Source of the DNA: Thuidium tamariscinum
Lineage: Eukaryota; Streptophyta; Bryopsida; Hypnales; Thuidiaceae
DNA length: 64,000 nucleotides
Assembly: GCA_947034885.2 (NCBI GenBank)
Contig: OX344753.2
Location: 4,712,001 to 4,776,000 of the forward strand
Reading direction: 5' to 3'
Shown here in pieces: positions 1 through 64,000 of the stretch (position 1 is its first letter; each line of letters begins with the position of its first letter). A program made the translations under genes and the position numbers. Under the pieces are notes generated by a model. The model saw only the letters and a list, made by a program, of their open reading frames with translations, had not been told where the DNA came from and searched no databases.

Positions 1-1520
1 AACTTTTGTACCTTCTGTACTCATCAATGTATATGTAGTGAGACTAAAAGGGCTACTACTTCCATTTCACTTTCAACATTGAGATTATTGTATAATTTTT
101 GTTGTTTTCCTTATACCTATATTTTGCATTATGATTTATTATATTCCATCATTGATATCATGTATTTGTACCTTCATTCTCTTCTAACCATTGTGTTTTG
201 ATTTTAATTTTTTAGTTTATAATTCAAATTCTCTCATTTCTTTTTGAAACAAAATACACAATCATCAATTCTAAAAATGTCCACGGTAATGGGTCTATTT
301 GAGATTTATTATATGACACAAAAGCAATTCAATTCAACTCTCAACTTCTTTGGTTTTAAGACAATTTACTTCCACGGTCATAGGCACTGTAGTAGTGAAG
401 TTACAATTTTGAATGGTATATATTTTGATTTTTACCTTTTTCATCTGTTCTTTTCGTCCATTGTCTTCTATTTTTGCATCCAACTTCATCCATTTCTTCC
501 ATCTACTTTCATCTATTTTTCATCTACTTTCATCTATTTTCATCCATTTTTTCCATCCACTTTCATCCATTTTCATGCAACTTTATTTTTTTTCATCCCA
601 AATCAATGCTCACCGCTCACAACTTGCTGCTCACCGCTCACCGCTTACGTACTAGCGACGTTGGTTGATGAATGCCTGATTGAGAACCAAAATAAGTGTA
701 CCATCAAAACCCAGAACCTTGGGCTGCATATACCCAATGTTTGCTACCGGCATAGAAATCACTCCAACCTACGTAGCCACAGTCACTCAATTTTTTGTTA
801 AATGCACCGTTCAAATATCCTCACAAATCAATCATCTCACAAGTCTGCAACCGCCACAGATGATCGAATCTAGTATTCCCAGAATATGAAACTATGATAA
901 CCTTGAGAACAAATATAAGTTGAATAGAATACACAGGCGTTTTCTTGAAAAAAACTAAATTGAGAAACAAGCCATGGAACCAACTGTCAAGCCATTAGAT
1001 TCTTCACCTTTTGCTTTGCAATATCCGAATTTGCAAACTTGAATATCCGACCACCAGATACCACCTACCTGCACAGTGCATACTTCCATCCGAGTAATGG
1101 TGCCTAGTGGCATCCACTAATACCATAAATCCAGAACCAAACTCAAAGACGACATTACAAGCGCATAGATCATCAGGAGGAGGTTATAAGAAGTTGAACT
1201 CATGCCAAGTTCCTAACGCCACTCCTAATAAGGACTTACAGAAATTAGAAAGTTAGGATCGGTGGTACATGCATTGTAAACACAAACATGTTAGGTCACA
1301 CAATCACAAGGAGACCAAGTGACCAACATTTGAAACTGTAGGTTTTGAGGAAAAAAAAAGACTTCCAATTCCTGCAAGGTTAGCAACTATGTATTAACAG
1401 ATACATACTCATTCAAAGCCTCAGCATCGCTTCTGTCCAAGCTGTAGACTTGATTCTCTGCATTCAAAATAAGAGTCACATTTGTGATGATAGACTCCAC
1501 AGTAATCCACTTTGAATCTG
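1..1520. other. Non-coding, no gene recognised
   Basis: AT-rich sequence without a convincing coding frame. A pyrimidine-rich, loosely tandem stretch built on CATCTACTTTCATCTATTTT-like units occupies about 470-590, followed by short CACCGCTCA repeats near 605-650; the open frames over this stretch follow from its low complexity. The part next to 1520 is probably the 3' flank of the decayed transposase-like gene that ends at 1521. No terminal inverted repeat or target duplication could be fixed here. Confidence 0.5.
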
Positions 1521-4500
1521 TTACATTATACTTGAATTTGTATTGGCTAGCTGCTCTTGAATAATATTGTAAGATAACTTCAATACTCGAAACTGTAGCA
1601 CCCTTTTTCCTGGAGTTTCATCACGATTGGCAAGATCCACGGGTTGCTTGATGGATCCCCAGGAGTTGCCACCAGCTCGTCTTCGCATCTTCTGAATGCG
1701 TCCAATCCACCAAGTGCCCTTGTCCACACCTTGTAGTGTTGACGCTGTTCTGTTTGATTTGCCTAATCGACATCTTCCTCTTATTTTAGCTGAGGTTACA
1801 ATTGATGCCCTTGCAATCGTAGAACGTTGCATGAAATAGACTCCCACATCCGAACCAATCCCCACAAAGCATGAATTTGAGCATTGAGTAGCATTTTGGT
1901 AATCCTCACTATTATTGAAGTACAATGATTTCTTCACTCGAGTCAACCTGTCCTTCGAAAGAAAAGGATTACCATTCAATTGCCCTACCAATGTAGACTT
2001 GAAAATTCGGTTCCCATCAAACTGTACAAAAGCCACAACTTTACATGGGGTGGGCCGGTCCTGCACTTAAGCTTCGTGGTTATTTAACACCTCAATAATG
2101 ATGTCACGAGTTTCACTCTCCACAACAGTGATGGCTTCCACCCCATTGTCCACCAAATCTTCCTCCACGTTGATTTCTATAGGAAGCTGAAGTTCCTCCA
2201 ATTCAGCTCTTCGTTGTAACTCCAACTCTTTTTGTTGGATATCTTCACGCAGAACCTCCATGGCCCCATCCTCGCCACGGACTGGTTTGGTGCTTGGAGA
2301 AAACAAAAAAGACCCAGCATCTGCAAGTTCTAGTATCCATGGCCTCTCAAACCAAACCTTATTTCGTGCAGCAGCTTGTGAACTGGGTGCCATGTTTAAG
2401 GAATTCAGTATCTTCTGTGCCTCCTTCAGCCCTTCTTTCAGGGCTATGACTACCTCATCGTTGCTTCTCACAGCACTGTAGTCCCCAAGGTCTGGTTCAA
2501 TCTCGCCCTCTCCAAGTTGGTGGAGCTTTGCCCATATGTTAGTCATTTTGTTGTGAGCCCGCCTAAATTTGATACCGTTGCCTCCATATTCAATCTGCGA
2601 TAGACGATTCACAGTGTTTGCAGCCCCCAACAATTCCTGAAAATCATAAGCCCTTTCCATTCCTACCATGCTTCCCACTTTAGGAAAAAAAAATTCACAA
2701 GAGTCACTACCAGTTAGGTGCAATGGCACAGGCAGGTGAGGATACTTGTCATAGAAATGGCAAATGAGGAGGACAACAAAATGACATGAAAGTTGAATAT
2801 CCAGAAAACACTGTTGGTTCACAAAGTGTAGTTTAGGATTCACATTCTCTGTATTCCCTAGGACACCATGATTTCCATGCTTCATCTAGACTTTCCACAA
2901 TTTGAAAAAGAAAGACACATTAGCTGCTTTTACAATCCGAGCACGAATGTCATGACGGGGTGACAGAAAAATGTCTATATAGTCCGCACATATCTCAAGG
3001 TACATCTCAGTCCCTAGAGTGCGTTCACGGTGTAAATCAGTGGCCAAACGAAGAGAGCATAAGCAATCACGAACTTTTTGAGAACTCAATCGTTGTGCAC
3101 TTGCCCAGTTCTGCCAATCCTTTCTGTTATAGTCTTCCTGTAGCAAGCCATGCTCATCTACTGTGAACCGATTGAATACTTGACAGATTTGTTGGTGAAG
3201 GGCCAAATCCCCCCCCCCTAACCTCAAAGTACGCACGTTACTATCCAAGGGATTTAGAAGTTTCTTACCATTGTGTATGTAGTCATGGTCATGCAAGCCA
3301 GTTGCTTCTGCAACGGCATTCATGGCTGAAGTGAAAACCCAGCCATCCCAACCGACACTCAACCACATTCCATCATCACTCCGGTAATCTTCGAGCATTA
3401 GCTGTCGACGGCGTGAGTCCCCGTCATTAGCATGCCCAATAATTGGACCAACACCGTCATAGCAGTGTTTCGCCCACAACTCATCTATTTTGTTCCACTG
3501 TGCTCTAACCCAGGTAGAATTGAAACAACCACAGGTGCAACAAGCAACAAGGACTAGACGAGGCAGTTTTTCATGCAGCGGATTCACTACAATTACTCTT
3601 GCAAACCCCCCCACCTTGTCTTGTCTAAATGACTCAACTACTTTATTGTAGCCCACTTCAGCAACTCCAACTATGGGCTTATAATCTGTTACACAATTAT
3701 GATTTCCTATTGGGCCACAAAATCCCACAAGGCTGTCCGACCGTGCTTCCCACGAAATACGACCCTTGACCTTGGTTTCATCTTCTGCAAGTATGACAAG
3801 GATGGGTCCAGACAGTCCATGAGCCGCTTTGACATCAATGTAAATGCTAGCGATGGATTGAAAGATTTCTTCGTGCTCCCCGGATACAAATACGACGCCT
3901 TTTCTACTCTCTCTGCGTATACTATCAAAGCTAGGTCCCGTGAAATTGAGGGCAAATAAGTCACACAAACGACGTCCTCCGTAGATTCTCATCGCTTGTG
4001 CAAAGGATTTTGTGTTGTCACTGTACCGATTTCCTGAGTCCTTTCTATTTAAGTTCGCAGCTACATCCTTTAGGAAATCCCACAATGCATCTTTTCCCCC
4101 AAAGGCTCCGATCCTATGCGCACTAATGATGTTGTTACAGAATTTGATTAAATTATTATCTGAGGATGCATTTTGGGCACTTTCACGGAGTGTGGGCCTT
4201 TTGGCTTTCAATTGTACCATACGAGTTCTAGCGTTCCAGCACTGCAACTTCATTACTCTGAATTTCTACGATTGAATCCTACTTTGTCCCGAAATCTCAG
4301 ATATAGACAAAAAGCCTAATCGTATCCCTCCTACAGTACTACGATGCCCCCGTTTAACCAATGAGCCTTCCTCTCTTAAAACTCGCATTCGAAAATCATG
4401 TAGACGTGGAATAGACGCACAATTAAGGCAAGTTAGGCTTAAGAAGGGCTCTAAACTCCCAGACACACGTTTACAATTCTTATGCCGAAAAGCACCTCTA

Positions 4501-5900
4501 ACATTTAGTATTCCAAATCTTACCTTTACATCGGCATTAAGGTGGGGTTCTGGGTACCACTCAACACCAAAATGTGGGTCATTCAGCAAAGCTGTCACCA
4601 AATAAGAATTCCCACCGTATTCAACACTTGGACCTATAAATCCATAGCAAATCAGACTCGGCAACAAATTGGGGTGGAAATTAGGAGACATACCTTCCAA
4701 ACTAGCTAATGAAGGTTGCCTCAACTATGAGTGAAGGTCACACTGATTTGAGTGTGAACTTGTTGCCGAAGATCTGCTCGAGCGACCACGACGTCCAGTT
4801 CTTGCTGGCTCACTCACATGTCGATCTGCATTCTCCACAGCCTTCTGGTACTTGAAGCCATCTAAGTGGTTCTTCAAATTTGCTTCCAACGTCTTTCTTG
4901 GTGGATACAGGCTCATCAAATCCCTACAGTATGGGCATCTTATCTTGAACCAATAACATCTTGTATTCTCTACACTCAAATTCCCTAGCACCATGAATTT
5001 CTTCTGGCCTTCCGGAAGAGAAGCATTGACAGCCTCTACTATTTTCACACCCTCGGAAATAAGGCGCTTGTGGTCTTTAGGAGTCACAGTGACAATCCTC
5101 CCATTCTTGGCAGCAAATTGTGGATGATCCTCAAAATTCACATTTTTAGCAGCACAATAGTTCTTCACATGTAGAGTGCTCACAATGTGAGAACACCTAA
5201 AATTATTGAACAAGTTGTCAATATCCGCTTTGCTGTGGCCCTTGCTACCCCCACCACAATCCTTTCTGCATTCAGTGCACCACAATTTCACAACTCCACT
5301 GCCATTCATATCGAATGTCTTCAGCTACCACTCATGGTCATCTAGAGAGATGTATTTCAGCTCCAGCCTCAGCTTCTTGGCTTATTCAAGATACCTATCC
5401 ATCAGATGAGTAGGTATAAGCTGAGATTTAAGAGGATTGTCTTGAACCTCCGCAGCCTCTCCTAAATCGCTCACTCGAGATGATCTGACAGAGGAAATGA
5501 CTGGATCGCCTTCTATGACTTCAATTTCAGGAAATTCAACTGCGTCCTCCATGCCAGCAACACCCTCCATAGCAGCAGCACCCTCCACAGCAGCAACAGA
5601 GGGGGATCCATCAACAAATCTTTGCCGCTTGTTTGCATGGTTTTCAGTAGATACTTGCTGAATGACGTGCACTTCTTTTGGAAATCCATTGACCCGCTCC
5701 AGCTTATTCTTCACTCGGTTTTTGTCTTCTGGGTCCTAGAAATCGAAGGGCCACTCCAACACATCATGCGACTCCAAAGTAAACCTCAGCGCCTTCAACG
5801 TCGTCGCACCTCCAACATCAATCTTTCCAAAATATTCAGAATCTAGAAACTCGTTTTCAAGCGTCCACAAGGTAATTCTCTTGGGAATACTAGTGGCCAT
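1521..5900 (-). pseudogene. Decayed zinc-finger transposase-like gene, intronless
   Basis: One reading frame runs from an ATG at 5898-5900 to a TAA at 1521-1523, 1,460 codons, with no frameshift. It is interrupted by in-frame stops at 5736 (TAG), 5382 (TAA), 5325 (TAG), 4725 (TAG), 4266 (TAG), 2886 (TAG) and 2067 (TAA). The N-terminus (MATSIPKRITLW...) leads into a charged linker. A first zinc-finger-like cluster follows (LWCTECRKDC with H and C residues to about 5150), then a second, CPYC with a distal H (about 4930-4860). The core (2886-4253) carries LAEDETK, HANDGDSRRR and HDYIHNGKKLL, spaced like the acidic residues of a D-D-D/E nuclease. I recall similar unnamed proteins from animal and plant genomes, so a DNA-transposon origin is likely, but the superfamily is not identified. 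The C-terminal part (1521-2066) is basic with RIQKMRRR. The start is chosen for its context (AACTATGGCC) and the telo-box leader upstream. As it stands the gene cannot make a full protein. Confidence 0.75.
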
Positions 5901-6480
5901 AGTTCCCTGAACCTTAAGTTTACGTGAGCTCGGCCTAAGTTGCCTTTGAATTCATGTCCCCGACCCCGTCTTTTCACCCTAAAACAGATGAAAATCAGAA
6001 GTTCCTCCCCGCCAAAACAATAAACCTTCAACCCTAATTTCTCCACTGTCTTACCCTAAACCGCAAAATCCAACCCATTGTAAGCTTCATACACTGAATC
6101 CCAGGCATTCACAAAACCCTAAACCGCTCAGAAAGCCCAAGAACCCTAAACCCAAAAACAAAGCAAAACAATCCGTCCCTTACATCCCAACTTTGTTCCA
6201 CCTTAAGCATGACAGCCTAAGTTTCTTTCAGTTCCTAAAACCTTTGTGAGAATCGTCAAGCATTCACAGCACTACAGAAATTTTTGTGCAGCAGACCTTC
6301 AAGCATGCCATGTCCAGAAACAAAGGCAGCTACTCTGTTGAGCCCTAAACCCTAACGGCAAAGTCCCTGATGACGGAACCCAGCAGAATTCGTCAACTGT
6401 TTTGCGTTCATCCTCCACTTTCCATCCACTGGCACGTTTAGTTCCCTGACTTCCCTCATTGATGAATCCAGCTCATAGTC
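5901..6480 (-). promoter_or_regulatory. Leader/promoter region rich in telo-boxes
   Basis: On the plus strand this stretch repeats ACCCTAAA/AACCCTAA forms at about 5978, 6014, 6051, 6116, 6142 and 6341-6355; read with the gene they are TTTAGGGTT. The AAACCCTA telo-box is an established element of plant promoters and 5' leaders, mostly of translation and growth genes. Its clustering directly upstream of the start at 5900 suggests the decayed gene once had a plant-type promoter. No clear TATA box was seen. An alternative is chance interstitial telomere-like sequence, but the copies are scattered singly rather than in tandem. Confidence 0.45.
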
Positions 6481-8450
6481 TCATAGTATTCTTTTTTTTG
6501 GGAAACCACGTTCTCATAGTATTCATTCCATAAGATTCTTATAGTATACTTCATAAAAGTTCAGATTTCTAGAGATCTTTATTGGCTACCCTACTTTAGA
6601 AAAAAAAAAATTGGTAAAGTTGTATATTATTTTCTACCCTTCATTATTTATAATGATTATAGTTCATTTTAGTGATGCTTATTTATTTCTAAAAAATTTC
6701 TAAAATTTAGGTGAAGTGAATTAAAACCACCCTTCATTTGATTGCATGCTATAATTAAATAAACCGGGAGTGCCCCCCCCCCGAGACTACCATCTTTAAG
6801 CAGTGAGCAAAATTCCATAAACCATCACAAAATGGCGAATGAAGGAGTTGAAGACATCTATAACAATGTTCAAAATGAGCCACAAATTGAGGTAAGTTAC
6901 TAAAAACTCTAAGAGTTATTGAATTTCAAAGTTGATCTTATAAAGCATAGTACCCAATCTAGAAGTCCACATTAGAGTAGTTAGATTAGATTTGTTTCAA
7001 ATTTCAAATTCAAATTAGTCTATATCTAGTTTAGAACTTTTCAAAAACATCTTCAATATAGAATTTGGACATAAATTGAGAAAGTTAAGAGTGGATGAAG
7101 TTTCAAGCATAACTTGAATGAAAAATAGATTAAACTTAAAACTTTGAGACAAGTTGAGTGAATCTGAGAGAAGTAAAAATATTAAATACAAAAGTGAAAT
7201 CAAAACTTAAATTTCAATTGTCAATTAAGAAAAAACTATGGATGAAGTTTGAGGAATAAATTAGCGCTCAAACTTCATCCATCCACAACTTCTACTATAG
7301 AAGTTTCATTAGCAAGTTCAATATCAACTTAGAAAGCTTAAATGAATATTTCGAGGAAGAAAATATAAAATTACTAAAAATAGCAAATTGATAATACTTA
7401 AACTGAGAGATAAGAATTGAACAAGCACAATTAAGAATGTGTAAGATAGTTTAAAAGGATAAATTAAGGTCACAAGATTGTAGAACTAATAGAATATAAT
7501 CCATGAGTGTCTTTCATTTGAAGAAAGATCTAAAATTATTGAAGACAAAGAAAAATGAAGTATTGAATTAATTTTGGATGAAAAATGAAAGAATTCATCC
7601 AAAACAAACAAAACTTAGAAAACAAGTAGAAGTGTCTATCTTTAAGTTGTCTTTAAAATTTCAATTCATTTCAAAATACATAACTCTTAGAAATTTTAAA
7701 TGAAGTTTCATTAGCCCTTTCAAAATGAAACTTCATCCATTTATAATTTTCAGTAAGAAAATTGGATTGAATTGATTTTTATACTTTTGAAAAGAAAAGA
7801 AAAAATTCTATACATTAGTCTAATTAGTTTTAGTCTGAACCATCTTCTATGAAAAAATATAATAGCCTTATTGTTTGACTTAGAAATCCATTGCACATAT
7901 TATTAATTTACCTTTTGAACAATTCCTACAACTTTGAGTCACTTAGGTACAAAACAAGATTCATTACTTGGTAGATACAATGAACTAATGCTTAAACATC
8001 TAGTAGTAGAATTATACCAATTTAAATAAAAGAACTTAGTTGTATTAAATTAGTTACCATGGGTGGATAATTAGTTGCTCACAACAAAAATATTTTGTCT
8101 TCAAGGAATCAAACTCTAAGTTTATATCCAAATCACATCTGGGTTGCTAGTGTGTGAGCCTATAAATGTGAGCCTATGAGCAAGAATTTTTTTTCTTCAA
8201 AAAAGAGGATGAGGATCTATAACCGTGGATGTACCTATGACCGTGGTTTAAAATAATATATATTGTATCTAGATTATTTGTTTAGGGTTTTGCAATAGTT
8301 ATCTTAAAACCTAGAGTTCATCAAAAGAGCTGTACTTTTAGATTTTGTACGACACCTTATTCATAATGCTTAAAGATTAGTGGTTAGTGTTCTCCCTTCA
8401 TGTTTTATTTTTTAAAAGTAGATAATATTTCAAGAAAGAAAATTTATCCT
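6481..8450. other. AT-rich intergenic DNA with small palindrome
   Basis: No gene is visible. Short repeats of CATAGTATTC lie near 6478-6550 and a ten-C run at 6774-6783. From about 6950 to 7800 the sequence is related to the degenerate repeats at 32.4-34.0 kb, including a perfect 16-bp hairpin (ATGGATGAAGTTTGAG at 7238-7253, its complement at 7267-7282, 13-nt loop). Confidence 0.5.
7238..7282. repeat. Hairpin with ATGGATGAAGTTTGAG arms
   Basis: The arms 7238-7253 and 7267-7282 are perfect complements around the loop GAATAAATTAGCG. The same palindrome occurs at 33895-33939 (15-bp perfect stem, loop containing AATTAGCG), and in worn form near 32490 and 32815. It is a small dispersed foldback or the core of a larger old repeat. 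Confidence 0.7.
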
Positions 8451-8454
8451 TTAC

Positions 8455-8815
8455 ACATCCCATTTTTTTTCATAGAAATAATGAAGGAGTTCAATATATA
8501 TTTCACTCCCCATATTTTATGAAGGAGACATGCAAGAAGTTGAATATTTAACTCACTCCCCACTTTTTTCATGAAAACTTTGAAGGACTTCAATATATAT
8601 TTTATTCCCTACTTTTTCTAAAGTAGACATGCAAGAAGTTGAATATTTAACTCTCTCCCCATTTATTCATGTAGATATTCAAGTAGTTCAATATTTACTT
8701 CACTCCTCATTTTTTTTCCATAGAAACATTGAAGGACTTTAATACTTTCTCCACTCAATATTTTTTTTTCAATTTTATTTAAAAGGGATTTAATATTAAA
8801 TTCACTCCCCAAAGA
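8455..8815. repeat. 50-bp minisatellite, about seven copies
   Basis: The phrase CACTCCCCA (with variants) recurs near 8504, 8554, 8604, 8653, 8702, 8752 and 8802, a spacing of about 50 bp. Between copies lie GAAGGAGTTCAATATATATT and CATGCAAGAAGTTGAATATTT variants, alternating to some extent, so the higher-order unit may be 100 bp. The copies differ at several positions, so the array is not recent. No coding potential. Confidence 0.75.
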
Positions 8816-9304
8816 ATTTTTTTTATAGTATTTTCCATTTCTTGGATGAGAAATCTTTGTTTAACGAAAAAAAGATTACTTGTAACATCTAGTAAGATTT
8901 AACAACTTAGGCCATATATTTGTAAGGGTGAAGTGTATTTATTATATGGTTAAATTTTCACTCTTCAAACCAATAATTGGAATAAATATATGCTCTTTTA
9001 ATTGAAAATCTTTGTATTACTCCCAATTTCTTAGAGTCCTACATTGTTCTCCAAGAAAATACATTATCATGCTTCAAACTAATAATTATAAAATTTAAAT
9101 ACTAATAAAGTTGATTTCCAACTATTGGAAATGTCCACTTTGGTTGATTACATCATTATTCATATTATGTTACATGGTTTAATTTAGAATACAAGAGTGC
9201 GGAGGAAATGAATCGTACAACATTTAGCCATAAAGCACACAAATCAAATCATAATGAAAATCCATACAAATTGGTTTGGCTCATGAGATGTCAATCTTAA
9301 GAGT
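8816..9304. other. AT-rich intergenic DNA
   Basis: No gene, RNA or ordered repeat is visible. The sequence lies downstream of the decayed methyltransferase-like gene and may hold its former 3' untranslated region. Confidence 0.4.
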
Positions 9305-11730
9305 CTAAGTGACAGTAGACTCTGTTACGGAATCCCTATTACTAGAAGAGTCCGAAGTGTCTCTACCCTCAGATGCTGATCCATTTATAAATTGTAAGAC
9401 ATTTAGAGCGTATAAAGATTTATGGTATTTGGGTTTAGATGTACCAAACTCTATAAACATTAATGCTAGTTGTTCTATATAGAATGGAAGATGAAAGGGC
9501 TTTTCTGGGCTCAAAATGAGTCTTTGCCTTTTTTTCACTTCATCCTTTGACATCACTCCATTGTTGTTGCAAACTCAGTAAATGCATTGTCAGATTTACA
9601 AAATTGTACAAGTACCATCAAAGGCAGAAATTTAGAAATGGAGAAACTTACTTACTAGGTTTAAGTCGTCGAACGAATTTGCGAGGCACTATCATCACCG
9701 CATCTTAGTCTTGCAATAACACCACCGTTAGCTCTTGCGTAGTTGGAGCCACCACCACAACAACAGATTTTTTCATTGGTTGAAGCGCATGCTGAAATAT
9801 CCGTTTGTCTTCCTCCAAGGCTACAGTGTGCCGTCCGGTTGCACGACATGCTTTAATTGAAGCACCTGCCATTCATCACGAAATATATCATTTTTGTACA
9901 ATGATTCTCTACATCCAAAAATTCAAATATGTAGACATTAGAGAATTAAAACTCACATGTAGATGTAGTGCAATCTAACACTATATCTCCTTCATCAATA
10001 GTGCCTTCAATGATGAATTGGATGGAGCATGCATCTTTCTCTCGAGCTCCATGTCAGGTCATTTGATCCATCTCGTTCATCAACATTGTATCATCTGTAA
10101 TGTAGTTCATGAGGAGGTTATCACGACGAAGGTTTACATTTGCCTTGAGCATCGTTCGAGAACGCCTGAACTCGAATTTTGATTTCCCTTTGACTCCGCA
10201 ATCCTTCACCATGAGTGTGATGCTAAACTTCAATGTTTGCAAGCATTAAAACAAAATTCATATAAAAACAAGCAACAATACAAGTGACAAATTATAAACG
10301 CTAGGAACATAAAAAATCAATGACCAAATATTATCGTTTGGTCTGGGTGAATTGCCAATATTAAATGCATTTGGTTCATGGCCATCCAATCCATTTTTTT
10401 CTTCATGTTCAGGTACTCTTGACAAAGTCTTGCTATGGTTTCCAATGCATCTTGATCCCAAAAATGAAATATAATAATGCAACCATCGTTCTGCAAATGT
10501 TTGTATGCAAAACCAAAAGCTTGGAAGATCGTGAAGTACTCCTTATCTACATTCTAATAAGGGACGTGCTTTGAACTACCAATATTTGACACCGGCAAAT
10601 TCTCTCGGCAGTATAAGAGCATGAGGTCAAATTTCAACTGTCAATTGACAACTCCATTGTACACACTTACCTTTCCAACCACCATCTGTAAAGATATTTA
10701 TTCAAGTTCTTAAATTTTGATATATATTAGGTTCTTTGAAACACACTTAAATAATTGAAATGAAATCTTATAAAACAATAAAAGACAAATATATTACCTT
10801 TCGTAGAAAATCCATGATCGTGGTGTAAGAGTTTGGTCTTTGGATTCCTTCATTGTTTACTACGTCATCAATAAAGGCATCAAGAAGTAATTCCTCGGAG
10901 GTAATATCATCATTATCTTCAAGGGAAATGATTTGTGTCCCTTGCGTAATGACCTCTTTAGTGAAGTTTGGTAGAACAGGCTTCCTCTTCATTCCTCCTT
11001 GAGATGCAGTTTGCATTTGTGAGCCTTCATCCATTGCTGATGATTGTGAAGCACCACTGTCATCTTCCTTCTTCTTTCTTTTTGCACGTGCCTTTTCCTC
11101 CTTCTCCTTCTCCTTCTCTGCCAACTTTGCCAAATGCTCTACCTCCTTCTTCTCTTTGATTTCCAGAGCAAGTTAGATTTTAGCTGCTTTCCTCATATAA
11201 TTGGTTTCTCTTTTTGCAATGGCCTTTTCTTTTTGCTTGTTAATGAATCCTACAAATTCATCAACGTCGGGGTTGACGATGCCAAGTTCCTCCAATGAGT
11301 TTCGCAGATCAACCTCTAACGGATGCGTATATGAAATCACACAATCAAGATACATCCACCACCACTTAGGTGAGCTGTAGTGTAGGTTCGGAGTTGGTTC
11401 GTCATATACATACAATTTGGAGAGTGGGGGTTCAAAAATTCAAATAAAAAGGGAGGTAGGTCCTCTTTCTAAATTGCCTTTTTTCCTTCCAGCTCGTATT
11501 TGAAGTATCTAACAATACAAAGCATAAATAAAATATTACAAAATTATAGTGGATAAATAAATTTCATATGACTTCATGTAATACAAATCAAAAACCGAAA
11601 ATTTCATATTTTGAAAAAAAATACTTATGAATTTAAATTCAAAGACTCTAAGGGGATATAATAAGATATACTCACTAGAGATCTTGCCATTGAACTCATT
11701 GTGACCGAGTATTTCCATCAATACTGACTC
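9305..11730 (-). pseudogene. Decayed multi-exon SAM methyltransferase-like gene
   Basis: Segments with plausible splice sites read as exons at about 11667-11730, 10798-11508, 10325-10685, 9957-10227, 9656-9865 and 9305-9558 (natural TAG at 9305). In order they give an N-terminal segment with SPKWWWMYLD, a lysine/glutamate-rich helix (about 11060-11170), and a hydrophobic core strand (GCIIIFHFWDQ) typical of a Rossmann methyltransferase. A helical basic part follows, then EGDIVLDCTTST joined across an intron to ASIKACRATGRHTVALEED. That last pair has the form of the AdoMet-binding motif of amino-methyltransferases acting on DNA (G-D-I-V-L-D-x-x-x-x-x-G). In-frame stops (for example in VPY*N, VVN*QL, MT*HGA and LQD*DA) and at least one frame change in the first large exon show it is broken. 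No DPPW/SPPW catalytic box is visible where it would be expected. Whether it was a host gene or cargo of a mobile element cannot be told. Confidence 0.6.
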
Positions 11731-12726
11731 AAAATATATTTTAAAAGCAAAACTACTTAGCTTCTTCTATATACATCCTAATAATTTCTTCAAGAAGTCA
11801 AAAACAGAATTCTACCAATCTAAATGCAAATAGACAACTAATAACGGTATAAAACCCTTGTGAGACCAACAACTGTTAGTTGTTGACCGGTTCCGGGTTT
11901 GAAACTTGTTGGACTTGTTGAATCAGTCTGAGCAGGTGCAACTTGGCACCACTAGTGAAAACATAAAATAAATAGCCATTCGGCCACTTAATTTTCCTGA
12001 GCCAAGTGACAAAATGTACTACACCCAAACCTTGAATCTTTCTACGACCAACCATTTTCCCTCTTGTTTCTAAACTTATTGAATAAAAAATAAATTAATA
12101 ATAAAATAAATATTTATACGATGAAAGTGTTTTCATCACGACAATGGAAGCCTTCAAGTATTTAATTGTAAATCTCAATGGCACTTGTTTTGTTTACTAT
12201 TTACTACATTAGTCATTTTTCGTTTTGCTTAGGGTTCTTTGATTTTCTTTAAGAAAATCATTACTACTTCAAATAAGAAGATCGTAGCGCTTTAGTGCTT
12301 ATGTTGCATGAACTCCCTTTGTCGATAGATTTTTACTAGTGCCTAAGTAGTTTGTAATGAACACATGGTCTTTAATGCTTATGTTATTGTAGCTTAGGAT
12401 TACTTAGAAAACAAAACCCAAGGAATCCCCTAGTGGTGGTTCTTTCGTTTGGGAAAAATCAAATAGTCTATCGTTTTGTATCTAAAGTCACTTTTGATGT
12501 AGGATTATCACTCATTTTCGGAAATAAAAGATTAAAATTAAAAGAATTAGTTTTCTAAAGGTTTTTCATGTCTTAACTTATTCTAATTTCCGTCCAATTC
12601 CCATGGAACTAACCCTTGACTTACTGTCACAGTCTTATACTAGGATTCTAGTGTCAAATAATCATAGGAGTGTCAAATACTTTTGGCTCCTGTTCTATAG
12701 ACTTAATCAAATCCACAAGGTATATT

Positions 12727-12760
<34 letters not shown>

Positions 12761-12770
12761 TGTGCATATA
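11731..12770. other. Intergenic DNA with a TA microsatellite
   Basis: No gene recognised. A (TA)n microsatellite lies at about 12731-12758. The interspersed 11-bp motif of the neighbouring LTR cluster is absent here and starts at 12814, so the left edge of the cluster probably lies between about 12.72 and 12.81 kb. Confidence 0.45.
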
Positions 12771-15056
12771 CACCATTGAGTTCTCTTTAATTACTTCTTC
12801 AATTTAATATTTAGTCAATTGGTCCACTATTCAAAAAGTACTTAATCACAAAAGATTATTACTCTTAAATTATGTATAAGTCAAATATTCATGTCACTTC
12901 TCTTCCTAAAACACACACATTGAGTTAGTTGAATCAAACATAATATAACCATATACATTGGTATGATCAAACTCTTTAGTCAAATGGTCTGGCTATTCTA
13001 ACAAGTAACCAAGTCTAACAATAGCTACACATTGTCAATTTGTCCAACTTCCATACAAGATCACAACAACCATGTATAAAGATTTTCTTATTAGTATTAG
13101 AGAATTGGTTCCCTCTTTTCCCTGCAAACACAACTTAGCACATAATGTCAATTTGATCCTTTTACATAATAATCTCCACTTACCAAACAATTAGACATCC
13201 AGCCATTCTTTAAATAATTAATGAATTACTAAATTCACTTACTCATTCTTATGTTGCTCTGTTAATTCCAACTTTGCAAACAACGACTAATTGACATAGG
13301 AATGACATCCAAAAACTACAATTTATATAGTTAAGGTAATAACAATTAATCTGTCTTTCCTTAATCCTTGCAACATCAATCTTTACTATTAGACATCCTA
13401 CCAGGACTATTAGTCTTAATCACTTTTATCAATCAGTTACTAAGTTTACATTAAACATATCAAAATAACTTCATCAAAATTGCTCTCTGCATTAATTCCT
13501 TCTTTATCAGACTATTGGACTTCATCATTGAAACATCAGATTTCATAAGCATGTTTACATCCAGTTATAATATGACTATTTGACTTTAAAACATAAACCA
13601 AGCACATCACCATTCAACAGTATGTAAACCAAATCGGGTTATGTCCAACCTCTGGTACATCACCTTATTCAGATCACAGACTATTCGCCTTGCATAATTA
13701 ATTTTATAATATGAGTTTTTCAAAGAATAATTTTGTAATATTATCAGAGTTTTGTCTACTGGACTTATCTATTAAATTTCGCACTAGTTAGCTTCTCACC
13801 AACTGACTAATAGACCGCTTAATACAAAATGAAAGAAACTTGCCAATCACTGGCTTAACACCGTTCTTTTAGACTATTCGACTTAACATACCAATCACTG
13901 GTAATTAATAAAATATTTATTTTATAAAAGTTAGAAGTATTCCCTACTTCATCAACAATCTGTCAATTTGTCAAGTTCAACCAAAACAAGAAACAGTTAT
14001 TCATATTTGGATAATAGGAACTTACCATCAATTAGATTTGGGGTCCTACAGCCTTGCAGCTTGGCTTTCTCCAACAACTCCTTCCCTTTCTTCACAGCTC
14101 TTTCTCCAGCTTAGTAGTCTTGCTCCAATCACGTTAAGAAACCGTCTAATTGATTATCACTAATTACCCAATTATAAAGCAAACACACAAGCAACCACTC
14201 CCTGACTTACTCCATTACATCACCAATTTTTATACTCAATTTAATCCGTTTTCGTTTTAAAACCAAGTTCAATTACAGCTCTCATACTCGGCTAATTGAC
14301 TTGGTACAGCACTGAAAATAAAAGCCAATCACTTAACCAATCCCTGGCTACTGACTCAAACACTAATCTTGCCAAACCCTGGCTAACGACCTCGACTATT
14401 AGTCTGCCAATCACTGGCTACTTGCTCTTCATTGGTACCGAACACTCACTGTCCAATCGACCCTAGCATAAATAATCCAAAATTAGATTGCCCAAACCTT
14501 AGCTCTAGAAATACACACAATTGAAAATAGCAACTCTCTGTCTAATTGCCTGCAACCTTACGAAACACAGGGAAACCAGAAAGACTCCAAACCAATCATT
14601 GGCTATTAGACTGTAACTTCAAAAGACTATCAAAAAGAAAGAACAGGAACAATGCCAATCCCTGGCTAATTGTTCAAACAAAGAAAACACAAAGCCAATC
14701 ACTGGCTACACAGAATCACAAAGCTTACACAGGTTAATGGACAAAATTGCATTCGATTACAGATTGCAAAAATTACAGAAGGCCAAAAGGCGAGCAATCC
14801 CTGCAAACGCCGTGAGAGAGAGAGAGAAGAGAAAAGTCGATTTGTCTTTGTATTCTTGGCGTAACAAACTCTCACTAACCGAACTTGACTATTAGCCTAA
14901 CTACTTCTTATCTCCCGTTTGATTAATAGTCCTATTCCCATTATTAAGCCTATTTGACTTAGTTTACTACATAGTTTCTATTTAGAACCGGTCTGAACTA
15001 GTCTATTAGCCCAGAATTTCAAAATGAACAAAATGAAAAACAAAAATGAGTTTACA
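12770..15056 (-). repeat. LTR of element A (3' copy)
   Basis: The right edge is set by the TTTACA|TAGCCCCCTACTT junction at 15056/15057, the same LTR/polypurine-tract junction as in element C (26390/26391). The LTR carries at least eight exact copies of the GWCWATTNGWC motif and about eight forms of GCCAATCACTGGCTA (13842, 13890, 14332-14349, 14374, 14407, 14582, 14653, 14693). A GA-rich patch at 14812-14838 is a pyrimidine patch in element sense, a feature of plant core promoters. The left edge is not resolved. Confidence 0.55.
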
Positions 15057-15074
15057 TAGCCCCCTACTTTAAGA

Positions 15075-15094
15075 GATTGACGCCCCCGTCAATC
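15075..15094 (-). other. Hairpin next to polypurine tract, element A
   Basis: GATTGACG, loop CCCC, CGTCAATC: a perfect 8-bp stem lying directly inside the polypurine tract. Equivalent hairpins stand at 26409-26428 (element C, same stem, loop CCCT) and 22383-22404 (element B, different 9-bp stem, loop TCCT). Confidence 0.7.
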
Positions 15095-15099
15095 AAACC

Positions 15100-18000
15100 T
15101 GGAGCGCTTGTTTCGATGCTCCTCTTCCTTTCTCCTCTGATTCTCCAAAATCTTCAGCATCTTGTCACTTGCTTTCTACACATCGTCATCTCTGACTAGT
15201 AGACTTGGATTATTCGTCCGTTGGTACTCCAACCACTACTTCCAAGCGGTGAACCTTGTGCATGGAAACTCGTTGACAAACGCCAAATGGGGCCTGTAGA
15301 GGAAGTGTGTCATCGCCATGACCTCCAGCAATCGATGCCAACGAGTACTCTGGTACTGAATCTTAATGGAAATATGAAATTCGGGTCGCAAGATGTCAAA
15401 TTGATTAACATTTATCTGCACCTTGTGTCGTCTGCACATCTCTGCAAGAAAGTCACAGAACACTGCAGCTCGAAAGTACACAGGATCTATGTGATGTATG
15501 TGCTGGTGGTGGAAGGCAACATAAGCGTCTACACATCCCCATGGCGAGTCAAATTGTCCTGGTATGATCGGCCGGTTATACTCCACGAAGTCGATGCTGG
15601 CCGATGGATCCCATCTGTATCTCCGTGGACAATCGCAGAAATGGCCATTAGTCAGGACGGCAACTGCAGGGTTGTGTGGACGTCCGCTTCTTCCCAAAAA
15701 GCGTCCGAAAATCGGACGTCCGGACATCCAGACGTACAGACGTTGGTGGACGTAGTAGACATTGGATAAAACACCCGGTAAAATGCTCGGTAAAAAAATT
15801 CCGACGAGTTTTTACTAGCGGACGGCTAGTAGACAGGTAGTTGAATGGCGGACAGCTGGCGGACGGCTGGCAGACAGGTAGTTTAATGGTGGACAGTTGG
15901 CAAATGGCTAGCGGACAGGCGGTTTCATGGCGGACAGTTGGTGAATGGCTGGCGGACAAGCGGTTTCATGGCGGACAGTTTTTGTAGATGCCAAAAAACA
16001 TCTTATTTATCCAATTTGAAGACTTTTTGCAAAAGTTACAGCCGTTCAAAGTTCGCAGCCGGTCAACCCTATTCCGTCCGATATGACAACCCTGACGGAC
16101 GGCCGACGGCCAGGGCGGACGGCTGGCGGACAGGCGGTTTCATGGCGGATGGAATAGAGTTGACCGGCTGCGAACTTCAAACGGCTGTAACTTCTGCAAA
16201 AAGTCTTCAAATCGAGTAAATAAGATGTTTTTTGGCATCTACAGTTTTTGTGGATGCCAAAAAACATCTTATTTACCCGATTTGAAGACTTTTTGCAGAA
16301 GTTACAGCCGTTCGAAGTTCGCAGCCGGTCAACCCTATTCCGTCCGATATGACAACCCTGGCGGACGGTTGGTAGACGGCCGGCGGACAGGGCGGACGAC
16401 AAGTCGGACGCTGGCGGTCAGGGCAGAGGGGCGGTCGGACAGGAGCTTCGACGTCGGCGGTTGGGGCGGACAGCCAACAAACAGGAAGGCCGTCCGCCTT
16501 GGTTTTTACCGGGCGCAGTAAATCATGAAAATGAAATGTCACAGGACGTCCGCGGGGTGCCGGACGCTGGACGCTGGACGTCCGGACGTCCGCACAGCCC
16601 TGGGCAGCTGGTGGTTGATCTTGCCACCTTCTGGAAATCTTCTCGTAGAGTCTGTCGTATGGAATGTCCTCCGAAATGGACATCCCGTAATCTTCTAGCA
16701 TCCACTCCAATCCCTTCCAGCTAATAATTGGCCGTTCTGCGCCAAAGTTTTTGAACATGGCGGGTTAGTTGCCCAAAAACTACTCCTTCAAGATCGATCC
16801 TTGTACGGGAGGATTGATGCTAAGCCATCGGGGTGGTCTGTAAGTGGCTGGAGGAACCGGCAACGTGAAAATTTGTCTATGATTCGGCACCATCTTCTTC
16901 CCCACTGCTGCTCCATCAATAGTTTGGCCGAGTCTCAAATAAGTATTCTGCAAAACAAAGACGTATTGACTATTTGTCAATTCGCCTCATTGTCCCATCA
17001 TCTCCCGCTCCAGCACATTCGTCATGAGTGCACTCACTAGCGGCGCTGCATCATCTCCTACCCTCTTGATTAAATCCCGCATAGTCTCCATCTTTGTCTT
17101 CCACGCTGGTGTTGATTATGGGTACTCCTCCTGCATTCGAGCAATTAGACTGTGATGGTCCTTTAGTGCTATAGGGCGCATAGGTTGTTCTGCCAAGTCC
17201 ATTTGCCTTTGCTGCTTCATCTGCCGCTCCAATCCCATGTAATACAACGCTACTCTGACTCCAATGTCAACTATTGGATAGAAAATGAATGACCAATCGT
17301 CCAACTCCAAATCCCCTTGAGCTAACATCTCGCACAACAAATTGGGTTGGTTCTCGTATTTGCTCGCCAAATCTCCTCAAACTGGTCCTTTGTCAACATG
17401 GCGCCCTTTGTCAATTCGTACATGTCGAGAAACACATCCCTCTGCAACTCATAGGCTCTGAAAAGTGAATAGGAGGGTGGCGATTTGACTTGATGATTCC
17501 ACAAGGCTACCCTCAGACTGTCGACTTGTCCCTGCAATTCCGTAGCCTTTTCTTGAGCTTCGGAATTTGACTCTGCCAAGATTTGTAAATCGGCCTCCAA
17601 TTGTGGGTCTCGAGTCGACTGGTCCAAGGGTACGTGTAACTCCACATCAAAAGACTCCGGTACTTGATACTTCAATTTAGAAAGTTCCTTGGCATACTCC
17701 ATCTGCATCTTGTCAATCTGTTTCTTGTACTCTGTATTCTCCTTGCGCAGGGCCATGTTATTAGACCGCATGTCACTGACTCGGTTCACTATCACCTTGT
17801 TCTCACGCATCAGCTCCACATAATCCAAATTCTTGGAATCATACGCCTCTGCTTTGAATTTGTAACCCTCCACTCTTGTCTCCCATTGCTTCGCTCGGTC
17901 CTCTAGCGCAGCTTTCTCCTTAGTCCATTTGTCTTGCTCTCGTTGCGCGTTCTGCTCCAAGTCCAATATTCTCGCGTCCTTCTCCTTGAGGAGTTTCGTC

Positions 18001-19202
18001 AATTTGCCTTTCACCACCGAGTTCTTCTGGAGCCTGGTCTGGAGCGCAGTCTCTCTTGCCACTGCTCCCTGGAACTCCTGTCGACTTGTCAATTCCTTAC
18101 TTTGCAGTTGCTTAAACTCCTTCACCAACGTATGATAGAGTTGGTGAACTTCGCGAATCTCCTCCGTGGATTCTTCGACAATCACAGGTGGAGTGAAAAT
18201 TGGTGACTCTGGTCTTTGCGGCCGCGTCTCCGATTCTTGTGGTGCTGCTTGCTTCCGTTTCTTCTGGGCTGGGGGCTCTTGTGCAGCCGGTGGTTGGCTA
18301 GTTGTCTTTGCTTTCTCCACTAGTGTTGTAGTCTTCTGTCGAGTTGCTTGAGTGGTTGAAGGCGTAATTGGCAGCTTCACGGCTAATGGGGTCACCGTCA
18401 AATTGACCTTGGGATATGGTTTTCCCATGAGGGTCATATAAGTTGCCCCCGAGAGTGATAAGGGGTTGCAGGTCTTCTTACTCGCCAGCTCCATCTTCAT
18501 ACAATCGAAGACAATTTGTCCCCAATTGTATTGTATCCCTTGCCATGTAGTCAATCCCACCTTCAACACCTGATCAGTGGCAAAATTGGTCTTCGGGGCC
18601 AGAAACATCCTCTGATTGATGAATATGAGCTAGGATGACATCGGGGGAATAGCCTTAGTGAGATCCCATCCTTGTTTCTTCTTTGTCGCTTCCTTCTCTC
18701 CAAAAATATCCACATTGTCCTTTGTCGTAAGGGTTCCCTACTCTGTCAACTCGACCCCACCCATCGGCAACTAGAGTAGCTTAGCTACCATAGTGGGATC
18801 AAATTGGACATGGGATCCATTGATCTCAATCTCATCTGAAGCTCCATACTCCGAAGTTTGGACGAATTGTCTCACTCGATCCACATCCGGCTTCTCCCAA
18901 GTGCGATGGAGATAATTCCATAGGCCTGCATTTTGAAGATTCGTCCGATTTTGCTCGATGGTGTATTTCAGCATGTGATTGGATAGCTCATAAAGAGGAA
19001 TCGCAATCACTGTCAAATTTCTCTTCTCCATACTGCTTCTAGTTCTTCCCGTCAAGTGGTCTTCAATCTCTGTATTAAGGTATCTCTCGGCTATTAGACT
19101 CAATCTCTCAAAACATTTGAGGAGCAATAAGGGAATTATAATGGTCAACCTGCCTAATCCCATACTAATCTTTTCTATACTTTTAGAGTAAAAGGAATTC
19201 AT
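15100..19202 (-). pseudogene. Worn internal coding region of element A
   Basis: Blocks of plausible protein lie on the minus strand at 18771-19202, 17322-18608, 17116-17370, about 16610-16758 and 15100-15660. The longest (428 codons, 17322-18608) has a proline-, lysine- and glutamine-rich linker followed by a long coiled coil (roughly residues 160-380, rich in E, K, Q and L heptads). No protease, reverse transcriptase, RNase H or integrase motif is present, so the product is best seen as a structural or accessory protein of a non-autonomous LTR element. The region is broken several times and split by the hAT-like insertion. The family of the protein is unknown to me. Confidence 0.5.
15667..16602. 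mobile_element. hAT-like non-autonomous DNA transposon, 936 bp
   Basis: The ends are inverted repeats: CAGGGTTGTGTGGACGTCC at 15667-15685, and the complement of CAGGGCTGTGCGGACGTCC at 16584-16602 (two differences). The flanks GGCAACTG (15659-15666) and GGCAGCTG (16603-16610) are an 8-bp target duplication with one change. CAGGG termini with an 8-bp duplication are the hallmark of hAT elements. Inside there are many GGCGGACGG and GGCGGACAG subterminal repeats and three copies of a ~100-bp block (about 15985-16095, inverted at 16145-16242, direct again at 16250-16360), so the middle is a nested foldback. It is GC-rich against its AT-rich host and encodes no transposase. It lies inside the coding region of retroelement A and is therefore younger than A. 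Confidence 0.85.
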
Positions 19203-22200
19203 TCTTTAATCCTCTAGATAATTTGACCTCTCTTAACTGGACTAGAGCTATTTCTCAGCTTTGTATTATAACCTCACTCTAACATCTCTCTGGCAATTGG
19301 TCATAGGCTTCATCATGCTCCACAGACTGATGACCATTTGACTGATAAGCAAAAGGACCAAGGAAAGGATTTGACCAAACTAAATTCAGCAAAGATCACA
19401 AATTAACACTTCTAGGGATGTTAACTCATCCCTTATCTTCTTATCTTGTCGCTTTTTGAGACTGATAAAAGTGCTTCAAAGCTCATTATCTCACAATTCC
19501 TTTTCACTCGGCAATTAGACAGAAAATCTCTCATGCTTATCATGTTCTTTCCTTATATTTTCCTCACGGTTAGATTAGGCTATTAGACTAGCTTCTATAT
19601 ACTTCACCACTCTTATACATATTAGCTCATTGGGCTTTTAAAATTCTGGGAATTACAATGAACTTCTTTTGTGAATTGCATGCTATTTGGAACTCGCTTT
19701 CTTTTATCATGTTCTCTCTTATTCTCACATTAAAAGGAAAACAGACTATTAGTTTTCTATTAAGATACACTCATGATCTTATCATGTTCTCTCTTTTATA
19801 TTTTCCTTACAAAGAAAGAATTAAATACCAAAATTGTTTAAGCAGAATCACTCATCCTTTTTATCATGTTCTCACAGCTTCCGAGATCACTCTTAACCAA
19901 CAAATTTAAGTCAATTTGTCCTTGCCTTTCTCTCATCAATTAAGATAACTTACTTCTTAACTTCAGGATTCTCTCTTAATAATTTTTATCATGTTCTCTC
20001 AACTCACGAGATTCTTTGTAAAAAAAACAAATTAAACTTCATTTCTTTCTTGACTATTTTCAATCATTATTTCCAAGTAATCACAATCCTGATTTAGTCT
20101 AATTGTCTGTTCTTTCTTCAACCAGTCCTAACATCACTCGGCAAATAGACAGGAATTCAAAAATCAGTCGAAGAAAGTCACAAGAAACTCACCACTCGGG
20201 AGGACTGTCAATTTGTTTGTTCTTCTTTTTCTTCCCACTACTGATGCAGTAATTGCTTCAACTCTGTGGAAATGTATGTCAATTGGTCAGTAATTCTCTT
20301 CACTCATAATCATGCTTCCAAAGTAGTTTCATCCATCTTCTCCCATCTAATCTCTTCTCCCTTTCTACTGTTTTCAAACTTTAACCTTTATAAAAAATTT
20401 CAAAAGGGAAATAGAATAAGGAACTCTTAGACTACTCGACCAGTCTCTCAAGATTTATCATGTTCTCTTTTAAACAAAGTCCTAACTGATTAAACGGAGA
20501 AAATTGTTTTTACTTCTTCACAAGATAATTTTTTTCTATTCCTTTAGGTGATCTATTCACTACTTTATACTTGGCACCTCTCTCGGCAATTAGACCAAAC
20601 TCAGACTTTTAGGCATTACAACTTGTTGCTCATTGTATTTAGAAGACTATTAGACTTATAGTCCTTTAAGAAAAGAAAAATTCACTCTTAGTTGTCTGAA
20701 ATCTCTCGACTATTGAGTTTATCATGTTCTCTCTTAATTAACACTTAAGAACAAGCTTTATTTTACTCAATTAATTCCTGCATTCACCCACGTTAGTAAT
20801 ACAAACTAATCTGTATTTTTTTCAATTCTTAAACTTACCTCGCAGTCAATTGGTCTGTCTCCTTATCGAAGCAGTTCTACAGCTATCCTCTCTGCACAGT
20901 CTATTTGTCTGTACATTCCTCCAACAACAAACGAGGTCAGTCTAATTCAAGTTAATCAGGCAAGCGATTTCAGTTTCTATTACATAATCCAACATTCTTA
21001 CTCTTCTCTCAGCTACTCAGTCTATTAGATTAAACTTAATCAGTCACTCCGATAAGTTAAGAAAAACAACAATCACACAGTCTATTTGACCGTTAAACCC
21101 TAATTATCAATTAGACTGAACATTAAGGATATCATTATGTAAGTAATTTTGTTCTCACCCTCCTCTTAGGCATTTTATATTAAGGACTTTGAAGCTCTAT
21201 GTCTATTAGACTCAGACTTCACACGATAATTTGACTTACAGTTTCTTACTTATTTGAAGAACTTACCCAATCTTCACATTGTATTCCTACATTCCAAAAC
21301 TTAGTGCAAAATAGCTTCACAAGGTTCAGTTTTCCAACAACTCAACAACTTACGATACTTGTTCATTTTATTGCTCTCCTTTCTCGGTCAATTTGTCTAT
21401 TCGATTCTTACACACTTGATCCCTAAGCGATCTGTTTCCAAACCTTACTGAGGACAATCGCTCGACAATTAGACTGCAACTTCGTTCAAACTGATGAACT
21501 TCGTCACCAATTTGACCAAACATACAACTTTAAACTCCTGACTTTGCAATATCGGAACTGTCTATTTGTCTTAACCCTAATTGACCTTCTATCTCAGCTT
21601 CGATCTATGAGGAAACACAGAAAACAGCCAAACAACTTAGTGTAGCTCATTTTTTCAATACTCATGCACTCATAATCAGCAAAAGTTCAAATTTTGCACT
21701 CAACCACATCGGCATTACTTACCGATTCCAAAGTCGACTTGTCTATGCGCCAATCGCTCGACACACACTTCGATTGTGTTCCGCCCCTCACGATCGCACC
21801 TCCGCTTCGCTTCCGCTTTTGTTCTGCGATTATCTGCGTCAATTTGTCTTCAATTTCCTCGCTTTTGATCTCCACGGGCGCCTCTCCTCCGAGATTTTAA
21901 GCATGCGCAGAAGTTTGTCAATTCGTCCAGCAAAACTACACACAATGCAAAAGCAGATGAGCGAGAGAGAAGAGGGAAATTGTGAGAGACAAATTGCCAA
22001 GAAGCCACTTGACTGCCTGCGCCGCCAGTTAGTGGGTGGTAATTTGTGAGTGGTGGGTGGATTTGCCAATGACTATTCGTCTTTATTACGCCACGTTCTG
22101 GGTTACTTATGCCCTGTGCATAATGACTACTGGTCCTTTCGGTAAGATACATCGTATTAACTACGGTGTTCTTGTCAATTTGTACTTAATTAATATTCTC

Positions 22201-22367
22201 ATAATTATTTGAGAGTGTCAAAATAATATTTTCCATTATTATTAATTTTAATTTTAAATCTAATTTATATTTCATTTTTCAAGGTTTTAAAATTTTAAAA
22301 TTTAAAATTAAGTAATTAATTTATAAAGGACACTATTTATAAAATCACCATTTATAAAGAATACTGC
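19203..22367 (-). repeat. LTR-like block between elements A and B
   Basis: No coding sequence. The stretch is marked by frequent short near-palindromes of the form GWCWATTNGWC (exact copies at 20278, 20845, 20899, 21080, 21201, 21387, 21464, 21560, 21838, 21917 and 22071) and by repeats of the phrase TTATCATGTTCTC (19540-20740). A polypurine tract abuts its right edge (plus strand TGCCCCCTACTTT, 22368-22380), as expected for the 3' LTR of element B. It may equally be the 5' LTR of element A. No primer-binding site was found at its left edge. Confidence 0.4.
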
Positions 22368-25300
22368 CCCCTACTTTAAAAGCATAACTTGTCCTCAAGT
22401 TATGTAAGGTTTGAGGCGGTATCCATTATACCTAGTCGAATGGACAATGCTAGAAAAATCTTGTAAGCCTACTGATCCATTAGGGTAGGATTTTAAAATT
22501 TTATAGGGACCAAACCATCGCATTTTGAATTTCCCTGGGAACTTTTGAAATCGGCTATCAAATAAAAGGACCAAATCATTTTCTTTTAATTCTTTGGGTT
22601 TTAACTTACTATCATAGTAACTTTTTCGTCTATTTTGTATGGCTACCATATTAAAATAGGCTTCCCTCCGTTTTTCATCTAACTTTTCCAACATAGCATA
22701 TCTTTCTTTTAAGGATTCTTCATCCTTGAGTCTATGTTCAAGGGCAATGCGTAAAGACTGTACTTCTAATTCTATTGGCAAAATTGCCTCTTGGCCATAG
22801 ACCAATTGAAATGGCGTACTTTGGTAGTTACTTTATAAGTAGTGTGATAGGCCCATAAGGCGTCTAAAACTCTTGCATCCCAATTAGTATTAGACCCTTG
22901 GACAGTTTTAGTGATAATTTTGCATAAAATGCCATTAGTCTTTTCCGTTTGACCATTAGCCCTTGGATGATAGGGACTAGTTTTCCTATGTTTAATAAAA
23001 TATTTGTCAGTCAATTTTTCGATAGTATCATTTATAAAATGAGTCCCTCTGTCACTTACAAGTTCTCTAGGACAACTAAAACGAGTAATTATATTCTCAT
23101 ATATAAATTTAGCAACGATTTTAGCATCATCTGTTTTAGTAGCGGTAGCCTCTGCCCATTTAGTCACATATTCAGTTGCTACTAAAATATACCGTTTTTG
23201 TCCTATTTTTCTAGGAGGGTTTATAGGTCCTACAAAATCAATGCCCCATTTTTCAAATGGTATTTGGGCCAAAATAGGAGTAAGAGGCATAGATGTTGTA
23301 GGGGTCGGTTTTCCAACTCTTTGGCAGGGATCACATTTTCTAGCATATTTGACAGCATCTAAAAACATTGTAGGCCACCAATAGCCAGACTGCAATGCTT
23401 TTTGTGCTGTGACTAATCCCGCAAAATGCCCACCACAAATATCACTATGACAACCTTCTAAAATTAGAGGCACTTCGCTAGGATTTATACATCTTCTCAA
23501 AATTCCGTCTTTTCCCTTTTTATATAAGACTTCGGAAATTAAGGTATAAGGACTTGCTTTATATACTAACTTTTTCTTTTGTTTTTCAGTATATTCTAAT
23601 GGAAATTGACCAGTAGACAAATAGTGTATGACGTCAGCATATTCGAGTGGAATTATATCTACTTGGAATAAATCTGCGTCCGGGAAATTGTCATCTATAG
23701 GATCTTTTCCTAATTCTTGGATAACCCTTGATAAATGGTCAGCATTAGCATGACTCTTTCCCAGTCTTACCTGTATGGTAAAATTAAACTCTTGTAGTAA
23801 TAGTACCCATCTAGCAATTCGTCCACTTAATTGGGGTTTGTTTATCATATATTTCAATGCATCATGATCTATATGAAAAACAAATTTATAACCCAATAGA
23901 TAATGTCTAAATTTTTGAACTGAATATATCATTCCTAAAGCTTCTCGCTCAGTGACAGTATAATTCTTTTCCGCAACAGCTAATTGGCAGCTAGCAAAAT
24001 AAATAGGTCTGTCATGGCCTTTCTCATCTTTCTGACTTAATACACTACCTATGGCTACGTTAGATGCATCAACGTAGACTTCAAAGTCTTTATCCCAATT
24101 GGGTGGAATTAAAATTGGTACATTAGTCAATTTATATTTTAAGGTATTAAAGGCTTTAGTGCATGTTTCTGTCCATATTGGAGCAACATCACTCTTTTTG
24201 GTTAACTCGGTTAAGGGAATGGCTATATTTACATACTTATAAATATATCGACGATAGTAGCCTACATGTCCTAAAAAGGCTCGAACAGCTGTAATGTTGT
24301 CTGGTTGGGGTAGGTCTACAATTATTGCTACTTTATCAGGATCGGTGGCAATTCCTTGGTTTGAGACAATATGTCCCACCAATTTACCATATGGAATAGC
24401 AAATTGGGACTTGGCTGCATTTACTAAAATACCAAATTGCTCACATTGTTCAAAACATTTTTCTAGGCAACCCGCATGGTTTGCTTTTGAGCTAAACACA
24501 CAAAAGTCATCTAGAAAAATTTCCATAAATTTTCTTAAGTATTGCTGAAAAGCTATAGTCATTAATCTTTGGAAAGTGGCTGGGGCATTACATAATCCAA
24601 AGGGCATAACATTATGGGCAAAAATTCCCCAATCTGTTGTAAAGGCTGTTAACAATCTATAAGCTTTTCCTATTTGGATTTGATTATTCCCTGAAAACCC
24701 ATCTAAAAAGGAATAACATTCATAGCCTACAACACTATCCAATAGTGTATCCGTAAAAGGTAATGGAAAATGATCCTTTTTGGTTACACTATTGAGTTTT
24801 CGGTAATCTTGACAAATCCTCAATTTACCATTTTTCTTAGGTACAATTACTATGGGTGAAACCCATTCACTATAAGGAACTGGGAATATAAATCCACACT
24901 CTAACAATTTATCAATCTCTTCCTTAACCATTAAGGAGTATTTTGGATTCATCCTATATTGTCTTTGCCTTATAGGTTTGGCATCTAATTCAAGATCTAT
25001 TTTATGTTCACATACGTCAGGTGGAACTCCTTTTAAGTCAGTATAACTCCATGCAAAGACACTTTTATGTCTTTTAAAGAAATTATGCCAATATTTAAAC
25101 TTTGTATGCGACATTTTCGAATAGACCCTTATAACTTTAGGATTCTCTTTTGTTCCTAAATTCATTTCTTGTAAAGGGGTTCTTAAGGATTCTTTTTGAA
25201 TTGGGGTAGGATCACCATAAGCTAATAAATCTTCTATTTCTTGTGTAGTAGAAGCATAGTCTAAGTCAGATTTAGAAGATTCATTGGTAGAAGATTTTTC

Positions 25301-26239
25301 TATGGTAACATTCATTACTTCGGAATTTTCCCAAGCTAATATTGCATCATCCGAATCCTCTACATGACTTAATGGAATAAAATATTCACCTAATCCTATA
25401 CATCTATAAGGAAGTTCTTTACTTATTTTTCGGGTTTGTTCACTCTCACTACTTTCATCATCGGTTTCATAAGGATTTTCAGAAGTAATGTTTGAATCTT
25501 CTTCTTGAGTTTCTCCCCGATAAATTGTAGGATAAAGGAGTAATTTAATTTTATTCCTTCCTTTCCCAATAGTTAACGTTCCTTTACCCCAATCATCCTT
25601 AGCTTTAGCTACGTATAACCATGGTCTTCCTAGTAAAATAGGATAGGAGGAAATGGCTTCCTTTAATTTAAAAACAATATAATCTACTTTATAGTCTATT
25701 CCTCCGATAGTTGTTACAATTTGGGATAACATTCCTAAGGGTTTTACTCGACTTTGGTCCGCCATCCTAAGGACGATGGGTGTAGTGGTCATAGTAGTTA
25801 ACCCTAATTCCTCCATAGTTTCAAAATTCATAAGGTTAACACTAGATCCACTATCAATTTGGACACCTTGGATTAAGGTTCCGTCAATCATTACTTCAAC
25901 GGTAGGTGCCCCAGGATCGATAGTAATTTCATGTAATTCGATTGATTTAACCCTTTTACGTACTAAAGAAGTACTTAAATCACTTCGACATTTAGGCGAA
26001 ATTGCCAAAAGTTGTTTCATAGTAATGTTAGGTTGAATTTGATCCAAATTGTCTAATAAATTACAGGGTTCCATCCCTATCGCTAATTTCATACTACGGG
26101 GTACCTTCCGTTTTGGTATATTTGACTCAGGGTCTTTAAATTTTACCCATTTTGCGGGAATTTTGTAAAAATCAGGTAATGGGGGTGACAAATTTATTGG
26201 AGTAGTTTTTAAAGGAGTATTGGGTTGTGGAGGTAATGA
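22368..26239 (-). mobile_element. Ty3/gypsy LTR retrotransposon pol region (element B)
   Basis: A Ty3/gypsy pol polyprotein read on the minus strand, domain order protease, reverse transcriptase, RNase H, integrase. Seen: aspartic protease VQIDSGSSVNLM; reverse transcriptase with LRICQDYRKLN, MPFGLCNAPATFQ and FLDDF in place of the usual YxDD; RNase H FEVYVDASNVAIG; integrase zinc finger (H-H, CDPCQRVG) and core GIDFVGPI with VSDRGTHF; and a short integrase tail at the left without a chromodomain. Integrase after RNase H defines Ty3/gypsy. The lack of a chromodomain and the protease/RT style suggest the non-chromovirus (Athila/Tat-like) branch. Gag, primer-binding site and 5' LTR are missing: at 26239/26240 the sequence changes abruptly to a partial LTR of element C. 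Apart from that loss the pol part looks largely whole. Confidence 0.85.
22383..22404 (-). other. Hairpin next to polypurine tract, element B
   Basis: CATAACTTG, loop TCCT, CAAGTTATG: a perfect 9-bp stem that includes the stop codon of the pol frame (TGA, 22395-22397) and lies just before the polypurine tract. In element sense it contains CTTGAGGACAAG, a motif I recall as common at this place in plant Ty3/gypsy elements. Confidence 0.65.
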
Positions 26240-26390
26240 CCACTATTCATATCTTTTGATATTAGACCTTTCAGATCTATCTAACAATTAGTCTATTAAC
26301 CTTTACAAACGTACAAACTATTCAACAAATTGCGTACATTTACACTACCCAAGGCAAATAGTCAAAAATGAAAAATTTAGAATGACTACA
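26240..26390 (-). repeat. Partial 3' LTR of element C
   Basis: Identical by eye to 29649-29799. The right edge is the GACTACA|TAGCCCCCTACTT junction with the polypurine tract. The left edge at 26239/26240 is a sharp break into pol-coding DNA of element B. Confidence 0.85.
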
Positions 26391-26408
26391 TAGCCCCCTA
26401 CTTAGGCT

Positions 26409-26428
26409 GATTGACGCCCTCGTCAATC
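26409..26428 (-). other. Hairpin next to polypurine tract, element C
   Basis: GATTGACG, loop CCCT, CGTCAATC; same stem as in element A, loop changed by one base. Confidence 0.65.
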
Positions 26429-27649
26429 TTTCTTGGATTGGTTAGTCTGCTACAAATTGTGTTGTGCGTCTTTGGCAACATCCTTTTTGCATAATCCTTC
26501 TTTATATCTTCAAATATTTAAATAAGTTGCACATTGTAGTATTGAACATTTAGCAAACTTTTGAATTTCATCCTTGAAATGTTATATTGATTTATGTTGA
26601 TAGTCTTACCATGTCTATTAGACTTGCATAGTCAAAAGAATTCTTCTTGTAAACTTGATGATATGGCACACCTTCCATCATGGATTATTTATAATTATTT
26701 ACTTTGACAAATTGTTGCAACTATTTTAGTTGTAGCCACTTCTATAATCCAATTGATTGGAACCTCTTGTAATTTTATTTTTCTTATAATTTGTTGTATG
26801 ACTTATTGTAGCCATTTGTACATTAATGTAGTGATTACCATTAGCTCTCACTTTGTTGCCTTTTAAAAAAATTGGAATTATTGATCAAAATCTCATTTTT
26901 TAAAAGAATAATTTTTTTAACTAGACAAAATAGGCTTTGATAATTAGACTCCAATTTCATTTCACACAATTTGACTTATTGAAATGTTTATTTATTATTT
27001 TCAATCTAATTGTCATGTTGTACTTTATCAAATATTTTAACTATTCACTTGAAATATTATTTAGCACATGAAAAGACTAATAGATTTATATTTCAACTCT
27101 CAATCTGATTTTACTATTCATTCTCACTCACACTCATTTTCCCTTATTTATTTGACATAATTCCTTACTTCCAATCAAATTGTCTTATACATCTCATGGA
27201 AAGTACCTTCTAATTCTTTCAAAAACCTTGCATCTCTCAATGACAATTTGCTTCCTTAGCTTCAACCCGAATATCTTATCAATTTGACTTATTCTCTTCA
27301 TCATGTAGATTTTGCTACAATGTTATTTTATACAAATTGGTATTACATTTCTAGGAATTATAATTTTTTTAATATATAATCTCCTTTCTCTCGGCAAAAA
27401 ATTAGATTTATTTATTCCATTACTTTTCTCAATCTATATAGTCCTCTAACTTTCTTCTTACTCACATAATTTATTATTCTTATTTATTTTATTTAAATTA
27501 ATTTGAAGTTTTATTATATATATATCTATAAATGTCTTTAATTTTTTATTTGATTATTAATTTTTATCTCATTTCTAATCAATTTTTAATAGCTGAAATG
27601 TAGTGTAAAATTGTAAATAATTATTTATCCTAATTACACTCCAATAAAA
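26429..27649 (-). other. Non-coding internal part of element C
   Basis: AT-rich, no coding frame. Phrases such as CTATTAGACTTGC, CAAATTGTCTTA and TTTGACTTATT relate it loosely to the interspersed motif of the neighbouring LTRs. Confidence 0.4.
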
Positions 27650-29173
27650 TCAATGTTGAAGTCTACCAGGGTCCGATATTCTTTGTTGAATTTTATATCC
27701 TTTCACCAATATTTTTATGAAACATATTTTATGTTCTATAAGAAACAATAGTATTATGTAAATTTTGGTGTACTCTTGTTTTATTAAATATGACATAATA
27801 GTCAAGTTGAAATTTTGTTTAATAATGAAACCATTTGTGTTATCTTCTTTCATAGTTATCATAGTCCCAATTTTACTATTTCCACTTTGAGGTCCACATT
27901 CAATATTTAAATAAGTGTAAGATTTTTTATTTTTTGATGAAGGTAGGTATATGAGAATTTTATTATATGTCAAAATCAAAACTTCATGATATGGTATTAT
28001 ATTATTTTTCTTCACAATTTTGGCTTCTTCATTAATATATTGATTTTCTTCAATTAATGCAACTTTTTGGTCTTTTAGAGTGTTTACATTTCTTTCAATT
28101 TTGATGACTTTTTGATTTGCAAACAATTCTATGAAGGTTAAACATTCTTTTAATGGTAATTCATTATTAAGTTTAATATTCCCACCTTTAGCTTTGGCAT
28201 AAGTTACATTGAGAAGTGTCCCAGATTGTTCTTTCAAGGATAAATTTTCTTGTACCAAAAGTGCATTTTCCTTCACATAATTAGCTTGTTGATCATCAAG
28301 CGAATTCAATTTGTTTTTGAGTTTCTTTAATTCATCTTCAAGGCAATTAGTGTATATAAATGCCTCATCCCTCTCTCTCAATGCAAATAACAACTTACTT
28401 TTCAAAGGCAATATCTCAACATTCATATAGTTGTTTAATTTTTTGGAAAGAAGCCTATTGTCTTCTTTTAGTGATGCAACTTCTAACATGAAATTTTCCT
28501 TTTTTATATTAAAAGTCTCTCTTTCTTGGATGAATGCATCAATTTGTTCTTCAAATATAGTTTGTTCTTTGTGTTGCACTTGCATTTTTGCTTCAAGCAT
28601 CCGAATCTTTTGTTTTTGCATTGTAGCATAGGCAACAATTTTCTCCTTCTCTCTTATATTAGTGGTTATGTCCTTTGACACATTAGACAAATCATTCTTC
28701 ATTGCGTTGATCTCAAATTTGTGCTCTTTATCCTTTATAGATGTAATGCTTTTGAAGCATGCTACCTCATGAAAAAGACTATCACGTTCTTGCACAATAA
28801 CCTTGATTAAAGCATGTAATGACTCATTTTGTTTAGACAATTTCGCTTGTTGATTATTATATGCATCAACCTTGACTCCAAACTCATGAATTTGTTGTAT
28901 TAAGAGTTTTTTTTCATTATTAGCATCATCAAGGCTAGTCATCAAATACTTTATATGATCTTGAGCATTGCATAAATTTTCATATTCTTTCCTTCCACAT
29001 TCAAAATGATTATGACATACTTCTTCAAGCTCTTTAATTTCTAAGTCTTTCTCGTGAAGTTGATTCAACAAGTTGTCATTAGACTGATGAAGGTAGTAAA
29101 TTTGACTTCCATAATTATTACTTGCATTAAAAATTTGTTCTTTCTTATGGTATTTAGATTCATAATTTTCCAT
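27650..29173 (-). CDS. Coiled-coil protein frame of LTR element C
   Basis: A 507-codon open frame starting MENYESKYHKKEQ shortly after the primer-binding site. It is rich in K, E, N, Q and L, with long heptad runs predicted by eye over most of residues 20-390. There is no zinc knuckle, protease or reverse transcriptase motif. The last ~100 residues change character (isoleucine- and tyrosine-rich) and may read into non-coding DNA. Position after the primer-binding site suggests a gag-like or accessory role; the family is unknown. It resembles the coiled-coil frame of element A in design but not obviously in sequence. Confidence 0.5.
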   Translation of the reverse strand: MENYESKYHKKEQIFNASNNYGSQIYYLHQSNDNLLNQLHEKDLEIKELEEVCHNHFECGRKEYENLCNAQDHIKYLMTSLDDANNEKKLLIQQIHEFGVKVDAYNNQQAKLSKQNESLHALIKVIVQERDSLFHEVACFKSITSIKDKEHKFEINAMKNDLSNVSKDITTNIREKEKIVAYATMQKQKIRMLEAKMQVQHKEQTIFEEQIDAFIQERETFNIKKENFMLEVASLKEDNRLLSKKLNNYMNVEILPLKSKLLFALRERDEAFIYTNCLEDELKKLKNKLNSLDDQQANYVKENALLVQENLSLKEQSGTLLNVTYAKAKGGNIKLNNELPLKECLTFIELFANQKVIKIERNVNTLKDQKVALIEENQYINEEAKIVKKNNIIPYHEVLILTYNKILIYLPSSKNKKSYTYLNIECGPQSGNSKIGTMITMKEDNTNGFIIKQNFNLTIMSYLIKQEYTKIYIILLFLIEHKICFIKILVKGYKIQQRISDPGRLQH

Positions 29174-29259
29174 TTGTATATCCTATCAAAACTAAAAATA
29201 TTCAATTTTACATGACAATAATTTTAATCAAACATCTCAAACCTATCCATCTTAAAATT

Positions 29260-29276
29260 CCCCGGCCGTAGCACCA
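29260..29276 (-). other. Primer-binding site of element C
   Basis: In element sense TGGTGCTACGGCCGGGG begins two bases after the end of the 5' LTR. It is complementary to a tRNA 3' end reading CCCCGGCCGTAGCACCA including the CCA tail. The tRNA species was not determined. Confidence 0.7.
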
Positions 29277-29278
29277 AA

Positions 29279-29799
29279 TGTCATGGCAAAAATTAACAAC
29301 GCCATTGAAATTGTTATTTTTATCATAGTATAGTAGTAAAGGTTCGTTCGCAGGGAATTTTGTATTGGATAAGGAAAGAGAATTAATAAAATATTATTTA
29401 CAAAGCCAATCACTGGCCAATTGACAAATTAACAAAGTCTAAAGCCAATCACTGGCTAATAAAAAATATATAAAATCACAATCAAGCATTATAAAGAAAA
29501 CTACAAAGAGAAAAATGAAGACAACTTGATTTCTAAAGATATTGGAGAAAAAAATGAGAAAGAGAGATAGATAGAAATGACAAATTGTTTTTGCTATATC
29601 TAATCGGTTAGAGAACTATTCACAATGAACAACCTCTAAGTTGATTGGCCACTATTCATATCTTTTGATATTAGACCTTTCAGATCTATCTAACAATTAG
29701 TCTATTAACCTTTACAAACGTACAAACTATTCAACAAATTGCGTACATTTACACTACCCAAGGCAAATAGTCAAAAATGAAAAATTTAGAATGACTACA
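29279..29799 (-). repeat. 5' LTR of element C, 521 bp
   Basis: In element sense it starts TGTAGTCATTC and ends GCCATGACA, the usual TG...CA termini. It contains two GCCAATCACTGGC copies (about 29404 and 29441) and a GA-rich patch (29545-29575), a pyrimidine patch in element sense. The sequence right of it starts GTTATTG; the matching target duplication cannot be tested because the other LTR is cut. Confidence 0.75.
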
Positions 29800-31693
29800 G
29801 TTATTGACGTGATTGCTCTGTGTGAAGTGGTTATTCTTTAGTTCATGACATTGAAGTTTGAATCTTGAAGATGGTGGTTGAATCGGCTTAATTACTTTTA
29901 TGAAATTCAGTATTGTTTATCACTCTTGTTCAGACATATCTAATAGTTTTTTATTCATGTTTGAAGTTGATTTAATAATTTTTTGTTTTTCTTACAAAAG
30001 CTTGTTGTTACAAGGTTGTTATGCTTATATGGTCATATTTTTTTATAGGGTGTTGTACTATTGTTGTTCATAGGGTTGTATTGCTTATAGGCTATTGTTA
30101 TTTAATAAGGTCGTGTTACTTATAAATGTCATATTATTTACATGCTTATTAGTGAACCTTGTGTGAGCCCCAAATTCGTCACTTTGGACTTACGGTTTTT
30201 TTTTTGTTCTTTTTGTAAAATATAGCGTGTAAAATAGTGCAAAAAGCCCAAAAAAGAGTGTAAAATCAAAATAGGCATGTAACGTGCTGATACAGTATTT
30301 GATCATATTTTTAGTGTTTTTATTCATTTAAGTCTAAACCCCGACTATAAATAGATTAAAACCCCAATAATACGTATATTTTGTGTGAAACCCCAAAATA
30401 GCCTCATCTACCTTGCATGTAACAATGATTGGCTAAAATTAGATCCTAAAAATATAGGCATGTCTTAGAGCCTAGTTCTTTAAATAGGTTTCATGTTTAC
30501 AATTATTTCCTACATTTAGTAAAAATCCCAATTTTTAGCCTACAAGATGAATTTTGTCACAATGACTCTATGAAGGGGAATCTATAGTTGGGGGATGGTG
30601 TTCTTGAATTAAAACCATGTTAGGAGATCAATGACAAAGTTACTTTGTTAAGATTCTTCTTTTTGTAGAAGATGCCCCGGAGCCTAGTATTAAAGGATGG
30701 AGCGGGATTTATTTTTCCTTCGGCAATTATGTAGAGTTCAGATATGGGCTTACAAACCTTTTATGTAATTTCATGAGAGGTCCCACAAAAAGTTTCGAAA
30801 TTTTCTAATATTCAGGAGATGCCTTTCCGGACGGTCAATCGTTTCAACCTTCAATGGGAAATTCATAGAAATTACTTAGGTTGCGGTAAAATCCCACTAA
30901 AAATTAGGATAGCTTTTTTATATTAATAAAGAGCCTCAACAAGTTTCAGGATATTTTTATAGCGGGAAGTATCCGAATTAAAGAATTCATCTCCAAATTG
31001 ACAATTTTAAAATATTACAGAAGAATTGACTAACGTTACGGGTGCATACGATATCGAAATGAGGCTAAAGTTAGGTGTTTTCTTACTCCCTCAAACCTAA
31101 TAGAGATTCTAAGCTAATCACTTTTCATAGAAAAATCAACCTCCAAAAGTTGGATTTTTATCCTATATAGTTGCTAATTTAGCATTGGGTTTTGTTGAAT
31201 TTTTAGTGAATGAGAAGGAAGAGGGGGATTATCTAGATTAAAAATGGTCTTCTAAAGTCAATGGCGCAATCCATTTGTGATTTGGAGTTAAATTCCAAAA
31301 GTTACAAATAGGTTCAGCGTAGAAAGTAAAAAATGGTTGGATTAGGATGAAAATCTTAGATGATAAGTTTATCACGCGAAATTGAGAGGAGGTGAATGCT
31401 CTTGAAAGAGTATAAATAGGCACCCATTTCTCTCTCAATTCACCCCTTCAAAGCATTTTGTAACCAAGATTTTGGCACAATACACGTTGGTTCAATAATT
31501 TAGATTTTTTGGTCAAGTTTGAGCAAAAGTTGCAAATGTGTGTCTTTGGAGCATTTTAAGCTCTTTCTTGGTATGTATTTTTGAACTTTGAAGTAAATTT
31601 GGGTCCCTTCAAAGTTTGCTAATTTTTTTTATGTGTTGAAAAGTCTTGGTAAAATTTTTTTGAATTTTGAAGTATTTCTTTTACTAATCCTAG
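29800..31693 (+). other. AT-rich DNA with TATA-bearing repeat, probably LTR-derived
   Basis: No gene. A stretch beginning near 30160 (TGTGAGCCCCAAATTCGTCAC) leads to a strong TATA signal, TATAAATAGG at 31411-31420, followed by a pyrimidine-rich TTTCTCTCTCAATTCACCCC. This is the layout of an LTR promoter and transcription start. Edges and target duplication were not found, so the assignment to an old LTR is an inference. Confidence 0.35.
31411..31440 (+). promoter_or_regulatory. TATA box with pyrimidine-rich start region
   Basis: AGAGTATAAATAGGC followed within about 15 bases by TTTCTCTCTCAATTC, matching the plant TATA/Y-patch arrangement. Probably the promoter of a decayed LTR. Confidence 0.4.
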
Positions 31694-31817
31694 AGCAGGT
31701 ACTATTCTTACCTACGGACAAACTCATAGTGGCAAGACGTATACGATGTTGGGATCTACCCCACAACCCGGCATCATTCCATTAGCGGTTGAAGATGTTT
31801 TTAGAAACATTCAAAAG
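31694..31817 (+). pseudogene. Captured kinesin motor-domain exon
   Basis: Translation in the frame starting at 31696 gives AGTILTYGQTHSGKTYTM followed by PGIIPLAVEDVFRNIQK. This is the P-loop (GQTxSGKT, here with H for the usual S/G) and the following segment of a kinesin motor domain, closest in feel to kinesin-7. It is bounded by intron-like ends: ATCCTAG before 31694 and GTACGCG after 31817. No neighbouring kinesin exons are visible on either side within several kb, and it follows a TATA-bearing repeat. It is therefore best read as an exon with intron flanks carried away by a mobile element, though a remnant of a deleted gene is possible. Confidence 0.75.
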
Positions 31818-34800
31818 GTACGCGTACTTCATCATGTTTACGTGTGCAAGCCCTCCCCTTCTGATTGGCGATGCCGCTTAGAGAAGAACTTTAGCACTAT
31901 TCTTGAATTGATTTTGTACTAATCCTCAAATCCCTTCCCTGGTGACTGAAGATATTGGTTAGGGTAGCCTCTAGCTACTAACTTCTTATGTATTTTGAAC
32001 TTTAACTTGTTTAAAGTACTTGTTTGGTGATAGTACTAACATTCATAGTTGTACACTAACAACCATTTTGTTGTTTTTGTATTAATCATTTTTCTTGTCT
32101 CATTTGGGATTGCGAAGCTTTGATTTTGTAAAAATTTGATTTATTAAGTGTTTTTTCTTATTTTCAAAACTACGGCCTAGCTTTGACTTCATAGATTTTG
32201 AAGTTCTGACAGAAAATCTTTGAACCTCCCTCCTTCCTTTAATCATTTTCATTAAGCCTTTATGGCCTTAATTTGATCAAATTTCGTCAAATTTCATCAA
32301 ATTTGATCATATTTGGTTAAGTGTGTTAATTTTTATTAATTATTTTTAGAGTTGAGACCAAGAGTATAGTCAGACTAATAAAAAAAGGTGTAAGTACAAG
32401 TTTGAGTTCATAATCTCATAGAAGAAGTCAGGAGCTTTTCAAAAACATAAAATACAAAGAAATCCGAGTTAAATTGAGTAAGATATGAACGGATGAAGTT
32501 TTAAATACTAATTAGCCAATAGAACTTCATTCATGTATAACTTCTACTAAAAAGATCCAAATTGCATGTTTTACATCAATCAAGAAATTTAATCTTAATT
32601 TCTACAAGGAAAAATCACCCAAAATTTTAAAATAATAATCTATTAAAAGTCAGTTGATAGTTAGAATGTAAATAAAGCCGAGGCTAAAAGCAAAGTTAGA
32701 CCATTAGAAGGGGGTGATAATATAGACTTGAGTTAAGAATCTAATAGTAGAAGTTGAGAGCTTTTCAATGATATAAAGTTTTAAAAAATCGAGTTGAATT
32801 GAAGAAGTTATAAGCGAATGAAACTTCAATCATTAATTAGTGATCAAAACTTCATTCATGCGTAACTTCTACTAAGAAAGTCTGATTTGCAAGTTTTGCA
32901 TCAATTTAGAAAGCTAGTTTTAGCCTCTACAAGAAAAACATCTTAAAAGTCTAAAAATAATAATTTGTCAAAAGCCAAATCCAGAGCTAAAGCACTTAGG
33001 AAGGAAGAAATAGAAAATTAGAAGTTAGGTATGAAAGATTAGCAACTCAAAGTGTAAGAATTAGCAACTCTTATCTCACCACTCAGCCACTCTTTCTCTC
33101 ATTAACTTATAGTATAATAGAAGAACAATTGAATTTAAAGACATAAGTTGAAGAATGATGAAATTGTGGTTGGGAGTTTAAATAAAAGTACAAAAATTGG
33201 TTGAGGAAGAAGGAAGAGAAGAAAATCTTAAAGATTTACTCCCAACCATACAATAAATATCTGAAAATAAGATAGAGTAGAATAAATCATTTCTAGTCTA
33301 TGTGCGAAGTTCGAAAAAAATAGTTTGAATAGTGTAAAAAGAAAAAGAAAAACAATAAAAACAATAAATAAGAAATTGGAACTACAAACTGTGAATAAAT
33401 CCTACTTTCAAGCGGTGAATAAAATTACTAAACAACTTTCAATCATGGCGAACGAGAAATAATAAAAATAAGTTTACAACAACCTTTAAAATGCTCTATC
33501 TATCGAGTCAAAAGCCTAATTTGTTTGTAACTTAGGTAATTTCAAAATATAACAATCATATTAGTGAAACCGAATTAAAAGTGAAATTCAATACTTGAAG
33601 ATAAATTTTTTTCTTAAATACAATAATAATAGTGTAATACAATAGTGTAATACAATAAATACAAATAATAATAGTGTATAATTTCTTTTCAGTTTTCCAA
33701 AAACATATTAAACCTAGAATTTGAACTTAAAACGAATAAGATAAGTCTGGATGAAGTTTAGGCATTATAATGGATGAAAAGTAATTAGGAAAAATAAAAG
33801 TACAAGAAGTAGAATAAATTTGATAAAGAAAAAAATAAAAGCACTTTTAAGCGAAGAAAATTTTTAATTTTAGTTTACCAAGTGATAGAAAATCATGGAT
33901 GAAGTTTGAAGTACTAATTAGCGGTCAAACTTCATCCATTCATAACTTTTGCTAAAATAGTCCAAATAACTTGTCTTATCATTCTGGAATGAATAGAAAA
34001 TGATCTTTAAGAATATATATTGAGATTTAATTTGAGCAATACTTGACTTGATAATCTCAGCGGCCTAATTAGAGGCTAAAAAAGCTATTAAAAACCTAAT
34101 TTAGGGTAAATTAAGGTTATTTTAACTCTTAAACACTTACAAACCATATAAAAATGCATTGCAATTTAAAACAAATAATGTGTGATATAATATAAAGAGG
34201 TATTAATTCAAAGTATCTAAAATTTAAAAATAACTTAGAGATATTATACAATATCCTAAATCATGTACATTTGATTATAATTAAGATATATGCATGAATA
34301 AAATATCATATTTAAAATACTTTATTCCAAGATATGATATAAGATATAGATCCTAAATATTTATTTTTATTAAGTTCAATAGTTATGAATTCCAGTTAGC
34401 TACCTATTTAGATGAAGAAATGTTAATACAAGATCTTTTAGATGAACAAACCTATTACTTTACCATTATTCTCACGTCTATTTGAATAAACAAAAGCTAG
34501 TGTATGTTTGTAGTATTTTAATCTTACTGACACATTGTTTTTTATTTCTTTATCTTTATGTACAATTTGTAGTAGGGCAAAATTTGATGTCTTTCTATAT
34601 ACTTTGAAATGTATTATGTACATAGTAACCATTTTTATCAGTTATTATTGTAATTGTTTGCATTCTAATTTTTGTATGAATTTCAATCTTATGAAAGCAT
34701 ATTTGAAGACAACAAATGAAGTTTGAAAATTTAAGTAGGGTATCTTTTTGTATGATGTGTCATGATGAAGGCTGTGATTTATGGAGTTTTTTTTCATTTA

Positions 34801-36032
34801 CATTTGCAAATCTGATGTTGGATGTCTATGTTTCAGTTGTATTCCACATAGTTGAATTTTCTTCTATTTAATTTTTGTATTATGTTTTTTATGATTAAAT
34901 TTAGGATTTTAAGAGGGTTATATAATGTATATTTTATAGCAAAAAATATCTTGAAAAATTGGCTTAATTGTAGTATTCACTAAGTATAAATGTATTTGAT
35001 TATGTTGCCTTCATCAGGATGTCTTGTTATAAATTCATACATAGTGTTCAAACATATTATAATATATTTCATTAAGTAGTTTCAAGGTGACAATAATTTT
35101 TTGAATAACTTCAAGGTGACGCTGTTTAGGTGTACATTGAGGTGTACAACATCTATATAAGAACAGTTTTACTTTAAAATTTCATTGAATTTTATTAGTG
35201 TATTTTACTTTCCTTTTAAAATTAGAATGTCTAATTGGAGGATTTTTTATGAGTTTCAAGATGAAGAACCTTAACTGAAGGCTGAATTTGAACTTTCATT
35301 ATTACAACTGTCAGATCAATTTCTTCTGTTGCAAGATCTTTTATGCCACATAAGCATTCTCGAGATGACGCTGGGCCTTTTCAACCACCGAAACAACCTC
35401 GCGTGAAGCAACGGTGCCATGAGAATCTTCAACGTAATGCTTGAGTTTTAATGATCTTATTACAACTTGCAAGTCGTATGTGTTGAATCCAGAAGTTGTG
35501 AAGTGACATTTAAAGGCTGTTTTGAGAGTTTAAACGATGAACAATACTTTAATATAGTTAAGCCTATTGAGAGGAGCTGCGGTCACGAAGGATGATTAGA
35601 AGGGCCAATCAATCATTTAACGAAGGTAGATCGAGTTGATTATATCGATGCAACAATTAAACGCATCCTCAAATTTCTACAGTTGAAGTGAAGTTTAGAT
35701 TAAAACTCTAATTTTTTATCTTTGACAAAAATTTATTGGATGTTAATTCCTAATTTTATACTTTCAGTATTTTATTGAAATCACAATGTATGATTATAAA
35801 TGTAAAATGAGAAGTTAGTGATAGTAAATTAATTTAGGATTTGAAAATAAGGGAGAGTATCAATGGAGATGTAGTTGAAAAAGATACTTAATTAGTGTGT
35901 GAAAGAGAGAGAAGTGTGTGTGTTTTAGAGATTTGAATGCCGAATTTCAGGTTGATGGAACTCATAAAGCATGAAGAATTGAGTAATGAAAATTTAACAT
36001 TACATTTTTTGTGTTAATAAAATATATATTAT
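31818..36032. other. AT-rich repeats and intergenic DNA
   Basis: The 3' side of the kinesin exon grades into AT-rich DNA. From about 32395 to 34080 there are three degenerate units (starts near 32395, 32720 and 33700), each holding the GATGAAGTTT...AACTTCATC palindrome. A short frame beginning MPHKHSRDDAGPFQ (35343-35444) and splice-like ends near 35690 hint at another gene fragment but support no assignment. The rest shows nothing. Confidence 0.4.
32395..33960. repeat. Degenerate ~315-bp tandem repeats with palindromic core
   Basis: Units starting near 32395 and 32720 align over most of their length. Shared phrases include GAGCTTTTCAA, AAACTTCATTCATG, TAACTTCTACTAA, and GAAATTTAATCTTAATTTC against GAAAGCTAGTTTTAGCCTC. 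A third, more worn unit around 33700-34080 has the best-kept hairpin (33895-33909 with 33925-33939). The segment 6950-7400 belongs to the same family. Confidence 0.6.
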
Positions 36033-36037
36033 ATAAC

Positions 36038-36542
36038 TGTCATGGACGTGACATACAAGATAAGGACGTAAAACCAATGATCGACGAACAAAGATGAAGC
36101 TATGTGTGAAGCTATACATAGCAGTGGCGGTACCTTTAGGGACAAGCCATCGCCCTAATAGAAGTTTCTAAGAAGTTTACACCACCTTGCGCGACAAGTA
36201 AATTCACCTTGAAGGCAAAGCAAAGTAGTTTAGTTGACTTGGAGAACACTCCAAGTCGCCTTAGGCCTCAAGCAAGTTAGGTAACTTGTTCTTGAAGGCG
36301 AAGCAGGCTAGCCTACTTTTAAATTAGTATAAATAGAGAATTAAGAGACATTGTTTCTCACTCTCATCAATACCAATTGTACCTACTCTTATTCCAAGCA
36401 ATCCAAGTCTTGTTCTAGTACTTCTGACTTTAGTCTAGCTCTTATTGGAAGAATCTCCTCCATTCTAGTCTTGTTTGTAATTTTATTCGAGGAGTCCCCT
36501 CGATTCTGATCTCGGTTCCGTCCAAGAGTTGCGACCGCAACA
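36038..36542 (+). mobile_element. Solo LTR, 505 bp, with target duplication
   Basis: It starts TGTCATGGACGTGACA and ends GCGACCGCAACA (TG...CA). It is flanked by ATAAC on both sides (36033-36037 and 36543-36547), a perfect 5-bp target duplication. A TATA box, TATAAATA, lies at 36328-36335. No internal region remains, so the copy arose by recombination between two LTRs. Size and promoter layout suit a Ty1/copia or small gypsy LTR; the family is not determined. The matching flanks suggest a moderate to recent age. Confidence 0.85.
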
Positions 36543-36659
36543 ATAACCCTCTTGAAATCTTAAATTTTATATTAATATTTTATATTTTAATAGACTATAT
36601 TATATGAACTTTAAAAAAAACTCTTGTTGTTTGTTTGTTTTCCAGAGTTTATTCAATGA

Positions 36660-38580
36660 AAAACAAACCAAGGAATCCAGATGGTTTGAAAAAAAGAAAA
36701 AAGTCTATTTAAGATGAAATGGAGGACCCTTTTGAGACGTTTAATATGACAAATTTATACATCATTAATGACTCACACTATTGTTTGTATTGTGACAAGT
36801 ACATGCTTGAATATCCTTAACATTTTAAGATACATTTCACCTCTAATGCGCATTATAAAAATGTGACAGTTTATAATGTATTGCCAAGGTTATTGAGGTA
36901 TAGTGTTGACTGGTTAGATGGAGAAATAAAACTATACTGTGCAGAATATAATGAAATATTTGCTAGTAAGGTAAAAGATGTTCTACGTCATGTTAAGAAA
37001 CATGGGGCATTAGCACAAGCTATAGTCTCAGGAGGTGAAGGAGATTTTAATCAAAATTATCTATTAAAACAATTTAAAATGTCAAAGATTTAGCAAGCAA
37101 ACTTTAAGTTTACAAATGATGGACTTAATACTCAATTTCTGAGTTATGAAAGAATTGTGGATCCTATTACTCCTTAGAAGAATTCCTCACCTAACTCATT
37201 TCTAGCAAACCTCAAAAATAATGTTTTTTCAAAGCAAGAGTTGTTTTTTCTTGCCAAAGTTACTTCTTTTTTAAAAATAAAAAGCAATAAAGTTACAAGA
37301 GCAGGAAAAAAACAAAGTTTCAAAATGAAGGCTTTTGAAATGCGTTATGCAAGAGGTGATTTTGGCTAGTAAGGGTGTTTTTTTGATATTTTTTTAAGAT
37401 TTTAATATTATTATATGATGTATAAACAGGTACAAACACCAATTTAAGGATATTTATAAACTTTCCAAGGAGTTTATATCATTTGTAGCTGAGCGTATAC
37501 AACAACATTATCCAGGGATTTTTCAACACTTGGAGAGGATCATGCAAATTGAAGGATTGTCAATTTGTCACGCGAAGTGACATCGGGACCATCTAATATC
37601 GGATTGTAGTGTTAAAGGGATTCATATGAGAGTTTATCTTAGTCTTGGATGGTTTTCATCCAAATGTTGGAGTTCATTCATCTTAGGATTTGAGTGTTTA
37701 GGTGGAGAGAGCTTATTGACTTGACATTGTTGTCAAGTCAAATTTTGTGAGCATTTTTGAGAGAATTGTGTATTTATGCTTTGCTTGAAGATGATGGTTC
37801 TATTATTTAGTAAAGCTTCACTTCTTTTCTTATGTTTACACTCTTTAATTCTTCCTTTGTGGAGTGAGAGCCCTTGACTTTGTATGTGTAGATTCATGGT
37901 TTCTCTTTGAGGGTGTATTTATTATATATTCTTGTTTAGTTTTTGATTGCATATTTAGTGTTAGTTATGGCACTCAATTTGTTGTGTGCTATGATTTTTA
38001 TTTACACGACAATTGCTGCAGCTACAATTGACAATTCACCTTTTACCTCTTTTGCATTAATAAGAGACTACAATTGTCGGTCTCATCAAGGTAAAAACAA
38101 CTACGACCTTGGATTTATTTTATGGTTGAAAGAAGATAAATTTTTATGTTTATTTAATATTTGAAATTTTATTTATAAATATTTTTATAAGTTTATTAAT
38201 CAAATCTTTTTATTATTACAGATGATAATGAAATAGAGGATGAAGATGTTCTCTTTGGAATCTCAGAGCTAAATTGTACTTTTATTCCTAGACACAGAGA
38301 TATTTTATGCTTTCATCCTCGTGATCTATCACATTGTACTAGGGCTTTTAGAAAAAAGGCTCCCTTGAGATAGCTTTTTTGCAAAAAGCATCTTTATTTT
38401 GCCAACTAAAACAGCGTTTAGATTTGAAAGATGACGAGGTGCTAACTACAATTATTCCAAAGTCTAGGAACACCTTAGAGAAAGTGATTACAAAAACTAA
38501 AAATGTTTATCTTGGTAAGAAGACTTTATATTTAGAAGCCTTACAGAGAGGAACAATGTCAATTCTGAACATTTGAACGT
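36660..38580 (+). pseudogene. Decayed multi-exon gene, family unknown
   Basis: Coding-like blocks with splice-like ends lie at about 36660-37370, 37430-37555, 38022-38090, 38222-38372 and 38379-38576. The first reads through a zinc-finger-like segment (HYCLYCDKYMLEYP, later FKIHFTSNAH) and VYNVLPRLLRYSVDWLDGE. The second gives FISFVAERIQQHYPGIFQHL. The third gives SFALIRDYNCRSHQ. The fourth is acidic (DDNEIEDEDVLFGI) with ILCFHPRDLSHCTRAF. The last is KNVYLGKKTLYLEALQRG. In-frame stops (for example after MLEYP, FKMSKI and RKKAPLR) show it is broken. I do not recognise the family. The zinc finger and the setting suggest a transposon-encoded or domesticated DNA-binding protein, but this is a guess. 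Confidence 0.5.
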
Positions 38581-38599
38581 ATAAAAAGTACCTTCATTT

Positions 38600-39130
38600 C
38601 AACCATGTTATTGGTCCCTATGCTTGCTTGAAATTTACTTAATGTGTGTTGGCTCTCCTTCACTAAGAATACTCAGAAACCTTAAGGCTATATGGCCTTT
38701 CATTCAAGGCTCTTCTCTTTGAATTATATGGATCTTCAGAAATAGTAAGGTGTTTTTCAAGTTCAATAGCCTCTAGACTTAACTCATCAAGCGATTTCGA
38801 AGGTTTTCCTCGACACAAGATGAGCAACTTAATGTAAGGCTGATATTGCAGCCAAGAACTATCTTTTAGAAGCTTCATCCATCTTAGCCAAATTCGACAG
38901 GACTTGGCTCAAATCTACAATTCTCATTTACAAGATGAGTGATAGAGTTGTCTATAACAATTAACAAGAAGGGTCCTCCTATTTATCATTTCATTTAATT
39001 TTCAATTTTTCTTTTTTGTCCTTTGTCTTGGTGATCTACTCCCTTGAGTTGCCAGCTTGTTGGCTTGGTAGTATTGTATCGTGGTATCCTTTTTAATGCA
39101 ATAGCTCGTCCAGTTATTCAAAAAAAAAAT
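38600..39130 (+). repeat. Possible 5'-truncated LINE tail
   Basis: The stretch ends GTATCCTTTTTAATGCAATAGCTCG and, shortly after, TTATTC followed by a run of A (about 39120-39129). That resembles the 3' ends of plant L1-type LINEs. No reverse transcriptase segment is present and no target duplication was established, so this is weak. A (TA)n microsatellite follows at about 39175-39212. Confidence 0.3.
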
Positions 39131-39168
39131 TACCTTTATTAATGAAGATGAATATATTTTATTACTTG

Positions 39169-39212
<44 letters not shown>

Positions 39213-40415
39213 CAAATGGATAACCAATGGATAACCATTGCATTAAAAAACTAAACCTATTATAACTAAGCCAAAAGCTAGATGAATGAATGGATTAGGG
39301 TAAAGAAAAAAACAACATGAGGATGAGCCCTGTTTGTTTTACAAAATCCTACCACCCTGCCTACTAATAAAATTGTAGATGATTTTGTTTTTTGAGCAAT
39401 TAGAGTATTTAAAAAATAATTATAATATTAATTTTATAGGATTCATTTTTTAATCAAATTTTAATAATTTATCAAAAAAAATTTCAACAGATTAGAATTT
39501 CTTCCTATTCTAATGTCAACATCAAAATTAATGTACTACAACTAATAAAAAAACTATTAATAATATAGCTTCCTTGATTATCTTAATTATATTTTTCTAT
39601 TTAATCATTTTTTAGGTAAATGAAAATCCATATAGACAAAACATCATTTTAAAGGACTTTATTTATATCAAAAATATAACCATTGGAGAATTAGTGAATT
39701 ATTGATCATTTCAAGGAATTTTTTTTATAACATTCATCATCTAATTAGTTGATGGTTGAATACTTGAATTAAGGGTAATATTTTATGTATCTACCAATAT
39801 TGGACAAATGAAAATATTATCCTTCTTCTAAATTCAAGATAAGACAAAGAAAAATTTGGTTTTGTTTTACAAATAGGTCTCAATTAAGTGTAATTACCAT
39901 CTAATAGAGACCTTAAAGTCCTTTTACTGAAATAAAAAGTTATAGATCTTTTAGATTAAACTTTGGATTTATTATAAAGTAGAATTAAGAATAATATAAG
40001 ATGATTAGAAATACAATAAATTTTGTAGGATTTTTATTTTTTTAAAATAAAGATGAAATTGGAGACTAAGGTAGAAGGTCCTAAAATGAAACATTTAAGA
40101 GCTAGAAATAGTTTTAGAAGGTAAAACATCTTGAAATATTTTTCAGTGAATTTTCCTTAAAACATAGGTGGAATTAATATCTTTCTAACGGATTTTTGTT
40201 TATTTTTGAGCTTTGAAGAATTAGTTATAAAATTTTGAAGTTGAAGTATTATAGAGCCCTAAAATAGAGCACTACTAGAAATGTACAGAATTTGTACATT
40301 GCCAAAGGCTATGAAAAAGCAACTATTTTGTTCTTTGAATATTTTATTAAAATAACTATTGCATGTTTCCTTATTCGAACAAGGCATTTGATTTCAAAAA
40401 AATCTCTAGATATTA
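39213..40415. other. AT-rich intergenic DNA
   Basis: No gene or ordered repeat. A CACTACTAGAAATG phrase at 40270 resembles the outer end of a CACTA-type element, but no partner end was found. Confidence 0.4.
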
Positions 40416-40419
40416 TTAA

Positions 40420-41356
40420 CCCCTAAAGCCCTGACTATGTTTTCACCCAAAAATGCTCCAAAACTGCCATTTCTAATACAAGTGCAATTTTTTTTTAAAA
40501 CACATTTTTGACTCATGTAACCGTAGGATCTTGTAGTAAGGTGGTTTGTAAACATGTGGAAAAAATTTCAGAAATTTCCACCGTGTAGATTGCAAGATAT
40601 AAGCATTTGAATTGACAAAAATTGTTTTTTTATCCCTGCGAAAATCCGGGCAGCTGCACTTCACAAGGTCACATTTGTGTGAAAAAACTTCAAAATGGTG
40701 GTTACTCTTTGAATTCATACTTCAATTCAAGTTTGCTACATTCTCAAAAAATTTCAAACCATTTGGAATTGTACAACATATAGGAAAAAATAAGTAAGTA
40801 GAAAGAAGTAAAAAATGAGCCAAAATACTAAATTGAGAACATTTAATTCATGGAATTGAAAATTTTCAATCCCAATGGTTAAGATGTTGTAATAAACAAT
40901 CTACACCTTATATTTTTATTTTTTCCAAAAATAAGAAAAATTGAATTAAATGAAGAATTTCAAACTTTTTTTGGACTGTAGAGATTCTGTAATTGGCCAC
41001 AAACCACCCCAAACTCAAAATCTTCATAACTTTTGACTCATTGATCGGAATGGATTGATTCAAATCTTCCCATGTCTGTATAAACCTAAAGAACCAATTT
41101 GAAATTTCACTTTTTAAAAAGAAGTTTTTTTGAAGAAGTTTTTTCAGCTGCCTGGGTTGCCCGCCGAGTAAAGGAAACAACATATCCTGCTATAAATTTT
41201 TAACCGGGAAGTCAAAAGTTATGAAAATTGTCAGGCTTTAAAGGTACTCCTTGGGCACACATTGTATCAAAATTTCAAAGAAAAAAAAAAATCCATCCGT
41301 AGTGAGCTGCCCAAAAAATTTATAATCTCAAAAAACAGGGTTCAGGGCTTTAGGGG
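40420..41356. mobile_element. TTAA-flanked TIR element (piggyBac-like MITE), copy 1
   Basis: The termini are inverted repeats: CCCCTAAAGCCCTGA at the left, and TCAGGGCTTTAGGGG at the right ending 41356. TTAA stands on both sides (40416-40419 and 41357-41360). A TTAA target and CCC ends are the signature of piggyBac elements; because the repeat itself borders TTAA, a TA or TTA target cannot be ruled out. Length is 937 bp. It holds no transposase, and the open frames inside are short and not shared with copy 2. A second copy lies at 53218-54141 in the same orientation. Confidence 0.7.
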
Positions 41357-41360
41357 TTAA

Positions 41361-43500
41361 AGGAGATACTCAAAATGAAAAGAAGTAAAATCCTGTCTCT
41401 ACTTCCAAGAAAGAAGAATCAACTAGCAATTCAAAAGATACACAAGTAAACATTTTTTTTGGTCTTCACATTCTACATTCATTGTGATCTAGAAGAAAGA
41501 TTTATAAAATTATAACAACTCATAACATATTTTCCTAACAATCTTGTTGCTTTTATGATACTTCAAATATATTTATAGATAACATAACATGTGTAGAATG
41601 TTCTATTAATGAATCTACATCTTATCCAATACTTTGTATAATAATCCATTGTGGAAAAAAAATGAATTTATAATATAGCTATATATTTTATTCATTTATT
41701 TCCAAATCAATTATTACAAATATTGAAAAAAGATGTATATTAAATTAATAGAGTTTTTATAGCATGAATAGAAGTTTACATACATCTTACAAATATATTT
41801 TTGAAGTCCATCAATTGAACAACATATATAATTGTCATATTATTACAAATGCGTAAACTTCCTTCAAATATTTGGAAATTGGAGTCTATTCAACTAGTAC
41901 ATATATACTCCCTATATTACTTCAAATAAATAAATTCAAAAGTGTTGAATGCACATCTCATGAATTGATGAAATTTATAAAAAAATTTGAATGACAATTT
42001 GAAGTTTAAATGGAAAAAAATATAAATGAGATTAAGAAACCAAAAAGAAAGTTTATATTTATAACACTAGTACCTACTTTATTTTGTATGACAATGAAAC
42101 TCTTCGTTAATATTGGGACAAACTTAGAGACACACTAGAAGTAGATGTACCTTGTGACCCAAAAAACCTTTAGAGTCCTTATTGATGACGTTTTCACAAA
42201 TATTCAATCTAGTAGGGAATTAATTTTTAAATTGATAAATAAAAAGAAATAAATTTAAATGCCCATGGCATCAATATTCAAGAAAAATAAACTTTCAATG
42301 AAGAACTATTTTTAACAATTTTTTGTTCATTTAAAAAAAAAAAATTCTTATATAAAATAGGGGTGTGAAAGTTATTTTCAGCTCTACAGTGTATTTTTTT
42401 ACTTCAAAAATTTGTAACTAATTATAATTAACACATAAAAATATCAATAATTCAAATTATAAACTTTCAAAGTAAGGCAATATTCTCATATTTTTTTCTT
42501 CTCTTCTATTTAAATTTTAGGATGTAAAATAGGGGGTCCAAAATCTTAACACACGTGGTGTCTAAAGATTACTCTAAGTGATCTTCTTGTGGGTATCATT
42601 CATGAAACTTAGGTCTATGTTATCCACATTATTTTGAAATTATATCCTTCTCTATTATTTCTTAAAATTTGAAGTACTTTCGATTTGTATTTGCTTTCAA
42701 AATGTTTTTGGTTCAAGTAGTTAGGGGAGGCTTTAGACTTACCATGATTAGTTTGTTTCACAAAATTTTATGTTTTTTGGACAATTTAGGTTTAGGGATC
42801 TCCAAAATCCCTTGGATGTGATTTTAACATATTTTTTTCCTTGAAGCACTAAAGGTGGGGTAGGGTGTACTTTCCCATTTTTTTTCCACTTAACATATTT
42901 CCTATTATTTTTTCCATTCCTATTTTTTATCATTTTCTATTTTATTTCCCCCCTACTTTCTTTCCTTTTCCTTTTTTTTGGGACTTAACATATTTTTCAC
43001 TTTATTTATTTCCTATCTTTTTTTCAATTTAACATATTATTTACTTTTATCCTTTCCTATTTTTTTCCTCGAATTTTTGGACTTTGAACATACCTCATTT
43101 TCTTAAAATTTTCCATAAAGGGGGCTTCAACCTATTTTTCATTTTTGTCTTGTTTTCATTATTTTCCTTTTCAATTTCTTCTATATGATTTGTTTGTCTT
43201 TAATCTTTGTATTTGCCTTTTTCACTTTACTTTTTATTTCTGATAATGAAATAAGGGTATTCAAAATTGTTTCTCATTGCAAAATTTAAGTAATGGTACC
43301 GGTCCCTATAATACCATGAATTCCAAAATTAGTTAAAAATAAGGACCATTTAAATGGTTGTGAAAATATAAATACCCCCCCCCTTTAAAAAACAACATGA
43401 TATCCAAAAATTCATAGGGAGTGACCTCTCTGTGCCAGAGATGTACACGGTTTTATGTACAGGATTGCATGTCTTTTTGCCTATTCATGAATTTTTCCTT
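41361..43500. other. AT-rich intergenic DNA
   Basis: No gene recognised. Around 42810-43060 the phrase TTAACATATTT recurs irregularly within T-rich, polypyrimidine sequence (42826, 42892, 42987, 43031). A nine-C run lies at about 43375-43383. Confidence 0.4.
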
Positions 43501-44350
43501 TGCATATATATAGGGGCTCGTTCAAGTGTGAAGCATTTCAATTAGAGGTCATTTGGATTCATTCCACAATATTGTGATCTTATAAGTGGAGAACCAAGTA
43601 CAACAATAGCGGGGGAAAGTATGAAACGTCCCCTTCTTTATAGCATTCCTCTCAAAGAACATAATGTAGCTGATCCCAATCTTGGAATTCTGAACTTGGG
43701 AGGACAATGGATAAACTCTCTTATAAAAAATGATGAAGTGAAATTAGGTATAATTCAACTCCAAGATGCAACCTAGGTAAATCAACAAAAATCAACAAAA
43801 ATCTTAGAGCTCCAACAAATTCTATTCCTACTATTGAATCTTGTAAGTTTTCTCAAAGCTTCTTTAGTACAAGTAAAAATTTGTTTTTTGTTTTCAAATA
43901 GTTTGTTTTCTACAGTTGGTTCACTTGAATTCAAAGGTCATGCTCTCATTATACAAATAAATAAAATCTTGGCAATAAGTCTCAACATTTTGATATGTTC
44001 AAGCTCAAACATTCACATTTGAAAAGAGCTGTTGATCTCTCACTTGACAATGGAGAGGGAAGGAAAAAACTTGCGCTGAATAACATAGGGAAAGAAAATG
44101 CCCTTACACTAAGTGATGTAGCTCTTAATGGGAAATATGATGGAAAAGTTAGACTTCGAAGTAGGGCTCTCAATTCAGGCTATAGAATAGGTAAAGGTAA
44201 AAACAAAGAATACTAAGCAGAAGGCTAGTGAACAGCTTGCATTTATATCTGTATGTAGAGTGGCAACTTGAGTTGGAACAAAGAAAAGATTAAAAAAAAT
44301 AGAGCGTCTTGTGTTCAAGCAATTTGTTAGTCAACTCAGTGAGTATACAT
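43500..44350 (+). pseudogene. Possible exon remnants of an unidentified gene
   Basis: A TATA-like CATATATATAGGGG stands at 43502-43515. A block at 43546-43776, opening after AATTAG and closing at CTAG|GTAAAT, reads as a compact globular segment (SFGFIPQYCDLISGEPS, then KRPLLYSIPLKEHNVADP and GQWINSLIKNDEVKLG). A second block at about 43990-44190, closing at AATAG|GTAAAG, is basic (FKLKHSHLKRAVDLS, then RKKLALNNIGKENAL). A third near 44260-44330 ends RLVFKQFVSQLS before GTGAGT. Codon quality and splice signals suggest former exons. I cannot name the family and the blocks may belong to different things. Confidence 0.35.
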
Positions 44351-44695
44351 TTACTTTTCTATGAATCTTTTATCATTTCAAGTACCAATAGTGGAGCTAC
44401 TAAGGTGAATTCAGTCTACATTTGTATAGCTTGGTCTTGTTTTTGTTGTAGTTTCAAATTTCATGCACATGTCTTTGTAGTTGAATTTGAATTAAAGATA
44501 ATGTGATTGTAGAGGATTTTAAGCCTAATGGCGCAAATGGAATTTTGTCATCTATGACAACATGTTCAAAATGAGGGCTTTAAACCAATTCTTTTGGGAA
44601 GAATGAGGTCTAGCCTCATTCTAATTGAATCAAAGGGTATAGCATGCATATTTGAATGAGATTAGGGCTCAATTTCCTACATATTAGACGAAGTA
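44351..44695. other. Intergenic DNA
   Basis: Lies between the exon remnants and the TIR element at 44696. No gene or ordered repeat recognised. Confidence 0.35.
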
Positions 44696-45417
44696 GGGAT
44701 GATTGCAAGAAACACCTGCCGATTTTGTTGCGTTTGGCTGATTTTTTCAAGAGTACCTTAAAATTAAAAAATTAATTTCTTTTAAATTTAAAAAATATGA
44801 CTTATGTATACACCTTTCAGATGAAGGTACCCATAGAAGGAATTGCATAGAAAAATTGTCTAAGTAGGAGAACTAGAAAGTGCCAAGTCCCAAGAAAATA
44901 TATACTTTGACGTTTTAATTAGGGAAAAATAGAAAAATTATGTAAATTCACAAAATCAAAACTGGAAATTTGCAACAACTCTATAGAGATGGTCATTCAT
45001 CAAAAAAATCACTAAAATAATACTTTATAGGTTTCAAAATGCAAGCAAAAAGAAGCTCACTTTGTAGACTTCCAATAAACATAAAATAACTTTTTTCAAA
45101 ATCCCTCGGGTAGAAAGTTGTAAGTCTACTAGAATACCATCTCATCCAAATTTCATCTCAAAATCATTAAAAAAAGGTACTCCTCAGTGACTCAAAACCC
45201 TTAAACTACTAAGTGTGACATTCAATTGGGGTCTATTTTTGGATAGTAAACTATTTTTGAAAATTATGAAAAAATTTGGAAAGGTGTATGATAGTTATGA
45301 GTACCTTCTCCATAAATCTTGAGTCATTTGGAGCCAAAACATAGAAGTTATGGCCAAAAAACAAATCAACACACTATGTGTGACAAAAAATAGGACAAGT
45401 GTTTCTTGCAATTGCCC
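44696..45417. mobile_element. Non-autonomous TIR element, copy 1 (722 bp)
   Basis: The left end GGGATGATTGCAAGAAACAC and the right end GTGTTTCTTGCAATTGCCC are inverted repeats with few differences. A second copy (48351-49082) has the same ends and the inverted body: GTAGGAGAACTAG near 44862 here, its complement near 48890 there. No coding sequence. The target duplication is not clear, so the superfamily is open. Confidence 0.65.
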
Positions 45418-46084
45418 ATAGATAAAATACCTATTCTTCTGTGAAATACTAAGAAAAAAATATGGAAATTCACTACTATAGTGTCATACTTTAACTCCTC
45501 AATTTATGTAAGGATGAATTTTAATTCAAAAAAATTTATATAAACATTCTCTCCTCAAAGCTACTTTGTGAGTTTTGTCAAGTTTGAGGTTCTTTTTGAC
45601 AAATAAATTAGTCTTTCTATGATATTTATAAATAAATGTAAAACTTTTAGAAATGGAAGAAAATGATAATATACTTAAGCTGCTAATGATTTAAAAAAAT
45701 TAGAATTCACTTGAGTATATTCATTTTGAAATTCAAATATAAATGGTGCATTAGGCTTAAAGATTAGTGATGACATTTGTATTTTTTATGATTTTGGTAG
45801 TCTTGAATGGCTTCTCTACTCATGTATAAGAAGCTGGGGATGAGATTTTCACTCATACAGTCATTTGAGCTCAAGTGTTTATGTTGTGGTTTCACATTAT
45901 ATCTCATTGCCTTTGTTCTTATAGTTCAATTTGTTGTTTACCAAGATATCTAATTGGCCGCTTACCAAGTCAAAATTACAAAAATTCCTTAATTTTGAAA
46001 ATTAAATGGTGGATTAGAGGAAAAAAAAGTTTCCTTTCTTCTCTACCAAATTATTGACTAGGATGCTACGATCTCAGTGGGAGG
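45418..46084. other. Intergenic DNA
   Basis: AT-rich, no recognised gene. Short open frames near 45875-46057 lack support. Confidence 0.4.
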
Positions 46085-46398
46085 ATCTGAGACTAGGGGA
46101 GGACACTTCCTGTTTTTTAATAACCTACGTGCGGCGGAATATAGGGTACATTTAAATAATCTTAGGTAAAATTTATAAAAAATTTACATATAAAATAGGG
46201 GACATTAAAAAGGCAAAGTGTTTTAAAAATAAAATAGGAATGATAATATGGCTGATTTTTCCGCTTTATGGTAAAATAGGGGCTCTTTTAATGTTGCCAA
46301 GTAATGATTACAAGTAATTGATAGCCCTCCTAAAAATACCCCACCACCGCACGTGGGTCCCCCAAATATACAAGAAGTGTCCTCCCTGGGATCTGAGA
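46085..46398. mobile_element. MITE, 314 bp, with long imperfect TIRs
   Basis: The left end ATCTGAGACTAGGGGAGGAC continues ACTTCCTGT; the right end is the complement of ATCTCAGATCCCAGGGAGGA continuing CACTTCTTGT. The similarity goes on inward (ACGTGCGGCGG against ACGTGCGGTGG), so the arms are about 75 bp. No coding sequence; target duplication not resolved. Confidence 0.55.
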
Positions 46399-46894
46399 TG
46401 GAGTCATGATGCGCTTATGAAGCTCAAACATATAGAGAGCAACTTAGATATTAGTTACAATTTGTGGCAAGAGGATTGGATGGTTGGCAAAGACGACTAG
46501 CTGGCGGATGGCTATTAGGTTGACAAATCTCAAGGATTTATCGGTGAGGTTGGAGATAATGCCGCAGTATTGGTTTCTCATCTTGTCTTAAATCCCTCCA
46601 CGCAGGTGACTAATAGTAACAATGAAGGCCCCTCCCCCCCATCAATACCCTCCTCGTGTCGGATGCAAAAAATTGAGATCCCCTCAACTTAAAATTAAAT
46701 TAGGTGGGCTTGGACTTAGACTTTATTTCACCGATACTATCGTTCTGAAACTTTCAAACAAGTTTCTATTATCACACTACCTTTTTGTGATTCCCCAAGC
46801 CATCCTTTAATTAAATTTTTTAATGGAATTAGAATAGAGGCAGTAGTTACTATTTTATATACCTTTGTGATTTGGAGTGTAGGGTGCTTGAAGA
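46399..46894. other. Unassigned DNA between MITEs
   Basis: Somewhat less AT-rich than its surroundings. No gene recognised; short open frames here (for example 46318-46500, overlapping the MITE) match nothing I know. Confidence 0.35.
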
Positions 46895-47963
46895 CACTAT
46901 CAGAAAATATGCATTCAAATCAACAAAAAATCAACAAAAAAGTGTCGATATGGTTTAGCAGTTATTTGTAGCCTTGAACGCGTTGACTTGAATAGTATTC
47001 AAGAAAATATAGTTCATTTTTTTGTTGATTTGAACATTTATGAGAAAAATTTGAAAACAAATTTTTTTTCAGCCAATCAAAATCTGCTACGTGGCATATG
47101 CCATTTGCCACCTAAGCAACCTGCCATGCAGGCGGCTGCCACCTCCAAGGTTGGAATCTTGGACATCATGGTTGAGGTTCAAGGCCCTTAATCATTACAC
47201 CATGCATAATCTTAAGTGATTACAAAGGAAATTAGTTTTCCTTATGAAGTTCTTTCAATTGTTTTTTCTTCATTTAGTTAAAATCAATAGACTTTAGTAG
47301 CTATTTATACATAGAAAAACAACTTTTTCGAAAAACTTTCAACTAATAAAAGTTGTTGTATATAACAAACTTTCATTTCCAAAAATCCTTTTGAGATTTT
47401 AAGTCTCTAATAAAAAGTTATAAACAAAACTCAGAAACAAAACTCAGAGAAGGTTTCTTAAAATATCAAATACAATGTCCTCTTTAACGCTTCTCTGATT
47501 TTCGTTCATAACTTTTGATTGAAAACTCGAAATCTCAAACAGATTTTTTGAAAATGAAAGATATTATTATTTTGCAACTTTTTTTAGTTAAAAGTTTTTT
47601 CGAAAAAATTGTTTTACTATAAAAAATTGGCCACCAAAGTTTGTTGATGTTAAAAAACATTGAATTTTGAATGATTGACTTAAGGAAAAGCATTTGTTTT
47701 TACATAAAATTTCAAGCACAGTTATTTAAACATCGCTTAAATAAAGAAACTTATTTGAAACTTTTGTAAGTGCTAATTAACAAATAAGTGTTAAATTTTT
47801 TGTTGATTTGAATGTTGCACTACTCAAATCAACAAAAAATTTGTCACTGTTTTGTTAACTACTGCAAAATCAACAAAATAATATAAAAATGGTTGATATA
47901 GTACTCAAATTAACAAAAATTTGATGATTTTTTTGTTGATTTGGGCATTGTTTTCTAATTGTG
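46895..47963. mobile_element. CACTA-like non-autonomous element, copy 1
   Basis: The ends are CACTATCAGAAAATATGC at 46895 and the complement of CACAATTAGAAAACAATGCC ending 47963, followed inward on both sides by AAATCAACAAAAAATC-type repeats. CACTA termini with subterminal repeats are typical of CACTA (En/Spm) derivatives. The interior holds a worn foldback (about 47280-47640, AGAAAAACAACTTTTTCGAAAA against its complement) and a tRNA-like module on the minus strand (about 47150-47210). Same family as 51183-52337. No transposase. Confidence 0.6.
47150..47212 (-). other. tRNA-like (pol III A/B box) module, copy 1
   Basis: In minus sense GGTGTAATGATTAAGGGCC (box A-like) is followed about 45 bases later by AGATTCCAACC (box B-like). 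It aligns with the better-kept copy at 51939-52001. It is not a functional tRNA: the acceptor and anticodon stems do not close. Confidence 0.45.
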
Positions 47964-48350
47964 AAAGGGGAATAGAATTTAGCGACTTGAACAATGTATA
48001 AGCCATAAAGTATCAATTTTAAATATGAACGTCTATTTTCACTTTCACTTTTGGTTAAATTTAAGGTGTAAAAGTGCTTGATGTTTTGTATGTAACTTAG
48101 GTAGATGTAATGTGGTTGTATTTTATTTGTGAATGTGGCTAATACCATAGCACAAATGAAAATTGGTGATCTTGTTTGTATGATGTTTCAATTAGTTTTT
48201 GCAATGTAGGATTCTTTTACAAGTGCAACAAATGGCGGTACTACTTACAATGACATAATATTAAAACAGTTTATGAACATATTTAGGTGATTTTGCACTT
48301 GTGCATAGCAAGGGTTTTATGTAGAGCTCAATTTGAATGATTGCAATAGT
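47964..48350. other. Intergenic DNA
   Basis: No gene, RNA or repeat recognised. Confidence 0.35.
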
Positions 48351-49082
48351 GGGTGATTGCAAGAATCACCAGTCTTATTTCCCATCACAATTAGAGTGAC
48401 GTTGTTCTTTTTTGCTATAACTTTTGAATTAAAATATTTGAGAATATGAAATAATTATTGGAACTCTCTAACTTGATGGTTTTTACATCCCTTATTTTTC
48501 AGAAATTAAAAAAAAAATTATTTTTAAAATTAATTTTTGTTAATTTGTCACAAACTGAAGTTTAGGGGTTTTTACTACGTTAGGAGTACTCAAATTTAAT
48601 GATCTAAAGTTGAAATTTTCATGGTGCATTTGCATAGTAGGAAAGCATATTCCTAACAAAGGAAATCTAAAAATGCATTATTTTATGTCCTCCACATGCG
48701 TGCAAACATCACTCCTATTGCACACAATTTCTGACCATTGATAATGGATTCGAGATTATTTTTTTGGTGAAATGTTATCACCATCAACTCTTATCAAATA
48801 TAAAATTTTTAGATTTGAGAAAATTAACTTTTCCTATTTTTTACAAATTAAAATGTAAATACACCCATTTTCATGAGATTTTTCACTTTTTTAGTTCTCC
48901 TACTTAGAAAATTTTCCTAAACTTTTCCTTTGTAGGGTACCTCCTTCTTTTAAGGTATATACATAGGACATATTTTTTATATTTTTTAAAAATTTATTTT
49001 CTAATTAAATAGTACTCTCAAAGAAAAAAAAGTCCATTTCCAAAATGCTACAAAAAATGGACAGTGTTTCTTGCAATGACCC
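48351..49082. mobile_element. Non-autonomous TIR element, copy 2 (732 bp)
   Basis: The left end is GGGTGATTGCAAGAATCAC and the right end GTGTTTCTTGCAATGACCC, inverted repeats shared with the element at 44696-45417, whose body it matches in the opposite orientation. TAGT stands on both sides (48347-48350 and 49083-49086) and could be a 4-bp target duplication. No coding sequence. Confidence 0.65.
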
Positions 49083-49212
49083 TAGTTTCTTTATTGTATA
49101 TCATCACATTGAATTTGAATAAAAAAATTTCAAAAAATTGACATTAAGTCTTCTCAAGAGCCTCTTGGTTCAATTAGCATGAGGCATTCAATAACCATTA
49201 AGGGTCTTCATA

Positions 49213-49340
49213 CTAGTAGAAAATTTGTCCAGTTTTGTTGTTTTGATCGTGTTGATGATCAACAGATTTCTATTTAATAACAAAAATCTGTTGATCATCA
49301 ATGCGACCAAAACAATAGAATCGGACAGATTTTCTACTAG
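49213..49340. mobile_element. 128-bp palindromic MITE
   Basis: CTAGTAGAAAATTTGTCC at the left pairs with GGACAGATTTTCTACTAG at the right, and the pairing continues inward through TGATGATCAACAGATTT and AAATCTGTTGATCATCA, so nearly the whole element is one hairpin. The CTAGTAGAAAA ends match those of the CACTA-like elements nearby. Confidence 0.7.
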
Positions 49341-51182
49341 GCACACTTAGAACCCACATGAGTTGCCAAACCAAGTGGTCCATTGATTCTGTATTACTTA
49401 ATTTCATTATTGCTTTTTAGTTCAGCTACAATTCTTTCTCCTTGAATAGTATTCCCTCCTTCAATTCTTAACGTATGATACATGGGGTGTTGAGATCCAT
49501 CTATCTTGTGATAAAAAAGTTGAGCATTCTTTTTTAGATTTTGCTGCAACTCTTATAGTGTATTTTAATTTCTTTTTATACATTATTTATCTTATAAAAT
49601 AAATGCTACAAGATAAATGATTTGTTGAATCTTACTAAAATAGATTGAGATTGTCAATTTAGGTAAACAATTCATAAAGTGCAGTTTGGAATATATGTAG
49701 TTTAAATTTTATTATAAAAATAAGCATTTTTTTGCGAGAATACTAGAAATAGTGATAAAGTTTAAATGAAATCACAAGATGATGCTTGCAAAATTGATTA
49801 GGATTATGCGATAGGGGATAATTTGATATAATTTGCAATATAATACATTGAAGGCATGTTGAAATTTAAAGCAACATTACTTCATTTTATATTGTCACTT
49901 TGCCACTTTCTAAAAAAGTGCATTTATCAAATTCCTCATTTGGATTGAAATTGAAAATCTTATATATATTTACTTTTAGGTATGTGGCCATCTTCACTTG
50001 TAAATATAAAGCTTTTATTTCTTACTAAGCTCAAAGAATGATTTACTTGATTTTTGAGAGGTCTTAGGGTTCCAATTGATTACCAAATATTTTACTAAAT
50101 TTCATAAATGTGGTTAGCCAATTTGAGAGAGAATGAAGAACTTAACAAATTCCAACTAGCATGTCTAGATAAAGATTTGGCACTTCAATATAGGAAAATA
50201 AAGAAGCCTGTGTGACACTATAAGACTTGATAGTAAGAATATTTCTCATATTTGAATAGTTTAATTGCATCTTTGACATTAATGTATTTGATTTCCAACT
50301 CAAGAATTAAACTAAATGTCTTAAGTTTCAATAAATTTGAGACAATTTTAATTATTCACTAAACCTATTTAATATTAAAAACTAAATTCAATTTTTTCTC
50401 AACATATGATATTCATGAAATTTGAAGATACTTAATTATTCATGACATATTATGGTCCCCCTTCCTTTTATTTAAATTCATATCTATGCACATTGTAACT
50501 GTTTTCAAAGGAAGATGAAATAAAAAATTAAGTTTGACAATTATTTTAAAATTTAGTACATGTCAATTCATCAATATATTTAAAATTCTTAAAGCTATAT
50601 ATTTTAGTTAATTCATGTATGCAAGATACAATAGCCTTCAAGATTTTGTAGTTACATTAAAATTTGAAAAATTAAACCTTCTAATTAAACTTTTCAAATG
50701 TCTGAGTTTGACCATTGGCCTTTCCATATTCTGTTAAAAAAATTTATTGAATTTGAGGCATTATACTCTATGACTCATTTTGCATCAATTCAATATTTAA
50801 ATGTTCTATTCAAATAATTCCCCAAAAAATGAATATCAAGTGTTTTTACTTAAATTGCATAATTTAGATTAATTTGGTATAAGTCTAATTATTAAAACAC
50901 TAATTTTTCACAAGCCTTCTAATCAACATCAATGTGGGACGACTTATCTCATAATGTTTAGATTAAATTTAATCAACTTTTATAAAAGGGGTTGAGTGAA
51001 AGGGTCAATCACCTCAAGGTAGTGTACTTTATGAATAACTCAATTGTATGATTGAGATTTGAGGATTTAATTATTAGTGTTTTGGGTTTATTGAGCCTGA
51101 AGAATTTATGGCTTACAATTTTGTTTCTCTGTAGTGCTCTTATTTGTTTCTTTTTGTCAATGTAGTGGCGGCTTAGGGTTTA
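49341..51182. other. AT-rich intergenic DNA
   Basis: No gene, RNA or ordered repeat recognised in about 1.8 kb. Confidence 0.4.
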
Positions 51183-51510
51183 GGCTAATAGAAAAACAAT
51201 GATCAAATTAACAAAACATCAACAACTTTTTGTTGAAGTGGGTACTATATTGTCCATTTTCACATTCTTTTTTGTTGATTCTAGCACACAATGACAAAAT
51301 CAACACTTTTTTTTTATTGATTTGGATATTACAATTCAAAAGTAACAAAAAAATCAATACTTTTTTGTTCATTTTCACATATATGAGTCTCAAATTAGTT
51401 TTTTTAATTTGAAAAATGTTTGAATCACCATAGTTAGTGTTCTATGCACAATGTTCTGTTTTTAAAAGAAATTCATCATTCACAATTCAGTATTTTGTAA
51501 AATCAGCAGA

Positions 51511-51854
51511 CTTTAGAGGTCATTTTGTCATAGAAAAATAACTTTTTTCAAAAAGCTTTGAACTGAAATAAATCAGGTAATCAAACTAGATTTCATATTC
51601 AATTTTTTTTTTTTTCAATTTGGAGTTTTCAATCACAAGTTATGAATAAATTTCAGAGATAGTGTTTTAAAATGTTAAGAAAATTTTCTTAACATTTTAA
51701 AACATTGTCTCTGAAATTTATTCATTAATTTTGATTAAAGACTCCAAATTGCAAAAAAAAAATTGTATATGAAATCTAGTTTGATTACCTGATTTATTTT
51801 AGTTCAAAGCTTTTTGAAAAAAGTTATTTTTCTATGACAAAATGACCTCTAAAG
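51511..51854. repeat. 344-bp near-perfect hairpin
   Basis: CTTTAGAGGTCATTTTGTCA at 51511 pairs with TGACAAAATGACCTCTAAAG ending 51854. The arms run about 170 bases each to the centre at AAGAAAATTTTCTT (51676-51690), with only a few mismatches and short length differences in A/T runs. Transcribed from either strand it would give one long double-stranded RNA. Confidence 0.85.
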
Positions 51855-51938
51855 TTTTCTAATTATACGAATTACATAGAAAACACAAGTCCAAACTATT
51901 CAAGTAAAAACTCACTGTCTACTTGTACACATGACTCA

Positions 51939-52001
51939 TGTGCTTGGTGCATTGGTTAGGGCCTTGCACCCCAAGCATGTGGTGCAAGGTTCCACCCCCC
52001 A
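51939..52001 (+). other. tRNA-like (pol III A/B box) module, copy 2
   Basis: TGGTGCATTGG (51945-51955) fits a box A and GGTTCCACCCC (51988-51998) fits a box B with one change; the starts are 43 bases apart, as in a tRNA gene. The stems expected of a tRNA do not close well, so it is a tRNA-derived (SINE-like) head, not a tRNA gene. Confidence 0.5.
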
Positions 52002-52337
52002 TGGTACCCCTTTGACTTCATGGCCGGATTGCTTAGGTGGTGGCAATGTAGGAAGGATAATTCACATAGTTGTCCACATAGTGGGTTGCTTATGTGGCAT
52101 GCCACATGCATTTTTCTAGATGGATTGCCATTTGCCATGTGTCAAAACCTAATTAGTCATTTTTTCAATTTTTTTGTATTAAAAAAATATTCAAATTAAC
52201 AAAAAAATTAACAAAAAAATCAATACTTTTTTGTTACTAACTATCCAAATTCCAAATTAATGTGTCTAAATCAACAAAAAAATCAACATTTTTTTGTTGA
52301 ATTTTTGTTGATTTGATCACTATTTTTTCTACTAGTG

Positions 52338-53213
52338 TTAGAAGGAGCTCTATTGTTAGGCCAATTTTGTGTGTTGTTTTAGGGTTTAGAGCTGCTTTGG
52401 GAATGCTTGCAAGAAATGTTGTAGGATGCAGCTTGATTTTTGAATTTAGGATTTTCAGATGTGTTTTGAAGTTTGTATAGTATATTCTACATTTTAGAGA
52501 TTATTGTAGTTAGAAGTAATGTGGCTTCATGGATTGTTGATTAAGGGTGTGACGTGATTGATTTTTCTTCTTGTATTGTTTAGGGTTTTGGGGATGCACA
52601 CTTCAATTAACAAGTAGTGAACCATGAGTCACTAAGGGCACCATTCACCTACACCTATCTAAAGAATAATGACAACTTGCACTTACATCACCACCAAACT
52701 TGCAATTCATGGGGCATTACAACAATTCAAACAAGTACCAACCACTTCATGTACAAAAAATCATCTTGCTAGTGATTAACCCAATGTCTTGACCTCACCA
52801 TTACAATATGCCTAAAAATATAAAATCCTAATTACAAACACAAAATGGGACAAAATTGGAAATCCTATTTGCTACAAGGGAAGGTACCATAACAAAAACC
52901 AAACAACACAAGGTTGAATCTTTTTTACCAAACAACAAATTACAAAAACATAAGAAAAATGCCACTTGCAATTCTAACAAGTCTTTCATGTAGAGGTTGT
53001 TGTCCAATAGTCTTTTACCACCAACGAACAATCATTCATCCACCACAAAATCACATTTTCAGCCTAAAAAAATAACAATAAAATATAAAAATTAAAAAAC
53101 CTTCTAACTTCTTCAAAAATCACTTAAATTCCATGATTTTTAAAGTAGTAGGTTTGTATACAACTCTCCTACTAGTGCTACACATATGGATAACAAACTA
53201 AAAGATTTTCCTT
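52338..53213. other. Intergenic DNA
   Basis: No gene recognised. GGGAATGCTTGCAAGAAATG near 52397 resembles one end of the TIR family at 44696 and 48351, but no partner was found. Confidence 0.35.
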
Positions 53214-53217
53214 TTAA

Positions 53218-54141
53218 CCCCTAAAGGTCAAAGACTATGTCTTCACCAAAAACACACTAAAACTGCCATTTCTACTTCAAGCACCAAATTTTTGAAAAAA
53301 AACATTTTTAGACACATGCAACTATAAGATCTTGTAGTACACTTGTGTGAAAAGATGTTGAAAAAATTTCAGAATTTTTCACCATATAGATTGCAAGATA
53401 TTAGCATTTGAATCGACAAAACCCCTTTTTTTGTCCCTGCAAAAAAGCGGGCAGCTTCATTTCACAAGGTCACATTTCTATGAAAAAATGTCTAAAATGG
53501 TGGTGCTTCTTTGGATTCATTCTTCACGGCAAATTGGCTATATGCTCAAAATTTTTTGCATCATTTGGAATTGTACAACATATAGGAAAAAATTAATAAG
53601 TAGAAAAAAGTAGAGAGTGATTCAAAATACTAAATTGTTAAAATTTTTATTTATAGAATAAAAAAATGTCAATCCCAATGGTTGTAATATTGTGACAAAC
53701 AATGAACATCCAAAGTTTTAATTTTTTTTCAAAAATATTTAAAATTGAGGAAAATAAAGGCTTTTAAGGTTTATTTTAGAGTAGATAATCTATAACCACC
53801 TGCAAACTAAATATCTTTATAACTTTCATCTCATAAATCAAAATGGAGTGATTCAAAGCTTTCTACATATATGTACATCTAGAAAACCAATTTCAAGTTT
53901 TTAATTTTGAAAAAAAAGTTTTTATAAGAAATTTTTGGGTTGCCCGCTGACCAATGAAAACTACATATCATGCAATAACTTTTTGTTCATGTAGTCAAAA
54001 ATTATGAAAATTGCGAGGCCTTAGAGCTACTCCTTGGGCACATGTTGTGTGAAAATTTAAATGAAAAAACAAACCCTCCATCTGTAGTGAACTGCCCAAA
54101 ATCACTATGTTGCCAAAAAATGCAATTTGGTCCTTTAGGGG
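53218..54141. mobile_element. TTAA-flanked TIR element (piggyBac-like MITE), copy 2
   Basis: The ends are CCCCTAAAGGTC at the left and the complement CCTTTAGGGG at the right. TTAA lies on both sides (53214-53217 and 54142-54145). The body matches copy 1 (40420-41356) throughout, for example CACAAGGTCACATTT in both, in the same orientation. Length 924 bp. No transposase. Confidence 0.7.
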
Positions 54142-54145
54142 TTAA

Positions 54146-55053
54146 CTAAAAATTGCTAGCACAAAAAAAAAGATATTGTTATCAAATGATATGACTAGAA
54201 ATCTTTAGTCACAAGGCAAGTGTCATTCCACTAGGGGAGAATCTAAGAATATTAGTATAAAAGAAGAGGTAAAAAAGACTTTAAAAAATGAAAAAGACAT
54301 CATCTCCAAGCAAGTGAAAATACAACTCTCTCTATAAACACTCACAAAACTTGACTTAACAACAACATTAAGTTATGGAGCTCTTTTTAGCTAAATACAC
54401 AAACCCTAAGATGGATGAACTATATTTTTGGATGGAATTTATCTAAAAGTAAAGTGAACTCCCACAAAAGTTCAATTGACACTATAAATTGATGTAGAGT
54501 CACCTTTATGTCACTTCACTTGACAATCTCAATTTTCTAAGTTGCATGTATAAATCCTTATTCTCTTTATTCTCTAATAGATTGAGTCTTAATCCCTAAA
54601 TGCTTGAAGCACCAAATTTGGTGTTGACAAAACATTGAAGTTAAATAAAAATAAATAAAATTATTATTTTAAATATTTTTACATTTAAAAGAATTTTTTT
54701 TGAAGTTTAGTTTTAGCATCAAAAATTTGATTATCAAAATGATTCATTGATTATGATTCCTCTATCAAAGATTTTGTGAAAGGGTGTCCATTGCAATCTT
54801 GACTTTTTGTAGTATTGAGGTCTCTTGGATGTGAACTTCAAATACACTAGATTTTGGAGGATAAATCACTATAAAAATTAATTTTAAAAAATCTTAAATT
54901 TTTTTTTTAAAGAAGCTGTAAATTGATTGGAGTTATACATATTACATCCTTTACCCTCATTTTTTAGTAACCAATTTCTTAGATTTGACATGTGAAAAGA
55001 AGATCCAAAAACTTCAAATCACTTTCACAACTTTAACACCTTAATGATCTAAC
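54146..55053. other. AT-rich intergenic DNA
   Basis: No gene, RNA or ordered repeat recognised. Confidence 0.35.
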
Positions 55054-55226
55054 ATTGTAATCTTTCAATCCATAGGTGATGTTGTATTTCATTGTAATCT
55101 TTGAGTCCATAGGTGATGTTGTATGTCTAGTTTGAATTTGTATGATGTTGTATTTCATTGTAATCTTTGAGTCCATAGGTGATGTTGTATGCTCTCTCAC
55201 TTGTCTAGTTTGAATTTGTATGATTT
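55054..55226. repeat. Short tandem duplication
   Basis: The phrase TGTAATCTTTGAGTCCATAG followed by GTGATGTTGTAT occurs three times (first copy with CAA for GAG), and TCTAGTTTGAATTTGTATGAT twice. This is a local tandem duplication with units of about 37 and 66-70 bp. It marks the transition from AT-rich repeat DNA to the less AT-rich gene neighbourhood. Confidence 0.65.
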
Positions 55227-56019
55227 TCAACTCAAGACTGAATTGATAGGTCTTATCAAAATGAAGGCTTTTCATAGAATTCCGGAAATCTCAGATGTAG
55301 CCTTGGATATGCTGGTGTCAGTTTTCCCTTTCGTTGTGCAGTTTGAATTTTGGATTTTGAGGTTGGAGCCTAGGGCCAACCTTTCAGAAATTCTGGGGCG
55401 CCCTTGCGGGCACCGCAGGGGGGTTGGAAATAGTTTTCAACCAGCAATTGACGCGTCTCGGTATAACCTCACTAACTGCGTCATTGCCCCAAGCGCAAAG
55501 ATATCATGCTCAGCGTCTCTTGTGCTTTATATAACCCTAAAACGCCCACTCCCCGGACAATGAATATGGGTTAAATCCCCCCTTTCCACCATCGAACCCC
55601 TGCCCTTAGGGCTCGTGCTGCCATAGCCATATACACCTGCGATTAGTCTTGCGTTCTCCAAACAACAGCAAGTCTACGAGCATCGAATCCTCTGTCCTGA
55701 TGAAATATCCCTTACAAGTACACCGATTGTCGATATCACACTGTGCCGATACAGGCTTTTTCCGGGCTTTATTTGTAGGTGTACCTTATTGAGGGAAGCT
55801 CATGAGGGGTATCGTGCCACATTGGATGAGCATTAGAGGAGAGTGTGAAATTAGTCTTGAGTTGGATATGGTCTGTGCAGCTGAGGAGCTACTGTGTTCG
55901 GAATAGGTATAGATGTTGTGATTGTGGTGGTGAGCTTGTTTTGTTTTACACTTGGAACTTAATCGGCTTTTGTGATTGAGAGAGCAGTGCGATTGATGAT
56001 TGCGCTTCTGTAATCAGTC
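55227..56019 (+). promoter_or_regulatory. Upstream region and leader of the RUS3 gene
   Basis: Base composition rises to a clearly higher G+C than the preceding 50 kb. No TATA box is obvious. An open frame at 55189-55563 matches nothing recognised and is probably chance. The transcription start is not determined. Confidence 0.4.
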
Positions 56020-59000
56020 ATGGCGGCGGAGGCAAATTTGTTTCAGGAATTTAGTACAGCGCGTGCGGTGCCTGTGCGCACGGCGATCTTGGTGAAGGAT
56101 TCGGGCGACTCTTCGAAGTTCCTCCTGCGAAGGTTCTTGTTCTTCCCATTACTTATTTGCCAGTAGAGTTCTTGCATTTTCATGGCTCCAATTTCGTGCA
56201 AGGAGTTTAGATGAGTCACTTTGCCAGATTTTTATCTAGAATTTGAGTAAGCATCACTTGTGGTAACTGTAAGTTTCTGATACTTTAGTTGGGAGTGATT
56301 TTGTGAAAGAGAGCCTTTTGTCATGGGCGTGCATTAGTAATGCAGATCATTCGTGAGAAGCTTCTAATGGTTGCGGTTATGTCTTCTCCGGGTTGTTTTT
56401 AATTTGAGCTCTCTTTGGGCTAATGATGCGGTGTGGTTAAGTTTGCAGGGAAGGAGGTCACACTCGAGCTGTTTGGAATAATTTCTTGTCTGCGTTCCTT
56501 CCCGAGGCAATTATTCCTATTTACGGTTATCGTTTCAAATTTTGTTGAAATTAAAGGAGTTTGTGGAGAATCATTGTGCACTGTAATTTGTTGAAGAGGC
56601 TTTTCAGTCTAGGGCACATCTTCATTGTTTTCAAGCGTTACTTTGAAGAGAAAGATTATCGTAGCGTTTGAATTTCAAGGATCAGGTTGAGATCATAATC
56701 ATTTATGGATCATTTATTACGGGCTTGCTGCTTGTTGCAAGACTTATCACACTTTTGGCATATTAGTATCATGTCAGGTTCCTCAACCTCATGTGTTTGA
56801 GTGCAGGGATACCCTAACAGTGTGACACCAGATTACCTTCCCTTTCAAACATGGGACACTTTACAGGTTCTCGTCTTCGATAAGCCTGTGTGATAGCATG
56901 TCAAAATGATTTCATGGACTCGAGAGAGTTCATCGATAGCGTGGCAAACTGGTTATGTTCAGAGTTTTATCGAACATTGTGATGTATTCTGGAAAATTGT
57001 GAGTTTCTGAGATATTGACAACTAATCCAACTATTCGATATTCGACCTACAGGGACTATCTACATACATTCGCAGCATGCTTTCAACTCAAGTAAGATAG
57101 GTTATCCTGTGTGATCTAAGATTTCAAGTACTCTATCTGTCAACAATATTTTGCTTCTCGCAATTAAAATCAAATGCTACGACTAGATTTTAGAATAAGA
57201 TCGAAAAAAATAACGATATGTGTCGATTTTTTTTGAACTCGTAAGAATGATCATGTGGATATCTCAGCCTCAAAGGAGTGATCAACTTAGATTTGGTGTG
57301 CCTGATCTTGAGCAGAAGTTTTATTTTGTGAAATGCACAACAGGCACTCTTGGGTGGCATTGGGGTAGGGGAAACAACTGCTACAGTAGTTGGCGCAACT
57401 TTTCAGGTAAGCTGAACGATAGTTTCATGATCTACCGGCAGCCGTCTTAGAAAGAGTTGTGTTTTACAAATATCGAGCCCTTTTTTTTAATGTTGATGTC
57501 AGAAGTTGGAAAACACAAGGAATGATATCCTAAGATTTTATTCCTGTCTGTGCCAGTGGTTTTTGCGGGACTTTACCGGCATGCTGGGGAGTATTCTCTT
57601 CACGCTTCATCAAGTACGTTATCACTTGACAATGAGAATCAATCATCTGCACCATGGCTTGGAGTTGGTGTTTCACGCATCTCTTTCAGGACAAATGTGT
57701 CTATTTCGCATTCATAGTTTTTGGTGACAAGCTTTGACAAATGGACAATGGTTCCCGTCCGCAGGGATCGAACTTAGACAGTAGTGCCAAGCAATGGCGC
57801 CTAACAGCAGATTTACTGAATGACGTTGGTAAGTTCTAGTTCCTCTTCATTCACGTGCTTGCAGTACGAGCTTGTGACGTTTAACCATGGTTAAAGCATG
57901 ATATTAATACCTAAATATATATACGACTTATATTGGTATATAAACTTTTAGTTGCAGAACTGTTGCGACTAAAATTATCTCCCTTGTGCAGGAATGTTGA
58001 TGGATCTCGTATCGCCACTTTTTCCAGGTGCCTTTGTGACGATTCTTTGCATCGGCAGCATGGCTAGATCAGTTAGTAAGCTTACTTCGCCTCGAGTGAA
58101 ACGTGGTTTAAGTTTTCTTAAGGATTTGCTCACTCATCTGGATACTCCGGTTAAGCCAGTTATTTACAGATTAGCGTGCATGAAATCCAGTTCTGAAATT
58201 GCAGATATGGATATGCCAATGCAGCTGGGGTTGCGAGTGGAGCAACACGAGCTGCATTGACCCAACATTTTGCCTTACGAAAGAATGCTGCAGATGTTTC
58301 TGCAAAGGTATTTGTATCTCACAATCTCCACAATTCCCAAACAGCGTTTAGAGGCACTAGATTGCTGTGACCTATTTTTGACAGAAAAATCAAGCCTAAA
58401 ATTCAAGGCATTTGCTGAAAGGCTTTCACGCGTCATTTTATACCTGGTAGGATCAATTAGGCCAGATTGTAAACACAAAATTTCTACTCTAGCTATAGAA
58501 GCATGTATCTATACCAATAACACTTGTAATTCAGATGAACAATACTCCAATTCTTTTGCAGGAGGGAAGTCAGGAGACTGCTGCAACCATGGTCGGAATG
58601 TTATTAGGCATGGTCCTAGCACGCTTAACAGCAGGAAATGTGATTGCTCTTTGGGTTTCCTTCCTCCTCCTCACGGCTTTTCATATGTATGGTGAGTGTC
58701 ATTTACCAACCATAGGATTTAATCGCTGTGCCCCAACTTGTGGAATGCAAACTCTATGAACTTTGTATGGCTGTTTATGAAGGGGAACGCATGATGACGA
58801 TGGTGTTGTGGTAATAGCTCTTGTTGGATATAATAATCTTTCGTCAAATTTGGCATGCCCAGCAAACTACAGGGCAGTTCGGTCGCTCTGTTTGACGAGT
58901 TTGAATGCTGAAAGAACCTCAATTCTCTTGCGAGCTTTCAAGGAAGGCAGAAAAGGTTTTAAAAATACTCCATCCCGTTTTCGGTGAATTTTGTCCTTAT

Positions 59001-60006
59001 CAATTCTTCCTGTTATTATAAAGACTTTCGCAAGTTCGTGCAAAGGTTGATCCACGATCTGATCCATGCCTTGAATGGATGAGCAGTACCAACTCCCAGA
59101 GAAGTAGCAGATCAAGAACATCTGCTTCCACAAATCCCTAGGCTCCCGTGGCAGAAACCACGTGGTGGAGATGCATGGTTGCCGAAGTCCATACTTTTTG
59201 GCGTCCCAATCTCCTCCCTGAAGCTGACTGATGGGTTCGGGGCAAACCCGTAACTTAGACTGCTTTCTAAACTTCCCTATTTTTCACGGACAGTCTGTGA
59301 TGTTGAAACGGTGAATGATATGTAATTCTCGACTTCTCTCATTTGGACCTAAAACGTACAGTAGTGAATTCTTGCAGGTGGAGTAGTTTCCCATCTCTGG
59401 TCGAGCGATATTCAAAAGGTATAATTATTGTTCTTTTACACAACCTTGTGGACACTTAGTGGTTAAAGACGTGCACTGTTGGTCACTCCACGGATTGAGG
59501 GACTGAAATAACTACAGATTTTTGACGTGATTTTCGCCCGGATCAAATGTCGAAGGTCTTTTATCACTGAGAAACGAGAATGTTCGTGTGCTACGCAGAT
59601 CCATACCTGGTGGTTCCTGATGGCGCAAATGTACACGTAGTACTGCACAAAGTGGCAACCCCACAGGATTTTCTGCGGGCCTATGTCCACGCCCTCTGTC
59701 TAGCTGATCTCCAAGCACAATCGCCAAGTAATCAATCAGAGGAAATAGCTATCACGTGGATGAAGAAAAACTATGCTCCATTTGTGGACTCTGTAAGCTG
59801 ATCCCGTAATTTTTCCTGCAGAGTGCTGTGATGCCACTATTTTAATTTTCTGCAAATCTCTAGATGCCACTATTTTACACGATATTAAATAAACCTGACA
59901 AGCACTTGTTTGGCAGCTTGGGGTATCTGGTTGGACCACAGACCGAGTTCTGGTAGTGTCAAGTGAATGGCGGGCAGAATGGCACAACGTTCACAAGCAG
60001 GAGTAA
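56020..60006 (+). CDS. RUS3: RUS3-like protein (ROOT UVB SENSITIVE family, DUF647)
   Basis: Fifteen exons keep one frame and give 443 aa: 56020-56132, 56449-56506, 56807-56866, 57053-57091, 57344-57406, 57557-57613, 57765-57828, 57992-58075, 58225-58307, 58562-58691, 58863-58955, 59087-59249, 59378-59418, 59599-59792, 59917-60006 (TAA). Family hallmarks in order: GYPNSVTPDYLPFQTWDTLQ, GLSTYIRSMLSTQ, WFLRDFTGMLG, GSNLDSSAKQWRLTADLLND, GMLMDLVSPLFP, TGVASGATRAALTQHFAL, EGSQETAATMVGMLLGM and FHMYANYRAVR. Length and motifs match Arabidopsis RUS3 from memory (about 440 aa). RUS proteins have predicted membrane helices; RUS1 and RUS2 act in early seedling UV-B and auxin responses in Arabidopsis, while the molecular role of RUS3 is unknown. 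Intron 2 (56507-56806) appears to start GC instead of GT; the others are GT-AG. No damage is seen, so the gene is probably functional. Small exon-edge errors are possible in exons 1, 2 and 12. Confidence 0.93.
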
Positions 60007-60047
60007 CCCCGACATTGCAACCATATCCTATAGGTTTGGCAATGCCC

Positions 60048-60053
60048 AATAAA
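60048..60053 (+). terminator. Candidate polyadenylation signal of RUS3
   Basis: AATAAA 42 bases after the stop codon. Plant polyadenylation signals are loose, so this is a candidate only; cleavage may lie further down. Confidence 0.35.
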
Positions 60054-62608
60054 TAGTCACTGAAGAGTAGCTGTGCATTGTAGCACACATGAATGGGTGT
60101 CGGAGCTTGTGATTCCTGCTTCGCAACTTGCCAGTTTATTACCATATTCGGTTTATGCGATTCTTCTTGCTTCAAAGTAATAGCTTCCTTATAGGGTTTT
60201 GGAGCGTGATTCTGAAATCGCCTTCTTCTGCAGAACAGCTCTTCACCCCCTATGAAGCGGGATTTTTTCACTCGATAACATGAAAAATTTGAACCTGGTA
60301 TTTTACATGCAGGGATGCACATTACCAACGAGACCTGTATAGGGATGGTTTTGTGAGTTACAGGTGGAGAGTAGCCTTCGTAATACCTCCCTGAATCTGT
60401 ATCCTGACAAATTCTATCCGGATACCAATTTGCTCATCTGCCTTTATTCAAGGCAGTTTTTGGTAGCCTCCTCCAGTACTTTTATACTTGTAGGGTGAAA
60501 TAGCAACCCATCGCGGGGAATGCTTGCAGTCCACTTTGACTCTTCAAGAATATGAGTGACAGTTGTGTCATTATACATACAAGAAGTACTGAAAACGGCA
60601 GTTGTGTCGGGAAACAAGCACAATGCAATTATGGAAAGTATGCAACATCCACAAAGCTCGCACTGTAATGATTTCAATGTGCTGATAGAATAAAAAGGAA
60701 AAAAAAGGAGAAAACAAGATCAAGCATTATTCATTTACCTCTAGGGATGGCAATGGTCTTCTATTCACCCCCGATGGAGAAAAAGCTCGCTATACGATAG
60801 ATAGAGGGAGCTTTGGAGCACCTAAGGTAGAGGTACCTATAAAGGATAACAGCTGAAGTATTTCAGCTTGTAGAATATGGGGGATTCAATGTGAAGTTGA
60901 GCTCAATGTTTGCAAACATAAGGATGAGGAAGAATGCAAAAAATAAGAATTTTTTTTCCTCAAAAATGAGTAATTTATTCAATATAAGTGTAAATTTTTC
61001 ATTTGGACCCATTTTGGTTTCATAAATTCACCTACTACAATTAACTTTGGCACTTTTTCTTATGCAAGGAAGGAAGAGAGATGAATGGACAAGAAGGTAC
61101 AAACATGGGAACTTTTTCAATGAATAGTGCATCTCAGTATTGTCCACAATAGATTAGCCTGCAAAGCCATTACAAGGAGGTTGTCCAAAATAGGTACTTC
61201 TACCATACTTTGCCACTAAATTTGGTGAACTAAGACAATCTCTAGAATTCCTCTTTGGAATTGTTGAATTCTAGAGCAAGTTCTCTCTATTCTTGTTGGC
61301 CCTACTTCCTCATCTAGACTAACAATTTCTTTAATTTCTTGATTTAGTTTCCAAAGATAAAAATGGTGTTTCCTTACATTCTCTAATTTTGATCCATTAG
61401 TGGTTTGATATAAGCATGGTAGTGTATTCTCTATGTTGCATTGTAAAAATGAATGATTTTCATGACTTCTTAGGTTTGAGATGAAAAGTCCTATGGAATG
61501 GAATGATTCAAAATTCCAAACAAATGTTTTCTTGGGACCAATTATACTTCTAAAGGTGGAATTTTCCTTCTACAATTTTCTCTTACAAGTCTCAATGTAA
61601 GGAAAGTTAGGAAACTAAATGCATTTAGGTCAATTTATGATTCAAAATAGGCTTAGTGTATTGTAGAATGTAGATTATGGCTATTGGCATTTGGCATTTA
61701 AGGAAGCACTTCAATCTTTAGAGATGACCTAGTGGCCCTTATAGACTACTAGAGCATCGTAAAACAAAAACTTTGAATTTGTGACCCTTCTATTCTATAG
61801 AGGGCATCATAGTTGCCTTTAAAAAAACTTGATTCAATTCTTTGCCCACATTTAAGGAATTAGAGCAAACTAAATGTGGAAGGGCTTGTAGGTTGTAGGT
61901 GGTTGAATATCCTTGAATGTAGGCATCAACCCCTACAAAGAAATGTCCCATTCAAGAAGGTAGGTAGATTATTTTTTTGTTATCACCTCTTCATGTGTGA
62001 AATTTGTGTAATGGGTGATTACAAATTTTTCAATCATTGATCCATATTTCATCAACTTTTGAATGGGCATGTACATCAAGCAATCTCCTCATTGTTGGAT
62101 GTTCTAAGAAAAAATAGGAATTCCTTGTTGTTGTCCTTCTCATCTGAACTTGTCTTCTTTTCATAATTCCCTCCACCTCAACGATTGCCCTACACAAAGA
62201 AAAACAAGTTTCCCTACAATCAATAGTGACTCCAATAATAATATTATGAACTTCCTATCTCTCCAAAAATAGAAAGCCATTGAAATTAAAATGATTCCAC
62301 TCCCATGCCTATTCATTTCATTTTAAAAACACAGGATTCGTGACTTCTCTAAGTCAGTGCTACTCTGAAGTCGGATAACGCATGATTGGAGCCATTGGGC
62401 ATTCCGATCTTCTAACTATTCCCAATCCTACCACTCTTTGCGTCGTGCACCCAGTGACCAAAGCCTCCACTAACAAGTCATGTGTAGAAATCAATAGGGA
62501 AATCACAAGCCGTAGGAGCGGTGGAATGTTTATTTTTTCATTGAACATTTTTTCACACAGACAGCGGCTGATTCCTCGGGAAATGGACGGCTAATGCCGT
62601 GTAACTTA
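60054..62608. other. 3' flank of RUS3 and intergenic DNA
   Basis: The first few hundred bases are still moderately G+C-rich and likely hold the rest of the 3' untranslated region. A minus-strand frame at 60444-60677 starts with a hydrophobic stretch (CCILSIIALCLF) but has no recognised homology. From about 60700 the sequence is AT-rich with nothing identified. From about 62340 composition rises again towards the expansin gene. Confidence 0.4.
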
Positions 62609-62878
62609 AGGTAGGTACACCCAAAAGCGCCAGTTTCTCTACTGTGCCTAGTTCCTGTTATTATGTTGTTCAAATTTTTTTAGTCTTGTTGGTGAGTGAA
62701 AGCATGTTCCAACGCACCAAAGAACAGTGGATTTGGATACCGTATGCAAAAGTTATTAACAGTCAAAGTGTGTTTCTGAAAGCGCCATCTACAGTCTGGG
62801 TACATGACTGATTTTGAAAATCTATGCACGTTGTACAGAGCGCTTTAAGGTCAGGAGCCATTTTGGGTGTACCTACCT
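62609..62878. mobile_element. MITE, 270 bp, TA-flanked (Tc1/mariner-like)
   Basis: Perfect 18-bp inverted repeats: AGGTAGGTACACCCAAAA at 62609-62626 and its complement at 62861-62878. TA stands on both sides (62607-62608, 62879-62880), the target duplication expected for Tc1/mariner-type elements. Further weak pairing extends inward (GCGCC, GGCTCC). No coding sequence. Perfect ends suggest a fairly recent insertion, about 730 bp beyond the expansin stop codon. Confidence 0.8.
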
Positions 62879-62880
62879 TA

Positions 62881-63607
62881 CATGAGCAACGTTCGACGTA
62901 GCTTACAAATTGCTCCACAACAGAGGGTTCACTGCAACCGGAGACGGTGGAGAGAGTATTTATGTATACAATCGTGCAGCTGCTTTTACTCCAGTAACAT
63001 TTTCACATACCATGAGCTGATGTTGCTGATGTTGCTGATGCTGTAAGCATTATTGAGCTTATTTAGGTTAACCAATTATTAGTAAGCTTCCCACAAACAA
63101 TTTCTCATCGATCAAATTCGGTCATGACAAGCTTCAGCTGCCACAAGTAATGGCAGGTGCCGGGCACTCAGCCAATGTCAAGTTTTTGAATAATTATACG
63201 TAAGAGATTCACACAAACAGTCAGGAGAGTAGCATATACTTGAATCTGATAACCGTCGAAGTTCGGATTACACCCTGAGCTATATTTCTTCCCGGAAACA
63301 TTCAACAACACATGCTCCACTGGGTACACCAAATCAATACATACTCAAATAATTTGATATCTAACCGAAACCGGACCCCTGCTCTTTCCACATAACCTGC
63401 AACGGTGGAGTCTTATTCACTGACACACGGCAACTTCTCATCTTCCTAGCTAGCAAAACGTATGCGAAGTTGCGGTCGGATGCTCGCACTCCAGAATCAT
63501 GAGAAGGCGTAATTCGATCGCTGGCAACCTGCTCGATATCTATGTTTTGAAATTAAGCCCTAAACTGATTGCAGTGTACTTCCATAATGGATTGGAGACT
63601 TGCAAAA
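62881..63607 (-). other. 3' flank of the expansin gene
   Basis: Probable 3' untranslated region and downstream DNA of the minus-strand expansin. No other gene seen; TGATGTTGCTGATGTTGCTGATG near 63020 is a short tandem repeat. Confidence 0.45.
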
Positions 63608-64000
63608 TCAGTACATCATTTGCACGTTCCTCTCGTAGAGCTGGCCCGCCTGGAAGTTGTCCGGAATGACTTGGTTGGCGGTGACGGAGTGGCCGTTCAG
63701 CATGGCAGTAATCTTGACCGTGTAAGGCCCTTGGAAAGCCTGCCCGGAGTAATTGATGAGCATCCAGTTGGCGCCCCAGTTGTGCTGCGCCGGTTGCAAG
63801 GAGCCCCCGTTCTGGCCGATCTCCACACTCTGAATGTCGCCGGGGCCGCCCACGTACTTGACGGTGAAGGAGAGCCAGTAGTTGCTGGAGCCCGCGTCTA
63901 CTTTGAGCGCAATGTTCTGGTTGGGGTACGAGCAGGGCACTCGCTTGTACTGAATGTCGTACAAGCCGATGTTGCGAAGGGCGCCGTCTTGGCCAGGGTT
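63608..64000 (-). CDS. Expansin, beta-expansin-like, C-terminal part
   Basis: Open from the right edge of the window to TGA at 63608-63610, 130 codons with no stop; the N-terminal part lies beyond the window. The end of the catalytic-like first domain is visible (QDGALRNIGLYDIQYKRVPC), then the carbohydrate-binding expansin C-terminal domain: YWLSFTVKYVGGPGDIQSVE, NWGANWMLINYSGQAFQGPY, TVKITAMLNGHSVTA, VIPDNFQAGQLYE. The ALRN...QYKRVPC bridge, GP before the TV strand and V-I-P near the end favour beta- over alpha-expansin. Expansins are secreted and loosen plant cell walls without hydrolysis, the C-terminal domain holding the protein to polysaccharide. Codon use is G+C-rich compared with the surrounding DNA, as in an expressed gene. 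The signal peptide is out of view. Confidence 0.9.
   Translation of the reverse strand, partial: NPGQDGALRNIGLYDIQYKRVPCSYPNQNIALKVDAGSSNYWLSFTVKYVGGPGDIQSVEIGQNGGSLQPAQHNWGANWMLINYSGQAFQGPYTVKITAMLNGHSVTANQVIPDNFQAGQLYERNVQMMY

Follow-up and report, generated by a model that had tools for sequence, protein, structure and literature searches.

Abundance of the 11-bp word

This locus raises the question of why an 11-bp near-palindrome, GWCWATTNGWC, recurs as isolated copies over several kilobases of moss DNA, and what might read it. In the 64-kb stretch that was analyzed (denoted the window), 32 exact sites were counted, 29 of them within 12814-22081 and three elsewhere; 100 dinucleotide shuffles yielded an average of 0.97 and a maximum of five over the whole 64 kb. 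The initial annotation had named 20 forward starts and one reverse site in this span, every one of which is an exact match, and its claim that the word lies well above chance is borne out by the shuffle count that it had proposed as a check. Eight exact sites had been overlooked (13805-, 15548-, 18397-, 18510, 18861-, 19910, 20097- and 20645). The sites are single and interspersed, as described, with no Tandem Repeats Finder array overlapping those of the LTR or the spacer.

Counting of GWC-Nk-GWC on both strands of 12601-22200, with k from 0 to 15, revealed a sole peak at k=5 (110 counts vs 10-26 at other k). The word is an 11-bp near-palindrome, as annotated, but its wording required revision: changes are tolerated at positions 1, 2 and 4 and at their mirror positions, and the consensus is therefore written GWCNAWTNGWC, which fits better. 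The cut-off is steep. In five segments, the exact form GWCWAWTWGWC was found 36 times vs 0.11 expected (over 300-fold), forms with one mismatch 70 times vs 3.8, with two mismatches 70 vs 41 (1.7-fold) and with three mismatches 269 vs 249 (1.1-fold, near chance); the same segments contain 55 copies of GWCNAWTNGWC. Permuted motifs (300 permutations, only those with at least three sites retained) gave a mean of 3.8 and a maximum of 11 sites, vs 24 for the real motif. The shuffles, the spacing peak and the steep mismatch cut-off together reject chance or base composition as the origin of the sites.

No genome-wide excess of the word was observed (11,279 copies of GWCNAWTNGWC vs 11,057 of the G/C-swapped palindrome CWGNAWTNCWG), and genome-wide enrichment is therefore not claimed; an apparent five-fold enrichment (8082 vs 1568 for the reversed pattern) was rejected, the reversed word being a poor control. 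Between 30 and 64 kb of the window the word is likewise at background (3 vs 0.8 expected; maximum shuffle 5). The unusual feature is its clustering in particular elements, not its genome-wide abundance.

The sites are carried by one Ty3-type element

The carrier of the sites is one Ty3-type LTR retrotransposon on the minus strand, not the cluster of LTRs that had been annotated: 12388-15056 is indeed an LTR, but 19030-22360 forms part of that element's interior, and some sites are coding. The following features were assigned, where strict sites match GWCNAWTNGWC and loose sites were counted separately.

12388..15056, minus strand: LTR (3' LTR), TGTAGC...TTTACA, 2669 bp, with 13 strict and 25 loose sites; its limits, about 12388 and 15056, are where homology to genomic copies stops
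12388..12720, minus strand: R-U5-like LTR end, almost without sites (one loose, 12458); 87-98% identity in 39 other genomic matches (40 of 99 candidates scored, self among the 40)
12721..12758, no strand: (TA)n run separating the array from R-U5, from repeat scan and position; possibly a TATA region
12781..15056, no strand: U3 site array of 24 loose sites, mean spacing 95 bp, more even than random (CV 0.38 vs 0.84)
15057..15070, minus strand: presumed polypurine tract, AAAGTAGGGGGCTA on the minus strand, adjoining the LTR
15239..15666, minus strand: conserved, Cys/His-rich C-terminal part of the 3' ORF, from identity to the ORFs of other elements
15667..16602, no strand: nested, putatively hAT-like, non-autonomous element with CAGGGYTGTG ends and an 8-bp duplication, GGCARCTG (one mismatch)
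17322..19030, minus strand: part of the 3' ORF that encodes the N terminus and the coiled coil; a 435-aa open stretch at 17322-18629, with stops elsewhere in the frame
19030..22360, no strand: internal spacer separating pol from the 3' ORF, with a second array of 15 strict and 27 loose sites
22772..26242, minus strand: pol (protease-like, RT, RNase H, integrase), without strict sites

Pfam matches within 22772-26242 follow the Ty3 order RVT_1, RT_RNaseH, Integrase_H2C2 and rve. The LTRs have TG...CA ends, and perfect 5-bp target duplications flank 12 of 19 distinct genomic copies with both ends located, all 12 being solo LTRs. Assignment of 19-22 kb as a second LTR was rejected because in two other copies the corresponding sequence is internal and collinear. 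Neither the contig 3 copy nor the contig 2 copy contains the nested element. The R-U5-like end diverges by 0.040 vs 0.115 for non-motif U3. The spacer also holds another interspersed word, AWCATGWT (7 vs 0.2-0.6).

A young element of the same type has an LTR pair that is 100% identical over 2402 bp. A TGGCGCC stretch adjoins its 5' LTR, which we take to be the primer-binding site (PBS); PBS type and layout suggest, in our assignment, the Tat/Athila (OTA) lineage of plant Ty3 elements. Each LTR of the young element contains 24 strict sites, and 42 more are found in the 7 kb inside the 3' LTR. Its U3 is hardly alignable with that of the window, yet carries the same word array.

Sites also lie within coding sequence. 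Strict sites in three 3' ORFs exceed synonymous shuffles (8 vs 1.08, 4 vs 0.76 and 3 vs 0.40, the last for the window's part at 17322..19030), whereas in pol they do not (0 vs 0.12). The core CNAWTNG heads the ranking in pol too (23 vs 8.7); synonymous shuffling gives 17.8, and 58 of 1000 shuffles reach 23, so that protein sequence and codon usage account for most of this excess.

Conservation and spacing of the sites

Over 22 LTR copies and 25 loose sites, core positions 3, 5, 7 and 9 diverge by 0.028, 0.010, 0.004 and 0.030, respectively, vs 0.121 in the flanks, that is, 4-30 times less. With the window left out, π at these positions is 0.051, 0.023, 0.008 and 0.062 vs a U3 mean of 0.124. 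Similar values were obtained for four other copies of the L046 family (0.008, 0, 0 and 0.025 vs 0.087) and for the spacer in two other copies (0.019, 0.019, 0 and 0 vs 0.074). The outer positions 1, 10 and 11 diverge no less than the flanks in the 22 LTR copies (0.130, 0.213 and 0.134). In the LTR, information does not extend beyond the 11 bp; in the spacer it reaches at most 0.4 bit just outside them. Spacing is more even than random (CV ∼0.84) in three of five arrays, namely those of the window U3 (0.38), L053 (0.49) and L046 (0.57); the two spacer arrays are marginally even (CV 0.67), a fraction of 0.073 and 0.076 of 2000 placements being as even.

The initial annotation had offered a protein-binding site array as one option. 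The steep cut-off, the 11-bp-confined information, the conserved core, the even spacing in three of five arrays and the lack of hairpin pairing (see below) favor this option, and we predict with high confidence that the 11-bp sites are selected binding sites.

Related families carry different words

The word differs between families. WCCNAWTNGGW was found eight times in segment L067 and nine times in L069 vs about 0.1 expected, and is absent from ten GWC-type and L065 segments. CWATWG occurs 22 times vs 1.6 in L070 and 12 times vs 2.1 in L066, and GWCNAWTNGWC is absent from all of L067, L069, L070 and L066. All four of these segments immediately follow, on their downstream side, a relative of the 3' ORF. 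The GWC type comprises the window, C10 and L063/L046; the WCC word represents one family, L067 and L069 being near-identical, and CWATWG two. Both non-GWC words were picked after inspection of the sequences; a check was provided by a word-free scan of 2560 degenerate palindromes in 13 element segments (L069 excluded). CNAWTNG or a variant of it (flanked by W, with W replacing N, or free at the centre) ranked first in 11 of the 13, and CWATWG ranked first in L070. CWATWG is weak in L066, where it ranks fifth behind AT-rich patterns, and is not exclusive, being also raised in the L063 spacer (12 vs 3.0). A GG/CC-flanked form is found eight times vs 0.05 in L065 and also 2-7 times in GWC-type segments.

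The 3' ORF lies on the sense strand between pol and the 3' LTR and, where unbroken, encodes 922-969 aa, comprising an N-terminal domain, a long coiled coil and a conserved Cys/His-rich C-terminal domain. The C-terminal part of the window's copy shares 80% identity with that of the young element and 60% with a distant 958-aa ORF; families with different words have more distant 3' ORFs. The L045 family has no ORF assigned to it. Co-diversification of word and ORF rests on these identities and on few families, since a six-row ORF tree has one well-supported branch (of three), and linkage of site and ORF is not visible copy by copy because 12 of the 19 parsed LTR copies are solo LTRs.

Searched against Pfam, the 3' ORF protein gave no model above cut-off, the weak matches being mostly to coiled coils. 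Structure models of two ORF pieces (pLDDT 48.9 and 36.0) were of insufficient quality for further use. A search of solved structures returned nothing at E up to 0.01 for piece P0001, and the two matches for piece P0003 (E 0.13 and 1.6) were taken as chance. The best 19-residue hydropathy in three ORF pieces was 1.36-1.65, borderline to low for the transmembrane segments that an env-like ORF of plant retrotransposons would have.

A putative element-encoded binder

The persistence of LTR retrotransposons against sequence-specific silencing in plants is the matter on which these arrays may bear. As the best explanation, to which we give an even chance, the arrays would be bound by an element-encoded protein that has co-diversified with them as the 3' ORF product, each family having its own word. 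We infer that a sequence-specific, probably dimeric protein binds the 11-bp words and would coat the promoter region in U3 as well as the 3' third of large Ty3-type elements of one clade; selection in the elements would keep the sites because binding aids propagation. The likeliest source of the binder, at about even odds, is the element itself, through its own sense-strand ORF downstream of pol and ahead of the 3' LTR. This ORF and its sites would diversify together, hence the different words in related families.

A role for such binding may be sought by analogy with VANC proteins acting on VANDAL transposons, as counter-silencing or self-activation. VANC accessory proteins contain DUF1985 and DUF287, and DNA methylation is lost where VANC binds its motif. 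The excerpted account (PMC5735166) describes VANC/VANDAL as an anti-silencing system of Arabidopsis Mutator-like elements, in which the word of VANC21, YAGTATTAY, is dense in non-coding parts of the element and its binding is proven, and in which related VANDAL families have different words and different accessory-protein variants. As far as that account goes, the present arrays share with it the dense repetition of one short word in non-coding regions, rare elsewhere at such density, and the pairing of related families with different words and protein variants. Unlike VANDAL, a MULE, the carrier here encodes RT and integrase and has LTRs; the sites are interspersed 11-bp near-palindromes rather than the tandem repeats of that account and lie within the LTRs and the accessory ORF; the ORF is without an above-cut-off Pfam match; and binding, proven for VANC21, is inferred here. 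As a test for homology of the 3' ORF to VANC, DUF1985 (PF09331) was searched for and not found in the genome, a result that is uninformative because control genomes were equally silent.

The arrays are best read as resembling VANC/VANDAL in manner, on a different type of element. That the function is counter-silencing rather than plain activation is a tentative suggestion, drawn from this analogy. Somewhat short of even is our estimate for the full proposal, in which the clade encodes its own DNA-binding protein with ∼90 matching sites per element, each family reading its own word, as an independently arisen retrotransposon counterpart of VANC/VANDAL counter-silencing. If true, it would be a second example in which an element protein and its target co-diversify, give a role to the extra ORFs found downstream of pol and before the 3' LTR, which are numerous and have no settled one, and provide natural protein-word pairs for the study of DNA recognition and chromatin action.

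Plant CACTA and hAT elements (TnpA of En/Spm, Ac) have subterminal arrays of transposase sites. Like the present arrays, these place numerous short sites, in either orientation, close to the two ends, theirs being bound by an element protein; unlike these DNA transposons, a retrotransposon has no end-cutting step that requires such sites. Tat/Retand-type plant Ty3 elements also have extra ORFs in the stretch from pol to the 3' LTR, and the product of the Retand antisense ORF is reported as probably DNA-binding, about half of the elements having tandem-repeat arrays in the region (PMC11963269, PMC7264820, in excerpt). The long region holding an additional ORF is common to both; unlike in Retand, the ORF here is sense and matches no Pfam model above cut-off, and in place of tandem repeats there are 11-bp sites scattered over the region and throughout U3. 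No comparable site arrays are described in the excerpts of these accounts. Literature searches on arrays in plant LTRs and with six forms of the site gave nothing of the kind and no related case among the matches listed, which do not amount to a published absence of such arrays. The M.SsoII operator, AGGACAAATTGTCCT, to which two protein molecules bind per DNA (PMC3978073, in excerpt), contains an exact GACAAATTGTC, so that such a word can serve as a two-subunit site; this operator is bacterial, and we regard the match as a coincidence and claim no relation.

Alternative explanations

Plant LTRs recruit host factors, and host transcription factors might bind the sites as enhancers, with families recruiting different paralogues of one factor family. 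The position of the U3 array directly upstream of the (TA)n stretch and the lack of a recognised DNA-binding domain in the 3' ORF agree with this. However, the spread of sites into the spacer and into the coding sequence of the 3' ORF is unusual for promoter elements, the word differs among related families (with a similar core in most), and it is at background away from the elements. We consider this explanation possible but doubtful.

An improbable alternative is a chromatin-architecture array of insulator or boundary protein sites. The Drosophila gypsy insulator consists of 12 Su(Hw) sites in one 5'-UTR block, bound by a host protein, and it too represents interspersed ∼12-bp protein sites within a Ty3 element. 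Dense single sites, over-even in the window U3, L053 and L046, and the placement of arrays at both element ends by the LTRs would suit such a role, but a constitutive host insulator protein would not be expected to read a different word in each family, and in place of the single gypsy block the arrays here occupy U3, spacer and ORF, with the young element's counts given above for the part read.

It is very unlikely that the sites descend from an ancestral tandem repeat, were spread as a tiny mobile palindrome or arose by chance from base composition. Many alike words in one AT-rich stretch, the mildly raised two-mismatch forms and the second interspersed word in the spacer could be read in this way. 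Against a single ancestral tandem repeat stand the steep fall of the excess with mismatches, the unrelated flanks and the recurrence of the word in barely alignable U3s, and against composition the counts far over shuffles. The mobile palindrome suggested in the initial annotation finds no support in the gaps, which are fewer within the sites (0.0015) than outside (0.0129) in the 22 LTR copies.

Least probable of all are RNA/DNA hairpins or cruciforms, which the near-palindromic consensus might suggest: arm pairing refutes hairpins in the form examined, as only 49 of the 154 strict sites have complementary bases at positions 2 and 10, vs 74.8 expected if independent, and positions 4 and 8 pair in 62 vs 61.9 expected.

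Organization of the element and its site arrays

In a clade of LTR retrotransposons, the near-palindromic sites GWCNAWTNGWC (strict sites; core CNAWTNG; loose sites, a larger, relaxed set) very probably form arrays of protein type that are real, selected and specific to each family. In the genome assembly (363 Mb, 19 contigs), where the window spans C5:4712001-4776000, homology among copies of the LTR of the window's minus-strand Ty3-type element ends sharply at ~12388 and ~15056. The parts of the element are:

12388-15056, minus strand: LTR, TG...CA, 2669 bp, delimited by the ends of homology among genomic copies
12388-12720: R-U5, LTR end, 87-98% identity in 39 other scored matches
15057-15070: polypurine tract, upstream of the LTR in element sense
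upstream of the polypurine tract in element sense: 3' ORF, broken by a nested hAT-like insertion
15667-16602: nested hAT-like insertion within the 3' ORF, missing from the copies on contigs C3 and C2
19030-22360: spacer with a second site array
22772-26242: pol, beyond the spacer in element sense

The initial annotation had placed the sites of 12814-22081 in an LTR cluster; the 19-22 kb part is not an LTR but a spacer internal to the same element, because it sits between the 3' ORF and pol. Both LTR ends were found at 21 of 31 loci examined, yielding 19 distinct copies: 12 have perfect 5-bp duplications (solo LTRs), three continue into the element interior and four are without a duplication match. 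Each carries 8-16 strict and 20-26 loose sites, and the LTR array is confined to U3 except for one loose site in R-U5. Divergence among LTR copies is about three times less in R-U5 (12388-12720; 0.040) than in U3 (12781-15056; 0.115). The hAT-like element, which is non-autonomous, contains inverted repeats of 104 bp and GGCGGAC-rich tandem repeats of 41 bp; its 8-bp duplication has one mismatch.

Definition of the word

A scan recovered all 20 forward sites and the reverse site of the initial annotation as exact matches. Its pattern, GWCWATTNGWC, matches exactly at 32 places in the window (0.97 expected from whole-window shuffles), and 12814-22081 holds 29 of these. For GWC-Nk-GWC within 12601-22200 (k=0 to 15), the sole peak lay at k=5, with 110 occurrences versus 10-26 at the remaining k. 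Mismatches were analyzed in five segments: the window LTR, the spacer, an internal stretch, and L045 and L046, two clusters located by searching with the pattern itself. Here GWCWAWTWGWC occurred 36 times (0.11 expected), and forms with one, two and three mismatches 70 (3.8), 70 (41) and 269 (249) times. Folded onto one half, the excess one-mismatch forms were G to A at position 1 (21 versus 0.5), a change to G at position 2 (17 versus 0.09) and to C or G at position 4 (17 versus 0.14). Setting position 4 and its mirror free gave the strict word, with 55 sites in the same segments. The G and C flanking the core are informative; beyond them LTR sites hold no information and spacer sites at most 0.4 bit at the next positions.

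Neither L045 nor L046 gave a blastn match to window positions 11500-30500; a more sensitive run matched 33 bp of L045 to the window R-U5. At its U3 end, L045 shares ~70% identity with window 26246-26392 and 29626-29796.

Conservation and spacing of the sites

In 22 aligned LTR copies, divergence from the window is 2.8, 1.0, 0.4 and 3.0% at core positions 3, 5, 7 and 9, versus 12.1% in adjacent flanks; the outer bases show no conservation, with 13.0, 21.3 and 13.4% at positions 1, 10 and 11. Because the sites had been chosen in the window, diversity was recomputed among the other copies only. The core positions then gave 0.051, 0.023, 0.008 and 0.062, against an average of 0.124 across U3; when the motif columns were permuted 300 times, the four fixed columns averaged 0.114 (minimum 0.008, from a permutation with few sites). 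The L046 family (0.008, 0, 0 and 0.025 versus 0.087; four other copies) and the spacer (0.019, 0.019, 0 and 0 versus 0.074; two other copies, with 53 cells per position) agree with the window LTR. As most parsed copies are solo LTRs, this constraint presumably acted in active lineages, ahead of insertion.

Loose sites are over-evenly spaced in the window U3 (CV 0.38; none of 2000 random placements was as even), in the site-bearing locus L053 (CV 0.49; 0.003) and in L046 (0.57; 0.013), and marginally so in the two spacers (CV 0.67; 0.073 and 0.076). Hairpins were ruled out, as arm positions 2 and 10 are complementary in 49 of 154 strict sites, fewer than the 74.8 expected if the two varied independently. 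Of the 154, 105 read GTC...GTC, equivalent to GAC...GAC on the opposite strand, with A at the centre in 54 and T in 51; this pattern fits a dimer on a symmetric core with one favoured arrangement of the outer bases.

Sites in a related element and in coding sequence

The young element on contig C10 has two LTRs identical across 2402 bp. Strict sites number 24 and loose sites 29 in each LTR; a further 42 strict sites lie in 7 kb of sequence internal to the 3' LTR, a count that leaves out 13 kb between 20677885 and 20691260. Its R-U5 end is 80% identical to that of the window across 443 bp. Judged from the alignments, the number of sites is kept and their positions are not, because the two U3s align in only four scraps (54-195 bp, 69-78% identity).

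Relative to synonymous-codon shuffles, strict sites number 8 versus 1.08 in the C10 632-aa 3'-ORF stretch, 4 versus 0.76 in the 958-aa ORF of the related locus L063, 3 versus 0.40 in the window 435-aa 3'-ORF stretch and 0 versus 0.12 in the window pol. The 1-kb integrase end of L063 has one (0.03 expected), at position 970 of 1017.

Words in other families

With the 958-aa ORF as query, the 3'-ORF family matched 59 places in the genome (48 of 169 candidates scored); for distant members, the 1.6-2 kb downstream of each ORF was compared. In L065 (ORF 37% identical) the core is unchanged, GG/CC flanks are commoner (8 versus 0.05) and four strict sites occur; the GG/CC form has 2-7 copies in GWC-type segments too. 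L068 (49%) is weakly GWC-like, with two strict sites in 1500 bp. L067 and L069 (ORFs 28 and 30% identical) are near-identical to each other and thus one family; they contain 8 and 9 copies of [AT]CCNAWTNGG[AT] (~0.1 expected), a word with zero copies in GWC-type segments and L065. The six-base word CWATWG occurs 22 times in L070 (1.6 expected), 12 in L066 (2.1) and 12 in the GWC-type L063 spacer (3.0). The downstream segments of L066, L067, L069 and L070 contain no GWCNAWTNGWC.

With no word chosen beforehand, 2560 degenerate palindromes were scanned in 13 element segments and two window controls. CNAWTNG or a variant (W flanks, W for N, free centre) came top in 11 of the 13; CWATWG was top in L070 and fifth in L066, after AT-rich patterns, which also led in both controls. 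The core was top in pol too (23 versus 8.7); against synonymous shuffles pol had 23 versus 17.8 (58 of 1000 reached 23), while the 3' ORFs exceeded their shuffles, with 22 versus 7.5, 18 versus 7.8 and 10 versus 5.1 (0, 1 and 8 of 1000).

A candidate binding protein

The 3' ORF is the only accessory ORF in the element parts examined. Its C-terminal domain was compared in six rows (window, C10, L063, L065, L066 and L070; the L067 family was left out). Window and C10 are 80% identical, and both are 56-60% identical to L063; L065 shares 50-61% with these three, L066 44-48% and L070 29-36% with the others. Cys and His columns are invariant across all six, and one of three branches of the tree is well supported.

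The best single explanation, which we hold with about even confidence, is an element-encoded binder that co-diversifies with its targets. Such a pair would yield near-symmetrical words kept by selection in U3, spacer and ORF; the words would be family-specific, mostly with a common core, and the accessory ORF would diverge alongside. The main rival is a family of host factors recruited by the elements. A profile search recognised no DNA-binding domain in the 3' ORF; this counts against an element-encoded binder and favours host factors. The co-diversifying binder is suggested by sequence from few families. We infer that the 3'-ORF protein binds DNA, and its coiled coil, which matches a bZIP zipper below cut-off (E=0.003), would serve dimerisation. 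VANC21, of an Arabidopsis anti-silencing system, is reported to bind dense YAGTATTAY arrays in VANDAL21 (PMC5735166); by analogy, the putative 3'-ORF binder could act in counter-silencing.

Other features of the window

Two further interspersed words occur. CCAATCMCTGG (CCA-N5-TGG) and near forms have several copies in the LTR U3 at 13850-14720, with CCA-N5-TGG found 12 times (2.4 expected). The other, at 19500-20740, is TTATCATGTTCTC; as the palindrome AWCATGWT it occurs seven times in the window spacer (0.6 expected) and seven times in the C10 spacer (0.2). A second element piece, 26237-29799, has 154-bp repeats 99% identical, with U3 ends ~70% identical to that of L045. The 5 bp GTTAT adjoins 12388 on the left and 29799 on the right; because it borders both outer ends, the pieces between may be a recombinant or a single insertion whose two LTRs differ. 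A U4 spliceosomal RNA match (107 bits) lies at 55362-55502 on the minus strand.
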